Position numbers and translations under genes: made by a program | Part shown: positions 1 to 64,000 of the stretch, one piece after another | Layout: each line of letters begins with the position of its first letter | Position numbering within the stretch: the first letter of the stretch is position 1 | Assembly: GCF_000384395.1 (NCBI RefSeq) | Contig: NZ_ARWE01000001.1 | Location: 3,942,501 to 4,006,500, forward strand | Reading direction: 5' to 3' | Length of the DNA: 64,000 bases | Origin: Geopsychrobacter electrodiphilus DSM 16401 | Lineage (GTDB): Bacteria > Desulfobacterota > Desulfuromonadia > Desulfuromonadales > Geopsychrobacteraceae | Notes under the pieces: model-generated | Told to the model about the DNA's origin: nothing | The model's input: only the letters and a program-made list of their open reading frames with translations | Databases searched by the model: none

Positions 1-770
1 AACAACTTGTTTTCATTTAAATTTTCTAGGTCAATTCTTTCAATAAACTCCTGGATATCATCAATACCAACTGAGCGTGCATATTCGTAAAATTGGGCAA
101 GGTTCGTTATCTTATTTGGGAGATAACAATCAATTACACGAGGTGTCTTTATGAATACGGTATGTGCTGACAATCTTTTTTGAATATTGCAGAGACCACC
201 CGTGACGATCAGATTTTTTCTTTCCTCGTAATATATAGCCCTGCTCAGATACGAAGTTTCTTTCTCGAGATAGGCATCAAGGACTTCGTTGAGATCGTAG
301 AGCATAAACCCAGAACAATGGTCATTCCGCATTGGCTCCCAGCCTTGGCTGTAGTCTAGCAACTCATTTGAAGCGGCCTTTTCAAGCCAGTCGACCAATT
401 GATTCAAAAGGCCATTCATCCACTCAGATTGCTGCAGTAGCTCTGAGGGATCACCCTCAAAGACGCAAGGATAGACACCCGTCTCCGAAGGGTTGATGTG
501 CGGAAAGCACCTAGGGAAATTGTCTCTCAACTTTATTTTGGGGGCTTTTAAGGGAAATAAGTCAGAAAATAGAAATAAAACCTCCTCCTTGCATTTAACC
601 CCGATATCCGTGATGCCGGCCCTAATGAAACGACTTGGCAAGCCGATGGAAACGACCGATGAAACAATAGCAATTTTGGATCCGCCTGAAGGGGCTATTT
701 CAGAAACTTCTTCAAACGCATTATGTTCTTGTATGTATTGAATTGCTTTTTCAAACCAAAATCTATCCAT
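1..770 (-). CDS. E2 (ubiquitin-conjugating)-like protein, partial, probably an E2-E1 fusion
   Basis: The frame is open from an ATG at 770 to the window edge (256 codons, no stop). Residues 1-135 resemble the prokaryotic E2/UBC fold: a helical start, a beta-rich middle, then HIN at 91-93 followed nine residues later by Cys102 in VYPCVFE. This spacing matches the HPN...Cys active site of E2 enzymes. Known prokaryotic E2 family A proteins are usually fused to a C-terminal E1 (ThiF) domain and are often carried on ICEs, so an E1 part may lie beyond the edge. The start overlaps the stop of the metallo-beta-lactamase gene by 8 bases, so they form one operon. The E2 call is inferred from motif and context; the E1 part is not visible. 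Confidence 0.68.
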   Translation of the reverse strand, partial: MDRFWFEKAIQYIQEHNAFEEVSEIAPSGGSKIAIVSSVVSIGLPSRFIRAGITDIGVKCKEEVLFLFSDLFPLKAPKIKLRDNFPRCFPHINPSETGVYPCVFEGDPSELLQQSEWMNGLLNQLVDWLEKAASNELLDYSQGWEPMRNDHCSGFMLYDLNEVLDAYLEKETSYLSRAIYYEERKNLIVTGGLCNIQKRLSAHTVFIKTPRVIDCYLPNKITNLAQFYEYARSVGIDDIQEFIERIDLENLNENKL

Positions 771-1926
771 GAGGATAAGCTTCTTTTGCTGATGCTAGGG
801 CCGCAACTGCAAGCTTAGATTTTTCTTTTATCCCTTTTTTTTGAGGACCAGCCCCAGTTAGGTTGAACTCAAGTGGTTCCGGTTTTTTTTCGCTAGGATT
901 CTCATTTGTACAGATGAACTGTTCCTTCCCAACAATAGTCACATACTCGTCTTTCGCGGATTCACTTGGTGGGTCTTGGTCTGCATCTTTAATGATTTTG
1001 CTTTGAGAGATAATAAATGCACCTTCCTTCTTCTGGCTCAAAGCGCTTAGCGCGTCTCCGCAAACCTTAGGATCATCATCGTCTGTTTGGCTGTCATACG
1101 AAATGGAGTGCCAGGAGCAGTGGTGAGGGGCAGTGAGGATGTCATACTCAAATATTTCGGGGCTATCCTTGTGCTTTCTCCAAAGTGATTCCCAGACAAG
1201 GCACTCTGCGTCGGCAGCCATAAGAAGTTTGTTGGTATATGTTCCTTGCGTGACTGATATTTGCATAACTATACTTTGGCGGTTTTTGTCTGTGAAGCAC
1301 TCTTCTTCCTCGCCTTGCTGCTTCTCAATCGGGCTTAAAATCAGCCCTTCTAGCTTAGAGGCTATGTCAAAGTTATTTATTTTATTGAAAGTGTCTCCAA
1401 CCTTGTAATTGATTTCCTCCAGACCGTTTGTTTTTCCGTCAGGGTCTTCTCCAACTATTATTGCCCTGTTTCCTTCGATCTGAATCTCGCCACTTTCTTC
1501 GAAGAGCGTTACCCTTCTCTTCATTTCCTTATTGAATACCTTTGCATCATTACACAGGGCGTAAGTGCTTGATGAGGGTTTCCAGAAATTATGACTACTC
1601 CAAAGCTCTCTAATGACAATTTTGAGCTCATCGTCTTTGTCATTGTAGTTTTCTAGTGGACCTACATGGAAATGCTCCTCAAAGCCCTTGAGATGATCTT
1701 CATGCCTATGAGTCAAAATAAAGGCATCTACGTAAGGCCTGCCATTTTTGTCTTTTGGCAGCCTATCTCTAAGTTCTAGGTTGATATCGCAGTGATCTGC
1801 AATAGCATCCTTTACAATAGAGCAATCAATCAAAACCACTGTTTCTTGGGCGTCATTTAATTTCAGTAAAACCATTCCACCGTTTTCAGATCCGACAGGG
1901 AAAAATGTGATAGTTGAATTAGCCAT
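763..1926 (-). CDS. Metallo-beta-lactamase-fold hydrolase (ComEC/Rec2-like) of the E2 operon
   Basis: 387 aa from the ATG at 1926, chosen because GAGGAGGG lies just upstream and the residues before it overlap the preceding gene. It starts with an MBL-type strand (ITFFPVGSENGGMVLLKL), then a LIDCS strand and the metal-binding THRHEDH motif near residue 80. Later acidic and histidine positions (DAECL, APHHCSWHS) fit the remaining MBL ligands. This is the ComEC-like branch. MBL proteins are reported next to prokaryotic E1/E2 genes, where their role is unclear. Its start overlaps the upstream membrane-protein gene by 8 bases and its stop overlaps the E2-like gene by 8, implying translational coupling. 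The substrate is unknown. Confidence 0.75.
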   Translation of the reverse strand: MANSTITFFPVGSENGGMVLLKLNDAQETVVLIDCSIVKDAIADHCDINLELRDRLPKDKNGRPYVDAFILTHRHEDHLKGFEEHFHVGPLENYNDKDDELKIVIRELWSSHNFWKPSSSTYALCNDAKVFNKEMKRRVTLFEESGEIQIEGNRAIIVGEDPDGKTNGLEEINYKVGDTFNKINNFDIASKLEGLILSPIEKQQGEEEECFTDKNRQSIVMQISVTQGTYTNKLLMAADAECLVWESLWRKHKDSPEIFEYDILTAPHHCSWHSISYDSQTDDDDPKVCGDALSALSQKKEGAFIISQSKIIKDADQDPPSESAKDEYVTIVGKEQFICTNENPSEKKPEPLEFNLTGAGPQKKGIKEKSKLAVAALASAKEAYPHG

Positions 1927-2647
1927 TGCCACCCTCCTCTTTCTTAACGAGAAAATCGTTGAAAAGACTGTCTGCATAGTAGAAAGCAAATTTATCGAGA
2001 ATAATTTTTCTAGATAAATATAAAGCAATAAAAATCATTGCAAAAACAATAAACAAACTCATTGCTTTAAAAGCATTTTCAGATCCATAAATTATTGAGC
2101 ATCCGATTGATCCAATTGCCCCCCACAACACACCACCGATAAGATTTCTAATAAATCCATAGCGAATATTATATTGGAAAGTCATAATTCCTCGCCCAAC
2201 ATAAGATCGTATATGCCCAACAGCTTCGCGAGCCTGTTGTCGTGCATTTTCGGGGTTCTCTATTTCTTCGGTAATCGAAGAAAATGTACAGCTAAATAAA
2301 TTTGAAATTATTGATCTTAAAAGCTCTTTTCTGTTTGATGAAATCAAGCCTCCGCTGTAAAGAAGCATTTCCGTAGTAGGGAATCTTTCACCGCCCTTTC
2401 CAAAAACATTTTCTTCGATCCAATGTTTTCCAAAACTGCACTGCACCTGAACAAGGGCGATCATGACAATCAAAGAGAGGCTTAGATCAGCCACAACAAC
2501 CATCCAGCCAACATTCGCAATCAACTCGTTCCAAAATGTATTCCCTAAGAATAAAACTAAGAAATGAACAAGGGGTGTAACCGATAAAAATGTTGGTATA
2601 TACCTCGCCTTCACCTCGTATTCATCCCACCATGTAGGCTTGCTCAT
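1919..2647 (-). CDS. Predicted multi-pass membrane protein, first gene of the E2/MBL operon
   Basis: 242 aa. Two hydrophobic segments near the N terminus (about 18-36 and 46-66) and two near the C terminus (about 165-185 and 190-210) flank a soluble helical middle of about 100 residues. This is reminiscent of SLATT-type 2TM effectors, but no family motif can be read with confidence. It is the promoter-proximal gene of a three-gene leftward operon with MBL and E2-like proteins. In a defence reading it would be the membrane effector or sensor. The start ATG at 2647 has GGAGAC upstream. The gene is AT-rich compared with the maintenance region, as expected of accessory cargo. Confidence 0.6.
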   Translation of the reverse strand: MSKPTWWDEYEVKARYIPTFLSVTPLVHFLVLFLGNTFWNELIANVGWMVVVADLSLSLIVMIALVQVQCSFGKHWIEENVFGKGGERFPTTEMLLYSGGLISSNRKELLRSIISNLFSCTFSSITEEIENPENARQQAREAVGHIRSYVGRGIMTFQYNIRYGFIRNLIGGVLWGAIGSIGCSIIYGSENAFKAMSLFIVFAMIFIALYLSRKIILDKFAFYYADSLFNDFLVKKEEGGNG

Positions 2648-2930
2648 CTTGAAGCGTCTCCTTTGTCTATCGAAATAAAATACAAAAGGGTTCTACCCCG
2701 AATTTACGGGCACTTCAAGATAGCCTATGTTTCTTATTGAATTCTTACAAGTTATCTCACTGTCACATGAATCATTCATTTTGACTAAATTCAATATTCT
2801 TGAATGTCCTGCCTGATAAATAAGAAATCTCGTCGTTAGGATTCCTACTCTCTGTACAAGCGGTAATCCTTGACGAAACCTACACAATATAAGAGTATTC
2901 ATCCCAAGGGGGGCAAATGCTCGCCTATTT

Positions 2931-2970
2931 AAGCCCGGTCACACACCCCCTCCGTGATCGGGCTTTTTTA
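2931..2970. terminator. Strong hairpin between umuC and the E2 operon
   Basis: AAGCCCGGTCAC pairs with GTGATCGGGCTT (12 pairs with one G-U) around an 11-base loop, followed on the + side by a run of six T. The T-run is on the + side, yet umuC arrives from the right on the - strand, where only TTAAAT follows. It may work in both directions. Bases 2648-2930 to its left contain no gene I can support; the promoter of the leftward E2 operon should be there. Confidence 0.5.
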
Positions 2971-2988
2971 AAGCATCTTTTCCGTGAC

Positions 2989-4251
2989 TTATTTTACTGC
3001 CGGAATATTATCCCAGCGAGTAGTATAAGCAGGCGAGATATTAGCCTGCTTCATAAACCAATCTTTTGTTGGACGTTGACCGCCGAACCAGACCTTCCCC
3101 TTACCACTGTGGTTGATGGCATCTACGGCTTGCATCAATGTGTCATTCTGTTGCCGAGTGGCTTGGCTGTCAAACAGGTTGAGCTGCACATGAACCGGTG
3201 AGCAGAAGTCTCCGAGCATGACACCGCCCTTGGCGTAGCGGTAGCCATCCTTCCAGATCATATCGAATAGACGCGTTACCAATCCTAGAATGTTGCGGGT
3301 GTCAGAGCTTGGACAGGTTAACTTGCCGGTTGCTGCGTTGTCGTAGCTGGGACCTGATTTGTCAAAGGCGCTGGTGCGGATAAACACATGAACCATGAGC
3401 GCAAGTTGGCCCTCGTTGCGGAGCTTCTCCGTGGCCCTGGCCGCGAACTCACAGATACACTCCCTCAAGTCAGCGTAGCTCGTCAGCTTCTCCCCGAACG
3501 ACCGCGAGCACATGATCTGCTGCTTGGCTGCCGAAGTCTCCTCCAGGTCAATACAACTTTTCCCGTTCAGTTCACAGACCGTGCGCTCAAGAACCACGGA
3601 ATAGCGTTGCCGAACGCGCCGCGTGTCCATCTGAGCCAACTGCAGGGCTGTGGTGATGCCTTGCTGCTGCAGGCTGAGGGTATGCTTGCGTCCGACACCC
3701 CACACCTCTGAAACGTGGGTGATCCCGAGCAGCTTTTTTTGCCGTTGGGTCTCTCTGAGGTCTACCACTCCCTGAGTCGCCTTGAATTTCTTGGCGCCAT
3801 AATTGGCAAGTTTAGCCAAGGTCTTGGTGGGTGCAATACCAACACAGACCGGAACGCCAACGTGTTGGACCACCGTTGAGCGGATCTTCTGCCCGTACTC
3901 GCTGAGTGCTGACATTCCCGAGAGATCAAGAAAGGCTTCATCGATGGAGTAAACTTCGACGTGTGGACTGAACTGCTCCAGCGTCCGCATCACCCGGGCG
4001 GAGACATCACCATAGAGAGTGTAGTTAGATGAAAAGACCTGAATACCATGTCGCTTGATCTGGTCGATCACTTTGAACAGGGGCACGCCCATCTTGATCC
4101 CCAGGTCCTTAGCCTCTTGGCTGCGGGCGACAATGCAACCATCATTGTTAGAGAGGACAACAATCGGGACGTTTTTCAAATCGGGCCGAAATAGACGCTC
4201 ACAACTGGCGTAGAAATTATTGCAGTCGACGATGGCAAATGTACGGTTCAT
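2989..4251 (-). CDS. umuC: DNA polymerase V catalytic subunit UmuC (Y family)
   Basis: 420 aa, the usual UmuC length. The Y-family signature is complete: FAIVDCNNFYASCER at the N terminus with catalytic Asp9, LSNNDGCIVARS at about 33-44, and YSIDEAFLDL at 101-110 with the Asp104/Glu105 pair. Little-finger and C-terminal regions follow, ending in the typical UmuC tail. UmuC performs error-prone translesion synthesis with processed UmuD. The start ATG overlaps the end of umuD by 4 bases. Polymerase V operons are common ICE and plasmid cargo; with the SRAP gene next door this is a DNA-damage module. Confidence 0.96.
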   Translation of the reverse strand: MNRTFAIVDCNNFYASCERLFRPDLKNVPIVVLSNNDGCIVARSQEAKDLGIKMGVPLFKVIDQIKRHGIQVFSSNYTLYGDVSARVMRTLEQFSPHVEVYSIDEAFLDLSGMSALSEYGQKIRSTVVQHVGVPVCVGIAPTKTLAKLANYGAKKFKATQGVVDLRETQRQKKLLGITHVSEVWGVGRKHTLSLQQQGITTALQLAQMDTRRVRQRYSVVLERTVCELNGKSCIDLEETSAAKQQIMCSRSFGEKLTSYADLRECICEFAARATEKLRNEGQLALMVHVFIRTSAFDKSGPSYDNAATGKLTCPSSDTRNILGLVTRLFDMIWKDGYRYAKGGVMLGDFCSPVHVQLNLFDSQATRQQNDTLMQAVDAINHSGKGKVWFGGQRPTKDWFMKQANISPAYTTRWDNIPAVK

Positions 4252-4679
4252 GAGTGGCGCAGGCTATGGACGACCGTGGTTGCAACCCCAAAGACTTCAA
4301 GATCAGCATCTTCAGGTAGGTCGATGGGCGCAAGTAAACAGTTCATCGGGACCAGTCTCATCTTGGGTTTCGTTTCCAGCATTTTAACCGTCAACTCACC
4401 ATTCACTGAGACGATCACAATGTCGCCATGAGACGCGCTAATGGATCGATCAACAACCAGAACATCTCCAGGAAAGATTCCAGCTTCTATCATCGAGTCA
4501 CCCGTCGCCCTAACGAAGTAGGTAGCCGAAGGATTCTTGATGCAGAGGTCATTGAGATCAAGTTTCTGTTCACAATAATCGGTAGCTGGGCTAGGAAAAC
4601 CTGCCGCCACAGCGTCTGAGAATAACGGGATGTCAAGTTGCTCAAACTCCCCACTTTCACCGACATTTACAACTGACAT
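4248..4679 (-). CDS. umuD: UmuD, self-cleaving polymerase V accessory protein (S24)
   Basis: 143 aa. The cleavage site is AAGFPSP with the Ala26-Gly27 bond. The catalytic Ser62 is in GDSM and the catalytic Lys99 in ELTVKML, as in the LexA/UmuD S24 family. RecA-stimulated self-cleavage gives UmuD', which joins UmuC. The start ATG has GGAGAGG just upstream. SOS control is expected, but I could not assign a LexA box with confidence; a perfect 16-bp dyad lies about 90 bases upstream. Confidence 0.95.
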   Translation of the reverse strand: MSVVNVGESGEFEQLDIPLFSDAVAAGFPSPATDYCEQKLDLNDLCIKNPSATYFVRATGDSMIEAGIFPGDVLVVDRSISASHGDIVIVSVNGELTVKMLETKPKMRLVPMNCLLAPIDLPEDADLEVFGVATTVVHSLRHS

Positions 4680-4768
4680 TGCCTCTCCTAGTCTCCAGTC
4701 CTAATGCTTTACAAACAGCTAACAACACCTATTGTCATCTTAAGTCACTACGGTGCGACATGGGGCAT

Positions 4769-4784
4769 TATTTTCAGGAAAATA
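4769..4784. promoter_or_regulatory. Perfect dyad TATTTTCAGGAAAATA upstream of umuDC
   Basis: Two 7-base arms (TATTTTC/GAAAATA) around a 2-base centre lie between umuD and the SRAP gene, in the upstream region of umuDC. It could be an operator for the DNA-damage genes. No other copy was noticed, so the function is open. Confidence 0.3.
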
Positions 4785-4826
4785 GATGGAAGCGCTTGGA
4801 CTGGACGATAGCCAATAGATTATCTG

Positions 4827-5492
4827 CTAAACAGGCAGGATACAGGCAGGAGAATCTGTGCTGACATGATTCACCGTATTGGCAACGACATACTCCTCAA
4901 GCAGATCGGATGGATAAGGCAGGAACAGTTCAGCGAGATTAGCAATATCGTTATTGTCACGACTCAGCCAGCGATTGAACTCGTCGTTGTGCAGGAGCAC
5001 GGGCATTCGGTCATGAATCTTTTTCACCAGAGCGTTGGCAGTCGTCGTCAGTACCGTGCATGTTTCAATGAGCTCACCTGTTGGTGATTTCCAGCTCTCC
5101 CACAGACCCGCCATCGCCATGAGATCGCCGCCACGAAGTCTTATGTAATGGGGTATTTTTTCTTTCCCTACCTTTTCCCATTCGTAGAACCCACTTGCCG
5201 GGATAAGGCAGCGCCTGGTGCGCAATGCTTGTTTGAAGGATGGCTTTTCATGTGCGGTTTCACTGCGAGCATTGATCATCTTGTGGCCGATAGAGGTGTC
5301 TTTCGCCCATGAAGGAATCAATCCCCATCGTAGTTGCACCAGTTCTCGAGTTTCAGCTTTGTTCTGTCGAACAGCAACGACCTGCTGACTTGGGGCAATA
5401 TTGTACCGATGATTCAATACTGGTGGAGAGGTCAGCCGGTAGGCGTCCATTAACTGATCAGGAGATGCTTCTAGTACAAATCGGCCACACAT
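4827..5492 (-). CDS. SRAP-domain abasic-site crosslinking protein (YedK/HMCES family)
   Basis: 221 aa. The start is placed at 5492 so that the protein begins MCGRF, because in this family Cys2 becomes N-terminal and forms the thiazolidine crosslink with abasic sites in ssDNA. A longer in-frame start at 5528 would bury Cys2. Other family features: the NIAPSQ segment, NARSET at about 74-79, GFYEW at 101-105 with the conserved Glu, and HDRMPVLL with the catalytic His. SRAP proteins shield abasic sites in single-stranded DNA, which fits a conjugative element that moves as ssDNA. It lies just upstream of umuDC in the same direction. Confidence 0.93.
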   Translation of the reverse strand: MCGRFVLEASPDQLMDAYRLTSPPVLNHRYNIAPSQQVVAVRQNKAETRELVQLRWGLIPSWAKDTSIGHKMINARSETAHEKPSFKQALRTRRCLIPASGFYEWEKVGKEKIPHYIRLRGGDLMAMAGLWESWKSPTGELIETCTVLTTTANALVKKIHDRMPVLLHNDEFNRWLSRDNNDIANLAELFLPYPSDLLEEYVVANTVNHVSTDSPACILPV

Positions 5493-6085
5493 GGTTTTGA
5501 GGATAGTAGTAATCTCAAGGATGCGCAACGATGAAGCTTAATTTTCGAGATGTATCTGTCGCCAAACTCCCATGCAGGTAAAAAGGGTTGCCAGATCATC
5601 GGCTGTTTTATTCAGAGAACCTTTCAAAGGGTCAACTCTGAGCCATTGCAATGGGTACATTTAGATGGTCCTTTTTCTCAGCATCCGCCCACCCCGAAAA
5701 CCCGGTCGTTTCAGGGCGGGGAAAAGCTAGAAGATGCATCGGTCTTGACAGAAACAAAAAAGATCTTAAAATAGAAGTCATTATTCCACTCTATTTTTTA
5801 GAGACTTCTGCATTGCAGAACAAACTTTCAAGGAAAGCCCTTGATCGAAAAACCCCAGGCATGGGACGTATCATTACAGGGAGAAACCGAAGCCCGGTGA
5901 TCCAATCCACACGCAACCGTGGACTCCCCTGTATGCTGTAACGCCGCACCACATTTCCACCGTGGTTTTTCTTGACGGCTGACAGTTTTATCGTGCGATT
6001 TTTCTCACAGCGCACTCACATACCCAATATCCAACCTCACCCGTTTTGGCGACTGCCTCAATGGGTTTTTTCATATCTGCACATC
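5493..6085. other. Gene-poor stretch and long leader upstream of ssb
   Basis: Nearly 600 bases without a convincing gene. It holds a CCGCCC...GGGCGG dyad near 5686-5720, a sigma-70-like promoter at 5745-5772, and a small AGAAGTC/GACTTCT hairpin at about 5774-5810 just after the predicted start point. Short reading frames here lack ribosome sites. It probably contains the main rightward promoter of the ssb-bet operon and a long 5' untranslated region. Confidence 0.4.
5745..5772 (+). promoter_or_regulatory. Sigma-70-type promoter for the ssb-bet region
   Basis: TTGACA at 5745-5750 and TAAAAT at 5767-5772, separated by 16 bases, with an A-rich spacer. It faces ssb, whose start is about 400 bases downstream. 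Confidence 0.5.
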
Positions 6086-6172
6086 GACCCATCCCTGCCG
6101 GGAGGAGAAATCTTCCCCGTCGTGGGGTGGACTCCTTTTGGCTGGGGAAACCCAACAGAAAGGAGAAACACG
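6086..6172 (+). promoter_or_regulatory. Structured leader 1 (radC-motif-like) before ssb
   Basis: Purine-rich strand GGAGGAG (6101-6107), inner hairpin CCCC/GGGG (6115-6127), then CTCCTTTT (6132-6139). The last can pair either with GGAGGAG or with the ribosome site AAAGGAG (6159-6165). This is the first of ten similar leaders in the region. Confidence 0.55.
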
Positions 6173-6577
6173 ATGTACAACAAGGTTCAACTGATTGGCA
6201 ATTTAGGCAAAGACCCCGAACTGCGCTACACCCCTTCCGGGACTGCTGTTGCAACATTTCCACTGGCAACATCAGAGAAGCGCAAAAGCAAAGACGGGGA
6301 AGTCGTTGAAAAAACGGAATGGCATAAGATCGTCACCTGGCGCTTACTTGCTGAACATTGCCACGATTATCTTCTGAAGGGACGACTGATCTTTGTCGAA
6401 GGCAAGATCCAGACGCGCTCCTATGAAGACCGAGACGGAAACAAACGTTACGTCACGGAAATCATCGCTGACCAGGTAAAATTTCTGGAAAAATGCGAAA
6501 TCCAAACAGGAGAATCATCACCCGCCCTACATCAGTCAAACGACAATGGCTGGACCGATGAGGACCCTCAATTCTAA
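6173..6577 (+). CDS. ssb: Single-stranded DNA-binding protein
   Basis: 134 aa. The ATG at 6173 was chosen because it follows AGGAGAAACACG and starts the conserved MYNKVQLIGNLGKDPELRY. The OB fold covers residues 1-105, including KTEWHKIV and GRLIFVEGKIQTRSY. A short linker leads to the acidic tip DEDPQF, the partner-binding tail. It coats ssDNA during conjugative entry and Bet-mediated annealing. An ssb-bet-exonuclease order is also known in SXT/R391 ICEs. The gene carries its own structured leader. Confidence 0.96.
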   Translation: MYNKVQLIGNLGKDPELRYTPSGTAVATFPLATSEKRKSKDGEVVEKTEWHKIVTWRLLAEHCHDYLLKGRLIFVEGKIQTRSYEDRDGNKRYVTEIIADQVKFLEKCEIQTGESSPALHQSNDNGWTDEDPQF

Positions 6578-6597
6578 TCTCTGATCAACAGTTGTAA

Positions 6598-6682
6598 CCC
6601 ACCCCGCAGGGGAGACATTCTCTCCCTGCCAGGGGAAAACTGTCTCCCCTGTTCGGCATCAGCCAACAGAAAAGGAGACATT
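6598..6682 (+). promoter_or_regulatory. Structured leader 2 before bet
   Basis: GGGGAGACA (6609-6617) pairs perfectly with TGTCTCCCC (6641-6649) around an inner CCC...GGG hairpin. The ribosome site AGGAGACA (6673-6680) can also pair with TGTCTCCCC, giving two exclusive folds. A small hairpin CTGTT..GGC/GCC..AACAG lies between. Confidence 0.65.
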
Positions 6683-7702
6683 ATGACAACGCAACTCGCC
6701 ATCAGAAGCAATCAAGCCACTTCTCTGTCTATTCTGGACGAGGAGAAGATCACACTTGTCAAAAGAACAATCTGCAAAGGGGCCACCGATGATGAGCTTC
6801 AGCTCTTCGTCAACCAGTGTAACCGCACCGGCCTTGACCCCTTCTCCCGACAGATCCACGCCATCAAACGCTGGGACTCAAGTGAACAACGTGAAGTTAT
6901 GTCCATTCAGACCTCGATTGATGGTTTCCGGCTGATTGCAGAGCGTACCGGCAAATATGCTGGTCAGCTCGGCCCTTTTTGGTGTGGGAAAAATGGAGAC
7001 TGGCAAGAAGTATGGATTCAAGATGCACCTCCGCTTGCTGCGAAGGTTGCTGTTTTACGGTCCGATTTCAAAGAACCCCTTTGGTCCGTTGCACGGTTCA
7101 ACACCTACGCGCAAAAAACCAAGAAGGGAGAACTTACTCGTTTCTGGAGATCCATGCCCGATCTGATGATCGCCAAGGTTGCTGAAGCACTGGCCATCAG
7201 ACGAGCCTTCCCACAGGAATTGTCCGGCCTTTACGTCGAAGAAGAAATGGACCAGGCTGGCCCTTCTGTCGAGAAATCTCCATCGAACACGAACAATCAG
7301 ACTCCCTCCTTGTCAAACACTCCGCCACCAACCGATCCCAGAGAAGGTGAAATCCTGATCTCCAACGGTCAGATCAAAACCCTGGAGCGAATGGTGAAGG
7401 AAGCAGGAGCGGACCAGACAAAATTTCTTAAATATCTGGATATCAGATCTTTCGAGGAATTGCCGCACAGCCAGTACACACAGGCTATTGACGCTCTCAA
7501 GCGGAAGCAGGAAGGAAAACCGATCCAGCCGCCGCAGAGTATAGATGCTGTCCTGTCTGCGCTGGCGGCCCACAAGATCGAAGCAAAGCTGTCCGAAGAT
7601 GGAAAAACCATCTATGCAGACTCCTATGAACATCGGAATCTGCTTCGTCAGATGGGTTTCCGTTGGGACAAATCCATGAAGAGCTGGTATCTGACCGTCT
7701 AA
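6683..7702 (+). CDS. bet: Bet/RecT-family single-strand annealing protein
   Basis: 339 aa. The first 200 residues match the lambda Bet/RecT family: [18 protein letters not shown], then [17 protein letters not shown], a central [20 protein letters not shown] stretch, and [18 protein letters not shown]. The C-terminal 140 residues are a Pro/Ser/Asn linker followed by a small domain ending [14 protein letters not shown], not typical of lambda Bet. It anneals complementary ssDNA with the nuclease encoded at 8503. Start ATG at 6683 with AAGGAGACA upstream. Confidence 0.92.
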
Positions 7703-7737
7703 CATCGACCGGCAGCACCAGATAACTGAACGATCCA

Positions 7738-7820
7738 CCCTTCACCGGGGAGACAACATTCTCCCTAGTCGGGGTGTGCCCTGTCTCCCCTGTGCTCAAC
7801 ACAGACAAGGAGACAAAACC
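7738..7820 (+). promoter_or_regulatory. Structured leader 3 before the small membrane protein gene
   Basis: GGGGAGACA (7747-7755) pairs with TGTCTCCCC (7782-7790), with inner hairpin CCC/GGG. The ribosome site AGGAGACA (7808-7815) repeats the 5' strand exactly, so it competes for the same partner. A CTGTG/CACAG mini-hairpin lies between. Confidence 0.65.
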
Positions 7821-7937
7821 ATGATCGAAAACACCATTTACGCACTCGCCAATGTCCGCATCAAAAACATCCTGACCGGCACTATCCTCGGCTCCTGCAT
7901 TGTTGCTGCTGTTTGCATCGCAGGAGGTTCGATGTGA
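7821..7937 (+). CDS. Small single-pass membrane protein (38 aa)
   Basis: ATG at 7821 follows AGGAGACA. A charged start (MIENTIYALANVRIKN) leads into one transmembrane helix rich in Gly, Ala, Ile and Cys at about 17-35. The stop TGA overlaps the GTG start of the next gene, so the two are translationally coupled. No family recognised. The strong ribosome site and dedicated leader support it as a real gene. Confidence 0.6.
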   Translation: MIENTIYALANVRIKNILTGTILGSCIVAAVCIAGGSM

Positions 7938-8128
7938 GTCGTCCAGGACGATTAATACCTACTGTCACCAGAGGAAAAACATTTCACGATCATCTGACCT
8001 GTGAAACCTGCCTGACCAACTTCCCCGTAGGGGTTGACGGAAGAGCAAGATGTAACAGCCACAAGATTGCGAAATGCCCCTGGTGTCGTCCTGATTCCCA
8101 TCCCTGGAAAGCTGGACGAGGTATTTAG
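7934..8128 (+). CDS. Small cysteine-rich, probably zinc-binding protein
   Basis: 64 aa from GTG at 7934, preferred over the upstream ATG at 7913 because AGGAGG (7922-7926) sits 7 bases before it and it overlaps the previous stop in the ATGTGA pattern. It has CETC, a single Cys in ARCNSH and CPWC, a likely zinc ribbon of two CxxC knuckles. No enzyme motif is seen. It may bind DNA or a protein partner. It is coupled with the 38-aa membrane protein. Confidence 0.6.
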   Translation: MSRPGRLIPTVTRGKTFHDHLTCETCLTNFPVGVDGRARCNSHKIAKCPWCRPDSHPWKAGRGI

Positions 8129-8137
8129 GAGGACTTG

Positions 8138-8410
8138 ATGAAAACGAAACTTTATCGCATCGAAAGAATCAGTGAGAGTTGGGAACGACGTATTGTTGCA
8201 GGAGGGTTTGTCCAGCATCGGGAGATTTATCAGGATGGAAGCAGGGGGCCGTGGCAGTTTTACGTCTCCAGCTTCGACTCCACCCCGGCTGGTCAATATG
8301 GAACCTGTGAAGTTGCAACAATCAACGGCCTCACCACAGTCCCAATCGACCCTGACAATCATATCAAGGTCAATCGCCGCTGGCATAGCCGTAGGCATTG
8401 GGACCACTAA
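8138..8410 (+). CDS. Hypothetical protein (90 aa)
   Basis: ATG at 8138 follows AGGAGG (8127-8132). The protein starts MKTKLYRIERISESWERRIV and is basic and aromatic, with a His/Arg-rich end (NRRWHSRRHWDH). No signal peptide or membrane segment. It lies 9 bases after the zinc-binding protein gene, probably in the same transcript. Family not recognised. Confidence 0.6.
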   Translation: MKTKLYRIERISESWERRIVAGGFVQHREIYQDGSRGPWQFYVSSFDSTPAGQYGTCEVATINGLTTVPIDPDNHIKVNRRWHSRRHWDH

Positions 8411-8426
8411 TCACCTACAAACAACA

Positions 8427-8502
8427 CCAACCCCACGGGGCGGATCAGACATCCCCTCGCAGGGTTTTCTGTGTCCGCCCCATCTTTTGACGGGAGACGG
8501 AC
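8427..8502 (+). promoter_or_regulatory. Structured leader 4 before the nuclease gene
   Basis: GGGGCGGA (8437-8444) pairs with TCCGCCCC (8474-8481), with inner CCC/GGG hairpin. TGTCCG (8472-8477) also matches CGGACA at 8498-8503, directly at the start codon. The stem sequence differs from leaders 2 and 3, yet both pairings are kept. Confidence 0.6.
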
Positions 8503-9468
8503 ATGAGCAAACTTCAGATATTTCTCGAAAAAGCACTTCGGGAAAATTCCAAAAATAACAGCAGCCATCTCGGGGACCGCAGCAAGTATGTCGGAGCATC
8601 TGACATCGCAGGCTGCCCCCGCAAGGCTGTCATGAGCAAATTCCAGCCGGAAGACTTCGATGCAAAAACGCTGCTGCGTTTCTCTCGGGGTCATGCGGCA
8701 GAAGATCTGATCGACGGTATCTTTCGGGCTGGTGGTCTAACCCCGCAGCGCGAGGTTGAGCTTTTCCACCCGGACTATCCGGAGATCAAGTGTCACATCG
8801 ACTTTCTTTTTAACTCAAAAACCAGCGGTCGCTATCATGTCATGGAACTGAAGACGACCAACGGCCTCCCGGATGCCCCCTATGAAAGCTGGGTTAATCA
8901 GCTCCACGTCCAGATGGGATTGCTGGAACTGGATAAACCTGGTGTACCTATCGGAGGCAGCATCCTGGCGGTCGATCTAAATGCTGGTGAATGGAAGGAA
9001 TTCAACTCGTTCACACCGAACAGGATCTTGTTTGATGCCATGATTATGAAAGGGCGTCATATTCTGTTTTCACTCAACTCCCCGGAAAACGCTCAGATCG
9101 AACCCGGCATCCTGTGTGGATACTGTTCCCAGCGAGGAACCTGTCCTGCCTTTGCCGGTGACGAGATCGAGATCCCGCAAGAAATTCGGAATCTCGTTGC
9201 GCGGTATCTGGAGAAGAGTGAAGGCAAGAGATCTCTGGACAAGGAAATCAAAGGACTTAAAAACGAAATCCTTTCCTTTACCGGGACAAACTTCAAGGGC
9301 CATGCTGACTTGCTTCAGATTTGTGCAAGTGAAGTCGGCCCCTCTGAAGCAGTGGACTCAAAACGGCTCAAAGAGGCGTTCCCGGAAGTCTACGACCAAG
9401 TAAAGAAGGAACGAGCCGGATTCACCCGGCTTGATGTCGCCAGAATCAGAAAACAGGCTGCTGCCTGA
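8503..9468 (+). CDS. PD-(D/E)XK exonuclease of RecB/Cas4 type with Fe-S-type cysteines
   Basis: 321 aa. The nuclease core is visible as HIDFLFN (catalytic Asp), then VMELKTT (Glu and Lys of the D...ExK motif), with QLHVQMGLLEL as the following Q-helix. One cysteine at about 38 (DIAGCPRKAVM) and a later CGYCSQRGTC cluster suggest a Cas4/AddB-like 4Fe-4S cluster. A charged helical tail follows. It is the natural exonuclease partner of the Bet protein, equivalent in place to SXT Exo. Start ATG at 8503 with GGGAGACGGAC upstream. Confidence 0.85.
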   Translation: MSKLQIFLEKALRENSKNNSSHLGDRSKYVGASDIAGCPRKAVMSKFQPEDFDAKTLLRFSRGHAAEDLIDGIFRAGGLTPQREVELFHPDYPEIKCHIDFLFNSKTSGRYHVMELKTTNGLPDAPYESWVNQLHVQMGLLELDKPGVPIGGSILAVDLNAGEWKEFNSFTPNRILFDAMIMKGRHILFSLNSPENAQIEPGILCGYCSQRGTCPAFAGDEIEIPQEIRNLVARYLEKSEGKRSLDKEIKGLKNEILSFTGTNFKGHADLLQICASEVGPSEAVDSKRLKEAFPEVYDQVKKERAGFTRLDVARIRKQAAA

Positions 9469-9471
9469 TCT

Positions 9472-9555
9472 ACCCCATACGGGGCGCTTACGCCGCCCTC
9501 ATAAGGGACCCTCCTTTTCGGGGCGGCGTTATTGCGTCTTCGGAAAGGAAGAAAC
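9472..9555 (+). promoter_or_regulatory. Structured leader 5 (variant) before the 51-aa gene
   Basis: ACGCCGCCC (9490-9498) pairs with the GGGGCGGCGT strand (9520-9529). TCCTTT (9512-9517) in the loop can pair with the ribosome site AAAGGA (9545-9550). The layout departs from the common form but keeps an anti-ribosome-site strand. Confidence 0.45.
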
Positions 9556-9711
9556 ATGCTGAAAGACAAAACGCTACTACTGTTCATCTTTCTGTGTCTG
9601 GTGCTGTTTGCCTTGATAGTAACTCCCAGATCCAAACAGAACTACGATCAGTTTGCAAAAACTTATAAAACCTATCGCGAGATGCAGGAGGTGGTGCCAT
9701 GGTCGCACTGA
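9556..9711 (+). CDS. Small single-pass membrane protein (51 aa)
   Basis: ATG at 9556 after AAAGGAAGAAAC. One strongly hydrophobic helix (LLLFIFLCLVLFALIV) near the N terminus is followed by a basic, tyrosine-rich soluble tail. Its end overlaps the start of the next gene by 13 bases. No family recognised; the shape fits small ICE or phage membrane proteins. Confidence 0.55.
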   Translation: MLKDKTLLLFIFLCLVLFALIVTPRSKQNYDQFAKTYKTYREMQEVVPWSH

Positions 9712-9893
9712 CGAAACACGCCGCCAACCGCATCCTGGAACGTGAAATCCCTTTCGAGGCCATAGAAGCCTGCCGAATGGTTGCACCGATTCTGAACAAG
9801 AACCCTTTGAGGTTCCGTTATCGGGATCTGGTTATTGTCGCCAGAAAAGCAGGTGGTTCCCCCCGGATTATCTCTGTCTGGAGGGCGGAATGA
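9699..9893 (+). CDS. DUF4258-like small protein
   Basis: 64 aa. LTKHAANRILEREIPFEAIE fits the H-x3-R-x2-ER-I start of DUF4258 proteins. A short beta part follows (RYRDLVIVARKAGGSPRIISVW), as in RelE/BrnT-like small alpha/beta proteins. The ATG at 9699 has GCAGGAGG upstream and lies inside the end of the previous gene. No antitoxin partner is evident, so toxin function is not claimed. It overlaps the next gene by 4 bases. Confidence 0.6.
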   Translation: MVALTKHAANRILEREIPFEAIEACRMVAPILNKNPLRFRYRDLVIVARKAGGSPRIISVWRAE

Positions 9894-10198
9894 AGCTCGA
9901 ACCAGGGATGTTGATAACTACGAACTATAGCGGCCCATATCGTATCAAGAAAGTTATACGGAATTGCACGTGCCAGTCTTATCTGGACACGATCAATCAC
10001 TTATCATCTCCCAGTCAGCCCCATATCCATTTGGTCTGTACACGACCTGACGGCACCGGGGAGTTTTTTTTGAACCGCTGGGATGAAACCTCTCTCAAGA
10101 GCCTCCAACGAACCTGTTGTGGGGGGAAGAAAGAGGTCGCTCTCGACTGGTTGACAGTCCTGGAAAATGACCAGCCTGTGCAAGGAACCCTATTTTAA
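9890..10198 (+). CDS. Hypothetical protein (102 aa)
   Basis: The start ATG overlaps the previous stop (ATGA), so it is coupled to the DUF4258-like gene. The protein is soluble and beta-rich, starting MKLEPGMLITTNYSGPYRIK. Four cysteines (CTC and TCC) could bind metal. No family recognised. It closes the three-gene group behind leader 5. Confidence 0.55.
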   Translation: MKLEPGMLITTNYSGPYRIKKVIRNCTCQSYLDTINHLSSPSQPHIHLVCTRPDGTGEFFLNRWDETSLKSLQRTCCGGKKEVALDWLTVLENDQPVQGTLF

Positions 10199-10203
10199 CT
10201 TAA

Positions 10204-10291
10204 CACCCACCCAGACCCGGGAGGAGACAACCTCTTTCCCGGATGGGGAATTGTGTCTCCTTCCGGTCACTTATCGACAAGGAGAAGACAC
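10204..10291 (+). promoter_or_regulatory. Structured leader 6 before the MoxR/CobS ATPase gene
   Basis: GGGAGGAGACA (10219-10229) pairs with TGTCTCCTTCC (10254-10264), inner hairpin TTCCC/GGGGAA. TGTGTC and TCCTT (10252-10262) also match GACACA and AAGGA in the stretch 10279-10292 that ends at the start codon. Confidence 0.6.
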
Positions 10292-11221
10292 ATGCACGAA
10301 AAACAATTCAGCATTGCAAAGACCTTCGCCCTGGCAGGACTTCCCGAGGAATTGATGATTCGCGGCTTTGCCGAACGGACTGCTTTTGTCCCAGGCATCG
10401 ACCCGGACTACCAGTTTCGCAAGGAACTCCTTTCAGACCTTCTTGCCTGGCACATGCTTGGCGGAATCGAAGGACTTTACCTCTCCGGCCCCACCGGGTC
10501 CGGAAAATCCACTCTGATTACCCAGGTTGCCGGCCGTTTGAACATCCCTGTTCAGCGGGTCACCGCTCACAGCCGGCTGGAAACGCCAGAGCTGATCGGT
10601 CATTACGCTCTGGTTGATGGCTCCATGTCTTTTACGGACGGTCCTCTCACCACAGCAATGCGGGAAGGACACTGGTTCCTTCTCGATGAGATCGATCTGC
10701 TCGATCCGGCAACTGCGGCCGGTCTCAACGGGATTGTCGAAGGTTCGCCTCTGGTGATCCCCGAGAAGAACGGTGAAATGGTAAATCCTGCTTACGGTTT
10801 CCGTTTCATTGCAACCGGAAACACGGCAGGAGCCGGGGACCAGACAGGGCTCTACCAGGGGACCATGCGTCAGAATCTTGCTTTTCTGGACCGCTTCTGG
10901 ATGGTCGAAGTTGGCTATCCCGAACAGGAACAGGAGAAACTGATCTTGGCAAAGATTGCCCCCGGTATCCCTGAAGGTGTCAGAGACGGAATGATTGCTT
11001 ATGCAACTGAGGTACGGAAACTCTTTATGGCGGGACAACTCGAAGTCACCCTCTCCACGCGGACCCTTGTTCGGTGGGCGAAAATGTCGGAATTCTTCCG
11101 TCCGCTCGCCAACCTGGGGAAAAATCCGCTGCATCACGCACTGGAACGGGCACTGACCTTCCGTGCAGAACCCGAAACCCGCAGTTCGCTGGCAGAAATC
11201 GCCCAGCGCATTTTCGGTTAA
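10292..11221 (+). CDS. MoxR/CobS-type AAA+ ATPase
   Basis: 309 aa from ATG at 10292 (AAGGAG upstream; the longer frame from 10253 would cover the leader). Walker A is SGPTGSGKST at 65-74 and Walker B HWFLLDEIDLLD at 127-138. A GNTAGAGDQTGLYQG loop and an arginine-containing sensor region follow, typical of the MoxR/CbbQ/CobS branch. Such ATPases work with VWA proteins as a chelatase-like remodelling pair. The VWA partner is encoded at 12834. SXT/R391 ICEs carry the same cobS/cobT-named pair, of unknown function. Confidence 0.9.
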   Translation: MHEKQFSIAKTFALAGLPEELMIRGFAERTAFVPGIDPDYQFRKELLSDLLAWHMLGGIEGLYLSGPTGSGKSTLITQVAGRLNIPVQRVTAHSRLETPELIGHYALVDGSMSFTDGPLTTAMREGHWFLLDEIDLLDPATAAGLNGIVEGSPLVIPEKNGEMVNPAYGFRFIATGNTAGAGDQTGLYQGTMRQNLAFLDRFWMVEVGYPEQEQEKLILAKIAPGIPEGVRDGMIAYATEVRKLFMAGQLEVTLSTRTLVRWAKMSEFFRPLANLGKNPLHHALERALTFRAEPETRSSLAEIAQRIFG

Positions 11222-11232
11222 GAGAGGAAATT

Positions 11233-11577
11233 ATGCTTATCCATTTGAGATACATCAATCCAGACGGCAGCACCAAGGACTGGATCGGTGAAGCCAGCGA
11301 CAGGGGAGTTAACATTTCCTGGGGAAGAACAGGATTAGTCCGACAGGGACTGTTTTTACCTCCCGATAAGTGTCGAACTAACCAACAACAAGAATTACAA
11401 AACAGGGCAGAGAAGAAGATCAAAAAGGGATACCGGCCCATTCCAACCTTAAAGGTGGAAGGACACCCGGATCCGTCTTCGCCTACACCACCTACACCGT
11501 CTACACCATCGGTTCCATCCAAAGCTGCCAGTGCACTTCGCCAATGGACGAAGGATACCAACAGTTCATGGTTTTAG
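11233..11577 (+). CDS. WGR-domain protein
   Basis: 114 aa. Residues 1-65 match the WGR domain: a beta-rich start (MLIHLRYINPDGSTKDWIG), the WGR triplet in VNISWGRTG, and a helix ending NRAEKKIKKGYRP. WGR domains bind nucleic acid ends or partners in PARP-like proteins and occur alone in bacteria. The second half is a Pro/Ser/Thr-rich linker and a short helical tail. ATG at 11233 with AGAGAGG, 11 bases after the ATPase gene, so probably co-transcribed. Confidence 0.75.
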   Translation: MLIHLRYINPDGSTKDWIGEASDRGVNISWGRTGLVRQGLFLPPDKCRTNQQQELQNRAEKKIKKGYRPIPTLKVEGHPDPSSPTPPTPSTPSVPSKAASALRQWTKDTNSSWF

Positions 11578-11610
11578 ATGGAGGTAGGTAATCAAACAAT
11601 CTGATCGACA

Positions 11611-11693
11611 CCCAATCCCGACACGGGGGAGACATTCTCCCCTGACGGGGTAGGTGTTTCTCCTGTGTCCTTAATTGACTAGGAGAAAACACC
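11611..11693 (+). promoter_or_regulatory. Structured leader 7 before the DUF3150 gene
   Basis: GGGGGAGACA (11625-11634), inner hairpin CCCC TGAC GGGG (11639-11650), then GGTGTTTCTCCT (11653-11664). The last strand matches the ribosome site AGGAGAAAACACC (11681-11693) almost perfectly, with one bulge. This is the clearest anti-ribosome-site pairing of the series. Confidence 0.65.
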
Positions 11694-12704
11694 ATGTTCG
11701 ATCTACTTCAAAAGCTTATCTGTTTCAGTCTCGATGTCCACATCTGGAGTGGCAGGAAGAAACTCACTCCCGCTGATCTGAATCTGGACGGGGAAGAGAT
11801 CCCCCCTGAAGAACTTGCATCTTTGGGAGCTAAAAAAATCTGTCACCCCGTTCTGCTGAGCCGGTTTCAAGCTTTGCGGCGTCGTGCCGAACGCATCTGT
11901 GAAGCAGCAGGTGTTCGCTTTCTGGGCGGCTTTGCCATCCCGGAAGAGAAGGCGCAGGAAGTCGCAAGGGAACTGGAAGCGGTCGCAGTTGATTTTGAGG
12001 CTGAGAAACAGGAATTCCTAAAATTCTATGCCGAGAATATGCAGGCATGGCTAACAAACCTCCCGGATCGCTGGCGGACAATGGTGGAACAAGCCGTTGA
12101 GTCGCCCGAACATGTTGCCACCCGCCTGTCCTTCGGATTCCAGACCTTTCAGGTTTCTGGTGTTGAAGGGCTGAACAGCGGTCTTGAAAAAGCCGCGAAC
12201 GGACTTGGTGATCAGCTCTTCCGGGAAATAGGTCAGGCATCCCGTCTGGCCTGGAGTCAGTCTTTCGAGTCACGGACAAGGGTAAGCCAGAAAGCTTTGC
12301 GGCCGATCCGCAGCATCCTCGAAAAAGCGAAGGGGCTAGTCTTTGTCCAGCCATCGCTGGGACTGCTGATTACCAGTATTGAACAGGAGCTGGACGGTTT
12401 GCCAAAGTCCGGCTACATGGAAGGTCGTGATTTTCATGTCCTGGTCGGCATCCTCAACACTCTGTCCTGTCTTGACAATATCAACCTCAATCTCGCGGAA
12501 GAACAGAAAGAGACAGAGGGTTCCTCAGATCCGGAGGAATCGACGCTTAAAGAGGATGTGCTGGCAGATCATGAAACGGAAAATGTTTCGGTTGCCAGCG
12601 CCCAAAATGCTGCCACCGAAGTTGATGTGGAGCAGGTCTTTGAGCCGATCCCTGAACCGCACCAGAGACAGACAAGCGTCACGTCTCCGGTTGTCTGGTT
12701 TTAG
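11694..12704 (+). CDS. DUF3150 protein
   Basis: 336 aa. It begins LICFSLDVHIWSGRKKLTPADL, typical of DUF3150, which also has LGAKKICHPVLLSRFQALRRRAER. Long amphipathic helices follow and the last 80 residues are acidic and low-complexity. DUF3150 genes sit between MoxR/CobS and CobT-like VWA genes in several ICEs, so a role with that pair is likely but unproven. ATG at 11694 after AGGAGAAAACACC. An antisense frame over 11830-12354 is judged a shadow. Confidence 0.85.
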   Translation: MFDLLQKLICFSLDVHIWSGRKKLTPADLNLDGEEIPPEELASLGAKKICHPVLLSRFQALRRRAERICEAAGVRFLGGFAIPEEKAQEVARELEAVAVDFEAEKQEFLKFYAENMQAWLTNLPDRWRTMVEQAVESPEHVATRLSFGFQTFQVSGVEGLNSGLEKAANGLGDQLFREIGQASRLAWSQSFESRTRVSQKALRPIRSILEKAKGLVFVQPSLGLLITSIEQELDGLPKSGYMEGRDFHVLVGILNTLSCLDNINLNLAEEQKETEGSSDPEESTLKEDVLADHETENVSVASAQNAATEVDVEQVFEPIPEPHQRQTSVTSPVVWF

Positions 12705-12767
12705 GGGCGCGATATGGGCAACCTCACTCTCGAAGAATGTGAAGTCAGCGACTGAACCTTCCTGATA

Positions 12768-12833
12768 TCCCCGCCGTTCCGGGACGTTTGATTTTATCTG
12801 ACGCCCTGAACGGGGGGCGTCCGTGGAGGCTCT
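12768..12833 (+). promoter_or_regulatory. Structured leader 8 (variant) before the VWA gene
   Basis: GACGCCC (12800-12806) pairs with GGGCGTC (12815-12821), only a few bases before the ribosome site GGAGG at 12825. CCGTTCCGGGACG just upstream may form a second stem. It is a divergent member of the leader series. Confidence 0.4.
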
Positions 12834-14567
12834 ATGAATATTTCAAAATCACTGCCGATTGTCGCAAAGGCGATGGGCGATCAAATGGGAGTCAATGTTG
12901 TCATTCGCGGGAACACTGCAGCGACAAATGGGAAAACTATTTTCCTGCCGGAACTCCCAAAAGATGACGCTGAGGCGACCCTGCTGGCGCGGGGTTTCCT
13001 CGACCACGAGGCCGCTCATGTTCGACTGACGGATTTTTCCGTTACCGAAAGCGACCCTTATCTGAAAAATCTGACCAACATCATTGAAGATGTAAGGATC
13101 GAGAAGGAAATGGGACAGCTCTACCCGGGCTGTGCCATTAACCTGCGGGACCTGGCGAATCATCTGGCTGAAACCGGAAGCTTCGACTTCGACTCTGATC
13201 AGCCGGACCAACTGTTTCTTGGTTGGGTTTTGGCTCGATGTCGCAGCAGGATTCTCAGACAGAAAGGTCTTGATCCTGTCTTTAGAAACGCAAATCAGAT
13301 CCTCGAACCCGCCCTAGGGACCGAACTGCTCGGTAAGGTCGGCAAGCTGCTCGATAATGTCGGTATGTTGAAGACAACCAAGGCATCACAGACTCTGGCT
13401 GCTCGTATCCTCCAGTTACTTCGGCAGGAGCAGCAACAGGCGCAGTCTCAACGCCAACAGCAGCAGGACCAGTCCTCCGAATCTTCTTCAGGTGAAGACC
13501 GGCAGGAGCAACAGAATCAAAACGATTCCTCTGAGTCTGATCAGGACAACGAAGCGGATGATTCCAGCGACACGACTGGAGAATCCGGATCTCAGCAGGA
13601 ACAGAAACAAGACGATGGAAGTGTACTCAGTGATCGGGGCAAAGACCCTTCCGGGTCCACCCCAGACGCTGAAAAGCAACCTCAAAACAACGATGCCAGG
13701 GCTGACCTCCTCAATCAGATCCTTAATTCATCCCCCGCGGAAGAGTATGGAGATGTTGGGGAGATGGTCGGGGCAGAACTGGAAGCGAAGGCAGCGGAAA
13801 CAACTCCTGCTACCGCAGAAATGTCCTACCCGGGCGAAGATGGAGGATCGGTAAATTTTAGTTTTCCTCCAGACCTGACAACGGTCCGGCGTAATACCTC
13901 CGTGCTTCGATCCCGTCTTGGATCATTGATCCAGGCCTCGAAACTGAAGAGGTCATGCGCCGGTCGATCCGGACGAAGAATAGATCAGCGTGTACTCTGC
14001 AGGCTTCCTGTCGGTGACACGCGGATTTTTCGCAGAAGGGAGGAAAAAACAGCAGTCAATACCGCCGTAATTATACTCCTTGACCGCTCCGGGTCGATGA
14101 ACAGCAGGATGTCTCTGGCAGCAGAGGCAACCCTAGCCGTTACCGATGCACTACACACCGTTCCCGGTGTCAGTATCTGCTCGGCAGCGTTCCCGGGCGA
14201 AATGGCATCCGTCATTCCCCTTACCCCGTTTGGGGTCGCTCCAGCCAAAACTCTCAAAAAGTATGGGATCGTGGCTGACGGGGGAACCCCTCTTGCTCAT
14301 GCTCTCGGGTGGGCGGCAGTTCAATTCGCCATGCGCCAGGAGCCACGCAAGATATTGGTGGTTGCAACCGATGGCACACCCGCAAATCCAGAACGGGTTC
14401 GTACCTATCTGGAACGCTTGGCGGAGCAGGGTATTGAGCAGATGGCGGTCGGCATCATGGATGGTGGTGCTTGTGGATGGTACTTCAAAAACCATAAGAC
14501 GATCCAGAACATCCATGAATTGCCGAACGCGCTGTTCGATATGCTCAAGGATGCTTTAACTCGCTGA
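12834..14567 (+). CDS. CobT-like VWA-domain protein with zincin-like HEAAH motif
   Basis: 577 aa. N-terminal part (1-200) contains FLDHEAAHVRLTDF with HEAAH at 58-62 and NIIEDVRIEKEM about 24 residues later, resembling a gluzincin HExxH...E site. Residues about 200-300 are an acidic, Gln/Ser/Asp-rich linker typical of CobT-like proteins. The C terminus is a VWA domain with MIDAS DRSGSMNS near residue 416 and VATDGTPANP later. With the MoxR/CobS ATPase it probably forms a chelatase-like remodelling complex. Despite the cobT name in SXT, cobalt insertion is unlikely here. Confidence 0.85.
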   Translation: MNISKSLPIVAKAMGDQMGVNVVIRGNTAATNGKTIFLPELPKDDAEATLLARGFLDHEAAHVRLTDFSVTESDPYLKNLTNIIEDVRIEKEMGQLYPGCAINLRDLANHLAETGSFDFDSDQPDQLFLGWVLARCRSRILRQKGLDPVFRNANQILEPALGTELLGKVGKLLDNVGMLKTTKASQTLAARILQLLRQEQQQAQSQRQQQQDQSSESSSGEDRQEQQNQNDSSESDQDNEADDSSDTTGESGSQQEQKQDDGSVLSDRGKDPSGSTPDAEKQPQNNDARADLLNQILNSSPAEEYGDVGEMVGAELEAKAAETTPATAEMSYPGEDGGSVNFSFPPDLTTVRRNTSVLRSRLGSLIQASKLKRSCAGRSGRRIDQRVLCRLPVGDTRIFRRREEKTAVNTAVIILLDRSGSMNSRMSLAAEATLAVTDALHTVPGVSICSAAFPGEMASVIPLTPFGVAPAKTLKKYGIVADGGTPLAHALGWAAVQFAMRQEPRKILVVATDGTPANPERVRTYLERLAEQGIEQMAVGIMDGGACGWYFKNHKTIQNIHELPNALFDMLKDALTR

Positions 14568-14579
14568 TAAAAACGAATT

Positions 14580-14648
14580 ACCCAGTTACGGGGGCAGACA
14601 AAGCCCCCGGAAGGGGTCCATGTCTGCTCCCGACAAGGAGAAAAGGAT
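14580..14648 (+). promoter_or_regulatory. Structured leader 9 before radC
   Basis: GGGGGCAGACA (14590-14600) pairs with TGTCTGCTCCC (14621-14631), inner hairpin CCCC/GGGG. An extra C in the first strand is matched by an extra G in the second, which is compensatory change relative to leaders 2 and 3. Ribosome site AAGGAG at 14635. Leaders upstream of radC are the defining context of the known radC RNA motif. Confidence 0.65.
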
Positions 14649-15143
14649 ATGGAAACGATAAATCTTTTCGGCCCGAAGCCCGAGCCGAAAACTCAAAAAA
14701 TCTGCATCAGGTCAATCCGGGCGGTTTTTAATAACGAAGTCATTCGGGAGCACGCCCCTGTTTGGGTAAGTAAATCTTGCACCAGCGCCGAGCATGTATT
14801 TGAATTGTTCCGCGATTTGGCAAAGGAGACCAAAGAGAATTTTGTGGCTCTTCATCTTGATACCAAAAACCGGATCATCTGCTACGACACGGTTTCTATC
14901 GGTTCCCTCAACGCAAGTGTTGTTCACCCCAGAGAGGTATACAAAACGGTCCTGCTGTCATCAGCGGCAGCGGTGCTATTCATTCACAACCACCCTTCGG
15001 GGGACACAGCACCGAGCCGGGAAGATATAGAGATAACCAAACGGCTCAAGGACGCCGGGGAACTTCTCGGAATCCGGGTGTTGGATCATTTGATCGTTGG
15101 TGAGGCTGGGTATTACTCCTTTGCAAACGATGGGATCTTATAG
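14649..15143 (+). CDS. radC: RadC-family JAB/MPN-domain protein
   Basis: 164 aa, the short mobile-element form without the N-terminal HhH domain. The JAMM motif is complete: Glu in the N-terminal part, FIHNHPSGD near 111-117 and the SREDIEITKRLKDAGELLGI helix, then DHLIVGEAGYYSF. RadC is common on ICEs and plasmids. A role in DNA recombination or repair is proposed but poorly established. ATG at 14649 after AAGGAGAAAAGGAT. Confidence 0.95.
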   Translation: METINLFGPKPEPKTQKICIRSIRAVFNNEVIREHAPVWVSKSCTSAEHVFELFRDLAKETKENFVALHLDTKNRIICYDTVSIGSLNASVVHPREVYKTVLLSSAAAVLFIHNHPSGDTAPSREDIEITKRLKDAGELLGIRVLDHLIVGEAGYYSFANDGIL

Positions 15144-15157
15144 AAAGGAAATACTTC

Positions 15158-15544
15158 ATGAAGAGAAATCGGCCGAAAGCCGTTAAAGGAGAAACCCTGG
15201 AGATGTCATCTCCATGCGGGAAAATATACGTCACGATGAACGACAACCCGGACTCTGGAGATCTTTTGGAGATCTTCGTCAGGTTTGGAAAATCGGGAAC
15301 CTGCGGCAGCCTGGTCGCCAATGCCCTGACCATCATCACGTCCTATGGACTTCGGTCCGGTATGGATGTGACCGATGCGATCAAGGGGTTGATCGGCCAC
15401 GGCTGCCACCGTGCGCCCGTACGTGACGAAGACGATAATATTACGTCCTGTGTCGATGCCATCGGCAAGGCTATCCGTATTCATGCGGGACTCGTGCCGG
15501 AGGAAGAAGAACAGGATATTGACCACTTAGAGGAGGTATCATGA
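15158..15544 (+). CDS. TSCPD-domain protein
   Basis: 128 aa. It shows the TSCPD pattern: SPCGKIYVTMND, then LLEIFVRFGKSGTCGSLVANAL, ITSYGLRSGMDV and a conserved HGCH with nearby Cys. The domain is best known from the end of class II ribonucleotide reductases and also occurs as a standalone protein. The stand-alone function is unknown; cysteine-bound metal is plausible. ATG at 15158, 15 bases after radC. The end overlaps the lipoprotein gene by 4 bases. Confidence 0.8.
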   Translation: MKRNRPKAVKGETLEMSSPCGKIYVTMNDNPDSGDLLEIFVRFGKSGTCGSLVANALTIITSYGLRSGMDVTDAIKGLIGHGCHRAPVRDEDDNITSCVDAIGKAIRIHAGLVPEEEEQDIDHLEEVS

Positions 15545-15855
15545 AACGACTGATAACTGTAGTGATCTTGGCCTCTCTGGCTCTATCTGGCTGTTCCGCA
15601 GCCAGTCTCCAGAAGGCTGAAGAAAATACAAGATTGACCGGCATGGTGCCTGGCGGGGGAGTTGTTTATCTCCCGATCTGGGCGGCATCAACGATTGCCG
15701 GTGGGCCTGAAGTTGACCCTGATGAGCTTGCGAAGGATGAAGAATATCAGGCACGGCTGAAGGCTAACCTCGAAAATGCCCGGAGAATCCGGGAAAAACG
15801 CCAAGCCGAGAAAGAGGCTAAAGAGGCGGCAAAACTGGAGGCGGTAGCCCAATAG
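15541..15855 (+). CDS. Small lipoprotein
   Basis: 104 aa. Signal peptide MKRLITVVILASLALSGC with lipobox LSGC (Cys18). A Gly/Pro-rich middle (MVPGGGVVYLPIW) and a highly charged coiled-coil-like tail (ARRIREKRQAEKEAKEAAK) follow. It is probably anchored to the periplasmic side of a membrane. It overlaps the TSCPD gene by 4 bases. Family not recognised; it could be an entry-exclusion or envelope accessory protein, without direct evidence. Confidence 0.75.
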   Translation: MKRLITVVILASLALSGCSAASLQKAEENTRLTGMVPGGGVVYLPIWAASTIAGGPEVDPDELAKDEEYQARLKANLENARRIREKRQAEKEAKEAAKLEAVAQ

Positions 15856-15863
15856 TTTTGTTT

Positions 15864-16017
15864 GACTGACGGACACAGCGGGGCTTAACGGCCCCGCTGC
15901 TGTCTCCTTCCGGGTGAAGTCCAGTAGGGCTTCCTGGATCTCCTGTCCACACGACGGGTGATGCGGGAAGCCCTACTGGTTTCAACAGCACTTCACCCCA
16001 ACAAAAGGAGAACAGCC
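15864..16017 (+). promoter_or_regulatory. Structured leader 10 with an inserted long hairpin
   Basis: GGACACAG (15871-15878) pairs with CTGTCTCC (15900-15907) with one mismatch around AGCGGGGC/GCCCCGCT. GCTGTCTCCTT (15899-15909) matches the ribosome site AAGGAGAACAGC (16005-16016) with one bulge. Between them is a separate hairpin: GGGTGAAGT/ACTTCACCC (15912-15920, 15990-15998) enclosing 14-base perfect arms at 15921-15934 and 15966-15979. Confidence 0.6.
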
Positions 16018-16134
16018 ATGTCCGTCAAAGTCAAAATCAACAATCGTGAATTTACTCTCTCTTGGGACGAGTTTGAGAAACTTGTTCTGAGAAAGGCCCC
16101 AACCGCTTCGGTGGAAATTTTGAGCGTGGGGTAA
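16018..16134 (+). CDS. Very small protein (38 aa)
   Basis: ATG at 16018 follows AAAAGGAGAACAGCC, a strong ribosome site, and the largest leader of the series. The product starts MSVKVKINNREFTLSWDEFE and ends VEILSVG; it is soluble and probably a short alpha/beta peptide. An intrinsic terminator follows directly, so this is the last gene of the transcript. No family recognised. The dedicated leader makes it more than a chance frame. Confidence 0.6.
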   Translation: MSVKVKINNREFTLSWDEFEKLVLRKAPTASVEILSVG

Positions 16135-16137
16135 GTG

Positions 16138-16177
16138 AAAATAGGGAACGGCCGGTATGGTTGTTCCCTATTTTTTT
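16138..16177 (+). terminator. Intrinsic terminator ending the ssb-to-38-aa operon
   Basis: AAAATAGGGAAC pairs with GTTCCCTATTTT around a 13-base loop, followed by a run of T. It directly precedes a promoter-like box. Confidence 0.85.
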
Positions 16178-16184
16178 GTGAAAG

Positions 16185-16212
16185 ACCTACCCCCCTCCCT
16201 CATTTACAGAAT
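16185..16212 (+). promoter_or_regulatory. GC-rich promoter-like box, copy 1
   Basis: ACCTACCCCCCTCCC at 16185-16199 is followed by TCATTTACAG. The same arrangement appears, on the - strand, before the conjugation operon and before parM. It lies 8 bases after a terminator and 12 bases before the next gene's start. Confidence 0.55.
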
Positions 16213-16223
16213 AGAGGGCAAAA

Positions 16224-16493
16224 ATGCCGAAGGTCTTGATACAGACATATCTCGAAGCAGAGTCCCCGCGCCATGCCTGGTATCAGATCCGCATGATCCA
16301 GTTGGCCGAGGGGTTTGTTGTCGAGAAAAAATCCGGGAGCCATGGACACAAGGCACAAACGGAGGCCTGGTTCCGTTGGGAGACCGCAGCGGCGAGAAAA
16401 GTCTACGACAAGATCCTGAAAGCAAAAACAAAAACTGGCCGAAAGCGTGTTTACCGGGAGGTTCCATCACCAGACCAGCTTGAGCTTTTTTAG
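16224..16493 (+). CDS. WGR-like domain protein (89 aa)
   Basis: It begins MPKVLIQTYLEAESPRHAWY, then FVVEKKSGSHG, a tryptophan/arginine stretch (TEAWFRWETA) and AARKVYDKILKAKTKTGRKR. The last part resembles the terminal helix and Lys/Gly-Arg end of WGR domains, but the WGR triplet itself is replaced. It is the first gene of a new rightward operon behind the GC-rich box. A nucleic-acid-related role is inferred from the fold resemblance only. Confidence 0.6.
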   Translation: MPKVLIQTYLEAESPRHAWYQIRMIQLAEGFVVEKKSGSHGHKAQTEAWFRWETAAARKVYDKILKAKTKTGRKRVYREVPSPDQLELF

Positions 16494-16504
16494 GGAGGAT
16501 AGCA

Positions 16505-16807
16505 GTGACGAACGAAGATGTCGCACAACAATGGGTAGAAGGTTTGTCGATCATCCGCCGCCATATCGACATGGCCATGGACCCTGAACTCTGGCAGAAC
16601 GATCCCCAAAAAGCTTTGGCTGCAACGGATCGCATAAACGGACTGAAACAATGGTGTCTGCAAGTTATGGAAACGATGCCCGCGTTGAAAAATAATTTTA
16701 TCCGGGACATCGAGGAACGAGGAAGTTGCGATGGCGGGGCTGTTCATCACGCATTCCCTTTCGCGCAACACCAGCAACCGCAGCCCGGTATCGGCCAGGA
16801 ACCATAA
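16505..16807 (+). CDS. Hypothetical protein (100 aa)
   Basis: GTG at 16505 follows AGGGAGGAT. The first 70 residues are a helical, Trp-containing domain (VEGLSIIRRHIDMAMDPELW). The last 30 are Gln/Pro-rich and could be tail or read-through, because another small frame starts within them. No family recognised. It is 11 bases after the WGR-like gene, in the same operon. Confidence 0.5.
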   Translation: MTNEDVAQQWVEGLSIIRRHIDMAMDPELWQNDPQKALAATDRINGLKQWCLQVMETMPALKNNFIRDIEERGSCDGGAVHHAFPFAQHQQPQPGIGQEP

Positions 16808-16838
16808 CCGAAAGATCGAGGCGGCATTATGCAGATGA
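16731..16838 (+). CDS. Possible small protein (35 aa) overlapping its neighbours
   Basis: ATG at 16731 follows GAGGAAG. The short product is MAGLFITHSLSRNTSNR and a basic tail. Its stop overlaps the start of the next gene. It overlaps the end of the 100-aa gene by 77 bases in another frame, so only one of the two ends may be real. Confidence 0.25.
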   Translation: MAGLFITHSLSRNTSNRSPVSARNHNRKIEAALCR

Positions 16839-17125
16839 CAAGGGTTGTTCCGGTCTGGATTAAGGTCGCCGGCCTTCTGCTCGTGGTGGGATTCTTTTGT
16901 TTGCAGATTTTCGGCAAAGAGCGCCCGATTTCGATGAGGCAAACGAATCAGGTTATTACCCCAGAACCGAGTCTGAATCATGGCCTGGCAGGAAAGGCGG
17001 TTGCTAACACCAAACAGATCACGGCCAAACTTTTCAGTCCGGTGGTCGAGGCAAATAGTTCCCCCATTATTCTCCGCGCCACCGAAGACAAACCTTACTA
17101 TCAGGATGAAGAAGCCGACAAATGA
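16829..17125 (+). CDS. Membrane-anchored hypothetical protein (98 aa)
   Basis: An N-terminal uncleaved anchor (VWIKVAGLLLVVGFFCLQIFG, shown here up to residue 28) is followed by an extracytoplasmic tail of about 70 residues ending in acidic DEEADK. It overlaps the next gene by 4 bases (ATGA). No family recognised. The topology would suit a small partner of the membrane hydrolase encoded next. Confidence 0.55.
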   Translation: MQMTRVVPVWIKVAGLLLVVGFFCLQIFGKERPISMRQTNQVITPEPSLNHGLAGKAVANTKQITAKLFSPVVEANSSPIILRATEDKPYYQDEEADK

Positions 17126-17586
17126 AGTGGCACAATCACAAGCTCTGCACAGTCTGTGTCATGTTTGCCGTAACCGGGCGGCTGTTGCCCGCATTTATCG
17201 CCGGGCTGGGCTCCATCCTGCCAGATGTTCTTGAGGTGGGACTGGTCAGACACCGAACCCTGACTCACTGGCCCTTTGTTTATGCCGCACTTATTCTGAC
17301 AATCGTCCCGGCAATCAAGCTCGTTTCCTGGTGGGCCTGGCTGATCGTCGGATGCCTGCTGATCGGCTGCATCCTCCATCTGGCTGAAGATGGTCTAAGC
17401 AAGGGCGGCATCCCCCTATTCAATCCAGCAGGGAAAAAGTATGGATTGGGGTGGTATATCACCGGCACCATCACCGAAACATTTGTCACTGCGGGCATCG
17501 TTCTAGTGGCCCTGTACATTGCTGGCCAGCGCGGATTTCTCTCAACCGATTTTCTGGCGGAAGAAATCCGCTGGCTTCTCTCTTGA
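17122..17586 (+). CDS. YdjM-family (LexA-regulated inner-membrane) metal-dependent hydrolase
   Basis: 154 aa with four hydrophobic segments. The family pattern is clear: GSILPDVLE followed by RHRTLTHWPFVY, and LHLAEDGLSKGGIPLFNP, which carry the Asp and His residues proposed to bind metal in YdjM/DUF457 proteins. The activity of these proteins has not been established. It overlaps the anchored protein gene upstream. YdjM members are often found on mobile elements and are SOS-controlled in E. coli. Confidence 0.8.
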   Translation: MKWHNHKLCTVCVMFAVTGRLLPAFIAGLGSILPDVLEVGLVRHRTLTHWPFVYAALILTIVPAIKLVSWWAWLIVGCLLIGCILHLAEDGLSKGGIPLFNPAGKKYGLGWYITGTITETFVTAGIVLVALYIAGQRGFLSTDFLAEEIRWLLS

Positions 17587-17588
17587 TC

Positions 17589-17705
17589 ATGAATCTCCTT
17601 ACGGAACTTCGCCAGGAGGAAAATATCGTGAGGATTGGCGAGGGCATTTTCGGATCTATATCCAATGGGTTACAAATCACCTACCAACAAGGAGAAAATG
17701 TTTGA
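17589..17705 (+). CDS. Small protein (38 aa)
   Basis: ATG at 17589, only 2 bases after the YdjM-like gene; product starts MNLLTELRQEENIVRIGEG. An internal GTG at 17627 is preceded by CAGGAGG and could be the true start of a 25-aa peptide. Its stop overlaps the TTG start of the next gene (TTGA). It may act as a coupling peptide for that gene. Confidence 0.4.
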   Translation: MNLLTELRQEENIVRIGEGIFGSISNGLQITYQQGENV

Positions 17706-18013
17706 AAATTACCATTGAGGAATATGCCACCGCCGTTCAATTTCTTGCCGGACTCGCACAACAGGACACCTCTGGAAGTCGGGCCGCTGCCCAAGTTTTG
17801 CTGAGTGCCTACAACGGTGAAGAGTGGCAACTGGACATTACGGATCTCGGGGTTTTGAGTTCAGACTACTATTTAGCGGCCTTGGCTGTTATTCGTGGAC
17901 GAACTGAACTGATGATCGAGCCGCATAAGCTGATCGAGAATGGTGAGGCAATTTTTGATCGGCTCTGGGATCTCTGGCAAGCGTTTCATGTCAAGAACAG
18001 AGGGAAGGGATAA
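17702..18013 (+). CDS. Hypothetical protein (103 aa)
   Basis: TTG at 17702 is chosen because AAGGAGAAAATG lies just before it and the sequence KITIEEYATAVQFLAGLAQ begins a clean domain. Longer in-frame starts would cover the previous gene. All-helical with a conserved-looking TDLGVLSSDYYLAALAVIRGR. No family recognised. It is the last gene of the 16.2-kb operon. Confidence 0.5.
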   Translation: MKITIEEYATAVQFLAGLAQQDTSGSRAAAQVLLSAYNGEEWQLDITDLGVLSSDYYLAALAVIRGRTELMIEPHKLIENGEAIFDRLWDLWQAFHVKNRGKG

Positions 18014-18151
18014 CGCTCTTTTTGTCACCATTCTTCACTGCACAAAATATAGTCAAAATGCTAAGCGGGCAGTCTTCTTCCAACATGCCCGTTCCCTGTT
18101 CACAGCAGACAGGAGAGTTATCCCTCCGAACTGTGGATTTCGGCCGGATTC

Positions 18152-18177
18152 AAGCAGGTAAGCCACCTGCTTTTTTT
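18152..18177 (+). terminator. Intrinsic terminator
   Basis: AAGCAGGT pairs with ACCTGCTT around AAGCC, followed by seven T (18171-18177). It closes the operon ending at 18013; the stretch 18014-18151 holds a small CGGGCA/TGCCCG hairpin and no gene. Confidence 0.8.
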
Positions 18178-18226
18178 GAGTCGTTTTTACTATACATAAT
18201 TACTCTTCTGTACAGTAAAAGGTTCC

Positions 18227-18267
18227 ATGCACGAAAACAAAGTTGATGCGATGCACAAAAACAAAGT
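18227..18267 (+). repeat. 17-bp direct repeat upstream of the tyrosine recombinase
   Basis: ATGCACGAAAACAAAGT at 18227-18243 and ATGCACAAAAACAAAGT at 18251-18267 differ at one base and start 24 bases apart, about two helix turns. They may bind the recombinase or a regulator. Bases 18268-18384 hold no gene; the untranslated leader of the recombinase gene is there. Confidence 0.55.
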
Positions 18268-18384
18268 AAACCACCAAAGCACGAGCAGCTCGTTTAGTCG
18301 AATCCCTTCGAGCATAGACCCTTCACAATCCGTTGCCGGCTAGAGACAGAATCGGGACTGATTGAAAATATAAGGAATGCCACT

Positions 18385-19374
18385 ATGAGTGATCTTGTGA
18401 AAATCATTGTTTCTCCGGCAATCGCAGATACAGACCTCTCTGACCTTCTGGCTGACTGGCTCAACCTCGATGTTGCCAACGGGGACGCTTGCGCCGACAC
18501 TCTGAAGACCTATCAAAGCCAGATTCAGACCTGGCTGACCTGGTGCAGCGAAAACTCTGTATATCCCGGACAAGCAACCACCGAGGATGTCAAAAACTGG
18601 CGCAAGGATCTGATCGATACCGGAGCAAAGCCATCAACGATTTCCCTGAAGCTGACAACCGTCCGCAGATTTTATCAGTCCGCCGTAGACAGGAGACTGA
18701 TCGAGAACAACCCGGCAACCAATGTCCGCGCCCCGAAGGATCGACGGGCAAAAAAGGAACAGATCAAACATCTGTCAGCTGGCGAAGCCGAACTGCTGTT
18801 CAGAGCCGTACCCTCGGGCGGTGGAGTTAAGGCACTGCGAGATCGAGCAATGGTTGGATTGATGGCACTGGAAGGGTTACGAAGAGTAGAGATCGTCCGG
18901 GCCTGCGTTTCCGACATCGAGGGGAATGCACAGGAAATGCGGTTGCTGATTCACGGCAAGGGGAAGGAGAGGTACGTCTACCCCCGTGAAGACACTGCTG
19001 CAGCTCTGACCGATTATCTAATAACTCGTGGTTCTGTTGTCGAGGATGAACAAGGAGACCCTCTTTTCGTCCAGATCCGCAAGGGCGGTCACATTGAAGG
19101 CAGAATTTCCAGGCAGGGTGTGAACTCAGTCATCGACCACTATCTACTCAAGGCAGGGCTTAAAAGGCAGGGATTGTCCTGTCATGCACTGCGACATACC
19201 TGTGGTGCGTTACTCTACCAGGCAACAAGGGACATCAGGGCTGTTCAGGAAACCCTGGGACACAGTAATATCTCCACTTCTGCCGGCTACGCTCACATCA
19301 TCGAGCGAGGGCAGGCACGATACACCAGGCAGATCCCCGTGGGGTTACGGAAAGAACGTGAGGGTGAATTATGA
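18385..19374 (+). CDS. Tyrosine recombinase of XerC/D type
   Basis: 329 aa. A SAM-like N-terminal domain (DTLKTYQSQIQTWLTWCSE) precedes the catalytic domain. The catalytic residues are all visible: Arg in EGLRRVEIVR, Lys in HGKGKERYVYP, His-Arg in HALRHTCG, His in LGHSNIS and the nucleophile Tyr in SAGYAHI. It is likely to resolve multimers or to move an inner segment; the main integrase is the serine recombinase at the right end. It overlaps the following membrane gene by 4 bases. Confidence 0.93.
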   Translation: MSDLVKIIVSPAIADTDLSDLLADWLNLDVANGDACADTLKTYQSQIQTWLTWCSENSVYPGQATTEDVKNWRKDLIDTGAKPSTISLKLTTVRRFYQSAVDRRLIENNPATNVRAPKDRRAKKEQIKHLSAGEAELLFRAVPSGGGVKALRDRAMVGLMALEGLRRVEIVRACVSDIEGNAQEMRLLIHGKGKERYVYPREDTAAALTDYLITRGSVVEDEQGDPLFVQIRKGGHIEGRISRQGVNSVIDHYLLKAGLKRQGLSCHALRHTCGALLYQATRDIRAVQETLGHSNISTSAGYAHIIERGQARYTRQIPVGLRKEREGEL

Positions 19375-19673
19375 AACCACTGCACCTGCTTTGGCAATTC
19401 TGGGAAGACTGGTGTGATGAAGATGCTCCAGCCATTGCAAAGGAAATTGGCTTTACGGCTTTCCTCGGCGCGACTATGCTCTTGCTTGGAGTAGTTGTCT
19501 ATAAATGGTTGGTTGCGCAGCCACCGCAAATAGTCCGTTTTTCCCCACTTCTTCTCTTCTTGATATTTTCGGGCTGTTGCTGGCATGTTGGGCGGAAGGC
19601 ATCGGCTTTTGGCTACATCGGAATAGTAGCAATTATAGGAACTGCAATCTGGCTCAAGAACCGAGGTTATTGA
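19371..19673 (+). CDS. Membrane protein (100 aa)
   Basis: Three hydrophobic helices (about 30-47, 57-73 and 80-94) after a Trp-rich cytoplasmic start. The ATG overlaps the recombinase stop, and the nuclease gene begins 2 bases after its stop, so the three genes are one operon. No family recognised. Confidence 0.55.
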   Translation: MKPLHLLWQFWEDWCDEDAPAIAKEIGFTAFLGATMLLLGVVVYKWLVAQPPQIVRFSPLLLFLIFSGCCWHVGRKASAFGYIGIVAIIGTAIWLKNRGY

Positions 19674-19674
19674 T

Positions 19675-20346
19675 ATGACCTGGCTGGCAACTCTACTTCT
19701 GCTGCTGATTACTGGCCTGCCTTGTTCTGCTGCGTCCTTCACCGGTAAAGTGGTTAAAGTTTCTGATGGGGACACGATCCAGGTTCTCAAGGACGGAAAA
19801 GCGGTCAAGATCCGACTGGCGGAAATCGACTGCCCGGAGACAAGTCACGGGAAAAATAAGCCCGGCCAACCTTACGGCAAGGCAGCCAAACGGTTCGCTC
19901 TCGATCTGGTAGGCGGCAATACTGTCCGCATTGATGTTGTGACAAAAGACCGCTACGGCAGGACCGTTGGCAAGGTCGTTCTTGATGATGGTTCAACCCT
20001 GAATAAACGACTGGTACAGGCTGGCCTAGCCTGGGTGTACCGCCAATACGCGAAAGATCCCGCCCTAATTGATTTGGAAGTTGAAGCTAAGGCTGCCAAG
20101 CGTGGCCTCTGGTCCGATCCAAACCCTGTCCCACCCTGGGAATGGCGTCACGGTGCGGGCTGGGGGAAAAAGGGCTCTTCATCCAAAGCGAACCCAATTC
20201 CAGCAACAAATGGTCAATGCGGACAAAAACGGTACTGCAATGAGATGTCGAACTGCGAGGAGGCGATCTTCTTTTTGACCCAGTGCGGAGTGTCCAGTCT
20301 GGACAGTGATAAAGATGGTGTTCCGTGCGAATCGCTTTGTCGGTAG
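19675..20346 (+). CDS. Exported thermonuclease (SNase) with excalibur domain
   Basis: 223 aa. Signal peptide of about 20 residues (LATLLLLLITGLPCSAA). The SNase fold follows with GKVVKVSDGDTIQV, RLAEIDCPE (Arg and Glu of the active site), DRYGRTVGKV (second Arg) and LVQAGLAWVYRQY. After a linker, the C terminus has a cysteine-rich excalibur calcium site, DSDKDGVPCE. Exported SNase proteins are frequent on conjugative plasmids and ICEs. A role in clearing or processing DNA in the periplasm is plausible. Confidence 0.93.
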   Translation: MTWLATLLLLLITGLPCSAASFTGKVVKVSDGDTIQVLKDGKAVKIRLAEIDCPETSHGKNKPGQPYGKAAKRFALDLVGGNTVRIDVVTKDRYGRTVGKVVLDDGSTLNKRLVQAGLAWVYRQYAKDPALIDLEVEAKAAKRGLWSDPNPVPPWEWRHGAGWGKKGSSSKANPIPATNGQCGQKRYCNEMSNCEEAIFFLTQCGVSSLDSDKDGVPCESLCR

Positions 20347-20766
20347 TTCGTCAAGAGCAGCTGCCGAACACCTCAAACAATAAGTAGATGGTAGACTCCG
20401 CTTCAAAGTGCGCCACCCAAGCTAATATTAAGACGTGAAAGGCAGGACCGACTCAAGTTTTTCAATATCAAGCGCTTCAAAACTGAGCAATTTGGTCTCA
20501 GCTCTTAGGATATTTGAGATGGGCCTCCTGATTATATAACAGAAGGTCACTAAGTGATTTCTAGCGTTTGAGGCCTAAGGATAGACCTTATGTATCAATA
20601 CTCAGTTAGGTTTATCTAGCTGCATTTTTCCGAACTATCGAAGTAAGAATAGTCTGAAGGCAAATTAAGCTTGACAGTACGGTCAGGAGGCTCTTTGTTT
20701 TTTCCTAGTCCAGTTTTTTTTGGGGTCTAAAGGACCAATCTCGGCAACAGCCACCTCCCGATTCTG
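20347..20766. other. Intergenic boundary between maintenance region and metabolic island
   Basis: About 420 bases with no gene, no clear repeat and no convincing intrinsic terminator. Composition is more AT-rich than both sides. The rightward nuclease operon and the leftward OYE gene converge here, which suits the insertion edge of the cargo. Confidence 0.35.
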
Positions 20767-21882
20767 TTAATCAGCACACAAAGAACATTTTACCGGCAGC
20801 CCCTGCCGAACGGCCAAAAGGCAGTTATTGCAGGAGATACAGCGAGCCTTATCGGACCGCCCGTTTGCAAACTGCTTTGCCAAATGGGGCTCCATGATAA
20901 AGGGGCGGGACAAGGAGATCACGTCAGCCTGGCCTTCTTTGAGGATAGTTTCCATCTGTGCCATTGTCCGCATTCCACCCACCAGCATTAGCGGAACCTT
21001 GCCGATCACCGGTTTGATCTCGGCCGCCGCTGCGAGGTGATAATTTTCCCTGAAGGCAAAGGCGCCCTTTTCCGCCCGATTACGGCTCATTGCAAGGGGG
21101 GAATAAGCGAGCGTGCCACTGCTAATTTCTATCCCATCGATTCCAAGTTCAACCAACCATTGAGAATAGATGGCGGCTAATTCTGGGGTTATCCCGGTCT
21201 GCGGGGTGAAATCGTCTGTGTTGAGTTTTATGAAAACCGGCAGATCGGCGGTTACGTTTTTCTTGATCGCCAGAAAAATCTGCTGGAGAATTCTGAACCG
21301 TTTCTCGTTACTCCCCCCCCATGCGTCGTCCCTGCGGTTGAAGAAAGGCGAGAGAAACTGGTTGATTAAGTAACCGTGGGCTGCATGAATTTGCACACCA
21401 TCGGCTCCTGCTTCAGACGCCCTACGGGCGGCATCTCCGAAGGCGGAGATTACTTCCTGAATTTCACCTTTCCCCATGATTTTCGGTTCAACGCCGAATG
21501 TCTGGTCCCTGCCATCATTGGAGGGACCTATGGGATCCAGCCCAGTAATCTCTTTTCTGGTCTGTCGTCCCGCATGTGCCAACTGGAAGACGAGCTTGCC
21601 CTGCTCCTCGTGGACAACCGAAACCAACTTTTTGAGGCCAGAGATCAAATGGTCACTGTAGATTCCCGTTTGTCTCAACCCAGCCTTGCCGGCCGGGTGG
21701 ACGTTCATGTGTCCGGGAACAATAAGGCCAATCCCCCCCTTGGCCAGATGACGATACCGGTTAAGAAGCGCCGGACTAACCTCTCCGGTTGTTTCCGACA
21801 TGCTCTCATAGGTCGCCGAATGCATCAGGCGGTTTTTAACGGTTAAGCGACCAAGATTAAGGGGACTGAATAACATCTGCAT
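20767..21882 (-). CDS. NADH:flavin oxidoreductase / Old Yellow Enzyme family
   Basis: 371 aa TIM-barrel flavoprotein: FSPLNLGRLTVKNRLMHSATYE at the start in two joined parts, FQLAHAGRQT, DGVQIHAAHGYLINQFLSP (substrate-binding His pair) and a phosphate-binding PLMLVGGMRT. The C terminus has CISCNNC, a later C and CSLC, resembling the iron-sulfur region of 2-enoate reductases. There is no added FAD/NAD domain, so electrons must come from a partner. It lies 222 bases downstream of the thioesterase gene, beyond a terminator, so it may be separately transcribed. Probable substrate: an enoate or enone intermediate. Confidence 0.88.
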   Translation of the reverse strand: MQMLFSPLNLGRLTVKNRLMHSATYESMSETTGEVSPALLNRYRHLAKGGIGLIVPGHMNVHPAGKAGLRQTGIYSDHLISGLKKLVSVVHEEQGKLVFQLAHAGRQTRKEITGLDPIGPSNDGRDQTFGVEPKIMGKGEIQEVISAFGDAARRASEAGADGVQIHAAHGYLINQFLSPFFNRRDDAWGGSNEKRFRILQQIFLAIKKNVTADLPVFIKLNTDDFTPQTGITPELAAIYSQWLVELGIDGIEISSGTLAYSPLAMSRNRAEKGAFAFRENYHLAAAAEIKPVIGKVPLMLVGGMRTMAQMETILKEGQADVISLSRPFIMEPHLAKQFANGRSDKARCISCNNCLLAVRQGLPVKCSLCAD

Positions 21883-22038
21883 GATGAACTATCCTTAGTG
21901 ATATTAGGGCTTGGTTATTGAGGCGTAAGAACAATAAGTAGAATGAATCGAAAAGATTTAACCAGACACAACAAACGAAATGGTCGCGCGAATTGATGTC
22001 CACTTTCCTCAATCTACCCCATTGACCCAGTATTTATT

Positions 22039-22072
22039 GAAAAAGCCCATCCCATTATCGGATGAGCTTTGG
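22039..22072 (-). terminator. Intrinsic terminator after the thioesterase gene
   Basis: On the - strand AAAGCTCATCC pairs with GGATGGGCTTT (one wobble) and is followed by TTTTC. It separates the main cargo operon from the OYE gene. Bases 21883-22038 have no gene. Confidence 0.65.
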
Positions 22073-22104
22073 GTATGCATGATAGATGGTTATTGCAGAG
22101 AATA

Positions 22105-22533
22105 TTAAATCAAAATAATTTCTAACTTTTCCCGAAGATCCGCGGGCACCTTAACAGGCTTGTTTGATGATCTATCGACAAAGACATGAACAACGTGCCC
22201 ATACGCTGAAACCAACGGTTCCCCCTTCTTGAATATCGCGACACCATATTGCACGGAAGTATTTCCAATTTTGTCAACACGCAGGCCCGCTTCCAAATGG
22301 TCGGGATAACCAACCGGAGCCAGATAATTGCACCCTGAGTTAACGACATAACCAACAACGGGACCTGAATGGATATCCAGGCCGCCATTTTCGATCAGAT
22401 AAAGATTAACTATGGTGTCAAAATATGAGTAATAAATCACGTTGTTCACGTGACCATACAGATCATTATCCATCCAGCGCGTGGTGAGAGGAAAGAAAAC
22501 CTTGTAATCGGTGCGCTCTGGTCGTTTTTCCAT
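22105..22533 (-). CDS. Acyl-CoA thioesterase, 4-hydroxybenzoyl-CoA/YbgC hotdog family
   Basis: 142 aa, single hotdog domain. TTRWMDNDLYGHVNNVIYYS (slightly abridged family motif) carries the catalytic Asp and the GHVNN turn on the central helix. A typical LEAGLRVDKIGNTSVQYGVAI strand pair follows. It would hydrolyse an acyl- or aroyl-CoA. Ribosome site GGAAGGAACAG. It is the last gene before the terminator of the cargo operon. Confidence 0.88.
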   Translation of the reverse strand: MEKRPERTDYKVFFPLTTRWMDNDLYGHVNNVIYYSYFDTIVNLYLIENGGLDIHSGPVVGYVVNSGCNYLAPVGYPDHLEAGLRVDKIGNTSVQYGVAIFKKGEPLVSAYGHVVHVFVDRSSNKPVKVPADLREKLEIILI

Positions 22534-22587
22534 ATACCTGTTCCTTCCGGGCTCTATTTGATTAACCTTTCAAGGATTGCTAGAACC

Positions 22588-22791
22588 TTAATTGCCATTT
22601 AAACGTCTTGAGGTGATTGATTCACCGCCGATTCCCCAATTATCCGTTTCAACTTCTTCGATAACGACCACCGTCCTGGCCGGGTTCTTACCTAAAACAT
22701 CGACCAGCATCTGGGTGGTTCTTTTGATCAATTCGGCCTTCTGTGCGGTGGTTGCACCTTCACGGGTGATCTTGATGTTGACGAATGGCAT
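22588..22791 (-). CDS. 4-oxalocrotonate tautomerase-family protein
   Basis: 67 aa, the family's usual size. The protein starts MPFVNIKI, so Pro1 becomes N-terminal after Met removal and acts as the general base. KAELIKRTTQMLVDVLGKNP is the family helix and VVIEEVETDNWGIGG the following strand. These enzymes interconvert enol and keto acids in aromatic and related catabolism. Ribosome site GGGAGG. It lies between the thioesterase and the aldehyde oxidoreductase genes. Confidence 0.9.
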   Translation of the reverse strand: MPFVNIKITREGATTAQKAELIKRTTQMLVDVLGKNPARTVVVIEEVETDNWGIGGESITSRRLNGN

Positions 22792-22844
22792 GCTTGCCTC
22801 CCTTCACTAGTGCAAGTCTCTTAAATTTCAATTTCCACTGCCTG

Positions 22845-24683
22845 TCAGTCTAGGAATTCTTCCAGCTCCGGTTCAAAAATTTTCCAGACCTTCTTCTCCA
22901 GCTCCGCAAAGAATTCAGGCGTAGCAATGCTGGGCAATTTGATATGTGGATTTGGAGTCTCATACACTTCAGCCGGTAGGGAAAATTCAGCCTTGGTATA
23001 ACCCTGCTGCAATTCCAAAGCGAGCCCCCGCAAAAAAGCCCGGCGTACCGCATTTTTCAATGCTTCTGTGGTGATTTCTAAATCTAATTCGCTCTTCAAG
23101 CAGCTGGTCACCATTTCAGTGCTGATCCCATTAGCGATATCGAAAAACTTGCACAGGCCAATCATGTCAAAGCCAACAATGTGAAGCTTTTCTTCAGTGA
23201 TCGCTTTGGCCCAGGAATCAATATCCGCCTTTCCTTCGCGGATTAGAAGACCGTAGGTTGCCATCGACATGTGACCGCCAGCAATAGCCCAAGCATATCC
23301 GGGGTTAGTTTCCGGCTGGTATGCCGCAATCTCCAACCCTTTGACGTGGTAGGCATAACTTGTCTCTCCGGTCGACTGCGACAGCCGCATTGAGCCCTGA
23401 CCGATCTCCGGCAGCTTCCCTTCACCGGTCAGAATGATCAACTCACGAATTTTTTCATAGTCGCCGAAACTCGCACCATTGAGGATTGTTGCTTCCGGGT
23501 GCCGCTCGTTATAGGCCAAGGCGTAGGAAATCGTCACCCCGAGGGAGATAGAGTCCATGCCGTAGTTATCGCCCAGCTGAATCAGCCGCGCCGCCTGACC
23601 AGCATCATGGATACCGAGGTTGGTGCCAAGCAGGTTGAGAGGCTCATAATCGAACTTGGCTAGGAACTCCCCTCTGCTGCCGTCAGCGTTCTTCTCTGAG
23701 ATATTGTTGTGACATGAAATTCCGCAGCGAAAACAGGCCTCAGACTTGATGTCGTACTTCTGCTCGACGTTCTCACGCAGCAACTTTTCCGGCAGGTCAT
23801 TTCCCTGGGGACGGAAGTTGTTGAAGGGAACCGCATGAAAGGGTTGCATGACATCGTATGCGGCCCAAGTACCGCCACCGCCACCACGACTGATCGGTTG
23901 CAGCCGCGCAGAACCACCCCCTTTGAGAACATTGAGGTTAGCCTTCTTTACTGTTTCGGTAAGCGGTTTGAGTTTGTCACTGCTTTGGGCGACCAGGGCA
24001 AGGATGTTTTTGTAACCCATCAGACTTCCCATCCCACCACGTCCGGCAAAACGACACTTGTCTTCACCCGATTTGAGCTGATTTTCGGTCGAGAGTGCAA
24101 CCGCACCCATGTAGTTATCCTGCCAATTCTCTCCGGCCTGACCGATAGCTGCAAAGTGGGCGTTATCGTACTCCTTCTGCAAAACCATAATTTTGGCGTG
24201 AGTGGACAGGCCGAGAAGATGAGTCGCAGACTTTGTCTCGACCAAGGGACCACCAGACGTTTCTTTGATCAATATATAGACGGGAGTTTCGGAGCGATTT
24301 TCAAAAATCAACTCATCCAGACCAGTCCACTTGAACTTTGCACCAAATTTACCGCTGCCGGTCGACCAGATAGCCGCAGGCAAACCTTTTTTCGAGCTCT
24401 TTATTGGACTATATCCGGAAAAATAGGTGCGCATTCCAGTCATGACACTACTGCCGGTGAACAGCCCGGTGTTAACGATCAGTGGGTTCTGGTCGCAGTA
24501 AGCTTTTTCGATCTTCCGTGTCGCAAGAGTCTGAAATGAACGACCAAAACCCCCAAGCACATCTTCCAAATTGCGGCAAGGAAGATCTTCCATTTTCTGT
24601 GAGCCGGTCTTCAAATCGAGGGTACAGCGTTTATATTGAACCTCAGCAGGATTCGCAGCAGGGTCAGTCGTCATAATTTTCAT
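22845..24683 (-). CDS. Aldehyde:ferredoxin oxidoreductase-family tungsten enzyme
   Basis: 612 aa from the ATG at 24683, which is 8 bases after GGAG; the upstream ATG at 24692 is only 3 bases from it. The 4Fe-4S ligands C317, C320 and C324 are in CFRCGISC; a later Cys is in DMIGLCKFF. AOR features include NTGLFTGSSV, AAIGQAGEN, RGGMGSLMG and DSISLG for tungstopterin and cluster binding. It oxidises aldehydes to acids with ferredoxin. No ferredoxin or AorA/C-like partner is encoded next to it. The MoaD-like gene immediately upstream is the usual companion. Confidence 0.92.
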   Translation of the reverse strand: MKIMTTDPAANPAEVQYKRCTLDLKTGSQKMEDLPCRNLEDVLGGFGRSFQTLATRKIEKAYCDQNPLIVNTGLFTGSSVMTGMRTYFSGYSPIKSSKKGLPAAIWSTGSGKFGAKFKWTGLDELIFENRSETPVYILIKETSGGPLVETKSATHLLGLSTHAKIMVLQKEYDNAHFAAIGQAGENWQDNYMGAVALSTENQLKSGEDKCRFAGRGGMGSLMGYKNILALVAQSSDKLKPLTETVKKANLNVLKGGGSARLQPISRGGGGGTWAAYDVMQPFHAVPFNNFRPQGNDLPEKLLRENVEQKYDIKSEACFRCGISCHNNISEKNADGSRGEFLAKFDYEPLNLLGTNLGIHDAGQAARLIQLGDNYGMDSISLGVTISYALAYNERHPEATILNGASFGDYEKIRELIILTGEGKLPEIGQGSMRLSQSTGETSYAYHVKGLEIAAYQPETNPGYAWAIAGGHMSMATYGLLIREGKADIDSWAKAITEEKLHIVGFDMIGLCKFFDIANGISTEMVTSCLKSELDLEITTEALKNAVRRAFLRGLALELQQGYTKAEFSLPAEVYETPNPHIKLPSIATPEFFAELEKKVWKIFEPELEEFLD

Positions 24684-24744
24684 CACATTCACTCCTTATG
24701 GCTGGACAGAGAATCTCAATTGGAGTTAGCAACAGAAGCTACCC

Positions 24745-24969
24745 CTAACCTCCTCCGAACAAGGGTAAGATCGAGATGCTATCCCCCTCTTGTAAGAAAT
24801 CATCAAGTTCTGCATGTCGTTCGTTAATCAAGATAATCCCAAGTAGATGGAAGGGCAGTTGAAGTTCCTCAATTACTTGTCGGGCACTGGTGCCAGACTG
24901 AAAGCTACGGTCTTCTTCGTTAAAACGATCGATCCTAAAGAGACCGAACAGACGCACCCTGATGTTCAT
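24745..24969 (-). CDS. MoaD/ThiS-family sulfur-carrier protein
   Basis: 74 aa. Beta-grasp ubiquitin-like sequence MNIRVRLFGLFRIDRF, a helix (SARQVIEELQLP), ILINERHAEL and the end LPLFGGG with the terminal Gly-Gly that is thiocarboxylated. Members next to AOR genes are thought to supply dithiolene sulfur for the pterin. Ribosome site GAGGACG. It is probably dedicated to the adjacent oxidoreductase. Confidence 0.9.
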   Translation of the reverse strand: MNIRVRLFGLFRIDRFNEEDRSFQSGTSARQVIEELQLPFHLLGIILINERHAELDDFLQEGDSISILPLFGGG

Positions 24970-25012
24970 TTGCTCGTCCTCGCCTCCGCTGAGTGAACTC
25001 TACTACCGAGTC

Positions 25013-26167
25013 TCACCAGGCATCCTTGTATATCTGCAATACATCATCAAAGGTAATTTCGCGTGCATTGTTGACCAGTAGTCTAGTCTGCAACATCGCT
25101 GCTTCGGCCAACTGGGGCAAAACCTGCTCCTCAATTCCAACTTGGCTCAGGCGTGTTTCAAGCCCAACGTCTGCGATCAGTTGCCCCAGCGCAGAGATCA
25201 GCTCAGCACCTGCGGCCAGATCGCTAGCTGAGCCGAGATCGTCAAATATTTCGCGGGCAAGTTCCGCATACTCCTTGCTCGCAACCGGTAGATTGAAGCG
25301 CATGACATGGGGCAAAACCAGCGAATTGCTCAGGCCGTGGGGCACGTGATACTGCCCGCCGATCGGGTAGGCCAGGGCATGGACCGCCCCGACCGGAGCG
25401 TTGGCGAAGGCCTGCCCGGCGAGCATAGCACCAACAAGCATCTGAGAACGGGCTTCGAGGTCGCTACCGTTAGCCATGACCAAACGAATATTCTCAAACA
25501 GCAGCTTCAGTGCCTGACGGGCAAGGGTGTCTGAAATCGGGTTCTTCTTTAACCTAGTGGTGTAGGCTTCAATGGCGTGGACCATGGCATCAATCCCGGT
25601 CATGGCGGTCACCCCGGGAGGAAGTCCCGTCGTCAGTTCGGCATCGAGCACGGCGATATCGGGGAGCAGTTGCGGCGCGACGACCCCCTTTTTTTCACTC
25701 TCCCCAGTCGTCACAATAGCAATGGGCGTTACTTCTGAACCGGTTCCGGCCGTCGTGGTGACCTGAATCAGCGGTAACCGCTTGCCCTTTGCCATACCGA
25801 CCCCATAGATGTCCGACAGACTTTGGCTGGAAGAACATAGGAAAGCAACCAATTTGGCAACATCCATCGAGCTGCCACCACCGAAACCAACAACCCCATC
25901 GGCCTTAAAATCCTGCGCAAGTTGTAATGCGGCCAGGACATTACTGACAGGGGGATCAGCTAGGACGTCGGCGAACACTTCAACCTCCATCCCGCCGTCG
26001 CGCAATCCGGCAATCGCCTTATCAAGAAGACCGATCTTGGCGAGCATGGCATCACTGACTAGCAGCACGCGCGTCATCCCGAGTTCAGTCGCGAACTGTC
26101 CGAGTCTTGACGTACTCCCCGGGGCATTAATAATTGTGGGTGTTGTTTGAAAAATAAAATCGCTCAT
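25013..26167 (-). CDS. Iron-containing alcohol dehydrogenase (group III)
   Basis: 384 aa. NAD-binding VVGFGGGSSMDVAK near 92-105 and TTTAGTGSEVTP near 137; metal ligands are GIDAMVHAIEAY (Asp and His), GAVHALAYPIGG and YHVPHG. It would oxidise an alcohol to the aldehyde used by the neighbouring oxidoreductase. ATG at 26167 has GGAGAAAACATA upstream. It is part of the leftward cargo operon, 53 bases after the importer ATPase gene. Confidence 0.93.
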   Translation of the reverse strand: MSDFIFQTTPTIINAPGSTSRLGQFATELGMTRVLLVSDAMLAKIGLLDKAIAGLRDGGMEVEVFADVLADPPVSNVLAALQLAQDFKADGVVGFGGGSSMDVAKLVAFLCSSSQSLSDIYGVGMAKGKRLPLIQVTTTAGTGSEVTPIAIVTTGESEKKGVVAPQLLPDIAVLDAELTTGLPPGVTAMTGIDAMVHAIEAYTTRLKKNPISDTLARQALKLLFENIRLVMANGSDLEARSQMLVGAMLAGQAFANAPVGAVHALAYPIGGQYHVPHGLSNSLVLPHVMRFNLPVASKEYAELAREIFDDLGSASDLAAGAELISALGQLIADVGLETRLSQVGIEEQVLPQLAEAAMLQTRLLVNNAREITFDDVLQIYKDAW

Positions 26168-26219
26168 TATGTTTTCTCCACTTTTAATTCGATCGAGATG
26201 TCCTGCATGCAGAACCGCT

Positions 26220-26873
26220 TCAGGTCAGGGACTTTTCGACAATCTGTCCCCGTTCAATGATAAAGACCTTATCTACCAAACCCGCTGAATGGGAATAATC
26301 AGATTCAGACAGCAGCACGGACAAACCCTCTGCCTTCAGAACATGCAGGACATCCATGAGTCGTTGACATAAAGCCGGAGCCACCCCCTCAAAAGGTTCA
26401 TCCAACAGCAGGAGCTTCCGGCCACAGAGCAGAGCGCGCGCCAATGCAACCAACTTTTGTTGGCCGCCGCTAAGCTGTAGTGCTTTACGACTCGCAAATC
26501 CAGCAACCTCAGGCATCAGTTCATAGACCCAGGCCAGGCGGGCCTCATAATCGGGGATCTTGCTCGCCCAAGCCGGAACCAGGATATTCTCTTCAACGGT
26601 AAGATCGGGGATAAGTCGCCTATCCTCGGGCATGTAACCAATCTCCAGTTTGGCCCGATGATGGGGTTCAATTTTTGTCATGTCGACGCCTTCAATCTGG
26701 GCCGAGCCCGAGACAAAGGGCATGAGGCCCATGACGGTGCGCATCAATGTTGTTTTGCCCGCACCATTGCGCCCAATGAGCCCGACCATGCTCCCGGTTT
26801 CGATCGACAGCGAGACCTCTCTTAAGATCGGGATTTTTTGGATGTTGACACTCAGGTTATTAATTTTCAGCAT
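26220..26873 (-). CDS. livF: LivF-type ABC importer ATPase
   Basis: 217 aa from ATG at 26873, preferred over 26882 because GAGG then lies 9 bases upstream. Walker A is GRNGAGKTT, the signature LSGGQQKLVALARAL and Walker B LLLDEPFEGVAP. The DRRLIPDLTVEEN element is typical of LivF. It pairs with the LivG-type protein on the LivHM channel. It overlaps livG by 14 bases. The transported compound is probably not an amino acid, given the catabolic neighbours. Confidence 0.92.
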   Translation of the reverse strand: MLKINNLSVNIQKIPILREVSLSIETGSMVGLIGRNGAGKTTLMRTVMGLMPFVSGSAQIEGVDMTKIEPHHRAKLEIGYMPEDRRLIPDLTVEENILVPAWASKIPDYEARLAWVYELMPEVAGFASRKALQLSGGQQKLVALARALLCGRKLLLLDEPFEGVAPALCQRLMDVLHVLKAEGLSVLLSESDYSHSAGLVDKVFIIERGQIVEKSLT

Positions 26874-27648
26874 GTTGACCATCCTCAGGCTGTTGCAAAT
26901 GCAATGCGGAGCCTACGATGTACTCCTTCACTTCGGGATTGTTCAAAACCTCTTCTGTCGGACCGTCGGCGATAATATGGCCGTCATAAAAAGCGATGAC
27001 GCGCGTGGCATAACGTCCAATAATCTCCATGTCATGCTCGACAAAGAGGCTTGCTGCCCCCGAACGATTTACTGCATCCATCACCGTGTCCATCAAACCA
27101 AACTTCTCTTCGATGGCAACTCCACTGGTCGGTTCATCCAACAACAGCAGGTCAGGTCCACTCGCCATCGCCATGGCAATATCCAGCAGCTTACGAATAC
27201 CCTGGGGCAAGGTCCAAACCGGGACATGGGCAGAATGCTCTATAGCGTAACTGGCGAGAACGGCCATAGCCGCTTCAATGTTCGCTTTGCTCTTTAACGG
27301 AGTCTGCACCCCCAACCTCTTCTTACTCAACATGGTGTGAGCGACCAGCATGTTTTCCAGCGCGGTCAATTCAGGGAACAGTTGTGCCACCTGAAAGGAA
27401 CGGCAGATACCGGTTCTTGTAACCTGTCGTGGGTTGAATCCAGTGATATCCCGGCCCCGGAAGAAGATGTTGCCACCACTTGGCTTCATATACCCGGTCA
27501 CCATATTTATAAAAGTCGTTTTCCCGGCTCCGTTGGATCCGATCACTCCGACAATTTCTTTCTCACTGATAATTACATTGATATTTGCGGCCGCAGTCAC
27601 GGCACCAAAACTTTTGGTTAAACCTCTGGTTTCAAGGATACTTGACAT
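26860..27648 (-). CDS. livG: LivG-type ABC importer ATPase with an altered signature motif
   Basis: 262 aa. Walker A GSNGAGKTTF, the LivG-specific VTRTGICRSFQVAQLFPELT and Walker B DLLLLDEPTSGV are all present. The signature position reads LPQGIRKLLDIAMAMA, where LivG proteins normally have LSxGxQRxLEIARALA, so the key Ser and the usual Gln are missing. It may rely on the LivF site for hydrolysis. The stop of livM and the start of this gene share one base. Confidence 0.9.
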   Translation of the reverse strand: MSSILETRGLTKSFGAVTAAANINVIISEKEIVGVIGSNGAGKTTFINMVTGYMKPSGGNIFFRGRDITGFNPRQVTRTGICRSFQVAQLFPELTALENMLVAHTMLSKKRLGVQTPLKSKANIEAAMAVLASYAIEHSAHVPVWTLPQGIRKLLDIAMAMASGPDLLLLDEPTSGVAIEEKFGLMDTVMDAVNRSGAASLFVEHDMEIIGRYATRVIAFYDGHIIADGPTEEVLNNPEVKEYIVGSALHLQQPEDGQHAEN

Positions 27649-28592
27649 TATTGTCCCCTCGCTTTATTCGCCTTAAGAAGAGACCATAATCCCTTCGGCA
27701 GGAAAAAAATGACCAACAACAACGTGGTGCCGAGAATCATCTGCCAGGTATAGGGAGCCAGATCGAAAGCAATGGTTCGGATAACCTCAAACAAAAAGGC
27801 CGCGATAAACGCTGCGACCACATGTCCGGTACCGCCGAGGAGTGCAACAAACACAAATTCACCCGAAGTAGTCCAATACGCTAATTCTGGATCGACGTGT
27901 CCGGCAACCAACGCCGTGATCGCCCCGCCAACAGCCGCCAGCATCGCCGCCAGCACGTACTTGATAAAGACCACGCGTTTCGGTGAGACCCCGAGATATT
28001 CAACCCGGATCTCATTTTCACGGATGGCTTCGCCAGCGAATCCCATGCCTGATTGGTAATAGCGATGCATAAAAAATGCGGTCAAAAAGGCCACCAGGCA
28101 AGCGAGGCTGTAAACAACAAGACTTAACTTTTCCGGGCTGGGAACCCAGCCGAACAGCGTCACCTGGGCAACATTGAACCCGTCAGTACTTCCCAGCCCT
28201 TCCGTCTTGACCAAAACCCCATAAAGGATCATTGAAAAGGCCAGGGTCAACATGGCAAAAAATATTTCCCGGTAACGACACAGCAGCAAGCCCAACAGGG
28301 CTGCGAGACAACCGGCAATAAAGGCCGAAACAAACAGAATGCCGACCGCATCGGTGATCCCCAGATATTGACCCGCGATACCAACAGTATAGCCCCCGAG
28401 ACAGTAATAGAGTCCTTGACCGAAAGAGACCAAACCAGACCGCATCAGGAGGACCAGACCGACAACGACCATCGCCTTGGCCAAAGATACGGTGGTGAGA
28501 AAAGCGAACCAGTTGGGCAGGATCGTGCCAACCAAAAGCAGCAGAACGAGTGAAAGGCACAGGTTGCGTGAGGTATTATCTATTTTTATCAT
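27648..28592 (-). CDS. livM: LivM-type ABC importer permease
   Basis: 314 aa with about nine hydrophobic helices. Typical LivM stretches: SGLVSFGQGLYYCLGGYT (abridged start of the family motif), LTLAFSMILYGV and GEAIRENEIRVEYLGVSPKR, the ATPase-coupling loop. GEFVFVALLGGTGHVVA follows. ATG at 28592 overlaps the livH stop. It forms the channel with LivH. Confidence 0.93.
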   Translation of the reverse strand: MIKIDNTSRNLCLSLVLLLLVGTILPNWFAFLTTVSLAKAMVVVGLVLLMRSGLVSFGQGLYYCLGGYTVGIAGQYLGITDAVGILFVSAFIAGCLAALLGLLLCRYREIFFAMLTLAFSMILYGVLVKTEGLGSTDGFNVAQVTLFGWVPSPEKLSLVVYSLACLVAFLTAFFMHRYYQSGMGFAGEAIRENEIRVEYLGVSPKRVVFIKYVLAAMLAAVGGAITALVAGHVDPELAYWTTSGEFVFVALLGGTGHVVAAFIAAFLFEVIRTIAFDLAPYTWQMILGTTLLLVIFFLPKGLWSLLKANKARGQ

Positions 28593-29488
28593 CAGATTTT
28601 CCTCGCAACAGTCGACACAAACAGACCCTGTGGCCGCACCACTAGAACCAGAGCCATAACCCCGTAAATGACGAACAGCTCGACCTGCGGAAAGGTATGA
28701 ACGGCGATTGATCTCGAGATGCCGACCATCAGGGCACCAACTGCTGCCCCGCCAACGCTGCCAAGCCCACCGATGACCACAACTGCAAAGGCGAGAATCC
28801 CCACTTCGATTCCGATCCCTGGGACCACCGAAAGAGATGGAGCCGTAAGCCCACCAGCAAGAGCACCTAGCGCGCTACCCAAAATAAAAGTGATAAAGAA
28901 AGTTCTTTTGACATTGATCCCCATGGCCATGCTGATCTCCCGGTCATGGATAACCGCCTTGAGTAATTTGCCTTGAATTGTCCGATTCAACCCGGCCCAG
29001 AGCATGGTTCCGATCACAACAGCGGCCGCAATCAGCAGAAAATCGTAGTTGGCGAATGTGATCCCTAGTAATTTTGTGCGGCCAACCAGAGTATAAGGCT
29101 GATAGGCGTAGTACGCCTGCACGCCCCAGAGCAGCTTAATCACATCTTCCATGATCAATAGGACGCCATAGGTCACCAAAATCATGACAACTTCGTCGCG
29201 GCCATACATCACCCTCAATAACCCGCGCTCAATCAATAAACCCGCGAACGCTCCGGCTACGATCGCGGCTCCGATAAACACTAGGTAGCTGGCCCAAGGG
29301 ACATACCCTGCGGTAAAGTACCAGCCGACCATTGAAGCGGCTGAATAGGCTCCAATGGCATACAGACTTCCGTGGGCCATGTTTAGGATTTTCATGACGC
29401 CATAAACCAAAGTTAAGCCGGCAGCAACAATAAACAGCCAGGATGAATAGACAAGTCCATCAATCAGAATGACCAGAAGTGTGTCCAT
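28592..29488 (-). CDS. livH: LivH-type ABC importer permease
   Basis: 298 aa with about eight membrane helices. Family pattern: AAGLTLVYGVMKILNMAHGS near the N terminus, ATPase-coupling LKAVIHDREISMAMGINV, and LGSVGGAAVGALMVG. It lies 63 bases after the substrate-binding protein gene, separated by a strong hairpin. Confidence 0.93.
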   Translation of the reverse strand: MDTLLVILIDGLVYSSWLFIVAAGLTLVYGVMKILNMAHGSLYAIGAYSAASMVGWYFTAGYVPWASYLVFIGAAIVAGAFAGLLIERGLLRVMYGRDEVVMILVTYGVLLIMEDVIKLLWGVQAYYAYQPYTLVGRTKLLGITFANYDFLLIAAAVVIGTMLWAGLNRTIQGKLLKAVIHDREISMAMGINVKRTFFITFILGSALGALAGGLTAPSLSVVPGIGIEVGILAFAVVVIGGLGSVGGAAVGALMVGISRSIAVHTFPQVELFVIYGVMALVLVVRPQGLFVSTVARKI

Positions 29489-29505
29489 AAAAACTCACAG
29501 TCGGT

Positions 29506-29542
29506 AGAAAAAAGGACAGGGGTGGCTAAAAGCCACCCCTGT
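29506..29542 (-). terminator. Intrinsic terminator/attenuator between binding protein and livH
   Basis: Perfect 12-bp stem ACAGGGGTGGCT/AGCCACCCCTGT with a 3-base loop, followed on the - strand by CCTTTTTT. Such partial terminators let the binding protein be made in excess over the membrane parts. Confidence 0.85.
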
Positions 29543-29551
29543 TTCAGAAAA

Positions 29552-30880
29552 TTACTTACAGATGGATTGTTTTAGTCCGTTTTTGATCCATTCGGTACTA
29601 CTCACACCATCAGGGGGATTGACACAATCGGCAGGGTAGCGCTTGACGTTCTCAATCGTCGGTTTGCCATCTTTTTTAGAGTACTGTCCGTAGTACATAT
29701 CCTGTACAGCTTGATGACCATTACCGAGTGCCATTTTTACGGTGCCACCCGGGCCCTCGAATTCCAGACCGGTAAGGGCCGCAATAATTTCGTCCTGGGA
29801 TGGTTTCTTGCCTTTGCCCGCGGCAGCTTTATCCGCAGCAGCCTTCAGCCCCAAGAGTGCCTGAGCCATTTTGTAGGCCGGGTAAGTTGGAGGCGTGCCG
29901 AAACGGGCCGAAAAGTTCTTACGGAACCAGTCATTGAGGGGGCTTTTGGGGGCATAGACACCGAAGGGGCCGCGCGCACCGATAATGGTACCCTCGGCAA
30001 TTTGGTCGGCTAGGCGGTACATGCCGGTCTCACCACAAGTAAAGACGCCAGTGAAGTCATCGAACAAGCCGCGGGCTGCGCCCTGCAGAACCAGACCTTC
30101 CATATCGCCACCCCAAAAACTGGAGTGGATAACATCGGCCTTTTCCAGCATCAGAGCAGAGATTTCTGCTCCGTACTGGCCAGCATAGATTTTTGGAAAT
30201 TGTTCTGTCTTGACCTTAACGCTCGGCTTAAGGGTCTCCATGGCGCCCTTGAAGTCAGACCAGGAGTCCTGTCCGAAAGAATAGTTCTGGTTGATACCTG
30301 AAATTGATTTCAGGTCAGGCTTGATATCCAGGACATAGCGCGCTGCGGCAACATTATCCATGGTGGATGTCGGGCCGGTGCGAAACAGGTATTTATATTT
30401 GTTCTCTTCAAAAATCCGTGGGGTTCCGCAATCGAAAAAGATCGTCAATTTGCCCATCTCTTCAACGACTGGAGCAATGGCCATGCAGTCACCGCTTGAA
30501 ATATAGCCTATGACCGCATCTACATCCTTGCGCTGGACCAGGTTGCGATATTCTCCGACCTGTTTGGTGCCACCGCCAGCTTCATCAATAGTGATTGGCT
30601 CAATCGACTGCCCGGCAATCCCTTTGGTGTTGTAAGGGGCTGGCAGGGTGCCGTTGTTTATGGCTTCGACAAGAAGTTCCGCAGCATTACGTGCGGGGAT
30701 ACCGAAAGGGCCGGCAGCACCACCCGAAAGGAAGGTAACCAGACCGACCTTAAAGTTACCGTCTTCGGCTCGTGCAGATACCGACATGCCGAGACTAAGT
30801 GTTGCAGTCAGCAATAAGGTTAAGAATACTGTTGCGCCATTCAACTTAGAACGGCTACCGGGTTTACTATCATTTACCAT
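29552..30880 (-). CDS. Periplasmic substrate-binding protein of a Liv-type ABC importer
   Basis: 442 aa. Signal peptide with a hydrophobic core (TVFLTLLLTATLSLGM) ending near SARA. The mature protein is a type 1 periplasmic-binding fold: FKVGLVTFLSGGAAGPFGIP, DAVIGYISSGDCMAIAPV, INQNYSFGQDSWSDF and IHSSFWGGDMEGL. This subfamily is common in importers for aromatic and other organic acids as well as amino acids. First gene of the operon, behind a sigma-54 promoter about 170 bases upstream. Confidence 0.92.
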   Translation of the reverse strand: MVNDSKPGSRSKLNGATVFLTLLLTATLSLGMSVSARAEDGNFKVGLVTFLSGGAAGPFGIPARNAAELLVEAINNGTLPAPYNTKGIAGQSIEPITIDEAGGGTKQVGEYRNLVQRKDVDAVIGYISSGDCMAIAPVVEEMGKLTIFFDCGTPRIFEENKYKYLFRTGPTSTMDNVAAARYVLDIKPDLKSISGINQNYSFGQDSWSDFKGAMETLKPSVKVKTEQFPKIYAGQYGAEISALMLEKADVIHSSFWGGDMEGLVLQGAARGLFDDFTGVFTCGETGMYRLADQIAEGTIIGARGPFGVYAPKSPLNDWFRKNFSARFGTPPTYPAYKMAQALLGLKAAADKAAAGKGKKPSQDEIIAALTGLEFEGPGGTVKMALGNGHQAVQDMYYGQYSKKDGKPTIENVKRYPADCVNPPDGVSSTEWIKNGLKQSICK

Positions 30881-31047
30881 TTTAACCTCCCTTGGGGTTT
30901 GGGGACGAGCCCCGTTATTAGATACTTCATAAAACTTACGTCCCGACGTTTGATGTCACATCCTTTTATTTTGATCTTTTGGGTTTAGATGTAACGTTAT
31001 TGACGTAGTGACCCTAAATTAATTAAACAAGAATCAACTACTGTTTT

Positions 31048-31063
31048 AGCAAGGCGTATGCCA
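31048..31063 (-). promoter_or_regulatory. Sigma-54 promoter of the cargo operon
   Basis: On the - strand TGGCAT-N5-TTGCT: GG and GC are separated by exactly 10 bases, as in the -24/-12 elements. It lies about 170 bases before the binding-protein start and faces it. The adjacent regulator is a sigma-54 activator. Confidence 0.85.
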
Positions 31064-31140
31064 CAATAATTTTATGTAGCTAAACATTTAATATATAAAG
31101 GTAAATCGTTTTTTTAAAATAAATACGTGTGAGTGACACA

Positions 31141-31260
31141 ATGCAGTATTGCAATGAGGAGAAGGCCAAGAAAGGACGTAGGTATAAACTGTCGCTATAT
31201 ATCTAGCTAGTTAGGATGATTGTATTGCAGAGTTGCAATACAATTGCAACTCTGCAATAC
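31141..31260. promoter_or_regulatory. Upstream activator sites for the sigma-54 regulator
   Basis: A perfect 17-bp inverted repeat (31222-31238 and 31244-31260; core TTGCAGAGTTGCAA) lies next to the regulator stop codon. A third related site, ATGCAGTATTGCAA, is at 31141-31154. The sites are about 80 to 200 bases upstream of the sigma-54 promoter, the right range for enhancer binding. Elsewhere 30881-31261 has no gene and is AT-rich. Confidence 0.75.
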
Positions 31261-31261
31261 A

Positions 31262-33058
31262 TTACTTGAGGCTGTGCTTGCTGGCTTTTCGCCAGAGTGT
31301 CGTAGTGTGAATCCCGAGTGACTTGGCGGCTGCTAGTTCGGTTGGGTGCAGTTTTAGTGCATTCTCAATCATTTTTTTTTCCAAAGCCTCTAATGCACCC
31401 TTCAGGTTCTGAACACCGTCCAAGCCGGGCGGGCTAACCAAAGGCAGAGTACTAATTTCCATCGGCAAATCTTCGAGGTCAATTGTCTCCTTATCGGACA
31501 TAACCGTTAACTGCTCTAGAATGTTAAGCAGTTGGCGGACATTCCCCGGATAATGGAAGCTCTGGAGTCGATTCAGTGCCACAGGGGAAAACCACTTATT
31601 GGTATTGTGTCTCTGGTTATATTCCTCCATAAATTTATAGATCAGTGGAGGAATATCTTCACGCCGCTCACGCAATGAGGGAATATTAATCGGCACCACG
31701 TTGAGTCGGTAAAAGAGGTCTTCTCTAAACTGCCCCAGTTTCATCATCTCCTGAAGGTTCCGGTGGGTGGCAGCGATAATCCTAACATCGACCTTGATGA
31801 TCTTGGCCCCTCCCACCCGAGTAAAAGATTTTTCCTCGATGACTTCCAGCAGTTTAACCTGTAGCGCTAGCTTCAACTCACCGATCTCATCCAGAAAAAG
31901 GGTTCCGCCATGAGCGGCCTCAATCAAGCCCGCCTTCCCTTCCTTGCTGGCGCCAGTGAAGGCTCCCTTTTCATAACCGAATAGCTCGCTTTCGATCAGG
32001 GATTCGGGGATTGTTCCGCAATTGATCTTGACGAAGGGTCGCTCCTTGCGCTTACTCATCTGATGAATGGCCCGAGCCAACATCGTTTTTCCGGTCCCAG
32101 ATTCACCGCTGAGCAGAACCGAGATATCAGAAGCGGCAACCTTGACGGCGCGATGAACCACATGCTGCATCTCCTTGCTCTTGACCACCATATCTTTGAG
32201 CATCTGCTCCATACCCTCTTGCTCAAGGATTGACTGGTAGTAGCGGCTGCTCAACTGACGGCTGTCTTCCAACTCGACACGCAGGTGATTTAGCTCGGTA
32301 ATATCCCGCACATTAGTGACGACAAGCTCGATATCTCCAGCATCATTGAATACCGGCGTACCGGTAACCATGATCTGCTTGCCACTCTTGAGATTCTGGA
32401 GCATTGAAGACTGTTTTCGATCCTGAAGTACCGCAAGAGTGGCCGAATAGTCAAAAACCCCGGCAGCTACCAGATCGTTCAAATTTTTACCAATCAGATT
32501 TTTTCGAGATAGCCCGGTTATCCGCTCATAGGCGTTATTTACCTGGATCGTGGTCGCATGGCCGTCAGCAATATAGAGGCCATCCTCCGAGGACTCGAAA
32601 ATGGCTTCCAATTCGCGATGGAGAGTCTGATAACCCTGTAGTTTGGAAATGATCGATTCGTATTCAGAGATATCCTGGAATACCGAAATTGCCCCCACAA
32701 CACTCCCACCAATGATGATCGGACTGCGATTGACAATGATCGTGGCCCCAGGGAGAGAGAGTTTGTGACCTATTTGAGGCTGGCCAGTAGCCAGAACGTG
32801 CTGAAGCTCTGGCCAGGCTTCGGGGCGAACCGTTGAGAAATGCTGACCGACGATAGCAACCGGATTCCCCTCGAAGATCCTAGAGGCCGCAGCATTATAA
32901 AAAACCACTGTACCTTCCCGATCAAGAATCATAATTCCGTTATGACTGGCATTAAGAACCGCGGCGACGGGGCCCTGCAGGTTCGACAAAAAATATAGTT
33001 CGCTTTCCCGCATAGAATCCCTCGTAGACTTTCTATCCATGTGCGCAAAAAGGGCCAT
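31262..33058 (-). CDS. PAS-containing sigma-54-dependent transcription activator
   Basis: 598 aa. Two PAS domains (about 30-140 and 145-265), then the AAA+ domain with Walker [10 protein letters not shown], the sigma-54 contact [15 protein letters not shown] and Walker [13 protein letters not shown], ending in a Fis-type helix-turn-helix ([21 protein letters not shown]). The PAS domains probably sense a ligand or redox state, replacing a phosphorylated receiver. It is encoded directly upstream of, and in the same direction as, the operon it should control. Ribosome site AAGGGG. Confidence 0.95.
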
Positions 33059-33789
33059 CTAAACCCCTTGCGCTTAAAATACCGCCGACAACTGTCGCAC
33101 TGGCGCTCTTGATTTTATATTTTCCATGAGAGGACTTTTGATTACCATCACTTAATTTCTTTCCGTCAAACACACAAAAGAGACTTTGCGACTGTAGTCT
33201 AGATTTAAAGCCCAATCAAATACCTTAAAAGTTGTGCCATTGGAATTTGTCTGTTATTAAAATTTATAACTCCTACGAAAGTCAGGAGCGTTGAAGCCCT
33301 GAATATCATATCGAGTGGAAGGGTCTTCCGGATACCCTACAAACGGACATTCCATCACATCCAAGTATAAATATTCAATATAATGGTGTGGTGTGCGCTG
33401 AATGGAATCGTTCACTGCCGACGTGTTGGCCAGAGCCCAGCAGAGGCGATAAGGGTGTTCCTAACAACGTGAATGATCACCAGAAGCCCGAAATTTCCAA
33501 GATTGACCGGTGGATTCCGGGTGAGGCTCACCGAACCGATCTGTCCAATATGTTATGTCACTGATTTTTGGAAGGCCGCGCCCCCATGTGTCAGGATAGT
33601 TGTCTCCTCTCAATTTCTATTTGAGGCGACAACTATCCTGACACATGGGGGTATCGGGATGCAGCATTTGCAAAACACACAAAATCTTGCCAGACAGAGA
33701 AACAGCAAACTCGAAATATTTGATGAGGAATGTTACGCTTCTATCGACATCAAGTCGGTACGACAACCCACGTAGGAAAACTCGAACCA
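33059..33789. other. Gene-poor stretch with possible insertion-sequence remnant
   Basis: No gene is supported here. Short frames in 33473-33775 lack ribosome sites and cross the large inverted repeat. The sequence around 33420-33580 looks like degraded coding DNA but no transposase motif can be read. This is the right-hand edge of the metabolic island. Confidence 0.35.
33581..33651. repeat. Perfect 24-bp inverted repeat with 23-base centre
   Basis: Arms 33581-33604 (CCCCCATGTGTCAGG then ATAGTTGTC) and 33628-33651 are exactly complementary. Inside them CCTC/GAGG extends the pairing after a mismatch. It may be two fused transposon ends, a recombination site or a cruciform. There is no T-run on either side, so it is not a standard terminator. 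Confidence 0.8.
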
Positions 33790-34305
33790 ATGCAGACGAT
33801 GAGTACAGACCCCTTTGAAGTTTTGCGCTTACAATACAAACCTGAAACGATAAAAATACTTTTTATCGGTGAGTCCAGACCTCAGAACGGCACTTTTTTC
33901 TATAAAAACAACTCAAATCTCTCAATATTTACGCATGAAGCATTGATTCTTTATCGACCGGATCTATTCGACTCCACCGACTTCCTGCAAAGCTTTAAAA
34001 AGTATGGTTGTTACCTCGTGGACTTGTGTGAACAACCAGTAAATGGCCTCACAAGAACTGAACGTCGCAATATTCACAAGCTGGGGGAGCCAAACCTAAA
34101 ACAGACCATTAATGAGTTAAACCCAGACGCAATCATTGTGGTCATTAAGGGTATTCGCATATCAGTTGAAAGCGTCTTAGCTGAAACAGCTAATAGCTCT
34201 TGCCCACTATTCTTTCTGCCCTTCCCTGCCCTTGGACATCAACATCAGTATGTCGATCAACTGCACAAAGCTCTTGAACGCCTAAGCCAAACAGGAATCA
34301 TCTAG
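33790..34305 (+). CDS. Hypothetical protein, possibly of the uracil-DNA-glycosylase fold
   Basis: 171 aa from ATG at 33790 (AGGA 12 bases upstream; 33799 is another choice). TIKILFIGESRPQNGTFFY is reminiscent of the first strand and loop of UDG-like proteins, and LFFLPFPALGHQHQY of their last motif. The middle has YLVDLCEQPVN and DAIIVVIKGI. The catalytic residues cannot be assigned, so activity is not claimed. AT-rich accessory gene followed by a TPR protein gene 27 bases on. Confidence 0.45.
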   Translation: MQTMSTDPFEVLRLQYKPETIKILFIGESRPQNGTFFYKNNSNLSIFTHEALILYRPDLFDSTDFLQSFKKYGCYLVDLCEQPVNGLTRTERRNIHKLGEPNLKQTINELNPDAIIVVIKGIRISVESVLAETANSSCPLFFLPFPALGHQHQYVDQLHKALERLSQTGII

Positions 34306-34332
34306 TTGTATTGGAATACAGTGGAGGGATAA

Positions 34333-35016
34333 ATGTCGGGAGCATATAAAAACGTAGAAAACTTGATGAAGCAGAATGATTATTCGAAAGCTTTACCAAT
34401 CCTCTTGAATCTCATAGAAACTAATCCTGAAGACTGGAATCTTCATTTCATGGTAGGACAGTGCCACAGGTTTAAAAAGGACTTCCAGGCAGCCGTAAGC
34501 CACCTAGAGATTGCTTCAAAACTGAAACCTGAAGAGACCGTAGTCTTGCATGCACTGGGCATCGCATATCAATTAAACAATCAACTCAACGATGCGGTTA
34601 ATGCCCTCAGCCAAGCTCTAGATTCTGATCCCCACTATGTCCCATCAATGAACAGTTTAGGACTGACATATCGCATTCTTGGCGATCTAAAGTCTGCTCT
34701 TAAATGGTATTCAAAGGCGGCAGAAACCCATATGAATATCACCATAGCTCCAATGCTGGCTGACAAAGAAATCAGCTACACTGACACACCCGACGGCGGC
34801 AGACATATTAACGATAAAGTTTTTAAGAAATCGCAAGAACTGCTAAAGGCAAACCCCATATATGCCACTCTAAAAAACAACATGGGGGTCTGCTTCAGAG
34901 AAATGGGAGATCTCGACACAGCACGAGAGCAATTCACAGAGTCGATAGTGTTCACACCTGATGGTTTTCAATATGACGAGCCGAGGAAGAATCTTGCGGC
35001 TATCACTGGATCGTGA
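34333..35016 (+). CDS. Tetratricopeptide-repeat protein
   Basis: 227 aa, soluble. At least four TPR-type units: SKALPILLNLIETNPEDWN, FQAAVSHLEIASKLKPEE, LNDAVNALSQALDSDPHY and LKSALKWYSKAAETH, with a last unit AREQFTESIVFTPDG. TPRs mediate protein contacts. ATG at 34333 after GTGGAGGG. Probably co-transcribed with the gene upstream. Function unknown. Confidence 0.85.
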   Translation: MSGAYKNVENLMKQNDYSKALPILLNLIETNPEDWNLHFMVGQCHRFKKDFQAAVSHLEIASKLKPEETVVLHALGIAYQLNNQLNDAVNALSQALDSDPHYVPSMNSLGLTYRILGDLKSALKWYSKAAETHMNITIAPMLADKEISYTDTPDGGRHINDKVFKKSQELLKANPIYATLKNNMGVCFREMGDLDTAREQFTESIVFTPDGFQYDEPRKNLAAITGS

Positions 35017-35369
35017 GGTACAGCAAAAACGTTAAATCAGTTCGGATTCAAACCAAACTCTCCACGCAATCATATGAGGATCTGGCATTGAATTGCTCCT
35101 AATTCCGTAAACGCTATTAAACGTCTAAGTAATCACGATCCGTAAGACAAAAACGGCTCAACCTGTATTCAGTCTTACATGTTGTGCTGGATCACTTTCC
35201 TGCTTCATCTAAGGATTTAAAACGCACCCATTACCAGGAGATCTATCTCAAAACCATAAGGTGCCTGAGATTGAAAAGCTGGGATCGGTACCATCTTTCA
35301 AAAATCAATCAATCCTGTCTTTTGTAGCTCAACTCTCCCGTCATAGGCCCTTAACTTGTAAATTCCGAT
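35017..35369. other. Intergenic, no gene seen
   Basis: About 350 AT-rich bases after the TPR gene. No ribosome-site-linked frame, repeat or terminator stands out. Confidence 0.35.
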
Positions 35370-35398
35370 TTGACGTTAAAGGTAGCCATAGATATATT
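35370..35398 (+). promoter_or_regulatory. Sigma-70 promoter
   Basis: TTGACG at 35370-35375 and TATATT at 35393-35398 with a 17-base spacer. It faces the 85-aa gene that starts at 35454. Confidence 0.6.
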
Positions 35399-35453
35399 AC
35401 AAATAAGTTTAATGCCGAACGAGAAGAGCCGATATAATCAGGGAGGAGGAACC

Positions 35454-35711
35454 TTGTCGATCCTGAACTTCTTAAAGAGAATCAAACTGCCGAGCTTCGA
35501 GGATGAGTTCATCGTGGACCCGGTGGATGAGGAAGTCAGCCCAGAACATGGACGACAGATGCAGATACTGGCAGCCATGCACAGGGAAAAGGTGCTTGCA
35601 GACAAAGATTTGTCTGGTCGAGAAGATTGGCTGGAAAGTTTGATGCAAAAAAGCTGGGATCTCCATACCGACCCCAGCGATGCAGCATCTCTTGTTGCAG
35701 ACGATCCGTGA
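35454..35711 (+). CDS. Small acidic protein (85 aa)
   Basis: TTG at 35454 is chosen because GGGAGGAGGA ends 3 bases before it. Upstream ATGs at 35370 and 35412 have no ribosome site, and the first lies on the promoter. The product begins SILNFLKRIKLPSFEDEF and is acidic, with an EHGRQMQILAAMHREK helix. It converges on the end of the conjugation operon. Family not recognised. Confidence 0.55.
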   Translation: MSILNFLKRIKLPSFEDEFIVDPVDEEVSPEHGRQMQILAAMHREKVLADKDLSGREDWLESLMQKSWDLHTDPSDAASLVADDP

Positions 35712-35779
35712 TCTTATCTTGATGAGTAAATCAGTACCGTAAAGTAAAGTCTCGTTATTCTCAGGGGCTTTTTATCTAA

Positions 35780-38700
35780 CTACTTCCCACCCAACTTCTT
35801 CAACATTTCCTCCATTCTTTGCAAAGACTCTTCCGGGACACGAAAGTCAGCTGACTGTGCCGGTCTTCCGTCAACAGCTGAATTTCCTCTTCTTTCCTGC
35901 ATCGAATCCGGGGATTGTGGGCCAGGACCTCCGCCCGGACTCATGCCTGGAAGATTTCTGGCGTCTGGTTCCTCCGGCTGCGGCACGAAAGAACTCGCAG
36001 CATCACGCCCTGCCTGTTTAAAAGCGTTGCCTCCGAAGTCAAAAGCGCCGTTGTCCTCGTAAATTTCGTTGATCACTCCGCGTCGGGTTTGTTGGCGGTT
36101 GATCCCCCCGTCAACATCGGGCGCCTTGATATTTCCCGGCCTCGGATCATCAAACGAGCTATCAGCAACCGCCCCTCTTACCCGGTCTGAGACACCTTCG
36201 CCCGTGGCCCTATGTGACTCAACTCCTGCACTGGCCCTGTTTCTGTATTCCGCAACATCCCTCATCACGTGATTGCCGGTTTTAGGTGTATCGAGATAAT
36301 CGTCGTAGCGCCTGATAGACCATGCCCTCATGTCGTTTTTAAGGGCTTCCTGATCTGCACCGCTGCCAGTCCGCTGCTGACTCATATCATCAAGAATGCT
36401 CTTGCGCATATTGTTTGTAACCTCTCCAGGCGCAACATCAAACTTCTCAGCCGCTCGATCATCAACATAGGCAGTCATAAGATCCATATTCTGTGATGCT
36501 GAAGAGGTATCCTGAATGGAAGCACGACGCAAATAAGAGAACCCTTCGGATGCGTTATCCTGGGCAGATGAGGAAGCTGCGTACTTCTGGCCGGCATCAG
36601 TTTTCATCGTCTGGGTGATCGCCTCTTCCCGGATCTGACCCACCTCCTGCGTCAGTGACTTCATTTCGCTTTCACTGGCGCTGAACGAGGCGGTTGCACC
36701 GTCCTGACCTACAAGCTGCTGTTTCCCTGAAGCCGTTGCACCAATTTTCACTGATCCGAGAGAAAGGGCCGCAAGCAATCCTCCACCGCTCAACCCCATT
36801 GTGGCCCCTGCCTCAAGTATTGACTTCTTGGATTCATCTTTCATCTGTCTGAACGCTGCCCCATCTTCCACTTTGTTCTGCACAGAGTCGGAAACCCGCT
36901 CAGTCAACCCTTCCTTAAATGCCCGGGCCTCGCTGCTGCTTTTGGAATCCGAATCAACTTCCTGCATCATCTGGTTCCAGTTCTCACCGGATGAGAGAGT
37001 ATGAGCGCCTTCCTCGATGCCAGTTTCCCGATAGTCCCGAGCAAAAGAATTCGTCAGACCGGCGGCCTGGGTTTGCACAGTAGACTGTCCATCGGCCCCG
37101 GTTGTCTCGGTGATTGTCCCGGACGCCCCAACAAACGTATTGGTGCTGCCCACCACTTCACCACCTTCAACCTTCTCACTGCTTTTCTGAGCCCAGCCGT
37201 CAGCCTGTGTCGCTTGAGACCCACTGAGTCCTGTCCCAGCCGTTGCACCGGCGCTGAAGTTTGACACCACCCCGTCGTTATTCGCTATCTGCCCTGAGCG
37301 CATGGATCGATTGAGAAGTTCGCCACCCGCCGCACCATAGGCACTTCCACCAGGGATATTCCCAAGCGCCTGCTGGTGGGCCGTCTTGAGTTCGTGCGCG
37401 GAAGCAGCCTCGACCTGTCCCATTTTTGAGACCATAGAACCGTGCGTCATGCCTGAATATCCATATCTAGGGGCATTGGCGATTGTCTGTGTCGGCATGG
37501 CAGCACTGTTTGCCTGGATCGCAGCAGCACGTCCCGAGGGGTCTTCCGTTAACCTTGCGGCCTGTAAGCCTGCGCCCTGAACCTGTCCGGTCAGATTCCC
37601 CGCCATTGACGCCAGAGCATGACCGCCGAACTTGACCAGAACACCGGTGAGAACCGTTGCCAGCATCAAGCCAGACATACGGATCATCCCGAACATCCCC
37701 AGCACTTTTGCGGTTTCCGGTGGAGTGAAATAAAATGCATCCATCCCCATTGCCCCGGGTGTGGTGGCAAGGTTGCGAATATCCAGCAGGGCTTTCCCGG
37801 CAAAATCAACAGCAAAGCTGTGCAGCAAGGCATCGGTAACGCCCCATGACACAATCCAGATCATCATCCCAAGGAAAAAACTGAGCGATTTACCGAGCAG
37901 CGGTGTCGGAAGAAAGAGCGCCAGAATCGGCACCAAACCGAGTGCAATGGCCGTCAGAACCCCCTTCATGGTTGGCAGCCATTCGTTCGCTGCAACCATC
38001 GTCCCTTTGGCATTCACCATGAATTTGTAGTTGGTCAGAGCGGTTGTGTTTCCACTCCTAAAAATATCATGAAGCTGTCGGGCAAGAAACGCCTGCCGCA
38101 CAAAGTCGGTACTTGTCATCGTGATGCCAAGATCCCCTAAGACATCCTGAATCGAGGTCCGGCACTGTTGTCTGGACGCCGCAACACTTGGGTCAAATCC
38201 GATTTCCGAGCAGGTTTCGTCCAGAGCCGCATCAAAGGTCGTTGCATTGTTAAGCTGCGGACTGATGTCGTTCGCCCAGGCATCCGCACAAGTTGTGACT
38301 ATCCCGTGCGGATTGGCGGTGCTGTACATGACGGCACCGATAGCAGGGTGCGCGGCTTTACCGAGTGATACCCTGAAATCCGTAGTTCCTCTTCGGAGCT
38401 CTTCGACCGTCAGAGTGGAGGTCGGCTCCATTACCTCGTAAGACACGCATTTGTCGATATATTCGTTGAGGTTTTGACCCAGATGAGGGTCGGGAATCGT
38501 GAAGTTCGAGGAGGCCAAGCTCAAGATCCCCATATATCCGGTTCCACCGGCCTGATAAATGAAGCTCTTGGGATCGGTGGATGTTTCGATGATCTCGATC
38601 AGACCTTTCTCGATGCTGTTCAGAACGTGAGCAACAATGATCACTCCGTCCGGAACACCCGGAACCGCCATATACCGATTCGTTCGATCCGAGTAAACGT

Positions 38701-39019
38701 GCATGGTCCCGGTTGGAATCACCATACCGAGATACAGCAGCACACCCACAAAAATCGGGACCAGCCAACCAAGAGGAGATGCCTTCGCTCCAGTCGCAAC
38801 CCGCATAATCAGGTTGATGCTGCCCAGGAAAATCCCCAGGACAATGACCGAATAGAACAAGGTCTGATAGGCATTATCGGAGAAGATTAGCGCAATCCGC
38901 TGGAACCCGGCAACGACCGCATCGAACCCGCCATATGTGTAGAACTCCCCGTCTATTGCCCAAACAAACCCAGGCGATACCACCAACAAAATCACAAGCA
39001 AAAGAATTTTCCACTTCAT
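35780..39019 (-). CDS. traG: TraG, F-type mating-pair formation/stabilisation protein
   Basis: 1079 aa. Signal-like start (ILLLVILLVVSPGFVWA), then the TraG-N region with membrane helices near 50-70, 85-105, 350-375 and 430-460. The last 600 residues are a periplasmic tail rich in Ser, Ala, Gln and Gly, as in F TraG. F TraG supports pilus assembly and stabilises mating pairs, and its C-terminal part is linked to entry exclusion. It follows the HD-GYP gene by 20 bases and is the last gene of the leftward operon. Confidence 0.9.
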   Translation of the reverse strand: MKWKILLLVILLVVSPGFVWAIDGEFYTYGGFDAVVAGFQRIALIFSDNAYQTLFYSVIVLGIFLGSINLIMRVATGAKASPLGWLVPIFVGVLLYLGMVIPTGTMHVYSDRTNRYMAVPGVPDGVIIVAHVLNSIEKGLIEIIETSTDPKSFIYQAGGTGYMGILSLASSNFTIPDPHLGQNLNEYIDKCVSYEVMEPTSTLTVEELRRGTTDFRVSLGKAAHPAIGAVMYSTANPHGIVTTCADAWANDISPQLNNATTFDAALDETCSEIGFDPSVAASRQQCRTSIQDVLGDLGITMTSTDFVRQAFLARQLHDIFRSGNTTALTNYKFMVNAKGTMVAANEWLPTMKGVLTAIALGLVPILALFLPTPLLGKSLSFFLGMMIWIVSWGVTDALLHSFAVDFAGKALLDIRNLATTPGAMGMDAFYFTPPETAKVLGMFGMIRMSGLMLATVLTGVLVKFGGHALASMAGNLTGQVQGAGLQAARLTEDPSGRAAAIQANSAAMPTQTIANAPRYGYSGMTHGSMVSKMGQVEAASAHELKTAHQQALGNIPGGSAYGAAGGELLNRSMRSGQIANNDGVVSNFSAGATAGTGLSGSQATQADGWAQKSSEKVEGGEVVGSTNTFVGASGTITETTGADGQSTVQTQAAGLTNSFARDYRETGIEEGAHTLSSGENWNQMMQEVDSDSKSSSEARAFKEGLTERVSDSVQNKVEDGAAFRQMKDESKKSILEAGATMGLSGGGLLAALSLGSVKIGATASGKQQLVGQDGATASFSASESEMKSLTQEVGQIREEAITQTMKTDAGQKYAASSSAQDNASEGFSYLRRASIQDTSSASQNMDLMTAYVDDRAAEKFDVAPGEVTNNMRKSILDDMSQQRTGSGADQEALKNDMRAWSIRRYDDYLDTPKTGNHVMRDVAEYRNRASAGVESHRATGEGVSDRVRGAVADSSFDDPRPGNIKAPDVDGGINRQQTRRGVINEIYEDNGAFDFGGNAFKQAGRDAASSFVPQPEEPDARNLPGMSPGGGPGPQSPDSMQERRGNSAVDGRPAQSADFRVPEESLQRMEEMLKKLGGK

Positions 39020-39039
39020 TCCTTTACCACTCCTCTATT

Positions 39040-39645
39040 TTACGGCCCGACAACACTGAAAACCGGTCTGGAATGCTTCCCCTCGGCCAGCCCGAGAACC
39101 ACCCGAACTCCGTGCAGCATTTTTCTCTCCTGCTCACCGGAGAACAAACGATCAACAACATTTCTGAGCTCCTGAAATAAACTATGAGGGTCTAGAATCT
39201 CCCGGCAATAAGGCCGATCATCCATCAATGCTGCCAGACGGTCTGCAACCTGGATGACCCGGGCCTCAACACCGACATTTTTGATTCCAAACGGATAGCC
39301 TGTCCCGGTCGGGCATTCATGGTGATGCAGTATCATCTCCTTGAACGGCTCCAGATCCGTCCCCTGAACAAACTGTCCACCCCAGATCGGATGAAGCTCC
39401 ATGATGTCGCGCTCCGATTCGTCTAACGCTTCGACTTTGAGCAGGATCGAATCCGGTAGAGACAATTTTCCAACATCGTGCAGAATTCCGGCGATATGCG
39501 CATGCTGCGGCTCAAATTCTTGACAGAAATCCCCGGCAATCACCAATCTGTGAGCGAGCTTTCCAGTCGTCACTGAATGGTTATAAAGACCTGAACTCTT
39601 TGCATAGAGGGTTTTCAGTACAACCTCGACAATCTGATCCAGCAT
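39040..39645 (-). CDS. HD-GYP-domain phosphohydrolase inside the conjugation operon
   Basis: 201 aa from ATG at 39645, with GAGG 8 bases upstream; the longer frame overlaps the gene before. HD-GYP residues are present: HSVTTGKLAHRL, GILHDVGKLSLP (HD), HPIWGGQF, HHHECPTGTGYP (the GYP part, HHE-x-PTGTGYP) and VADRLAAL. This family degrades cyclic di-GMP or related signals. No receiver or membrane part is present. A conjugation operon encoding such an enzyme could link pilus use to second-messenger state. Confidence 0.85.
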   Translation of the reverse strand: MLDQIVEVVLKTLYAKSSGLYNHSVTTGKLAHRLVIAGDFCQEFEPQHAHIAGILHDVGKLSLPDSILLKVEALDESERDIMELHPIWGGQFVQGTDLEPFKEMILHHHECPTGTGYPFGIKNVGVEARVIQVADRLAALMDDRPYCREILDPHSLFQELRNVVDRLFSGEQERKMLHGVRVVLGLAEGKHSRPVFSVVGP

Positions 39646-39655
39646 GAAGACTTCC

Positions 39656-39850
39656 TCAACCTTCCTCTTTGATTTTCCAGTTTTTCCCAAGCAGCCCCAC
39701 GCTATGAACTTCGAGCAAACCCTTTCCAACAAGGACATCAAAAGTTCTTTTTCGATGGCCGAATATTGCCAGCCGAAAATCCGAAACCGGCTGTTTCAAA
39801 CGGATCTCTTCGAGCAGTTCGCGCTGCCTCAGAGTCAGGCGTATCCTCAT
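39656..39850 (-). CDS. Small basic protein, possible winged helix
   Basis: 64 aa. ATG at 39850 follows the stop of the previous gene at once (GTGGAG upstream). RLTLRQRELLEEIRLKQPV then TFDVLVGKGLLEV suggest a winged-helix core. It is only 10 bases before the HD-GYP gene. A DNA-binding role is inferred from the helical pattern only. Confidence 0.5.
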   Translation of the reverse strand: MRIRLTLRQRELLEEIRLKQPVSDFRLAIFGHRKRTFDVLVGKGLLEVHSVGLLGKNWKIKEEG

Positions 39851-39852
39851 AG

Positions 39853-40575
39853 CTACTCCACATGCACCAGACCGGCTTTAATCAACTTCCGGTTCCTGAC
39901 CCGGGCCAGCAGCATGGAGGTCGTTGGGATCAGAACAAAGACAAGTGTCACTCCAAGAACGAACCAGGCCGAGGTTAAAAAGACCGGTTTAAAATCATAA
40001 AGCCAGCTATATGCGGAAACTACGGCGTTTCTGGGCGCATGAGCCTTGTAGAGCAGTTGTGCCCCTTTCTGCATGTTGGCGTCAGACAACATCACGAAAT
40101 ACAGAAAATGAAATCCGAGAAAGGCCAGAATTGCCTTGAATACCGCTCCGGCAACCACTCCACCGAGCAGGTTGCGGATCATCGCCCTTGTATAGCCACC
40201 GACAAACTTTGTTGAGGCGTAGGCCAGGAAAATCGCAAGCCCGAGGGAATATCCAACCGCCAGCATGAAGGCGAACACCATGTCGAATCTGGACGGGTCG
40301 GCATCACCAAATATCGGGATATACCGCTCAATCACACCGATAGCGATTGGCGTTAACAGTGCCGAAATCAACCCAGACATGAACGAACCGCGAAACCCGA
40401 CCTCGAAGAATTCCAGCCGTTGTTTGGTGGTCAAAAATGTTTCTTTCAGGATCGCGCCGCCAAGCTCATTCGAGAAGTTCTGCTCAATAAAGGAAATCGC
40501 TTCCAACAGCCCCTTCGGGTGGATCTCCTGGCCAGCAGGCATCGGCATAATATCGGTTGCGTCGTCTTTTGCCAT
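39853..40575 (-). CDS. Multi-pass membrane protein of the conjugation operon
   Basis: 240 aa with hydrophobic segments near 65-85, 98-120, 133-155 and 200-222. The cytoplasmic N terminus (about 60 residues) is acidic. It does not match F TraH or TraF. Ribosome site GGAGGAG directly before ATG at 40575. It lies between the small membrane protein and the HD-GYP set, so it may belong with either. Family not recognised. Confidence 0.55.
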   Translation of the reverse strand: MAKDDATDIMPMPAGQEIHPKGLLEAISFIEQNFSNELGGAILKETFLTTKQRLEFFEVGFRGSFMSGLISALLTPIAIGVIERYIPIFGDADPSRFDMVFAFMLAVGYSLGLAIFLAYASTKFVGGYTRAMIRNLLGGVVAGAVFKAILAFLGFHFLYFVMLSDANMQKGAQLLYKAHAPRNAVVSAYSWLYDFKPVFLTSAWFVLGVTLVFVLIPTTSMLLARVRNRKLIKAGLVHVE

Positions 40576-40584
40576 GGTCTCCTC

Positions 40585-40839
40585 CTACCGAGCCAGAAGC
40601 CCGAAAAACCGCATGACTGCCGCTCCATAGGCCAATGAACCGGCCCCCAGGAAAGTCCAGAACCCCATCATGAAGTTTCGCCGCCGAACACCGAACCAAA
40701 AAGACAGGACCAGCAACAGTGTTGCAAAAATACGGCTCCAGATCCCGAGAAACAGCGTCGCAAAAAGTGTCTGCCAGAAGGTTGCGTATTCTCCCGCTCC
40801 GACATGGGTCAAGGGGTTGAAGTGTGTCAGCCAGTCCAT
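40585..40839 (-). CDS. Small membrane protein (84 aa)
   Basis: ATG at 40839, 8 bases after AGGAG; an in-frame GTG at 40848 lies too close to that site. Two hydrophobic helices (about 20-45 and 55-75) with Trp-rich loops. It sits between the TraF-type peptidase and the larger membrane protein. Family not recognised. Confidence 0.55.
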   Translation of the reverse strand: MDWLTHFNPLTHVGAGEYATFWQTLFATLFLGIWSRIFATLLLVLSFWFGVRRRNFMMGFWTFLGAGSLAYGAAVMRFFGLLAR

Positions 40840-40850
40840 ATTTCTCACTC

Positions 40851-41381
40851 CTAGAAAATCCCGTTGGCCCGGGAGATAAAACTCTCTTTGTCCACCAGAC
40901 CAAAATAGCGGGAATCGAAACTGTCCACATTGTCACCGACCATAAAAGCCCTGCCGGGCGGAATGGTCCCCTGCACCTGGGCAGGCTCCAGCGTAGCTCC
41001 CTTACGGGTCTTTTCCTTAGCTCTCCCTAGAAACCTGTCACCGCAGAAAAATTCTCGCCCGTCCTCTCCATCGCGATTCAAGAACTCACCCTCATCGCAA
41101 CCGATCCGCTTGACCGCCGAGATGATTCCATCCTCGTCCGTTGTCAGTTCAGTCGGCAGCGGCAACCCCTGGAGACGTGTCCTATCCAGCAGGAACACCA
41201 CGTAGTCTCCCGTGCCGACATTTTTCACATCGGAGGTCAGCCACAACAGGCGATATTTGATCGAAGGTGTCAGGGTGATAAACAAACGGCCCGGCAACTG
41301 CGATCCAACGAACCCTGCGATGACCGCTATCGCAACACAGACCCACTGCAGTTTTTTCCCAGTCGGCTTTTGCGCTGTCAT
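40851..41381 (-). CDS. traF: TraF/TrhF-type S26 signal peptidase of the conjugation system
   Basis: 176 aa. N-terminal membrane anchor (VCVAIAVIAGFVGS). S26 elements: TLTPSIKYRLLWL with the nucleophile Ser, GDYVVFLL, AVKRIGC with the general-base Lys, and PPGRAFMVGDNVDSFDSRYFG. This is the TraF of RP4/TrhF sense (prepilin or peptide processing), not the thioredoxin-like F TraF. It overlaps trbI by 4 bases. Confidence 0.85.
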   Translation of the reverse strand: MTAQKPTGKKLQWVCVAIAVIAGFVGSQLPGRLFITLTPSIKYRLLWLTSDVKNVGTGDYVVFLLDRTRLQGLPLPTELTTDEDGIISAVKRIGCDEGEFLNRDGEDGREFFCGDRFLGRAKEKTRKGATLEPAQVQGTIPPGRAFMVGDNVDSFDSRYFGLVDKESFISRANGIF

Positions 41382-41767
41382 GGCTTCAGCACCTCGATAT
41401 TTCGCACAGCCACATCCCCCAGAATGACGGAATGATGCTTTGGAATCTGATCGACAAAAGCCTCCAGTTTATCCATGCGCCGATCCACATCCTCTTCGGT
41501 AATTTTGCCGTCCAGGTAGTCGTCTTTCTGTTCCTGCAGAAAGCCCTTGAGATCAACCGCGACAACCTTCTGAGCAAAGTGTTGGTCGTAGACATAAACC
41601 GTTCCGGCGGCAACCGTCAGACTGACGATCAGACTGATCACCACGCACAGGAGAAAAGACCTAACCGGCCCTTTAGGACGAGAAGAGGGAGATTCTTCAG
41701 GGACCGGTTCGCTTGTCATCGGGGTGGTTGTACCCGCTTCGTTTGTTGTTTCTTCAACATCACTCAT
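41378..41767 (-). CDS. trbI: TrbI-like protein (F type)
   Basis: 129 aa from ATG at 41767 (GAGGATTGTGTG upstream; the in-frame GTG before it is less likely). A Pro/Ser/Thr-rich cytoplasmic start, one membrane helix (SFLLCVVISLIVSLTVAAG) and a periplasmic helical part ending VILGDVAVRNIEVLKP, fitting F-type TrbI, an inner-membrane protein affecting pilus outgrowth. The call rests on layout and position next to the peptidase and TraW/U genes. Confidence 0.7.
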   Translation of the reverse strand: MSDVEETTNEAGTTTPMTSEPVPEESPSSRPKGPVRSFLLCVVISLIVSLTVAAGTVYVYDQHFAQKVVAVDLKGFLQEQKDDYLDGKITEEDVDRRMDKLEAFVDQIPKHHSVILGDVAVRNIEVLKP

Positions 41768-41814
41768 CACACAATCCTCACAGCCAAATGGGGTGTCTCA
41801 ACCCTTGTCCTAAA

Positions 41815-41963
41815 GTGTTTTTCCAGTTTTTTCCAGAACCGAAAATGATCCTGTTTTCAGTTTTTCCAGAATCAAAAGCGGGTCTGTTTTTCCAGAAACA
41901 AGAACTACTTTTATTAAGTTCAGTTTTTTCCAGAAAAGTAGCCGCACGTTTTGCCAGAAAATG
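41815..41963. repeat. Six copies of a TTTTTCCAGAA-type motif in an operon gap
   Basis: CCAG-centred repeats at 41823, 41833, 41866, 41892, 41930 and 41954, mostly GTTTTTCCAGAA. Spacings are irregular (10, 33, 26, 38 and 24 bases). This is the only gap above 200 bases in the T4SS operon. Frames across it give repetitive peptides without ribosome sites. Function unknown. Confidence 0.6.
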
Positions 41964-41990
41964 GAATCTGCATCCATCCATAATTCTCCA

Positions 41991-42689
41991 TCACGAACCC
42001 TCCTCGATCTCAGACTCAAACTGCTCCAGCGCAAACCTCAAGCTCACATCGCCATACAGAATCAGTGGGTCTTTTTGCGGCCCCCGGTCGAAGACGATAG
42101 CCGGTACTTTCTGAATGCCGAACTCCCGGAATTTCATCGGATCGATCGTGACCGATACCGGCCAGGTGTCACACTGCCCGGAGGTCATATCGCAACCTGA
42201 ATCCACTTTGATGATGTCTCCGATCAGCCTGACGGTCGGTCCGATCTTTCCTGCTCCACTGACAAAACCACGAAACACCATAACCGGTGCGTAATCCTCC
42301 TGCTCCGCCATCCCTGCCGCATAATTCCTCAGTGTTTGCAGAGGAATCGAAGAGGATGCGAAAACGTACACAGAACGTCCCGACAAACCCTTGAGGCTAC
42401 CTATGTTTTCGCCTGCTGCTGCTTGCCCTTTTATGCCGAGAATTTCGCGGATTCTGACCTGTTCCTGTTTCAGCTTTTGCTGGTATGCCGGTGAGCGATA
42501 GAGCGACACGATCTGATCGACCTTTTCCCGGATTTCGTGGGCAGGTTTCTGGTGCAACTGTTCCTGATCAATATTCACCTTCGATACGTTCCTGTTCAGA
42601 TCGTCCAGACGGTCTACCAGAAGCCTCTCTGCAGAACCTGCCGAGGCAGCACAGGCCAGCAGGATTATCATGGGAATGAGTTTTTTCAC
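41991..42689 (-). CDS. trbC: TrbC-like protein (F type)
   Basis: 232 aa from GTG at 42689 (GGAGGTTAA upstream). Signal peptide of about 20 residues. The F-type TrbC domain includes VYVFASSSIPLQTLRNYA, APVMVFRGFVSGAGKIG and TIDPMKFREFGIQKVPAIVF, a thioredoxin-like fold without a CxxC. It is periplasmic and needed for pilus assembly with TraW. GTGA overlap with the upstream gene. Confidence 0.85.
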   Translation of the reverse strand: MKKLIPMIILLACAASAGSAERLLVDRLDDLNRNVSKVNIDQEQLHQKPAHEIREKVDQIVSLYRSPAYQQKLKQEQVRIREILGIKGQAAAGENIGSLKGLSGRSVYVFASSSIPLQTLRNYAAGMAEQEDYAPVMVFRGFVSGAGKIGPTVRLIGDIIKVDSGCDMTSGQCDTWPVSVTIDPMKFREFGIQKVPAIVFDRGPQKDPLILYGDVSLRFALEQFESEIEEGS

Positions 42690-42922
42690 TTAACCTCCTC
42701 TGGGCTAATCTTTTCCGGAAACGCTAAGGTGAACGGTTCACAAGGACTCAACAATGCGGTCAGCCTGCTATGGGCCTCATCAATACTCATCTCTTTGGGA
42801 AGCTTCAGTAGTTGTTCATCTCCGTCAGTCGTCAGAAGCCGCAGGCTATGCCGGGAATAATCCGCTTTGACAGAAATGACTGCCTCCAGGCTGTAGTAGC
42901 TCTCATTGTGTCTGATCCACAT
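42686..42922 (-). CDS. Hypothetical protein (78 aa) of the conjugation operon
   Basis: Starts MWIRHNESYYSLEAVISVKA; soluble, with a beta-rich first half and a helical MSIDEAHSRLTALL segment. ATG at 42922 after AGGATTC. It overlaps trbC by 4 bases and follows traU by 12 bases, so it is a fixed member of the operon. Family not recognised. Confidence 0.55.
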   Translation of the reverse strand: MWIRHNESYYSLEAVISVKADYSRHSLRLLTTDGDEQLLKLPKEMSIDEAHSRLTALLSPCEPFTLAFPEKISPEEVK

Positions 42923-42934
42923 GGAAGAATCCTT

Positions 42935-43942
42935 TTACGGTGTATAGCCAACACAGCACTTGTTCTTACGGGTCATCACCCAGAGAAAGTTGTTCGGTGC
43001 GTTCTGTCCTGCCCCCAGAGGCGGGTTTTTCCCCGCACCCCAGAGAAAATCCGACCGACCGATAGGAATACAGTCGTTCCCTCTGACCGGACGAGCTATT
43101 TGCAACCGGTAGAGGCTTTTCTTCCAGATAGGCATCAACCGTGATCCGCAGGGATCTGACCCCGTATCGAATGCCAGCATTTCCCGTCCCAGCTTGAACA
43201 GCATTCGTGCCGCCAACCCTGCGTTGGCCGTTGTGTCATCCCGCCCCTCGATAGAACCCGTCAACGGGTACGATCCGCCCCAGGAACCCATGCACCAGAA
43301 AAGAGGATCGAGTGGATAGCCCGCATTTGCAGCCACACTGTCCGGGATGCACGACAGTTGCGAAACCGGATTGGCAAACAGCAGTGCCTCCGGGTTGAGC
43401 AGAAAGGCCAAGGCATCATTTGACCAGGTAGGGTCCACCTCCGTCATATAGGCCAGATCGAAATCCTCTTCCTCCAAACAGGGAAAATCGGCAAACAAGT
43501 TCATCAACTGGAACACAGGCAAAATGTAGTAATGGGCCTGCTGAAAGATCTTGGCCCCGTCATGAGCCGCCGCATCAGACTTCGATCCATTAAGGAACCC
43601 AGGTTTAGGATTCGACATCTGTGTTCCCAGTGACGGAAAGCAATAAGCGTCCTGTACCGTCTCAATCATCCTTGCCGGCTCATAAAAGCTCACCGTTACC
43701 CCGATGGTCAGCGAACCGCCGCTGAAACAGGCACAAACTGGAGGCGAACGATCCTCCGGCGGGACATTCCCTTGGGTGTTACCAAGCGTCATCCGACCAC
43801 CGAACTGAACCGGGAAGATGCAGTTCCAGCACACGTCCGTCACCGGATTGATCGGTCGAGATCGGCAAATAGCCCACCCCATCGATCCCAGACAAAGAAC
43901 CAGCACCAGCGACAAGGCGCTCCGGATAAACATCCTGGACAT
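42935..43942 (-). CDS. traU: TraU, F-type pilus assembly protein
   Basis: 335 aa from ATG at 43942, 7 bases after GGAGG (an ATG at 43948 is too close). Signal peptide FIRSALSLVLVLCLGSMGWA. Cysteine-rich TraU core: CWNCIFPVQFGG, PPVCACFSGG, TVSFYEPARMIETV and DAYCFPSLG. TraU is periplasmic and essential for DNA transfer. The tail ends KNKCCVGYTP. Confidence 0.95.
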   Translation of the reverse strand: MSRMFIRSALSLVLVLCLGSMGWAICRSRPINPVTDVCWNCIFPVQFGGRMTLGNTQGNVPPEDRSPPVCACFSGGSLTIGVTVSFYEPARMIETVQDAYCFPSLGTQMSNPKPGFLNGSKSDAAAHDGAKIFQQAHYYILPVFQLMNLFADFPCLEEEDFDLAYMTEVDPTWSNDALAFLLNPEALLFANPVSQLSCIPDSVAANAGYPLDPLFWCMGSWGGSYPLTGSIEGRDDTTANAGLAARMLFKLGREMLAFDTGSDPCGSRLMPIWKKSLYRLQIARPVRGNDCIPIGRSDFLWGAGKNPPLGAGQNAPNNFLWVMTRKNKCCVGYTP

Positions 43943-43944
43943 GC

Positions 43945-44550
43945 TCATTCCTCCTTCTCTACCCTGATTTCCTGAACCTCCATCAGCTTGTCCCTGCGCC
44001 GGATGACCGATGGTGCTGCCCGCAGGTGAAAACGCTCAACGATCTGCGGAGTCGCGTAGTAAACCGGCCGCTTCAGTCCCTTCCCGACATCAACGAAAGA
44101 ACCACCACTGAGCAACAGCATCGTGTTCGGTTTCGTCAGCACCCCAGACGTTTTCAGCCATACGATCTGAAGCGGATCGTCTCCGTCAAAGACAACCAGG
44201 GTCTGGCCGAAAGGTAGGTACTCGAGCGGGTTGAAGCGATACCCTTTCGGATAGAGAATTCCCCCCTTCCCATCCGGTATGTCGAACTCCAAGGTGTAGG
44301 TCATATCCACCAGGAACGACCTATCTTCGACGGCTCGCGGTAATACCGGTAGCCCTGTTGGGCGAAACCCTTCCGGCCTGATCTTGTCCAGTTTGGACTT
44401 CCAGTTGACCTGAGCCGCCCGTTCCTGGATCTCTGCCAAAGCATCACGCTCCTTAACCGGGTAGGTCTTGCCAAAGGTCCCGAGGACACGGGCAAGTCCC
44501 GGCTGAACTGTGAGCAGGATGAGAACCGCGATCAGAACAAAATGCTTCAT
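43945..44550 (-). CDS. traW: TraW, F-type pilus assembly protein
   Basis: 201 aa. Signal peptide (FVLIAVLILLTVQPGLA), then the TraW start VLGTFGKTYPVKERDALAEI and the family body FLVDMTYTLEFDIPDGKG, YPKGYRFNPLEYLPF and LVVFDGDDPLQI. It acts with TrbC in the periplasm. It overlaps traN by 4 bases. Confidence 0.92.
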   Translation of the reverse strand: MKHFVLIAVLILLTVQPGLARVLGTFGKTYPVKERDALAEIQERAAQVNWKSKLDKIRPEGFRPTGLPVLPRAVEDRSFLVDMTYTLEFDIPDGKGGILYPKGYRFNPLEYLPFGQTLVVFDGDDPLQIVWLKTSGVLTKPNTMLLLSGGSFVDVGKGLKRPVYYATPQIVERFHLRAAPSVIRRRDKLMEVQEIRVEKEE

Positions 44551-46385
44551 TGCGTCCCCTGATAATGGTTCTGGATGCCCTGCTGAATTCTCTGCTGAGC
44601 GTCCTGAACGTTCTGGTTCATCCCGTCCATGATGTCTCCGAAGTATTCCGTCAAATCAATCTTTGAGAAATCGAGCTGCTGGAATTCCTCCGGGGTGAAG
44701 CCGCGACAGTTCGGGTCTTCTGCCGTCCCCCAGCCGCCGGAAGGACCGAACGCTTTAAGCTGGGGCCTTCCCTGCTCTGCTACGATCCGGGCCATCTTTG
44801 AGTTGAAACAGCAAAACCGTTTAGCTCGCTGCACACAACCTATCCATTTCATCTTCTTGACGCAGATATCTCCCAGGTAATGGCAATAGCCGGACTCGCT
44901 GAAGATCGCCGCCTGAACATCGTTCTCGTCGCAACCGTTGCCGAACAGAATCTTCATCGCCACCATCACCACAATGGCTATCGCAATAGTCGCCGGGTTC
45001 AGCAGGGCGGAAGTGAATCCCTGGAGTCCCGCCCCGGTTGCACTCGCTGCCCCCGCCCCGGAACTGGCCGCCCCTTGAGCCGCCATAACCCCCGTTCCAA
45101 CCTGAGACCCTGCCGCCGCCGTCGTTACCGTTGCTCCGGTTGCTGTCGAGGTTACAGTGACCGCTCCGGACGCAGTCGTTGTCGCGGTCATCGCCCCGGT
45201 CCCGATCTGGTAGGAGTAGTAAGCCGTCTTTGCCATCTGGTAGGTCGTCTTGAGCGCGGAGACATAGCTGGAGTATTTGTTGCCGGTCTTGGAATCGGTG
45301 ATCGTATCGCTGCTCTCGCAACAGTTATTCAGTTGTCCAACCTCGTATCCCGGCGGACGGCAGCGGGCCGATTTCCCTGAAAAGATGTACAGCGCCCCCA
45401 GGCAGTTACCGTTCGCGTCCACCTGTCCATCGTTTTGCAGCCAGGAATCGTCCGGTGGTGGCTGAATGATCTCATTCTGAACGGCCTGCATATCCACACA
45501 GGGATTGGGCGAACACTGCGGAAGTGATTCCCCGGTATCGAAACAGGTGTAATTACCCAGCGGACAGTTGAAGACATCGGATTCACACATCCCGGTTGTC
45601 GGATTGTAGGTTCCGATAACGCAATCTCTGGACAGCGTATAGGAAGCGGTGCAGACACCGGCCGCAGCAGCAAATCGTCCAGAACCGCAATCGGGCGGGA
45701 ACGCCGTACCGGAAGAACCTCCGGGAGGCGATGTATTGAAGTAGCTCCAGAATCCATAGGTGTCCGAGTATTGCCCGCCGGGAGCCAAAGGTTGATACTT
45801 GGTATCAATCCAGGGCGTGGATTGCGTTATGCTTCCACCGGTATACGCGTTAATGATTGTCGATACCCAGGTGCAGGAAGCATCGAATTGTGCCATGTGA
45901 CGGAACAAGGTTCGCCCCGAGAGATCATCGATCCTCATGACCTGACAACTCCCCCCGGGATCTGTAGTGCAAGAGGTTGGATAGTATTTCCAGCCCAATA
46001 ATGAACCCACCGAAGAGGTCTCAGACGCAGAACACTGTGGTTTCGTGATGCACGCCTTTTTCTGGGCATTCCAGGTCCCGGTCGGACAGACGGGGGCTTT
46101 TTCACAGCGGTCTGTCGCAACTACATAGTCATAGCCAGGGTCGAGACATGTCTTGATCGGCTGGGTCGGCGTATCAGGTTCACAATTCACGGCCTGGACA
46201 GAACAGAAATCCGCATTGCCCTGACCGTTGTGAACCGGATAGCTGATACAGGTTGCAGTTTCGTTCTGGGCATCTGTAAATCCGTCCTTGTTCAGATCTG
46301 CCCCGCAGGTCATCGCCATGAGATTGGGGGGCAAAACCGCTATCACGAAGCAGATCAGAACCAGAATCGCGGTCAGTTTTTTCAT
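44547..46385 (-). CDS. traN: TraN, outer-membrane mating-pair stabilisation protein
   Basis: 612 aa from ATG at 46385, which overlaps the previous stop (ATGA); a longer frame to 46517 would lie inside that gene. Signal peptide LTAILVLICFVIAVLPP. Many cysteine pairs follow. The C terminus is diagnostic: CCFNSKMARIVAEQGRPQL, then DPNCRGFTPEEFQQLDF, as in TraN of F and SXT. An Ala/Thr/Gly-rich helix near 430-500 could cross a membrane. TraN contacts the recipient cell. Confidence 0.88.
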   Translation of the reverse strand: MKKLTAILVLICFVIAVLPPNLMAMTCGADLNKDGFTDAQNETATCISYPVHNGQGNADFCSVQAVNCEPDTPTQPIKTCLDPGYDYVVATDRCEKAPVCPTGTWNAQKKACITKPQCSASETSSVGSLLGWKYYPTSCTTDPGGSCQVMRIDDLSGRTLFRHMAQFDASCTWVSTIINAYTGGSITQSTPWIDTKYQPLAPGGQYSDTYGFWSYFNTSPPGGSSGTAFPPDCGSGRFAAAAGVCTASYTLSRDCVIGTYNPTTGMCESDVFNCPLGNYTCFDTGESLPQCSPNPCVDMQAVQNEIIQPPPDDSWLQNDGQVDANGNCLGALYIFSGKSARCRPPGYEVGQLNNCCESSDTITDSKTGNKYSSYVSALKTTYQMAKTAYYSYQIGTGAMTATTTASGAVTVTSTATGATVTTAAAGSQVGTGVMAAQGAASSGAGAASATGAGLQGFTSALLNPATIAIAIVVMVAMKILFGNGCDENDVQAAIFSESGYCHYLGDICVKKMKWIGCVQRAKRFCCFNSKMARIVAEQGRPQLKAFGPSGGWGTAEDPNCRGFTPEEFQQLDFSKIDLTEYFGDIMDGMNQNVQDAQQRIQQGIQNHYQGTQ

Positions 46386-48379
46386 TTCGGCACTCCATCT
46401 GAGCAGATAACGTCCTGTCCTGCAGTGCGTAACATCTGGATTACCGTTGCCGCTTCGGCAAACTCGTTCAGACACTGGCAATTCACCAGGATCTCCTCCC
46501 CGGTCTCGGTCGGACATGCACCATCAACGCAGGTGTGATAGAGGATGTCGTAACTTCTGGTATCGGTCTGATACTGGATTGATGTGCCGGACAGGGTGGC
46601 CTGGGTATCCTCTCGCAGCCGCCGGGTCTTGCAGGCTGGCTCACACTCCTCGAAACTGCCGACATCCGGCAGAATCATGGACCCGCTGAGATTGCTCCAG
46701 GCTCCGTTCACCAGAATCTGGTCCTGATAGGTCGAGGAATCGGCACTGATCGAATCGACCACTTTCCCGTACCGGGCGGCGGCATTGCTGAAGTCATAGA
46801 CGGGACTTGAACAGAAATAAGTCCGCTTCTTGTGCCACCAGTCCTGTGTGACATCTTCCGTACAATTCCCCTGAGTCAAAGTCCTGGTTGACGGCAACGG
46901 AGCCAGACTGGTCGGGTTGGCATTACGGAAGGTCTGGACACCATCGACCTTTTCATCCTGAAGGTCACAATCAGACCGTCCATCCAGCGCCGCACAGCCA
47001 TCGACTACGCTGGATGCGACTATGCAACGATCCGGTTTGAGTTTGATCCGTACAAAGGCATAGCCCTCCCCGCCTCCTGTGACCGAAACGCGAATCTTGG
47101 TTTTAATTTCACCTGGTCGTTTGAAATAACTGGTGACATTGACGTTTGGATTCTGATTCCAGCTGGTGCCCAGTTCACAACTCCCAGCGGTTTCAGGGGG
47201 AAAGTTACCGTTCGGACCACTCCAGACCTTATAATTGTCGATCCAGACCTGCATGTAGTCGTCCCATTTCGCGTGGACAATCGTTGCCGACTGAATCAGT
47301 TCCGGCTGTTTGACATAAACCCGAAAATCCTTTTCAAAGATTTGGCAATGACCGGACCAGTAGTTGTCGCCGATTTGCCCGAGAACCACATTGATGCAAT
47401 CGGGACCGCAATACTGAACAGCCCCGGTCCCTCCCAGGGGAACGATCACATCGTTGATGTTCGGTTTGCTCAACATGATCTGCTGGTTGATTTCGCAGAT
47501 ATTCTGCTGCTTCTGGGTGTCGATCCCGCTGACCAGACTGTAGAGGCTGTTAGGATCGCCGGTTTGAGCTTGGGTCAGATTCTGCACGCTGGTCGGCATC
47601 GCCAGCGGAGTATTCAAAAAAGCCGTTTCCGGTGGCGGTCCCGCAGAAGTCACTCCGGTAGCACTGGTGGTCCGTGAGGTATCCTGCCCGTAGTAGGCGA
47701 TTGTCGTGTCGTTCATCCGGACATCGGAGATCGTAAAACCACTGTTTGTCTGCTGTACGGCCCCGACAACTCCACCGCCGAGATCCTGCAGAATGATCTG
47801 TGTGTTATTCCAGACCAGATTGTTACCGCAGCCGGTATTGATACAGTAGCAACCGCCCAGATTGTCCGGGAAGGTATCCTGCAGGCGGACCTTCCCACTG
47901 CTGTCTGCTGTCCAGCGATAGTTCAGACAGTTCTTCCAGGTCCCGGGCGTACAGGAAATAACCCCGTTGGCACAGACACCGGAAATCGGCACAGGAACCT
48001 GGTAGGAGTAGTCGGTCGTCCCATCAAAATCGAGATCTTCGCCGAGGATCGTGGTCGAAAGATCGCCGGTCGCTCCCGGCTGCACGAAAACTTCAAGGAA
48101 TTTCTTCGAGCTGGGAAAAGCCAGTTGTGCGGAAAATGCCGTACTGCCGTCAACCGTTTGCAGCGGTGTCCCGGAAGAAACCAGCGGATTGATGATGTTC
48201 TGCCGCAACGTCGTCTTTGAACCGAACTTGTTTCTGATGATTTGTGTCGCAGTCTGCCCCGCAGCCTGTCCCGCAGCCACATCCCCTGTGGCGGCACTGA
48301 CCGCACCTGCGGGGAACAGAACCAGGACAACGAAATTAGCGACGATACCTGTCCACCATCGTCCTGATAGCCTCGACAT
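46382..48379 (-). CDS. Second large cysteine-rich TraN-like protein
   Basis: 665 aa. Signal peptide near residues 12-30 (VANFVVLVLFPAGAVSA). About 25 cysteines, a GGCYCINTGC cluster, tandem beta-rich domains and an end with CQCLNEFAEAATVIQML. The order (TraC, this gene, TraN) suggests that TraN function is split over two proteins. Its start overlaps traC by 44 bases and its end overlaps traN by 4. Confidence 0.65.
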   Translation of the reverse strand: MSRLSGRWWTGIVANFVVLVLFPAGAVSAATGDVAAGQAAGQTATQIIRNKFGSKTTLRQNIINPLVSSGTPLQTVDGSTAFSAQLAFPSSKKFLEVFVQPGATGDLSTTILGEDLDFDGTTDYSYQVPVPISGVCANGVISCTPGTWKNCLNYRWTADSSGKVRLQDTFPDNLGGCYCINTGCGNNLVWNNTQIILQDLGGGVVGAVQQTNSGFTISDVRMNDTTIAYYGQDTSRTTSATGVTSAGPPPETAFLNTPLAMPTSVQNLTQAQTGDPNSLYSLVSGIDTQKQQNICEINQQIMLSKPNINDVIVPLGGTGAVQYCGPDCINVVLGQIGDNYWSGHCQIFEKDFRVYVKQPELIQSATIVHAKWDDYMQVWIDNYKVWSGPNGNFPPETAGSCELGTSWNQNPNVNVTSYFKRPGEIKTKIRVSVTGGGEGYAFVRIKLKPDRCIVASSVVDGCAALDGRSDCDLQDEKVDGVQTFRNANPTSLAPLPSTRTLTQGNCTEDVTQDWWHKKRTYFCSSPVYDFSNAAARYGKVVDSISADSSTYQDQILVNGAWSNLSGSMILPDVGSFEECEPACKTRRLREDTQATLSGTSIQYQTDTRSYDILYHTCVDGACPTETGEEILVNCQCLNEFAEAATVIQMLRTAGQDVICSDGVPK

Positions 48380-50771
48380 AACTCAGCCCTCCCTGCACCA
48401 TAGCTTCAATTTCAGCAATCTCGTCCGCATCGGACGTGTAAGCGTAATAACTGAACGGATCGACAATCAGCCGGCTCACACCGCAGCCGAAAGGGGTATC
48501 CATGAAGATCTCCGAATAGATTTTTTTCCGGCTGCTGATGCCCTTGAGCAGCCCCATCGTAAAAGGATCGTAGGTGATCAGTTTTTCCGTCTCGGCTCGG
48601 GCAAAATCATGGGACTGGAGGAAGAACTTGAAGGCACTGTTTCCCCAGATCACGTCACCGACCGGTCCGAACTGTTTGATATCCAGAATCGACTGGGTGA
48701 CGATGTTGAATGACCCCTTGAACTTTCGAGCCCGGCGGTAACCCTCTTCGATGACCTCGCGCAGATGGCTCGACTTGCCAAGAAACTTCCACGCCTCGTC
48801 AAAGATGATGAAACGGGGGTCCTGACGATTGGACAGATAGAGATCCTTGGTGACGGCATTGATGATCTGGAGGGTGACGACCTTGAACAACTCCTTCTTC
48901 TGTTCAAGGTGTTCCAGTTCCAGCACCACGAAGTCATCATCTGCGATGTTGAACGTCGAAGGGCCGTTGAAAAATCCCCCGTAAGGACCGCTTGAAGTGA
49001 AGTCGGTGATATTGAACGCCAGCTTTTCAGCAGCTTGAGCAATCTCGCCGTTGCTTTCGCTGATCTCCTTGAAATGGGCCAGATAGTAGTAGACATGATC
49101 GACCCCCGCCTGCGTCCCCTCGTTCTCCCAGGCCCACCAGACAGCGTTTTTCAGCAGACTCATCTCAGTTTCTGTTGGTTCTTCATCAGTCGCGGAATAG
49201 ACCATCTGCGCGATGATCGGCGCGATCACTGGAATGTCATGCTGCGGTTCGATAATGTTGGTGAACGGGTTGATGCAGATTTTTGTCTGGTCAGAGAAAT
49301 CCAAAAAACGCGCCCCGGCCAGGTGGGTCATTTTCTTGTAGGAAAAACCGATATCAATGATGCGGATCTTGGCTCCGCTGGCGAAATAGTTTGTGGCCAG
49401 ATAGTTGATAAGAAAGGATTTGCCCCCACCAGAGGTTGCGGCCAGAAACGCATTGTGGTTGGTTGCCCCGGAATCGAACATATCGAGAGAGGCAACCTGT
49501 CCTTTTCGCGCCAGAAAGAGCATTTCCGGTTTGCCTATACCAGAGAAGTCCCCCTGCGTTGGGGTAATGACTGAGATCGTGCTTGCGGGAACAATGTAGT
49601 CCCGCTCAATCTGGTCAACGTTCTTACCGATGTTGTACAGGCCGAACGGTAGAGAAGACGCCAGCAGGATCGGCAGAATTCCCCGGTCCTCCTGCATCAG
49701 ATAGTTCTGGTTTTCCCACAGCCGGCGGGCTCGGTCGAGAGAACTACGGCACTTTTCCGGTTTGTCATAAACCCACATGACCGGAATGATCCGGTAAAAT
49801 TTCGTCCCTTTGTCAGCCTCACCTGTTGCCCAGGTGTATTCCTCCTTCTTACGGGCCAGGCTCGGGGCGAAAGACCCGGCGCCCTGTTGGATCAGGACCG
49901 CGTTACACTTGGCGTGGAGTTTCGTCTTCTGGTCCTCCAGCAGGACCGTCAGGCAGTAAAGAAAGGGGCTGGGGATCTGGTCGGCATCACTGGAGACGCC
50001 TTCCACTCCACCGAACAGCCTGTTGGTCCGTAAGGGATCGACCTCCTGTGGGTAGGTTTTCGGCGTCAGACTGCGCCATTCTTTTCGTCCAATCTGAACA
50101 TGATCGAGCTGCTTGCGGATGACCGTCTCGGCCAGAATCGCCTGCTTCCGAATCGGCATAGTGTCATCGTATAGCCGCAGGTTGCCGCTTGGATCATCAT
50201 TCAGCAGCCGGCGCAACCATTCCAGCAACTCTTCCGGGCCGACAGCCTTCGGTGGCAACCCTGCTCCGCCCAGTGCCTCGGCGCACATGCTGCCAACTTC
50301 CACCAAATTGCACTTGCTGTCCCTGGGCCATTTGGCCGCGACAAACAGGCGGAAATTTCGCAGGACATGACCGCTTGACCACTCTCCTCTGGCTCCTTTT
50401 CGAAAATGGTCCGTAAGAGACTGGGCAACCTCCCTGAACAGTTCCTCGTTCCGAACTTTCGTCTGCTGGTAGGTCGCCAGAATCGGCTCAATGTGCGGGT
50501 CCGCATGAAGAATAAACTGGAGGATCGCACCTTTAGGAAAGGGAACTCGCAGCAGACCTTCCATCGACATGACGGTGCGTTCTCCGGCAAAGACAGTCGG
50601 GACACATTCCCACAGCATCCCGATGGTATCGTCACTGTTCAGATAGGTCTTCGTCTCAGGATCGTAAGTGACATAGGGCAGATAGTCAGAAAAGCTGTTG
50701 CGTCTGGCAGCAGCTTTTAACTGAGGTTTGGTCAGCCCGCCGTCACCGAAAAGAAGAGAGAAAAGCGCCAT
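48336..50771 (-). CDS. traC: TraC, VirB4-type ATPase of the T4SS
   Basis: 811 aa. Walker A AATSGGGKSFLINYLA near residue 440; Walker B FIIFDEAWKFLGKSSHLRE near 640, followed by GYRRARKFKGSFNIVTQS. The N-terminal TraC domain is present (SDYLPYVTYDPETKTYLNSD in two parts). It powers pilus assembly from the inner membrane. ATG at 50771 after GGGAGGAAATAGC. Confidence 0.96.
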   Translation of the reverse strand: MALFSLLFGDGGLTKPQLKAAARRNSFSDYLPYVTYDPETKTYLNSDDTIGMLWECVPTVFAGERTVMSMEGLLRVPFPKGAILQFILHADPHIEPILATYQQTKVRNEELFREVAQSLTDHFRKGARGEWSSGHVLRNFRLFVAAKWPRDSKCNLVEVGSMCAEALGGAGLPPKAVGPEELLEWLRRLLNDDPSGNLRLYDDTMPIRKQAILAETVIRKQLDHVQIGRKEWRSLTPKTYPQEVDPLRTNRLFGGVEGVSSDADQIPSPFLYCLTVLLEDQKTKLHAKCNAVLIQQGAGSFAPSLARKKEEYTWATGEADKGTKFYRIIPVMWVYDKPEKCRSSLDRARRLWENQNYLMQEDRGILPILLASSLPFGLYNIGKNVDQIERDYIVPASTISVITPTQGDFSGIGKPEMLFLARKGQVASLDMFDSGATNHNAFLAATSGGGKSFLINYLATNYFASGAKIRIIDIGFSYKKMTHLAGARFLDFSDQTKICINPFTNIIEPQHDIPVIAPIIAQMVYSATDEEPTETEMSLLKNAVWWAWENEGTQAGVDHVYYYLAHFKEISESNGEIAQAAEKLAFNITDFTSSGPYGGFFNGPSTFNIADDDFVVLELEHLEQKKELFKVVTLQIINAVTKDLYLSNRQDPRFIIFDEAWKFLGKSSHLREVIEEGYRRARKFKGSFNIVTQSILDIKQFGPVGDVIWGNSAFKFFLQSHDFARAETEKLITYDPFTMGLLKGISSRKKIYSEIFMDTPFGCGVSRLIVDPFSYYAYTSDADEIAEIEAMVQGGLSYVEAIRTMVDRYRR

Positions 50772-50772
50772 G

Positions 50773-51153
50773 CTATTTCCTCCCTTTTAACGGGTCAGTC
50801 AGTACCCAGCGAGGTCTATCCACGAAAATATAGGCGTAGCGCAGCATGTACAGCTCGCTATCCTCGCCCTCGTAGGGAAGCATCAGGACGCGCATGACTT
50901 TAGGAGGAACCACAACAGGTGTAGACGGAGCCTGAAGCAGATTCGTCATTCGATCGTAAAGCGCCTGTTCATAATCAATACTGGTCGCGCTCGCCTTTTG
51001 TCCGGGTAGACCCTTTGATTCGTAATAGGCCGTTTCCATATCGACGCACTTACCATCATCTGTTTTGGGACATTTGAAGTCCTCTTCATAGGGATTCATG
51101 ATCGAGCAGCCAGTCAGCAGCACAAGTCCCAAAATCAAAGACAGTCGTTTCAT
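50773..51153 (-). CDS. traV: TraV, outer-membrane lipoprotein
   Basis: 126 aa from ATG at 51153 (GAGGATTGATTG upstream). Lipoprotein signal LSLILGLVLLTGC with lipobox LTGC, then MNPYEEDFKCP, the TraV-like start with a conserved Cys. TraV links TraK and TraB in the outer-membrane core. The position traB-traV-traC fits F-type operons. Confidence 0.85.
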   Translation of the reverse strand: MKRLSLILGLVLLTGCSIMNPYEEDFKCPKTDDGKCVDMETAYYESKGLPGQKASATSIDYEQALYDRMTNLLQAPSTPVVVPPKVMRVLMLPYEGEDSELYMLRYAYIFVDRPRWVLTDPLKGRK

Positions 51154-51156
51154 CAA

Positions 51157-52374
51157 TCAATCCTCCTCGTTCGGATCGCGCAGCGTCAGCACGGTCCCTT
51201 CCTCAATAACAAGAGTGACACTCTTGGTTGCGCCGATTTCAATCACCGGTACTGCCTGCTTTGCCAGATCGAGATAGAACTTCTGGATCTCCGTGAACCC
51301 AGTCGCCAGTCCTGCTCCCATGCCATATTTGGCGGCATCGGCGGGATCAACCGTTATTGTTGAGCCCAAGGGACTGGTCGAAAGAACCTGGTTCTGGGAG
51401 GAGATGTAATCGCCCATGCCGCCGAAAAAGCCAGCGACCATCGACCGGGCGATAGCCGAGCCCATGCGGGAAACCACCCGGCCCTGCAGCCCGATCTTGC
51501 CGTCCTGATCAACCAGGAACCCCTTGATCTTCTGGTCGATAACCGCTTTGCCTTCTCTGGTTACGCAGGACAGGGAAACCGCCTGCATGTTGGCTCTTTC
51601 AGTTGCGAGGTCCCCGTACCCGGAAGCGATCACAAAGCAACCCTTCAGGTCGGCCTTCACATCGTTCGGTAGCACAGCCAGATTCCTGATTCTCAGCAAG
51701 GCCGGAACCGGATTTCCTTTGCCGGTCTCAGCGGTCGGAGCGTCCAGGCCGGAAAGCAGCGTTGCCGCCATAAAAGAAGGCGGGAGGTAGATCTTCCTGT
51801 GGTCTTTTTTTTTATCTTCGGCCTGTTCGATGACCGGTACGGACACGATGCCAATCTCTCCGATCATCACCACTTCTTCGGGAGGCGGGGGCGGCCCTGG
51901 CGAACCTGCTGGAATCTGGGCCATCGCACCGGTACTGGGATAGATAGATCCCGGCGGCGGTGGTGGAAACGCAGGGAGAACGGGTTGCTCCGGTTGATGT
52001 TCTGAAGGGGAAGCTCCAGATTCAGCCATCCCATTGACTCCGGGTTGGTCGTCTGTTTTCGACAGGGAGACTTCCCGGCGATTCTCCTCTCCTTCCCGCT
52101 TGACCAGGTCATCGAGGCGCTTTTTCAGTTCATCCATCTGCTGATCCCGCTTTTTCAGCTCCCGTTGACTCTTTTTGTAGAGGGATTTTTGCAGCGTCGT
52201 CGCATCATCCAGCAATGAGACCGGCTTGGCCTTTTTAACCATTGGTGGAGCCGGTTTCGAGCGGACCTGATAGGCAAACATGGCGAACAGAAGAACCCCG
52301 ACGACACAGAGGGCTTTGACCGCTTTTTTCTTCTTGTCCGGGTCCAGGTTCTTCCAGGTATCCTTGAGACTCAT
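51157..52374 (-). CDS. traB: TraB, VirB10-type core-complex protein
   Basis: 405 aa. One membrane helix (ALCVVGVLLFAMFAYQV), a coiled coil (KSQRELKKRDQQMDELKKRL), a Pro-rich stretch and the VirB10-like barrel: FMAATLLSGLDAPT, LKGCFVIASGYGDLATERA and TEIQKFYLDLAKQAVPVIEI. It spans both membranes and transmits energy through the T4SS. ATGA overlap with traK. Confidence 0.95.
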   Translation of the reverse strand: MSLKDTWKNLDPDKKKKAVKALCVVGVLLFAMFAYQVRSKPAPPMVKKAKPVSLLDDATTLQKSLYKKSQRELKKRDQQMDELKKRLDDLVKREGEENRREVSLSKTDDQPGVNGMAESGASPSEHQPEQPVLPAFPPPPPGSIYPSTGAMAQIPAGSPGPPPPPEEVVMIGEIGIVSVPVIEQAEDKKKDHRKIYLPPSFMAATLLSGLDAPTAETGKGNPVPALLRIRNLAVLPNDVKADLKGCFVIASGYGDLATERANMQAVSLSCVTREGKAVIDQKIKGFLVDQDGKIGLQGRVVSRMGSAIARSMVAGFFGGMGDYISSQNQVLSTSPLGSTITVDPADAAKYGMGAGLATGFTEIQKFYLDLAKQAVPVIEIGATKSVTLVIEEGTVLTLRDPNEED

Positions 52375-53246
52375 GCCCCCTCCTCATCTTCAAACAAATC
52401 GTCCTGATCCTCTTTTATCTGCTTCTCCGGCGGTAATATTCCGTCCGGCTGAACGCCTTGAGGAATAAGAGGATTGACCTGTTCATCTGGATTACGACGC
52501 TCAACGATAAAGACACGGGACTTATCTCCCGGTGTGAGCAATGGTTCCTCGATGGCGACCGCCAGAGGGTTCCGGGTCAGCGCTGGCCTCAAGAAGTCCT
52601 TCTCGGACAAACGCCACTGCCCCTCTCCGTCCTTCAGGGAGACGACATACTCCCGAACACCCAACCCTTCACCCTCAACGAGGATGTCCCGTTTGGCTGT
52701 CAGCCAGACCTGATTAAAGAGATCCTTCTGCTTATAGATCTTCCGAACCGTGTAACTCTCCGGCAGATCGCCCGTGTAGGCCTGTTTAACCAGCTTGAGA
52801 ATTTTCTTTTCCAGCGGCTGGCCAGCAAAGAGAGACAAATTTTTCTCGATTTTCTTTTTTATCCCGCTCGACAACCGGACTGTCTGTGCCGGGATCTGCC
52901 TCGGCATCCCGATCATCGAGTAAACATCCCCAGCACAGACGACGTAGAATTCCGAAGGGGTCTTGGAATAAAGGATTTCCTGTCCTCGTTTAAGCGCCTG
53001 AAATTTCACGAAGGCGTTTTCCCCAGCGACCTTGACCTTGATTCCCTTGTCCTGGGAGAACATCACATCCTTAATCGGCCCAGGGCAGACAAAGCGGTTC
53101 ACATCCGTACTGGACAGGTTGACCTTGGTCGTATATTCGGGAAAAACCACCACCAGGGGATCCTCCACCGTGCTCTCGGCAGCCAATACCGGAACCGTCA
53201 GTCCCAGTACCAGGATCACCGACAAAATCAGCATATTTCCTCTCAT
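52371..53246 (-). CDS. traK: TraK, VirB9-type secretin-like core protein
   Basis: 291 aa. Signal peptide (MLILSVILVLGLTVPVLA). TraK features: VNLSSTDVNRFVCPGPIKDV, KGIKVKVAGENAFVKF and a second half with RPALTRNPLAVAIEE. It forms the outer-membrane ring with TraV and TraB. Overlap of 4 bases with traE. Confidence 0.93.
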   Translation of the reverse strand: MRGNMLILSVILVLGLTVPVLAAESTVEDPLVVVFPEYTTKVNLSSTDVNRFVCPGPIKDVMFSQDKGIKVKVAGENAFVKFQALKRGQEILYSKTPSEFYVVCAGDVYSMIGMPRQIPAQTVRLSSGIKKKIEKNLSLFAGQPLEKKILKLVKQAYTGDLPESYTVRKIYKQKDLFNQVWLTAKRDILVEGEGLGVREYVVSLKDGEGQWRLSEKDFLRPALTRNPLAVAIEEPLLTPGDKSRVFIVERRNPDEQVNPLIPQGVQPDGILPPEKQIKEDQDDLFEDEEGA

Positions 53247-53803
53247 CGCAAGGGCCTCCCGCTGATGCTGGTCATGTAAAACCGGCCAGATCTGACTGAA
53301 TACTTGATGGTGTAGATTTTCTGTTGCTCCTCTGTCTTCTGATCCTGAACGAAGGTCTTTTCGATCCCGGTGACCTCAATGATGTCTTCGCTCGGCTTCA
53401 ACTGCATTTTGGTCGTGTAGAAAACCTTGGAAACAGACGACAGTTCAACCGTATCCACGGTCTCAAACAGTTTGGTCTGATACTCCGCAAACTGCTCCGG
53501 ATCGATAATTGTCAGAGCTTCCTCAAACTGCTTGCGAACTGTACCGGGGCTATAGACCAGCAGCAGATTGACCAGGTAACGAGCCATCTGACGGGCGTAG
53601 CTCTCGTCAATCGTTCCGGCGGTCAAAGACGCCTTGTCTTTCAGTCCTGGCGGGACCAGGATCACCGCCTGCCGGTTCAAGGCGAGCTGCAACATGAAGG
53701 AGTTGAACAGCGTCAGCCCCCCGATCAGAACCACAATCACCATCAGCAGCCGGTTGACGGCGAAGAGATTGCTGGTTCTCTGGACGAACAGATCAAACTT
53801 CAC
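53243..53803 (-). CDS. traE: TraE, VirB8-like assembly protein
   Basis: 186 aa from GTG at 53803 (AGGAGTGTTTT upstream). N-terminal helix (LLMVIVVLIGGLTLFNSFML), then a periplasmic alpha+beta domain: ESYARQMARYLVNLL, YSPGTVRKQFEEALTII and YSVRSGRFYMTSI. Matches the TraE family in size and order. Confidence 0.92.
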   Translation of the reverse strand: MKFDLFVQRTSNLFAVNRLLMVIVVLIGGLTLFNSFMLQLALNRQAVILVPPGLKDKASLTAGTIDESYARQMARYLVNLLLVYSPGTVRKQFEEALTIIDPEQFAEYQTKLFETVDTVELSSVSKVFYTTKMQLKPSEDIIEVTGIEKTFVQDQKTEEQQKIYTIKYSVRSGRFYMTSISGRPLR

Positions 53804-53814
53804 AAAACACTCCT

Positions 53815-54096
53815 TTACTCGATAAATTCATCCTCGAAATACTGCGGATAGCCTTCCATCCGGGTCCATCCGAGCATGTACAAGCTGTGGCGCAGGAATC
53901 CGCGTGGATGGTTACGTTTCAGCCTTGAATAAACAGTGGGGAAAACGATCAACATTAACCACCAGAACCAGCCACCGAAAATCATCGCCATCAGGTACGC
54001 CAGAACCATCACGGTCATATCATCCGGCTCGAACCAGAGCAGTTGATACGGCTGGGTCAGATATTGCGGCATCCGCCTCGAAGAAGGATTTTTCAT
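53815..54096 (-). CDS. traL: TraL, VirB3-like pilus assembly protein
   Basis: 93 aa from ATG at 54096. The family start MPQYLTQPYQLLWFEPDD is followed by two adjacent helices (MTVMVLAYLMAMIFGGWF and WLMLIVFPTVYSRL) and RGFLRHSLYMLG. No clear ribosome site is visible; translation may depend on a hairpin just upstream. Order traA-traL-traE-traK-traB-traV-traC is that of F. Confidence 0.9.
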   Translation of the reverse strand: MKNPSSRRMPQYLTQPYQLLWFEPDDMTVMVLAYLMAMIFGGWFWWLMLIVFPTVYSRLKRNHPRGFLRHSLYMLGWTRMEGYPQYFEDEFIE

Positions 54097-54116
54097 CAGC
54101 ACACCAGAAGGATTAA

Positions 54117-54137
54117 CGGGGAGCGGGGGACTCCCCG
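54117..54137 (-). terminator. Hairpin between traA and traL
   Basis: CGGGGAG pairs with CTCCCCG around 7 bases, with no T-run. It may stabilise pilin mRNA or reduce read-through, as pilin is needed in excess. Confidence 0.45.
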
Positions 54138-54142
54138 GATTG

Positions 54143-54439
54143 TTAGATCAACATCCCGAAGCCGGTGACAATCGTGTCAGCAGCGAGAATGACACCACCA
54201 GAAACGATGGTAATCAGAGCAGGAATGTACTTGCCAGCGGGAAGCATGGACGCTCCCCAGACCACAATGCACAGCCCTGTCACAAAACCGATGGCCCCCT
54301 GTAGGCCCTTGAGGACAACGTAGTCATAGAAGATGTAGCCAAAGCTGTTGGGGTCGGTCGGCGCAGTAACGGCGAACGCACTGCCAGCGACCATCAGGAA
54401 TGCCAGGACCATCATCAGAATCAAAACCTTTTTGCTCAT
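54143..54439 (-). CDS. traA: TraA-like pilin precursor
   Basis: 98 aa. Signal peptide of about 23 residues (LILMMVLAFLMVAGSAFA) with cleavage after AFA. The mature part has two hydrophobic helices (GLQGAIGFVTGLCIVVWGAS and ITIVSGGVILAADTIV) around the AGKYIP loop, as in F-type pilins. It is the first pilus gene before traL and overlaps the DsbC-like gene by 4 bases. Confidence 0.88.
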   Translation of the reverse strand: MSKKVLILMMVLAFLMVAGSAFAVTAPTDPNSFGYIFYDYVVLKGLQGAIGFVTGLCIVVWGASMLPAGKYIPALITIVSGGVILAADTIVTGFGMLI

Positions 54440-55167
54440 TTACTTTCTCCCTTCTGGTTGAGATAAGAGGAAATCGTTTTGGCATCACCTTGCGTCCGCT
54501 GGCCGTCGATCCAGAGTGTCGGTGTCCCCCGCACTCCGACAGAACCTCCGGCCCGAAGATTTTCATCAATCAGGGTGTCTGCTTCACAGTTTCCAACTTG
54601 GGGTATTGGCTGGTTGTCCAGCCCTCCTTGGTAAACCTCCCGCATGGCTGCTTCCTGATCCTGACTGCACAGGATGTATCGTGCTTTCGCCCGTGCTGAC
54701 TTGTGGATAGATTCCAGGGGGAAGAAAAAAATATGTCGTGTGAGATCGGTACGTTTTGCCAGCATCTGGTCGAGCTGACGACAGAAGGGGCAGTCGGGAT
54801 CGGTGAATTCGATTACCTGATGAGCCCCGTTGCCAATGGTCAGAGCCTTGTCAAAGGGTAGTTTGGCAACGTTGGACCGGACAATCTCGTCACGAGCCTG
54901 AGCAGTTATGTTCTTGCCGTCCTGACTCCAGATTTCCCCGAATACCAGGTAGCCCTCTGGGGAGAAGTAGAATATCTGTGGTCCAGCACCGACCTGATAC
55001 AGACTGGGAATTGGTGACGGTTTGAATGTATCGATACCCGTCTTTGGCAAGGTTTTGGAGAACTGTTGCAACGCTTTGTTCAGCGCCGCATCCGTCACCT
55101 CCTCGGCGGCAAACACCGGCGCAGCAAATCCCGCCAGAATTATCAAACTCAAGACAACACGCTTCAT
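54436..55167 (-). CDS. DsbC-like periplasmic thiol:disulfide isomerase
   Basis: 243 aa. Signal peptide (VVLSLIILAGFAAPVFA), an N-terminal DsbC-type dimer region (LYQVGAGPQIFYFSPEGYL) and a thioredoxin fold with the active site CPFC in FTDPDCPFCRQLD; cis-Pro is in RGTPTLWIDG. It should form disulfides in the Cys-rich TraN and TraU proteins. DsbC-type genes occur in the same place in SXT-like ICEs. Start shares a base with the OmpA-like stop. Confidence 0.92.
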   Translation of the reverse strand: MKRVVLSLIILAGFAAPVFAAEEVTDAALNKALQQFSKTLPKTGIDTFKPSPIPSLYQVGAGPQIFYFSPEGYLVFGEIWSQDGKNITAQARDEIVRSNVAKLPFDKALTIGNGAHQVIEFTDPDCPFCRQLDQMLAKRTDLTRHIFFFPLESIHKSARAKARYILCSQDQEAAMREVYQGGLDNQPIPQVGNCEADTLIDENLRAGGSVGVRGTPTLWIDGQRTQGDAKTISSYLNQKGESK

Positions 55168-55742
55168 TACTCAACCTCCATGACAACGGCCCGACGATTG
55201 CGGGCCAGATCTGTTTCAGATACCGGGCAGCACTCTCCCCGTCCTTCTTGAACAACGACCGTTACTCCATGCTTTTCCAGCTCCTCCGCAACGACTGCAG
55301 CCCGGCGGCCAGACAGCTTCCGGTTGTAGACTTCGCCACCCAGACGACAGGTGTAGCCCTCAACTCGAACCTTCAGTCCGGTCGGTACGCTGCCCAGAAG
55401 GGATAGATCTTTCATATCCAGATCCGCCCGGTCGAAATCGAACAGGATCTCCCAGCGTCGGGAACCTGCCGCTGGCGTTTCTGGAGACTGAACTGCGGTC
55501 TTGATCGTTTGGTTTTCAGTGGGGGATTGATCCTGTTCGCCGAAACGGAGAGTCAGCTGGGACACAAGCCGGGCATTCAGGTGATTTTCAGGACAGCCGT
55601 CCTGGATCAGAAAACCCTTCGTCACCGGACTGGAGACCGTAGATGAACTGAAATCGTCGATGTACGCATCGCGGCACATGGTCGATGCCAATACCGGCGA
55701 AGCGCAACAAAGCACCATACAGAGACAAGCAGACAGACGCAT
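55167..55742 (-). CDS. OmpA-family peptidoglycan-binding protein, first gene of the T4SS operon
   Basis: 191 aa from ATG at 55742, 9 bases after GGAGG. Signal peptide LSACLCMVLCCASPVLAS. The C-terminal OmpA-like domain is LFDFDRADLDMKDLSLLG, LKVRVEGYTCRLGGEVYNRKLSGRR (two overlapping parts) and EGRGECCPVS. It anchors to peptidoglycan, probably at the pilus base. A GC-rich promoter-like box lies 30-58 bases upstream. Confidence 0.85.
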   Translation of the reverse strand: MRLSACLCMVLCCASPVLASTMCRDAYIDDFSSSTVSSPVTKGFLIQDGCPENHLNARLVSQLTLRFGEQDQSPTENQTIKTAVQSPETPAAGSRRWEILFDFDRADLDMKDLSLLGSVPTGLKVRVEGYTCRLGGEVYNRKLSGRRAAVVAEELEKHGVTVVVQEGRGECCPVSETDLARNRRAVVMEVE

Positions 55743-55772
55743 AGGATATGACCTCCCCAAAAAAAAGCACTT

Positions 55773-55800
55773 GTCGTGTAGATGGGGGAGGGGGGTAGGT
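55773..55800 (-). promoter_or_regulatory. GC-rich promoter-like box, copy 2 (conjugation operon)
   Basis: On the - strand ACCTACCCCCCTCCC, then CCATCTACACG. It matches the box at 16185 in 17 of the first 18 bases. It is placed between parR and the first T4SS-operon gene. Confidence 0.6.
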
Positions 55801-55832
55801 ATTTGATAAAAAAGAAGGGATTTTCAGATTTA

Positions 55833-56093
55833 TTATCCGAAAATATCGTCCAGATTTGAGGTCGTCCTTCCATCTTCTGAACTGCGCTTACTTCCGCTTT
55901 TGAGCGCTTCCTGTGCCTCAGGGGAAGTTGAGCCCGTGAGGGCCAGCAACAAATGCTGACCCTCCTCGGTTCCCAGAAAATGACGTAATGCTTCGACAAC
56001 AAACATCGACTGTTTGCGGGATTTACTCAGGCGATCCAAGGCGGACGAGATTTTTTCATCGTAGAGGGTCATTCGGATCAATCGCTGGGCCAC
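55833..56093 (-). CDS. parR: ParR/StbB-like DNA-binding partner of ParM
   Basis: 86 aa from GTG at 56093 (AGGAGGAAGCC upstream). The first 45 residues resemble a ribbon-helix-helix: RLIRMTLYDEKISSALDRLS then SMFVVEALRHFLG. The tail is disordered and ends NLDDIFG, suitable for ParM capture. It follows parM by 9 bases in the canonical parM-parR order. The family assignment rests on position and fold pattern. Confidence 0.75.
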   Translation of the reverse strand: MAQRLIRMTLYDEKISSALDRLSKSRKQSMFVVEALRHFLGTEEGQHLLLALTGSTSPEAQEALKSGSKRSSEDGRTTSNLDDIFG

Positions 56094-56102
56094 GGCTTCC
56101 TC

Positions 56103-56975
56103 CTAACCCTCTGCCAGAGCAAAACCAAGCGCATTGGCATACTCCGGCTCCTGCAGAATCTCGATAGAGACTTTCTTCGCCTGGATGATGTCCCGGATCA
56201 AGATCGCTCCACCGCCGAAAATCAATACGGTCTCAAAGGACGCCTTGAGACCGAGATGGGCCTGAAGTTCACCGCTGATGTCGCACAATACATCGTCGAT
56301 ATAGGCTTTGGCGGCCGTTTCGATCTCACCCGTGATGTCGTGACGCTCAAACCCATACTGGACATATCCCCGCTCGATCAAATAACTGATTTCAACGGGA
56401 GAAAAGGTCCGGGATGGAGCCAGATCACGGATAGTTGGCAACAACAATTGAGTCGCCATCTGATGAACACCTCGTTTATAGAAGGTATCTCCATAGATAA
56501 TCGCGTGAGACGTACCATCAACCAGGGTGAAAATAACCGTATTGAATCCAATATCGACGGCAAGGATATTTCCGGTTTGAGCCTGATTCTGGTTCAAGAA
56601 AAGACGGACGCCACCAAGCCCCTGAGGGAGAACGCGGACATCAGTCCAGCCGGACGCATTGAGAACCCTGGTCAACGTTTTCACTACGCCAGCATCTTTA
56701 TCCTTTTCTGCAACCCAAGCTCCGTAGGGTAGTCCGACGACCAGAGAGGTTTCAGACGGGACATTGGCAATCGCAGCCACCTCCGTTACGAACGCCGGGT
56801 AATGGTGCACCAAGTCTTCGAGGGTCTTCAGATAACTTGAACCAGAGGTCAGTAGCGCATCTTCCCCAACGACTAGACCTTCATGGCTCCGACGGTAAGC
56901 CGAGACGATCCGCCCTTTCTTTTTACCATAGACCCATTTCAATGAAGAAAATCCCAGATCACAGACAAACACCAT
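56103..56975 (-). CDS. parM: ParM/StbA-type actin-like segregation ATPase
   Basis: 290 aa. Actin-fold nucleotide motifs: VCDLGFSSLKWVYGKK (phosphate 1), ILAVDIGFNTVIFTLVDG (phosphate 2) and VLIFGGGAILI (adenosine). Shorter than R1 ParM (about 320 aa) and closer to Alp/StbA relatives. It polymerises to push plasmid copies apart. The presence of a segregation pair suggests that the element persists as a replicating circle for some time. Confidence 0.88.
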   Translation of the reverse strand: MVFVCDLGFSSLKWVYGKKKGRIVSAYRRSHEGLVVGEDALLTSGSSYLKTLEDLVHHYPAFVTEVAAIANVPSETSLVVGLPYGAWVAEKDKDAGVVKTLTRVLNASGWTDVRVLPQGLGGVRLFLNQNQAQTGNILAVDIGFNTVIFTLVDGTSHAIIYGDTFYKRGVHQMATQLLLPTIRDLAPSRTFSPVEISYLIERGYVQYGFERHDITGEIETAAKAYIDDVLCDISGELQAHLGLKASFETVLIFGGGAILIRDIIQAKKVSIEILQEPEYANALGFALAEG

Positions 56976-57106
56976 GATGTAGCTCCTTTCATTACCTTTG
57001 TTGGCAACATTGCTTTATATGTCTACTAGGACGGCAACTACCAGATAGACAGTGTTGTTATGTTGTAGCCAAATCAGGCTACGTTGCCCTTTTTGTTGAC
57101 AATGCT
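56976..57106. other. Upstream region of parM, possible centromere
   Basis: Holds a GTAGCC/GGCTAC hairpin at about 57065-57082 and several TGTTG/CAACA-type words, but no clean iteron array. As parC sites commonly lie before parM, it is the best candidate. No gene seen. Confidence 0.35.
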
Positions 57107-57136
57107 TTTTCTATATATTGGGGGATGGGGGTAGGT
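57107..57136 (-). promoter_or_regulatory. GC-rich promoter-like box, copy 3 (parM operon)
   Basis: On the - strand ACCTACCCCCATCCCCCA, then ATATATAG. Same design as copies 1 and 2: GC-rich block directly followed by a TATA-like hexamer. Faces parM. Confidence 0.55.
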
Positions 57137-57158
57137 GGGATCTTCGCAAAAGCAATCG

Positions 57159-57569
57159 TCAGGGCTTTTGCGTTGGATTTGAACGACGATTGCGGCGGAT
57201 GTCGTATGCAGTTGCCCTGATTTTGACGACCTGCTTTTTTGTCAGACGAACCTTCAGGTGGTATTGAACTCTCTGAATCACATCTTCAGCGGAAATGCGT
57301 TCTCCCTCTTCCGCATTGAGGTAGCAGGACAGGGCGTATCTCTCTGCACGTGACAAACCGCCCTCTTCGATGATTTTCTGTTTGTAGCTTTTTGGCAATG
57401 GAGCCAAAAACCTTCGGAGATACCAGATCCGTCCACGCACGAAGGCAATAATGGCAAGCCCCTTTAAGTCATGGTCAGAAACGGGGTCATCAATCATGCC
57501 GTCTTTATGCAACCTCTCGACTATGGAGTTTGGGATATCGACAAGCTCGGCAGCTTCTTTTAGATTCAT
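57159..57569 (-). CDS. Probable DNA-binding regulator (136 aa)
   Basis: ATG at 57569; AGGAG lies 12 bases upstream. The start NLKEAAELVDIPNSIVERLH resembles a MerR/excisionase-type helix-turn-helix. The rest is helical and basic (VRGRIWYLRRFLAPLPKSY), with a second helix-turn-helix-like stretch LTKKQVVKIRATAYDIRRNR. It is encoded 24 bases after the XRE-type gene, in the same direction. It could be an activator of transfer genes, placed like FlhC-like SetC/SetD of SXT, but has no clear homology to them. Confidence 0.5.
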   Translation of the reverse strand: MNLKEAAELVDIPNSIVERLHKDGMIDDPVSDHDLKGLAIIAFVRGRIWYLRRFLAPLPKSYKQKIIEEGGLSRAERYALSCYLNAEEGERISAEDVIQRVQYHLKVRLTKKQVVKIRATAYDIRRNRRSNPTQKP

Positions 57570-57593
57570 CGGATACAAGATCTCCTAACGGAC

Positions 57594-58046
57594 TCAACAG
57601 GCGATTTGAGGCTGCTCTGAATGACGTTCAGAACGGCCCTGCTCTTTCTTGCCATACGAATCCAGCAAATCAAGAAGCTCCCGTACAATCTCTTCGATCT
57701 GTCGTTTCCCGGCATTCGAGATAGCGGCACGTTCATAGGCAAGGGTGAGTAGTTTTCCCATTTTGGGGCCAATCTGAAAAGTGGCCTGTCTAGTCGCTTC
57801 GTCTGCAACCATTTCCAGGACACTTCTCTTGTACTGGACGCCAGTATCGCTGGTTTCGCGAACCCCAAGAAGCCAGTTGGGTTCCACTCCTTCAAGCTCA
57901 CAGAGCCTAGTCAGAAAGGCAGCATCCGGTTTTCTTCTTTCCGCTTCGTAGTTCATCAATGTATTGGGACAAATCCCATAACCTTCTACAAAGCTGGCAA
58001 TCGTCCTGTCTCCGCGAATTGAACGGATTTTCTTGCCAAGCGTCAT
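57594..58046 (-). CDS. XRE/CI-type helix-turn-helix regulator
   Basis: 150 aa from ATG at 58046 (GGAGGATTTG upstream). The HTH is TLGKKIRSIRGDRTIASFVE, then NTLMNYEAERRKPDAAFLTRL, with the GVEPNWLLGV end typical of CI-like proteins. There is no S24 protease part. The second half is helical (dimerisation). It lies 20 bases after the sigma-like gene and 24 before the next regulator. Confidence 0.85.
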   Translation of the reverse strand: MTLGKKIRSIRGDRTIASFVEGYGICPNTLMNYEAERRKPDAAFLTRLCELEGVEPNWLLGVRETSDTGVQYKRSVLEMVADEATRQATFQIGPKMGKLLTLAYERAAISNAGKRQIEEIVRELLDLLDSYGKKEQGRSERHSEQPQIAC

Positions 58047-58066
58047 CAAATCCTCCAGGTAAAAAG

Positions 58067-59359
58067 CTAGGCAGCCAGATAAAATTGAGCCTGCTCAACA
58101 AAAGGCCCGCTTGATATTGTGTCTGTAAAGATATCTTTTGTTTTATTTCGGACAACTTTTCCTATATTTCTTATTCTTTTCGCAATCTTCGCCGGTGGAG
58201 AGCGATCATGCGTAATAGGTGGGTCATCACCTTTTTTGTCTGAATAAGCTGTTATAGGTCCATTTCGGTTGTTATTGTGACTCGAAGCGAAACCAGGGGA
58301 TATTTTTCGATTAAAAATGCTGATAACGTCCTCAACCGGCCCTTGTCTGCGCTCTCGTAGATGACAGATAACAATGCTTCTTACGGTGGATGAATTGTTG
58401 CTGGCAACAAAGCTTGTCATGTCTGCCAGGCAGAAATCGTAACGCGAACTTGCCAAGTTCATGGGTTGTATACCCATGAACTTTTCCTGTGTTGGAACTG
58501 ATCCAAAGCTACAAAGCCCCCTGTCTGATATTGGGAAAGAAGGCACACCGATAAAAGACCCCGGAAAATGCTCGCTCGCGATGACCTTGTGGCTGTGGGG
58601 AGTCTGGTGTGTTTTCGTACCCACCGAGCGATGCGAGTCAGGCCTCCTTGCGTTGCGCGAGGCTAGATGGCGTTTTGGTTGTTTCTTCTCCGAATTCCCG
58701 GCAGAAGGAACATCAAGCTTTACGACCTTGTTCTCCTCTGTTTTTTGGGTCTCAAGCATTTCTTCGAACTGTTTAATGATTTCGGTTTCAACAAATTCAG
58801 CATCCAACTCTCCACTTGCAACCAGTAAGGAAATTCGCTGGCAGGCCCGGTTCAGCGCCTGCCGAACATTTGCCGGAGTGCATCCCAGGTGCCTTGCGGC
58901 CTCCTTTATTTTCATAGTCCCGCCATGAATACCCAGCAACGCTTCAAGTACTTGTACTTCTTTAGGTGCCAGATAATCGCGAACAAAAGGATAAACCTGA
59001 TCAATGTCGATATTGAACAGGGGCTCTGAATAGCAGATGCTGTCGGCTTGATTAAATCGCTCTTCCGAAAAATCAGACCAATCACAGGTCGTTCGTGGAG
59101 GTGAGGAGGACCCGGTTCTACATTTTGAGTCCGGATTCGGCGTTACCGCAGAAATCTTGCATTTGAACAGAGTCCAGAAGCAGGCAGGAAAAAATACTTG
59201 GCGCTCCATCGACACGGTGGCGGCCTCAAGTGCAGCCTCGTAAGCATCCTGTAGAAAGTCCTCCTGATCATAAGGCGCATACGGGAGATATTTCCTCGAA
59301 TGCCCGGCTATCTGCTTAGCATTCTGGTCCACCCATGCAATAGCTGCTTCAGCAGTCAT
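58067..59359 (-). CDS. Sigma-factor-like protein with long C-terminal extension
   Basis: 430 aa. Residues about 25-50 (YAPYDQEDFLQDAYEAALEA) resemble sigma region 2, and 128-175 region 4: LAPKEVQVLEALLG then IKEAARHLGCTPANVRQALN, a clear helix-turn-helix. The remaining 230 residues are basic, Ser/Arg/Pro-rich and unlike any family I recognise. ATG at 59359 after GAGAGGGG. It could direct RNA polymerase to promoters of the element, for example the three GC-rich boxes. Region 3 and the usual region 2.4 are not clear, so a regulator of another kind remains possible. Confidence 0.6.
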   Translation of the reverse strand: MTAEAAIAWVDQNAKQIAGHSRKYLPYAPYDQEDFLQDAYEAALEAATVSMERQVFFPACFWTLFKCKISAVTPNPDSKCRTGSSSPPRTTCDWSDFSEERFNQADSICYSEPLFNIDIDQVYPFVRDYLAPKEVQVLEALLGIHGGTMKIKEAARHLGCTPANVRQALNRACQRISLLVASGELDAEFVETEIIKQFEEMLETQKTEENKVVKLDVPSAGNSEKKQPKRHLASRNARRPDSHRSVGTKTHQTPHSHKVIASEHFPGSFIGVPSFPISDRGLCSFGSVPTQEKFMGIQPMNLASSRYDFCLADMTSFVASNNSSTVRSIVICHLRERRQGPVEDVISIFNRKISPGFASSHNNNRNGPITAYSDKKGDDPPITHDRSPPAKIAKRIRNIGKVVRNKTKDIFTDTISSGPFVEQAQFYLAA

Positions 59360-59369
59360 TTTCTTTAAG

Positions 59370-59490
59370 CCCCTCTCTATATATGGTTAAATAATGGTTA
59401 AAATATCTTTTGCTATTTCCAGAAACTGTTTTTCTAAATGGCCGAAAACATTGGGCAATTATTGAATAAAAGTTGTCAACAGCCAGAAAA
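59370..59490. other. AT-rich stretch next to the iterons
   Basis: Very AT-rich, with TATATATGG, TTAAATAATGG and TTATTGAATAAA. Together with the iterons it has the look of the unwinding region of an iteron origin. No exact DnaA box was found by eye. Confidence 0.5.
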
Positions 59491-59492
59491 GT

Positions 59493-59635
59493 GTGAGTCA
59501 ATGACCGATAGTTGTGTGAGTCATCGACCGATAACGCGTGCGTCAAAGACCGATACCCTGTGAGTCATTAACCGATACCCCGTGCGTCAAAGACCGATAC
59601 CTTTCGAATCCCAAAATGTGAGTCATAGACCGATA
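59493..59635. repeat. Six 18-bp iterons, probable replication origin
   Basis: Copies of GTGMGTCAWNGACCGATA begin at 59493, 59516, 59538, 59560, 59582 and 59618. Starts are 22-23 bases apart (36 for the last), so the sites lie on one helix face. The fourth base is A, A, C, A, C, A. They lie between the sigma-like gene and the end of the TrfA-like gene. Confidence 0.9.
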
Positions 59636-59639
59636 CCCG

Positions 59640-60509
59640 TTAACTCCTGCGAATGACTGCCACCAGATCCGATTCGATGCCCCAGGTTTCCAGAAAACCA
59701 ACTTCCTTCAGTGCCTTCAGCGCCTTCTTGAGCTCTCTTCTGAAAAAGCGCAGCTCGCTATTGCTGGCACAGAGCTTTTGCAGGGTTTCAACCTTGACCG
59801 GGTAGGGCTCTCTGTGGCTTGACCAGTAACTGTGAAGCTTCGTAGCAATCCCGTCGGACAACGCCTTACGCTGTTCCAAGTCAATCAGCGTGAATGCGCT
59901 GTCGGCAAATAGCAGACTCATAACTTTTGAAAGCCGAACTTCCCATTGAGCCAAGGGCGTGTGTTTTTCCGGGTCCCACATCGCGATGTAGTCGATAAGG
60001 CTTGTGACAACGGTTTGATGAAGGCGGTTTGACGTGATCTGGACAGCCGTGGCCTTCATGCGCAGGAGACAATCTCTGATGCGTTGATAACCACGGCTAT
60101 TGACCTGCCAGCCGATTGATTTCAGAAAGGAGTAGGGCGTAAAGAAGATCGAGTCCCCGAGCGGTTGTCCCTTGGCAAGTTGCAGCAGCCGCATCCAAAC
60201 TAATTCATCGTCCTGACGCAACTCTTCTCCCAAGTAGAGGAGGCTCCCACCGCCAGTGACCATAATCTCAGCCTGCTTGAGGTAAACCCTGCGCTTGTTG
60301 CGGTTACGAGCCGTAAACAGCGCTGATCGAACGATTTCGTTTGGTGATGCCCCTTTGGCAGCGGTCCATTCCGGCAAGCGTTTGGGAGCAGCCTCTATCT
60401 CATCTCTGAACCGTTCCAGTACAGCCATCAATTCAGGAGCCAGACCAGAGGAGTTTTTTTGCGAGGCAGGCTCCAAGATTTTGTGGCTACCTCCTGTTTG
60501 CCCGCTCAT
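59640..60509 (-). CDS. trfA: TrfA-family plasmid replication initiator
   Basis: 289 aa. The TrfA core is visible: LKQAEIMVTGGGSLLYLGEE then LRQDDELVWMRLLQLAKG, FFTPYSFLKSIGW, and winged-helix-like IDLEQRKALSDGIATKLHSYW. RK2 TrfA binds iterons spaced by 22 bp; here six iterons with 22-bp spacing sit directly after the gene. This makes an iteron-controlled replicon likely. ATG at 60509 overlaps the end of a small upstream frame. Confidence 0.88.
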   Translation of the reverse strand: MSGQTGGSHKILEPASQKNSSGLAPELMAVLERFRDEIEAAPKRLPEWTAAKGASPNEIVRSALFTARNRNKRRVYLKQAEIMVTGGGSLLYLGEELRQDDELVWMRLLQLAKGQPLGDSIFFTPYSFLKSIGWQVNSRGYQRIRDCLLRMKATAVQITSNRLHQTVVTSLIDYIAMWDPEKHTPLAQWEVRLSKVMSLLFADSAFTLIDLEQRKALSDGIATKLHSYWSSHREPYPVKVETLQKLCASNSELRFFRRELKKALKALKEVGFLETWGIESDLVAVIRRS

Positions 60510-60685
60510 CCCTTGGCCTCGATTTTCTCCTCACAAACTCCCTGTCCATGTCGGACAAGGGCCTCCGCAAACATCCTCATGATCCGAGTGTGCTTTGCAC
60601 AGGAAAGCTCCGGTGGTATTTTTCGAAATTCAAAAGAAACTTTCGAAGCACAAAATTTTGTGGTATTTGTTGTGTTTCCGCTCAT
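60506..60685 (-). CDS. Possible small gene overlapping the trfA start
   Basis: 59 aa from ATG at 60685 (another ATG at 60727). The stop overlaps the trfA ATG in the ATGA pattern, which hints at coupling. The end is helical (TRIMRMFAEALVRHGQGV). Neither start has a good ribosome site and composition is unremarkable, so it could be a chance frame in the trfA leader. Confidence 0.3.
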   Translation of the reverse strand: MSGNTTNTTKFCASKVSFEFRKIPPELSCAKHTRIMRMFAEALVRHGQGVCEEKIEAKG

Positions 60686-60790
60686 TTTTTGTGAATTACT
60701 CTTTTTCTGGTTGTGTACCCAGTCCATGAAAGACACGGAAAATGCGGCAGGAATATGAAATTGTTTATAACCACTCGTTTTTGTTTTAAA

Positions 60791-60844
60791 ACACACGGCA
60801 GAGTGTGTCAAGACATAATTTTATCTGCGGACACACATTTGTGG
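60791..60844. promoter_or_regulatory. Operator-like dyads between trfA and the repressor gene
   Basis: ACACAC-N6-GTGTGT at 60791-60808 and GACACACATTTGTG at 60830-60843 share the GACACAC/GTGTGTC half-site. They lie in the divergent control region just before the repressor, the usual place for CI-type operators. Confidence 0.55.
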
Positions 60845-60852
60845 AGGAGCCC

Positions 60853-61497
60853 ATGGGAGAAGTAGGTGATCGGATCAGGGAACTTCGCGGGGAGATGCAA
60901 CAGGCGGAGCTGGCTGACAAGCTGAGTATTCACAAAAACACCATGGCTAATTACGAACGGGGGGATCGCTTTCCCGACGTAAAGATTCTTTTGAAAATAT
61001 TAGATGTCTTTCCGGACACCAATCCGGCATGGCTATTAACAGGAGAGGGCTCCAAAAATAGATCGGAGCCCGTTCAGGAGGGGTTTGTGATGTTCCCGCG
61101 TTATGAAATTGAGGTCGGTGCCGGCCCAGGAAGGAATGTTCAAAGTGAACAAGTTGTAGATTTTGTTTCTTTCAAAGAGGAATGGGTCAAGAACTTTTTA
61201 CACGTTCCAAGAAAAGATCTGGCCTTGCTGTCAGTGAAGGGAGACAGCATGAATCCAACCTTGAATGATGGCGACATGATTCTTGTAGATCTGAGATCCG
61301 ACAGAATTGATGACAGTGCCATCTATGTGCTTGAGTTTGACGATGCACTCCTCGTCAAAAGGATTCAGAGAAAACTGGACGGTTCTATCGTCATCAAGAG
61401 CGACAACCAGCTCTATGAACCAGAGGTTCTGCAAAAGGACCGTGCTGAGACACTTAAAATAATAGGCCGCGTCGTTTGGAGCGGTCGGCGAATGTAG
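60853..61497 (+). CDS. CI/LexA-type repressor with S24 self-cleavage domain
   Basis: 214 aa from ATG at 60853, which follows GGAGGAGCCC; a longer frame from 60805 would cross the operators. N-terminal XRE helix-turn-helix (MQQAELADKLSIHKNTMANY). The C-terminal S24 peptidase has VKGDSMNPTLNDGD (catalytic Ser), LLVKRIQR (catalytic Lys) and a GAG-type cleavage region near 93-96. Such repressors (SetR in SXT) are cut during the SOS response and release transfer and excision genes. Confidence 0.92.
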   Translation: MGEVGDRIRELRGEMQQAELADKLSIHKNTMANYERGDRFPDVKILLKILDVFPDTNPAWLLTGEGSKNRSEPVQEGFVMFPRYEIEVGAGPGRNVQSEQVVDFVSFKEEWVKNFLHVPRKDLALLSVKGDSMNPTLNDGDMILVDLRSDRIDDSAIYVLEFDDALLVKRIQRKLDGSIVIKSDNQLYEPEVLQKDRAETLKIIGRVVWSGRRM

Positions 61498-61552
61498 TTC
61501 TTTGAACTCTTGGAATGAAAAAAGCTGGCAACACATGTGAGAGAAGGAAGCG

Positions 61553-63046
61553 ATGCAAGTAGGGATTTGGATAAGAGTTTCCACTGATGATCAGGCTCGT
61601 GGCGAATCTCCTAAAAACCACGAAGCCCGGGCACGGATGTATGCGGAGCTGAAAGGGTGGACGGTTGTCGAGATGTATGACCTGTCCGGGGTTTCGGGCA
61701 AGTCCGTTTCGGAACACCCTGAGGCACAGAGGATGTTTGCCGACCTTGTCTCTGGGAAAATCCAAGGTCTGATATTCTCGAAACTAGCCCGCCTTGCTCG
61801 CAACACCAGAGAGTTACTTGATTTTTCGGATTTTTTCGAGAAACACAATGCAAACCTCATCAGTTTGGAGGAAAGTCTCGACACATCGACCCCCGCCGGC
61901 CGCCTTCTCTATACAGTGATCGGCGCACTGGCACAGTGGGAGCGTGAAGAGATCTCTGCTCGTGTTGCCGCATCGATACCAATTCGTGCTCGACAAGGTA
62001 AATCGACCGGAGGTATTGGGCCTTTCGGGTATATGTGGAAGGACAAGAAACTCGTTCCAAACCCAGCAGAAGTTCCAATCGTAAAGCGGGCCTTTGATCT
62101 ATATCTGGAGCTTGGCAGACTGAAAGCTGTTTGCGCACAACTCAAAGAAGAGGGATATTGCGCTCGAAAAAGCGACTTCAAACCCCAGACCCTCAAAAGA
62201 GTCCTTACTGACACGACATACAAGGGCTTACGCCGAGCCAACTACAGCAAAAGCAAAGGGAACAAAAAGTCCTGGGTCCTCAAGCCTGAAGAAGATTGGA
62301 TATTTATCGAAGTAGAACCTCTGATAGATAAAGACCTATGGGAGACTGTCAACGCTCTCGTTGCTCAAAGAGCCCAGCCATTCTCTAAGATCATCCACAA
62401 GAAGAGCCAATATCTGTTTGGAGGCAATCTGGTTTGTTCATGCGGTACCAAAATGTATGTTCAATCGTACTCGGGCATGAAAATTCCACGTTACAGGTGC
62501 CGGTCATGCCACTTCAAACTGAATGAAGATGTTTTGGAAGATCATTTCCTGAAAATTCTTAAAACCATAATTGTTCGTCCAGAGGAATTGAAGACTAACA
62601 AGGATGCCGATGGAGAAAAAAGAGAAAAGGAAGGGCGGCTGGATCTATTAAGAAGAGAACTCAGAAAGATCGACCTCAAGATTGACACCCTTGTGGATCT
62701 TGTTGGAGATCAAACAATAGACCGATCTACCTTCACGGAAAGATTCCTTCCGCTTAAGGAACGTAAGGGAAACATCCAGGAAGAGCTCCCTCGCATTCAG
62801 GCCGAAATCGACTATCTTGAGACCAGTTCAATCTCCAGAGATTACCTGATTGAGCAGGCAACCACTTTCGCATCAATGTGGCCAGTGCTGAATTATACAG
62901 AAAAAACCAAGTTAATAGATGAGCTGGTCGAGAAGATTGAAATCCAGAACGACACCCTCCATTTCACCCTGACTTATACCCCCCCATTTAGGACACTTGG
63001 TAAAGGGGTCCACAACTCCAGGGATTCATTGCCGCAACCAACATAA
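61553..63046 (+). CDS. Large serine recombinase (integrase of the element)
   Basis: 497 aa. Catalytic domain: [15 protein letters not shown] with nucleophile Ser10, [16 protein letters not shown] and [20 protein letters not shown], followed by the recombinase domain and a zinc ribbon (LVCSCGTK and YRCRSCHF) with a coiled-coil insertion. It integrates into comM. Its last eight or so codons are read from comM sequence beyond the junction, so the C terminus differs between integrated and excised forms. Ribosome site GAAGGAAGCG. Confidence 0.95.
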
Positions 63047-64000
63047 AATTAGCGGGATAGGTCAAACTAAGGGCGGCACGGCTGATCGAAACCTGTCCAT
63101 CTTCGAGGGGTTGACGCAGCATCTCCAGGACATTTTTTTTGAACTCGGGAAATTCATCCAAAAACAGAATACCCCGGTGGGCCAGGGAGACTTCACCTGG
63201 TCGCGGGTAGCTGCCGCCACCAATCAAGCCTGCATCAGAGATGCTGTGATGAGGAGATCGAAACGGCCGCCTGCGTACCAGGGCATCATGATTCAACAAC
63301 AAACCGGCGACGGAGTGGATCTTGGTAGTTTCGAGTGCTTCGGCGAAAGAAAAATCTGGCAATATCGTCGGCAGCCGTCGAGCCAGCATGGTTTTGCCGC
63401 TACCGGGCGGACCTGACATCAGGATATTATGCGAACCTGCCGCAGCGACTTCGAGAGCGCGTTTAACCTGTTCTTGACCGCGCACCTCGGAGAAATCATC
63501 CTGTCCGCCACTGAACTGATCTTCAGCAGGGTCTGCTTCACAACGATAGGGTGCGATCTCAATCTCACCGTTAATCAGCGCGACAACCTGACCCAGATCG
63601 CTGACCGCATAGATATCGGGACCGTTGGCCACAGCACCCTCGGCGGCATTCTCCAGCGGGAGTATCAGCCCCTTTTTCTGCCATTTCAGTGCTGATATCG
63701 CCACGGGGAGCACGCCGTGCACCGGCTTGATACGGCCATCAAGAGAGAGTTCCCCCATCAATACGAAATTTTCGAGCGCCTTGGCGTCGACCAGCCCGGT
63801 GGCGCAAAGAATACCAATGGCAATCGGCAGGTCGAAGGCGGCGCCTTCTTTACGAATATCAGCGGGGGCAAGGTTTATGGTGATGCGGCGGGTGGGAAAA
63901 TCGTAGCCGGAATTTTTGATAGCTGATTTGACGCGATCCTTGCTCTCTTTAACCGCGCCTTCGGGGAGACCAACCGTCGAGAACTGAGGCAAGCCCTGAG
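62988..64000 (-). pseudogene. comM: comM (YifB, Mg-chelatase-like ATPase), interrupted by the element
   Basis: The 5' part runs off the right edge; the codons at the edge read [19 protein letters not shown], an internal part of ComM. Walker [11 protein letters not shown], Walker [12 protein letters not shown] and [19 protein letters not shown] are intact. After AAMNP the frame enters the element and stops at 62988, ten residues later, so the C-terminal third is lost here. ComM is a branch-migration helicase used in natural transformation. The lost part should lie beyond the left end of the element. Expression of a truncated protein is possible. Confidence 0.93.
63008..63026. other. Right attachment junction (attR) in comM
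   Basis: Read on the - strand, comM proceeds normally to GCAATGAATCCCTG (Ala-Met-Asn-Pro-...), then reads Trp-Ser-Cys-Gly where the family has Cys-Pro-Cys-Gly. The crossover must lie within these few bases. Exact core cannot be fixed without the left end or an empty site. Confidence 0.75.

Follow-up and report, generated by a model that had tools for sequence, protein, structure and literature searches.

The window analysed here, a 64,000-nucleotide stretch of the Geopsychrobacter electrodiphilus DSM 16401 genome, carries the DNA-repair operon of a mobile element, and structured RNA leaders stand before most gene groups of this operon. These leaders are a family whose match to a covariance model, R1, ends at the start codon of the following gene; seven of the ten leaders in the window belong to it, and three of the seven contributed to the model. 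Their plan is a chain of six strands, a0-A-A'-b0-B-C. In the stable fold, a0 pairs with b0, A with A' and B with C, and since C is the Shine-Dalgarno/start region, the gene would be off. In an alternative fold, A pairs with B and sets C free. Comparison among the leader sequences shows that the complementarity of A:A', of B:C and of A:B is each maintained leader by leader, and we consider it probable that each leader acts as a bistable translational lock on the polycistronic mRNA.

R1 was built from 11 leaders, namely window leaders 2, 6 and 7 and eight homologues, and the A:B pairing is absent from its structure. The leaders and genes of the operon are listed below, with R1 scores in bits and, for some leaders, the pairing energy of their own A and B strands.

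5745..5772, + strand: promoter-like TTGACA-16-TAAAAT, with a similar site aligned in the four nearest homologous loci
5800..6071, + strand: conserved stretch of about 270 nt with no assigned gene and no Rfam match; an intrinsic-terminator-like hairpin lies at its end, just before leader 1
6087..6175, + strand: leader 1, before ssb (start 6173); R1 24.9 bits; strand-ladder score 0/200 shuffles; own A:B -18.5
6173..6577, + strand: SSB protein gene (Pfam PF00436)
6596..6685, + strand: leader 2, before recT; R1 56.8 bits; strands a0 6602-6605, A 6606-6617, A' 6621-6629, b0 6632-6635, B 6641-6649 and C 6674-6680 (with the Shine-Dalgarno site)
6683..7702, + strand: RecT recombinase gene (Pfam PF03837)
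7733..7823, + strand: leader 3, before a 38-aa gene and two coupled small genes; R1 35.9 bits
8426..8505, + strand: leader 4, before the PD-(D/E)XK exonuclease-like gene; R1 17.1 bits; own A:B -24.5; strand C extends to the start codon
8503..9468, + strand: PD-(D/E)XK nuclease-like gene (Pfam match under the cut-off)
9468..9558, + strand: leader 5, a weak or variant member; R1 10.6 bits, E 0.2; homologues in L031 and L032
10205..10294, + strand: leader 6, before the CbbQ-type AAA ATPase gene; R1 68.7 bits
10292..11221, + strand: CbbQ/MoxR-type AAA ATPase gene
11611..11696, + strand: leader 7, before the DUF3150 gene; R1 93.4 bits
11694..12704, + strand: DUF3150 gene (Pfam PF11348)
12760..12836, + strand: leader 8, before cobT; not an R1 member; of different topology, its 5' strand pairing with the Shine-Dalgarno site
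12834..14567, + strand: CobT-like VWA gene
14576..14651, + strand: leader 9, before radC; R1 21.5 bits; own A:B -24.2
14649..15143, + strand: RadC gene (Pfam PF04002)
15862..16020, + strand: leader 10, before a 38-aa gene; not an R1 member; a hairpin followed by a very long hairpin

The sequence-only reading had described ten leaders on one plan. Compared with shuffles, folding confirms structure at all ten sites (z -2.5 to -6.4); none of 200 shuffles was as good for eight leaders, with 1/200 for leader 3 and 3/200 for leader 8. The common plan holds for seven. In a search of 10.7 kb, R1 scored leaders 1, 2, 3, 4, 6, 7 and 9 on the + strand at 17 to 93 bits (E at most 0.007), with matches starting at 6087, 6596, 7733, 8426, 10205, 11611 and 14576, those of leaders 2, 6 and 7 being by construction because these three went into the model. 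Leader 5 is weak in this search, and leaders 8 and 10 obtained no R1 score in it and do not fit the plan. With default filters, R1 gave no match at E 0.5 in the whole window beyond 6087-14651, and its top match in 16400-64000 was unconvincing (8.4 bits, E 2.7). Most minus-strand matches within the searched 10.7 kb mirror a leader (31.3 bits at best); the one at 15642-15688 (14.6 bits, E 0.025) mirrors no leader. The claim that each leader heads a gene group stands: ten of the 17 accepted starts in 6173-16018 have a leader, and the other seven overlap the preceding gene or lie at most 14 nt from its stop.

A strand-ladder score, tried on 23 starts with 200 shuffles each, was reached by no shuffle for leaders 1, 2, 3, 6 and 7 and by 13, 14 and 20 of 200 for leaders 4, 5 and 8, while leaders 9 and 10 gave no ladder. 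The terminator hairpin at 16224 is a false positive of this score, also with 0/200 shuffles, and the non-leader start 11233 gave 7/200. A MAFFT alignment of seven window leaders was poor and is not the basis of any result.

Leaders on this plan also stand before genes of Desulfuromonadia elements, of SXT/R391-type ICEs and of two plasmids, one IncC and one from Methylobacter; the family heads many genes per element across several bacterial classes. The R1 search took in 31 of 80 collected loci; of nine class genomes with R1 hits but without DUF3150, eight were looked at, and 150 of 1651 first-look candidates were scored. Alignment A6 contains the top 150 of 232 hits and alignment A7 every one of its 96; of their combined 246 rows, 239 were non-overlapping and 225 had all strands, and 110 were kept below 75% identity. 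The set of 225 includes duplicates (one record appears as both L037 and L068, with 2 and 3 rows), whereas the 110 are filtered for them. Leader 1 is the only window leader among the 110, and leaders 4 and 9 lie outside the 225. A start codon closes the match in 191 of the 225 hits, and in 185 of the 191 the frame opened there has at least 40 codons or runs off the locus, against a fraction of 0.389 for any ATG.

The pairing partners are matched within each leader. When strands were swapped among the 110 leaders, A:B averaged -17.95 kcal/mol for own against -12.64 for swapped partners (0/2000 permutations, z -20.5), B:C -16.80 against -11.11 kcal/mol (0/2000, z -21.5) and A:A' -13.18 against -10.55 kcal/mol (0/2000). 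The control pairs A:C, A':B, b0:B and b0:C showed no specificity in these leaders, and A':C was slightly specific (-6.34 against -5.99, 14/2000). Both a0:b0 (own -7.83, swapped -7.49, 10/2000) and A':b0 (154/2000) are little leader-specific. The specificity of A:B is upheld in both parts when the 110 are divided into the 41 from outside the Desulfuromonadia set and the remaining 69. In window leaders 1, 2, 3, 4, 6, 7 and 9, own A:B pairing reaches -18.5 to -24.9; the same A strands with other B strands average -12.1 to -15.5, and 0 to 11 of 109-110 of these beat the own partner. Weighing against the bistable reading, the own B is the best partner of A within single elements in 76 of 144 cases, where chance would give about 24.

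Covariation had been claimed on inspection and is borne out for the off fold, in which 24 of 26 pairs changed on both sides against 19.3 in shuffles, and two-sided changes fill 325 cells against 104.5 (0/500 shuffles as high). The covariation score was 0.340, compared with 0.121 for shuffled alignments (0/500) and 0.043-0.066 for slid versions. With the alignment register held fixed, pairing in the on helix hardly exceeds that in shuffles (66.9% against 64.3%, 5/500), a weak signal because its register varies between leaders. A:B is the stem GGGGAGACA/TGTCTCCCC to which attention was first drawn: its complementarity is real, and the return strand can pair with the G-rich strand. Yet in leaders 1, 2, 3, 4, 6, 7 and 9 this stem is not the minimum-energy fold and is one of two alternatives; in those minimum-energy folds the partner of the return strand is the Shine-Dalgarno or start region, a pairing missed before.

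Since the genes handle DNA, the repeats might act at the DNA level, for example as hairpins in transferred single-stranded DNA. The counts of G-U and A-C pairs are alike (257 and 236; 125 and 113) and fail to separate RNA from DNA, and the sense strand gives no stronger folds: B:C is weaker in sense than on the opposite strand in 72 of 110 leaders, and whole-leader folds are slightly weaker too. However, 94 of the 96 R1 hits in oriented loci are on the coding strand, hits mostly finish on gene-opening start codons, and A:B favours the RNA sense, being stronger there in 82 of 110 leaders and weaker in 26. We therefore see hardly any chance of a DNA-level role.

Since riboswitches are typically bistable leaders of such a type, a ligand-binding riboswitch or a specific protein-binding hairpin is an alternative, which we hold to be very unlikely. 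Unpaired positions conserved above 0.55 bits comprise the A preceding a0, individual bases next to strand A or B, and positions around the Shine-Dalgarno site and start codon; column conservation revealed no hairpin loop above 0.55 bits and no conserved ligand-binding core outside the helices, and no Rfam family matches. The Methylobacter leaders had raised the suspicion of a single-stranded TTTAA before a0, which proved not to be general when leaders were aligned on the CCC run (present in 99 of 110); the 100% C at this run is by construction, because the leaders were aligned on it.

Alternatively, A:B could be the intrinsic terminator stem of a transcription attenuator. Some leaders, mostly outside the Desulfuromonadia set, do have a T run after strand B. 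Such a run of five T occurs in just 19 of 225 leaders and in none of the five window leaders in that set, and the Shine-Dalgarno site lies within B:C, so that we rejected the terminator reading as highly improbable.

Folding predicts that free leader RNA is off, as in 96 of 108 leaders (2 of 110 were unusable), and that hairpin 1 is a kinetic trap. Blocking a0 in silico turned on 41 of the 96 off leaders, and blocking b0 turned on 7 of 96, the blocked stretches being unequal in length. For 73 leaders, direct-path estimates place the median barrier from hairpin 1 to A:B at 19.7 kcal/mol and that from on to off at 15.6. At equilibrium, RNA cut after B prefers A:B in 83 of 110 leaders, and 73 of 110 would be on while nascent and off once complete; in such cut RNA window leader 7 lacks A:B, which the other four window leaders tried show. 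A timer that is on while nascent is nevertheless unlikely without help, because of the barrier of about 20 kcal/mol (direct-path estimate) out of hairpin 1. An early switching test with ladder-picked strands of window and plasmid leaders gave a mixed picture in which several leaders did not switch; the a0/b0 blocking of 108 leaders superseded it.

The predominance of the off state would also suit a static translational brake, in which B:C simply keeps expression low, hairpin 1 is a mere neighbour and there is no on state. The 55 of 96 leaders that stay unflipped after a0 blocking are consistent with it, and it fits the statement on bet in the review PMC4542580. But a static brake has no need of A:B, whose leader specificity matches that of B:C (z -20.5 and -21.5), which makes this explanation unlikely.

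We then propose the following model for the bistable lock. Strand B would choose between C, the Shine-Dalgarno/start region, leaving the gene off, and A, turning it on; strand A would thus be an upstream imitation of C. By default, A would be tied up in hairpin 1 (A:A', closed by the a0:b0 clamp), B would take C and the gene would be off. If hairpin 1 is absent or opened, A would take B, b0 could take A', and the ribosome site would be free. As hairpin 1 is predicted to be a kinetic trap, the choice is probably made during transcription. We infer that the genes are transcribed yet silent, and that the locks are opened by something that prevents a0 or hairpin 1 from forming.

One candidate opener is a ribosome that finishes the upstream gene, covers a0 and so opens the next leader. 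In 174 of 225 cases an upstream frame of at least 50 codons stops close to the leader, mostly 0 to 39 nt before a0; some IncC stop codons run directly into a0, and a blocked a0 opens the 41 leaders noted above. When the measured distances are applied, however, a ribosome whose footprint extends 10 or 15 nt beyond the stop codon opens just 7 or 9 of the 81 off leaders, and many ssb leaders have no such upstream frame, the stretch before them closing with a terminator-like hairpin. Translational coupling is thus quite unlikely, and we rejected it as the general trigger. Strands A, B and C are private to each leader while the a0/b0 clamp is nearly interchangeable, so one clamp-binding factor could open many locks. 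It is conceivable, if somewhat doubtful, that one element-encoded or host factor captures the near-invariant ACCC/GGG clamp as a master key and opens all locks together when the recombination genes are needed. The invariance of the clamp could instead only reflect that b0 has to fit both a0 and A'. A regulon shared across the leaders is a reasonable idea, as yet unproven.

Much of the mobile drug resistance in Gammaproteobacteria resides on SXT/R391 ICEs and IncC plasmids. Our results suggest that the brake is no lone oddity before bet but a widespread leader family; if the master key were true, Desulfuromonadia, SXT and IncC elements would share one post-transcriptional control layer. This work supplies a covariance model, a strand map and a testable question, namely what flips the leaders. 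Searches of an open-licence library gave no description of a multi-gene family of such leaders.

In erm-type translational attenuators, mutually exclusive hairpins open or close the Shine-Dalgarno site, as proposed for the leaders, and the trigger is a ribosome stalled on a leader peptide; here a ribosome at the upstream stop flips, in silico, 7 or 9 of 81 off leaders. The leaders had also been suggested to belong to the radC RNA motif (RF01754, listed in PMC2864571), which occurs in Proteobacteria and whose name shares the gene radC with one leader. The family model refutes this, leaving the idea practically no probability: RF01754 is absent from the window, with E allowed up to 5 in 5900-16100, and a search of the complete genome with a limit of E 10 yields a single match (E 3.9), located outside the window. 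A scan of all 4227 Rfam families found none at threshold in the window, and STAXI (RF01728) had no match there. Like the leaders, STAXI is a structured element that recurs close to ssb and other DNA genes, but it is described in PMC2864571 as a pseudoknot in at least two tandem copies, whereas the leaders sit singly before separate genes. In metastable toxin mRNAs such as aapA3 and hok, co-transcriptional alternative hairpins decide Shine-Dalgarno access, as proposed for the leaders; as presented in PMC6733600, these are single toxin genes of type I systems, while the leaders form a set in one operon.

The closest parallel is the bet attenuator. According to the relevant passage of PMC4542580, bet and exo in SXT are highly transcribed and restrained by a strong translational attenuator upstream of bet, for which, in SXT/R391 ICEs, Garriss et al. 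2013 is cited. The gene context is the same, an ssb-bet-exo operon, with leader 2 preceding RecT. The bet leader in L066 is an R1 hit; those of the SXT/R391-type loci L110, L134 and L136 are recognised by fold only, with an inner hairpin and a strand pairing with the Shine-Dalgarno site, and R1 itself had no hit in them at E 0.3. In both the R1 family and the SXT-type bet leaders, the structure is predicted to hide the Shine-Dalgarno region. The difference is that the review describes the attenuator for bet, whereas here many genes per element carry a leader with a conserved alternative helix. A single bet attenuator was thus already reported (PMC4542580, in the same passage), and what is new is a multi-copy leader family with a conserved second state.

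A compact mobile-element operon occupies the plus strand of the window from 6173 to 16134, encoding SSB, RecT, small genes, a PD-(D/E)XK nuclease-like protein, a CbbQ-type AAA ATPase, DUF3150, a CobT-like VWA protein, RadC and a TSCPD protein. Its context is likely an integrative conjugative element, since a tyrosine integrase and F-type transfer genes share the window with it; the Geopsychrobacter genome is a single 4.24-Mb contig. The translation starts are of two sorts, and thus every accepted start lies behind a leader or is coupled to a leader-headed gene. Stretches similar to the small reading frames were found in related loci, except for the frame at 8138, which has matches in more distant loci only.

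Features of the operon and its surroundings
6173, 6683, 7821, 8503, 9556, 10292, 11694, 12834, 14649, 16018 (+): starts behind an intergenic leader (n = 10)
7934, 8138, 9699, 9890, 11233, 15158, 15541 (+): starts overlapping the preceding stop or within 14 nt of it (n = 7)
18385-19374: tyrosine integrase
35780-52374 (-): F-type transfer genes (TraG-N, TraU, TraN, TraC and TrbI families)
6602-6605, 6606-6617, 6621-6629, 6632-6635, 6641-6649, 6674-6680: strands a0, A, A', b0, B and C of the recT leader, with boundaries from the off-fold alignment

All leader results are computational predictions, and the energies are nearest-neighbour values that exclude tertiary contacts and proteins. Folded as single sequences, the ten window leaders have z-scores of -2.5 to -6.4. 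In the minimum-energy fold of leaders 1, 2, 3, 4, 6, 7 and 9, hairpin 1 is closed by ACCC/GGGG-type strands (a0:b0) around an inner helix A:A'. Next comes another hairpin, formed by B with C, the Shine-Dalgarno or start region. The sequence-only reading had paired its G-rich strand with its return strand, which is B, in one long stem; this stem survives as the alternative helix A:B, although it is not the minimum-energy fold of these seven leaders. A:B and B:C are mutually exclusive, and we call the fold with a0:b0, A:A' and B:C off and that with A:B and a freed C on.

A covariance model, R1, was built from the off fold only, on 11 leaders (three from the window and eight from four related loci). 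The reading's ten leaders of one plan were thereby narrowed to a family of seven, which score at least 17 bits in an unfiltered search; leader 5 scores 10.6 bits, leaders 8 and 10 received no score in that search, and these three lie outside the strict family. Minus-strand matches in the leader stretch are mostly mirrors of leaders, and one at 15642-15688 (14.6 bits, E 0.025), within a coding region, mirrors no leader. From 16400 to 64000, the best match reaches just 8.4 bits. A search of the whole genome with an E-value limit of 1, in which 150 of 1651 candidates were scored, gave seven matches. All fall inside the operon: six are leaders, and one mirrors leader 6.

Several neighbouring structures follow other plans. 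The cobT leader (12760-12836) and its homologues in loci L031 and L032 have a plan of their own, in which a 5' strand pairs with the Shine-Dalgarno site; the homologues offer two candidate partners for GACGCCCC. Leader 10 is followed by a very long hairpin of about 90 nt (15906-15996) and then by a conserved gene of 38 aa (16018-16134); L031, L032 and L034 carry similar hairpins. Just before the ssb leader, 5745-6071 holds a promoter-like site, a short inverted repeat seen by eye (about 5789-5803) and a conserved stretch of about 270 nt with a terminator-like hairpin at its end. Two such stretches tested gave no Rfam match. All 20 loci with an ssb match, the window included, have a GGGTTTT end before this gene; L041 is cut by the end of the stretch analysed.

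The sequence-only reading asked for compensatory changes in homologous leaders, and the off fold shows them. In an alignment of 82 distinct rows fitted to R1, nearly all from outside the Desulfuromonadia set, 24 of 26 off-fold pairs changed on both sides versus 19.3 in shuffles, with 325 versus 104.5 both-side-change cells. The covariation score was 0.340, compared with 0.121 in shuffles (0/500) and 0.043-0.066 in slid versions. The on helix in fixed register was just slightly above shuffles, because the alignment sets A to A' and B to C. We then assessed A:B without a fixed register, pairing own or swapped strands of 110 non-redundant leaders. Own A:B duplexes reached -17.95 versus -12.64 kcal/mol when swapped, and the own value was attained by 0/2000 permutations; B:C gave -16.80 versus -11.11 and A:A' -13.18 versus -10.55 kcal/mol. 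The control pairs A:C, A':B, b0:B and b0:C showed no leader specificity in these leaders, A':C was slightly specific (14/2000 permutations), a0:b0 barely so (10/2000) and A':b0 not significantly (154/2000). The result was reproduced in two subsets, one of 41 leaders from outside the Desulfuromonadia set and one of the remaining 69. Own A:B ranked in the top 10% for 65 of 110 leaders; for the seven window leaders found by R1 it lay between -18.5 and -24.9 kcal/mol, and no more than 11 of 110 B strands from other leaders fitted their A better.

The family is widespread. Searched at E 0.5 against the window plus 38 loci (741 kb, partly overlapping), R1 gave 232 matches. A start codon ends 191 of the 225 matches having all strands, and 185 of these 191 start a frame that has 40 codons or more or continues past the edge of the locus; for any ATG, the fraction is 0.389. 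At E 0.3, 96 matches were found over 31 of 80 named loci, whose bacterial classes we take from record titles; 94 have the orientation of the coding strand and two are mirrors. Within the class, R1 (E 0.01) and DUF3150 each occur in 37 of 277 genomes and together in 28 (p 6e-23). Eight of the nine R1-positive genomes lacking DUF3150 were inspected by eye, and four (L160, L161, L165, L166) carry operon pieces, ssb- or exonuclease-like, on short contigs or close to a contig end. Matches precede bet, exo and cobT on an IncC plasmid (L066) and several genes on a Methylobacter plasmid (L067), and many further intergenic leaders of both operons resemble the plan by eye and fold. On the IncC plasmid, the AAA ATPase and DUF3150 leader regions (4033-4150 and 8868-8985) are near-identical over about 90 nt, a pattern suggestive of leader duplication. 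Some Methylobacter leaders (e.g. 17242-17326, 18077-18158) have a T run after B, so their A:B stem could double as a terminator. In two leaders of a Geoalkalibacter plasmid (L068; 10474, 11989), a pairing of a different type and longer range, TTTCCTCC with GGAGGAAA, hides the Shine-Dalgarno site.

At equilibrium, free full-length RNA is predicted to be off in 96 of 108 leaders; 41 of the 96 would turn on when a0 and the preceding bases are held unpaired, and 7 when b0 is. Estimated direct-path barriers (medians of 73 leaders) are 19.7 kcal/mol for the change of hairpin 1 into A:B and 15.6 kcal/mol for that from on to off. With barriers this large, the leader probably commits to one fold while it is being transcribed, depending on hairpin 1 formation. 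Column conservation of unpaired positions revealed no conserved hairpin loop; the conserved ones are an A before a0, single bases beside A and B, the Shine-Dalgarno surroundings and the start codon, which speaks against a ligand pocket. Our preferred guess is that a factor capturing the shared a0:b0 clamp would act as the trigger. A terminating upstream ribosome was rejected as the general trigger; at real distances it is predicted to flip only 7 or 9 of 81 off leaders.

In SXT/R391-type loci, folding places the plan before bet, exo, cbbQ, DUF3150 and cobT. R1 matches there precede exo, DUF3150 and one further gene, and bet has none; the exo matches are short, and the inner helix is absent from the alignment in two rows inspected. 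One locus, L136, is strain D104, a carrier of the SXT/R391 element ICEMprChn1 according to the title of PMC5122569. PMC2864571 gives the Rfam accessions of radC (RF01754) and STAXI (RF01728); the leader family had no Rfam matches, which we count among the new points. According to a review (PMC4542580), bet and exo of SXT have high transcript levels, but a strong translational attenuator upstream of bet restrains them. We take this attenuator to be one member of the R1 family. Translational attenuators as a kind, and one member, are already known. As far as the open-licence literature searched reaches, the new points are that the family has many copies, how far it has spread, and that its alternative helix is conserved.
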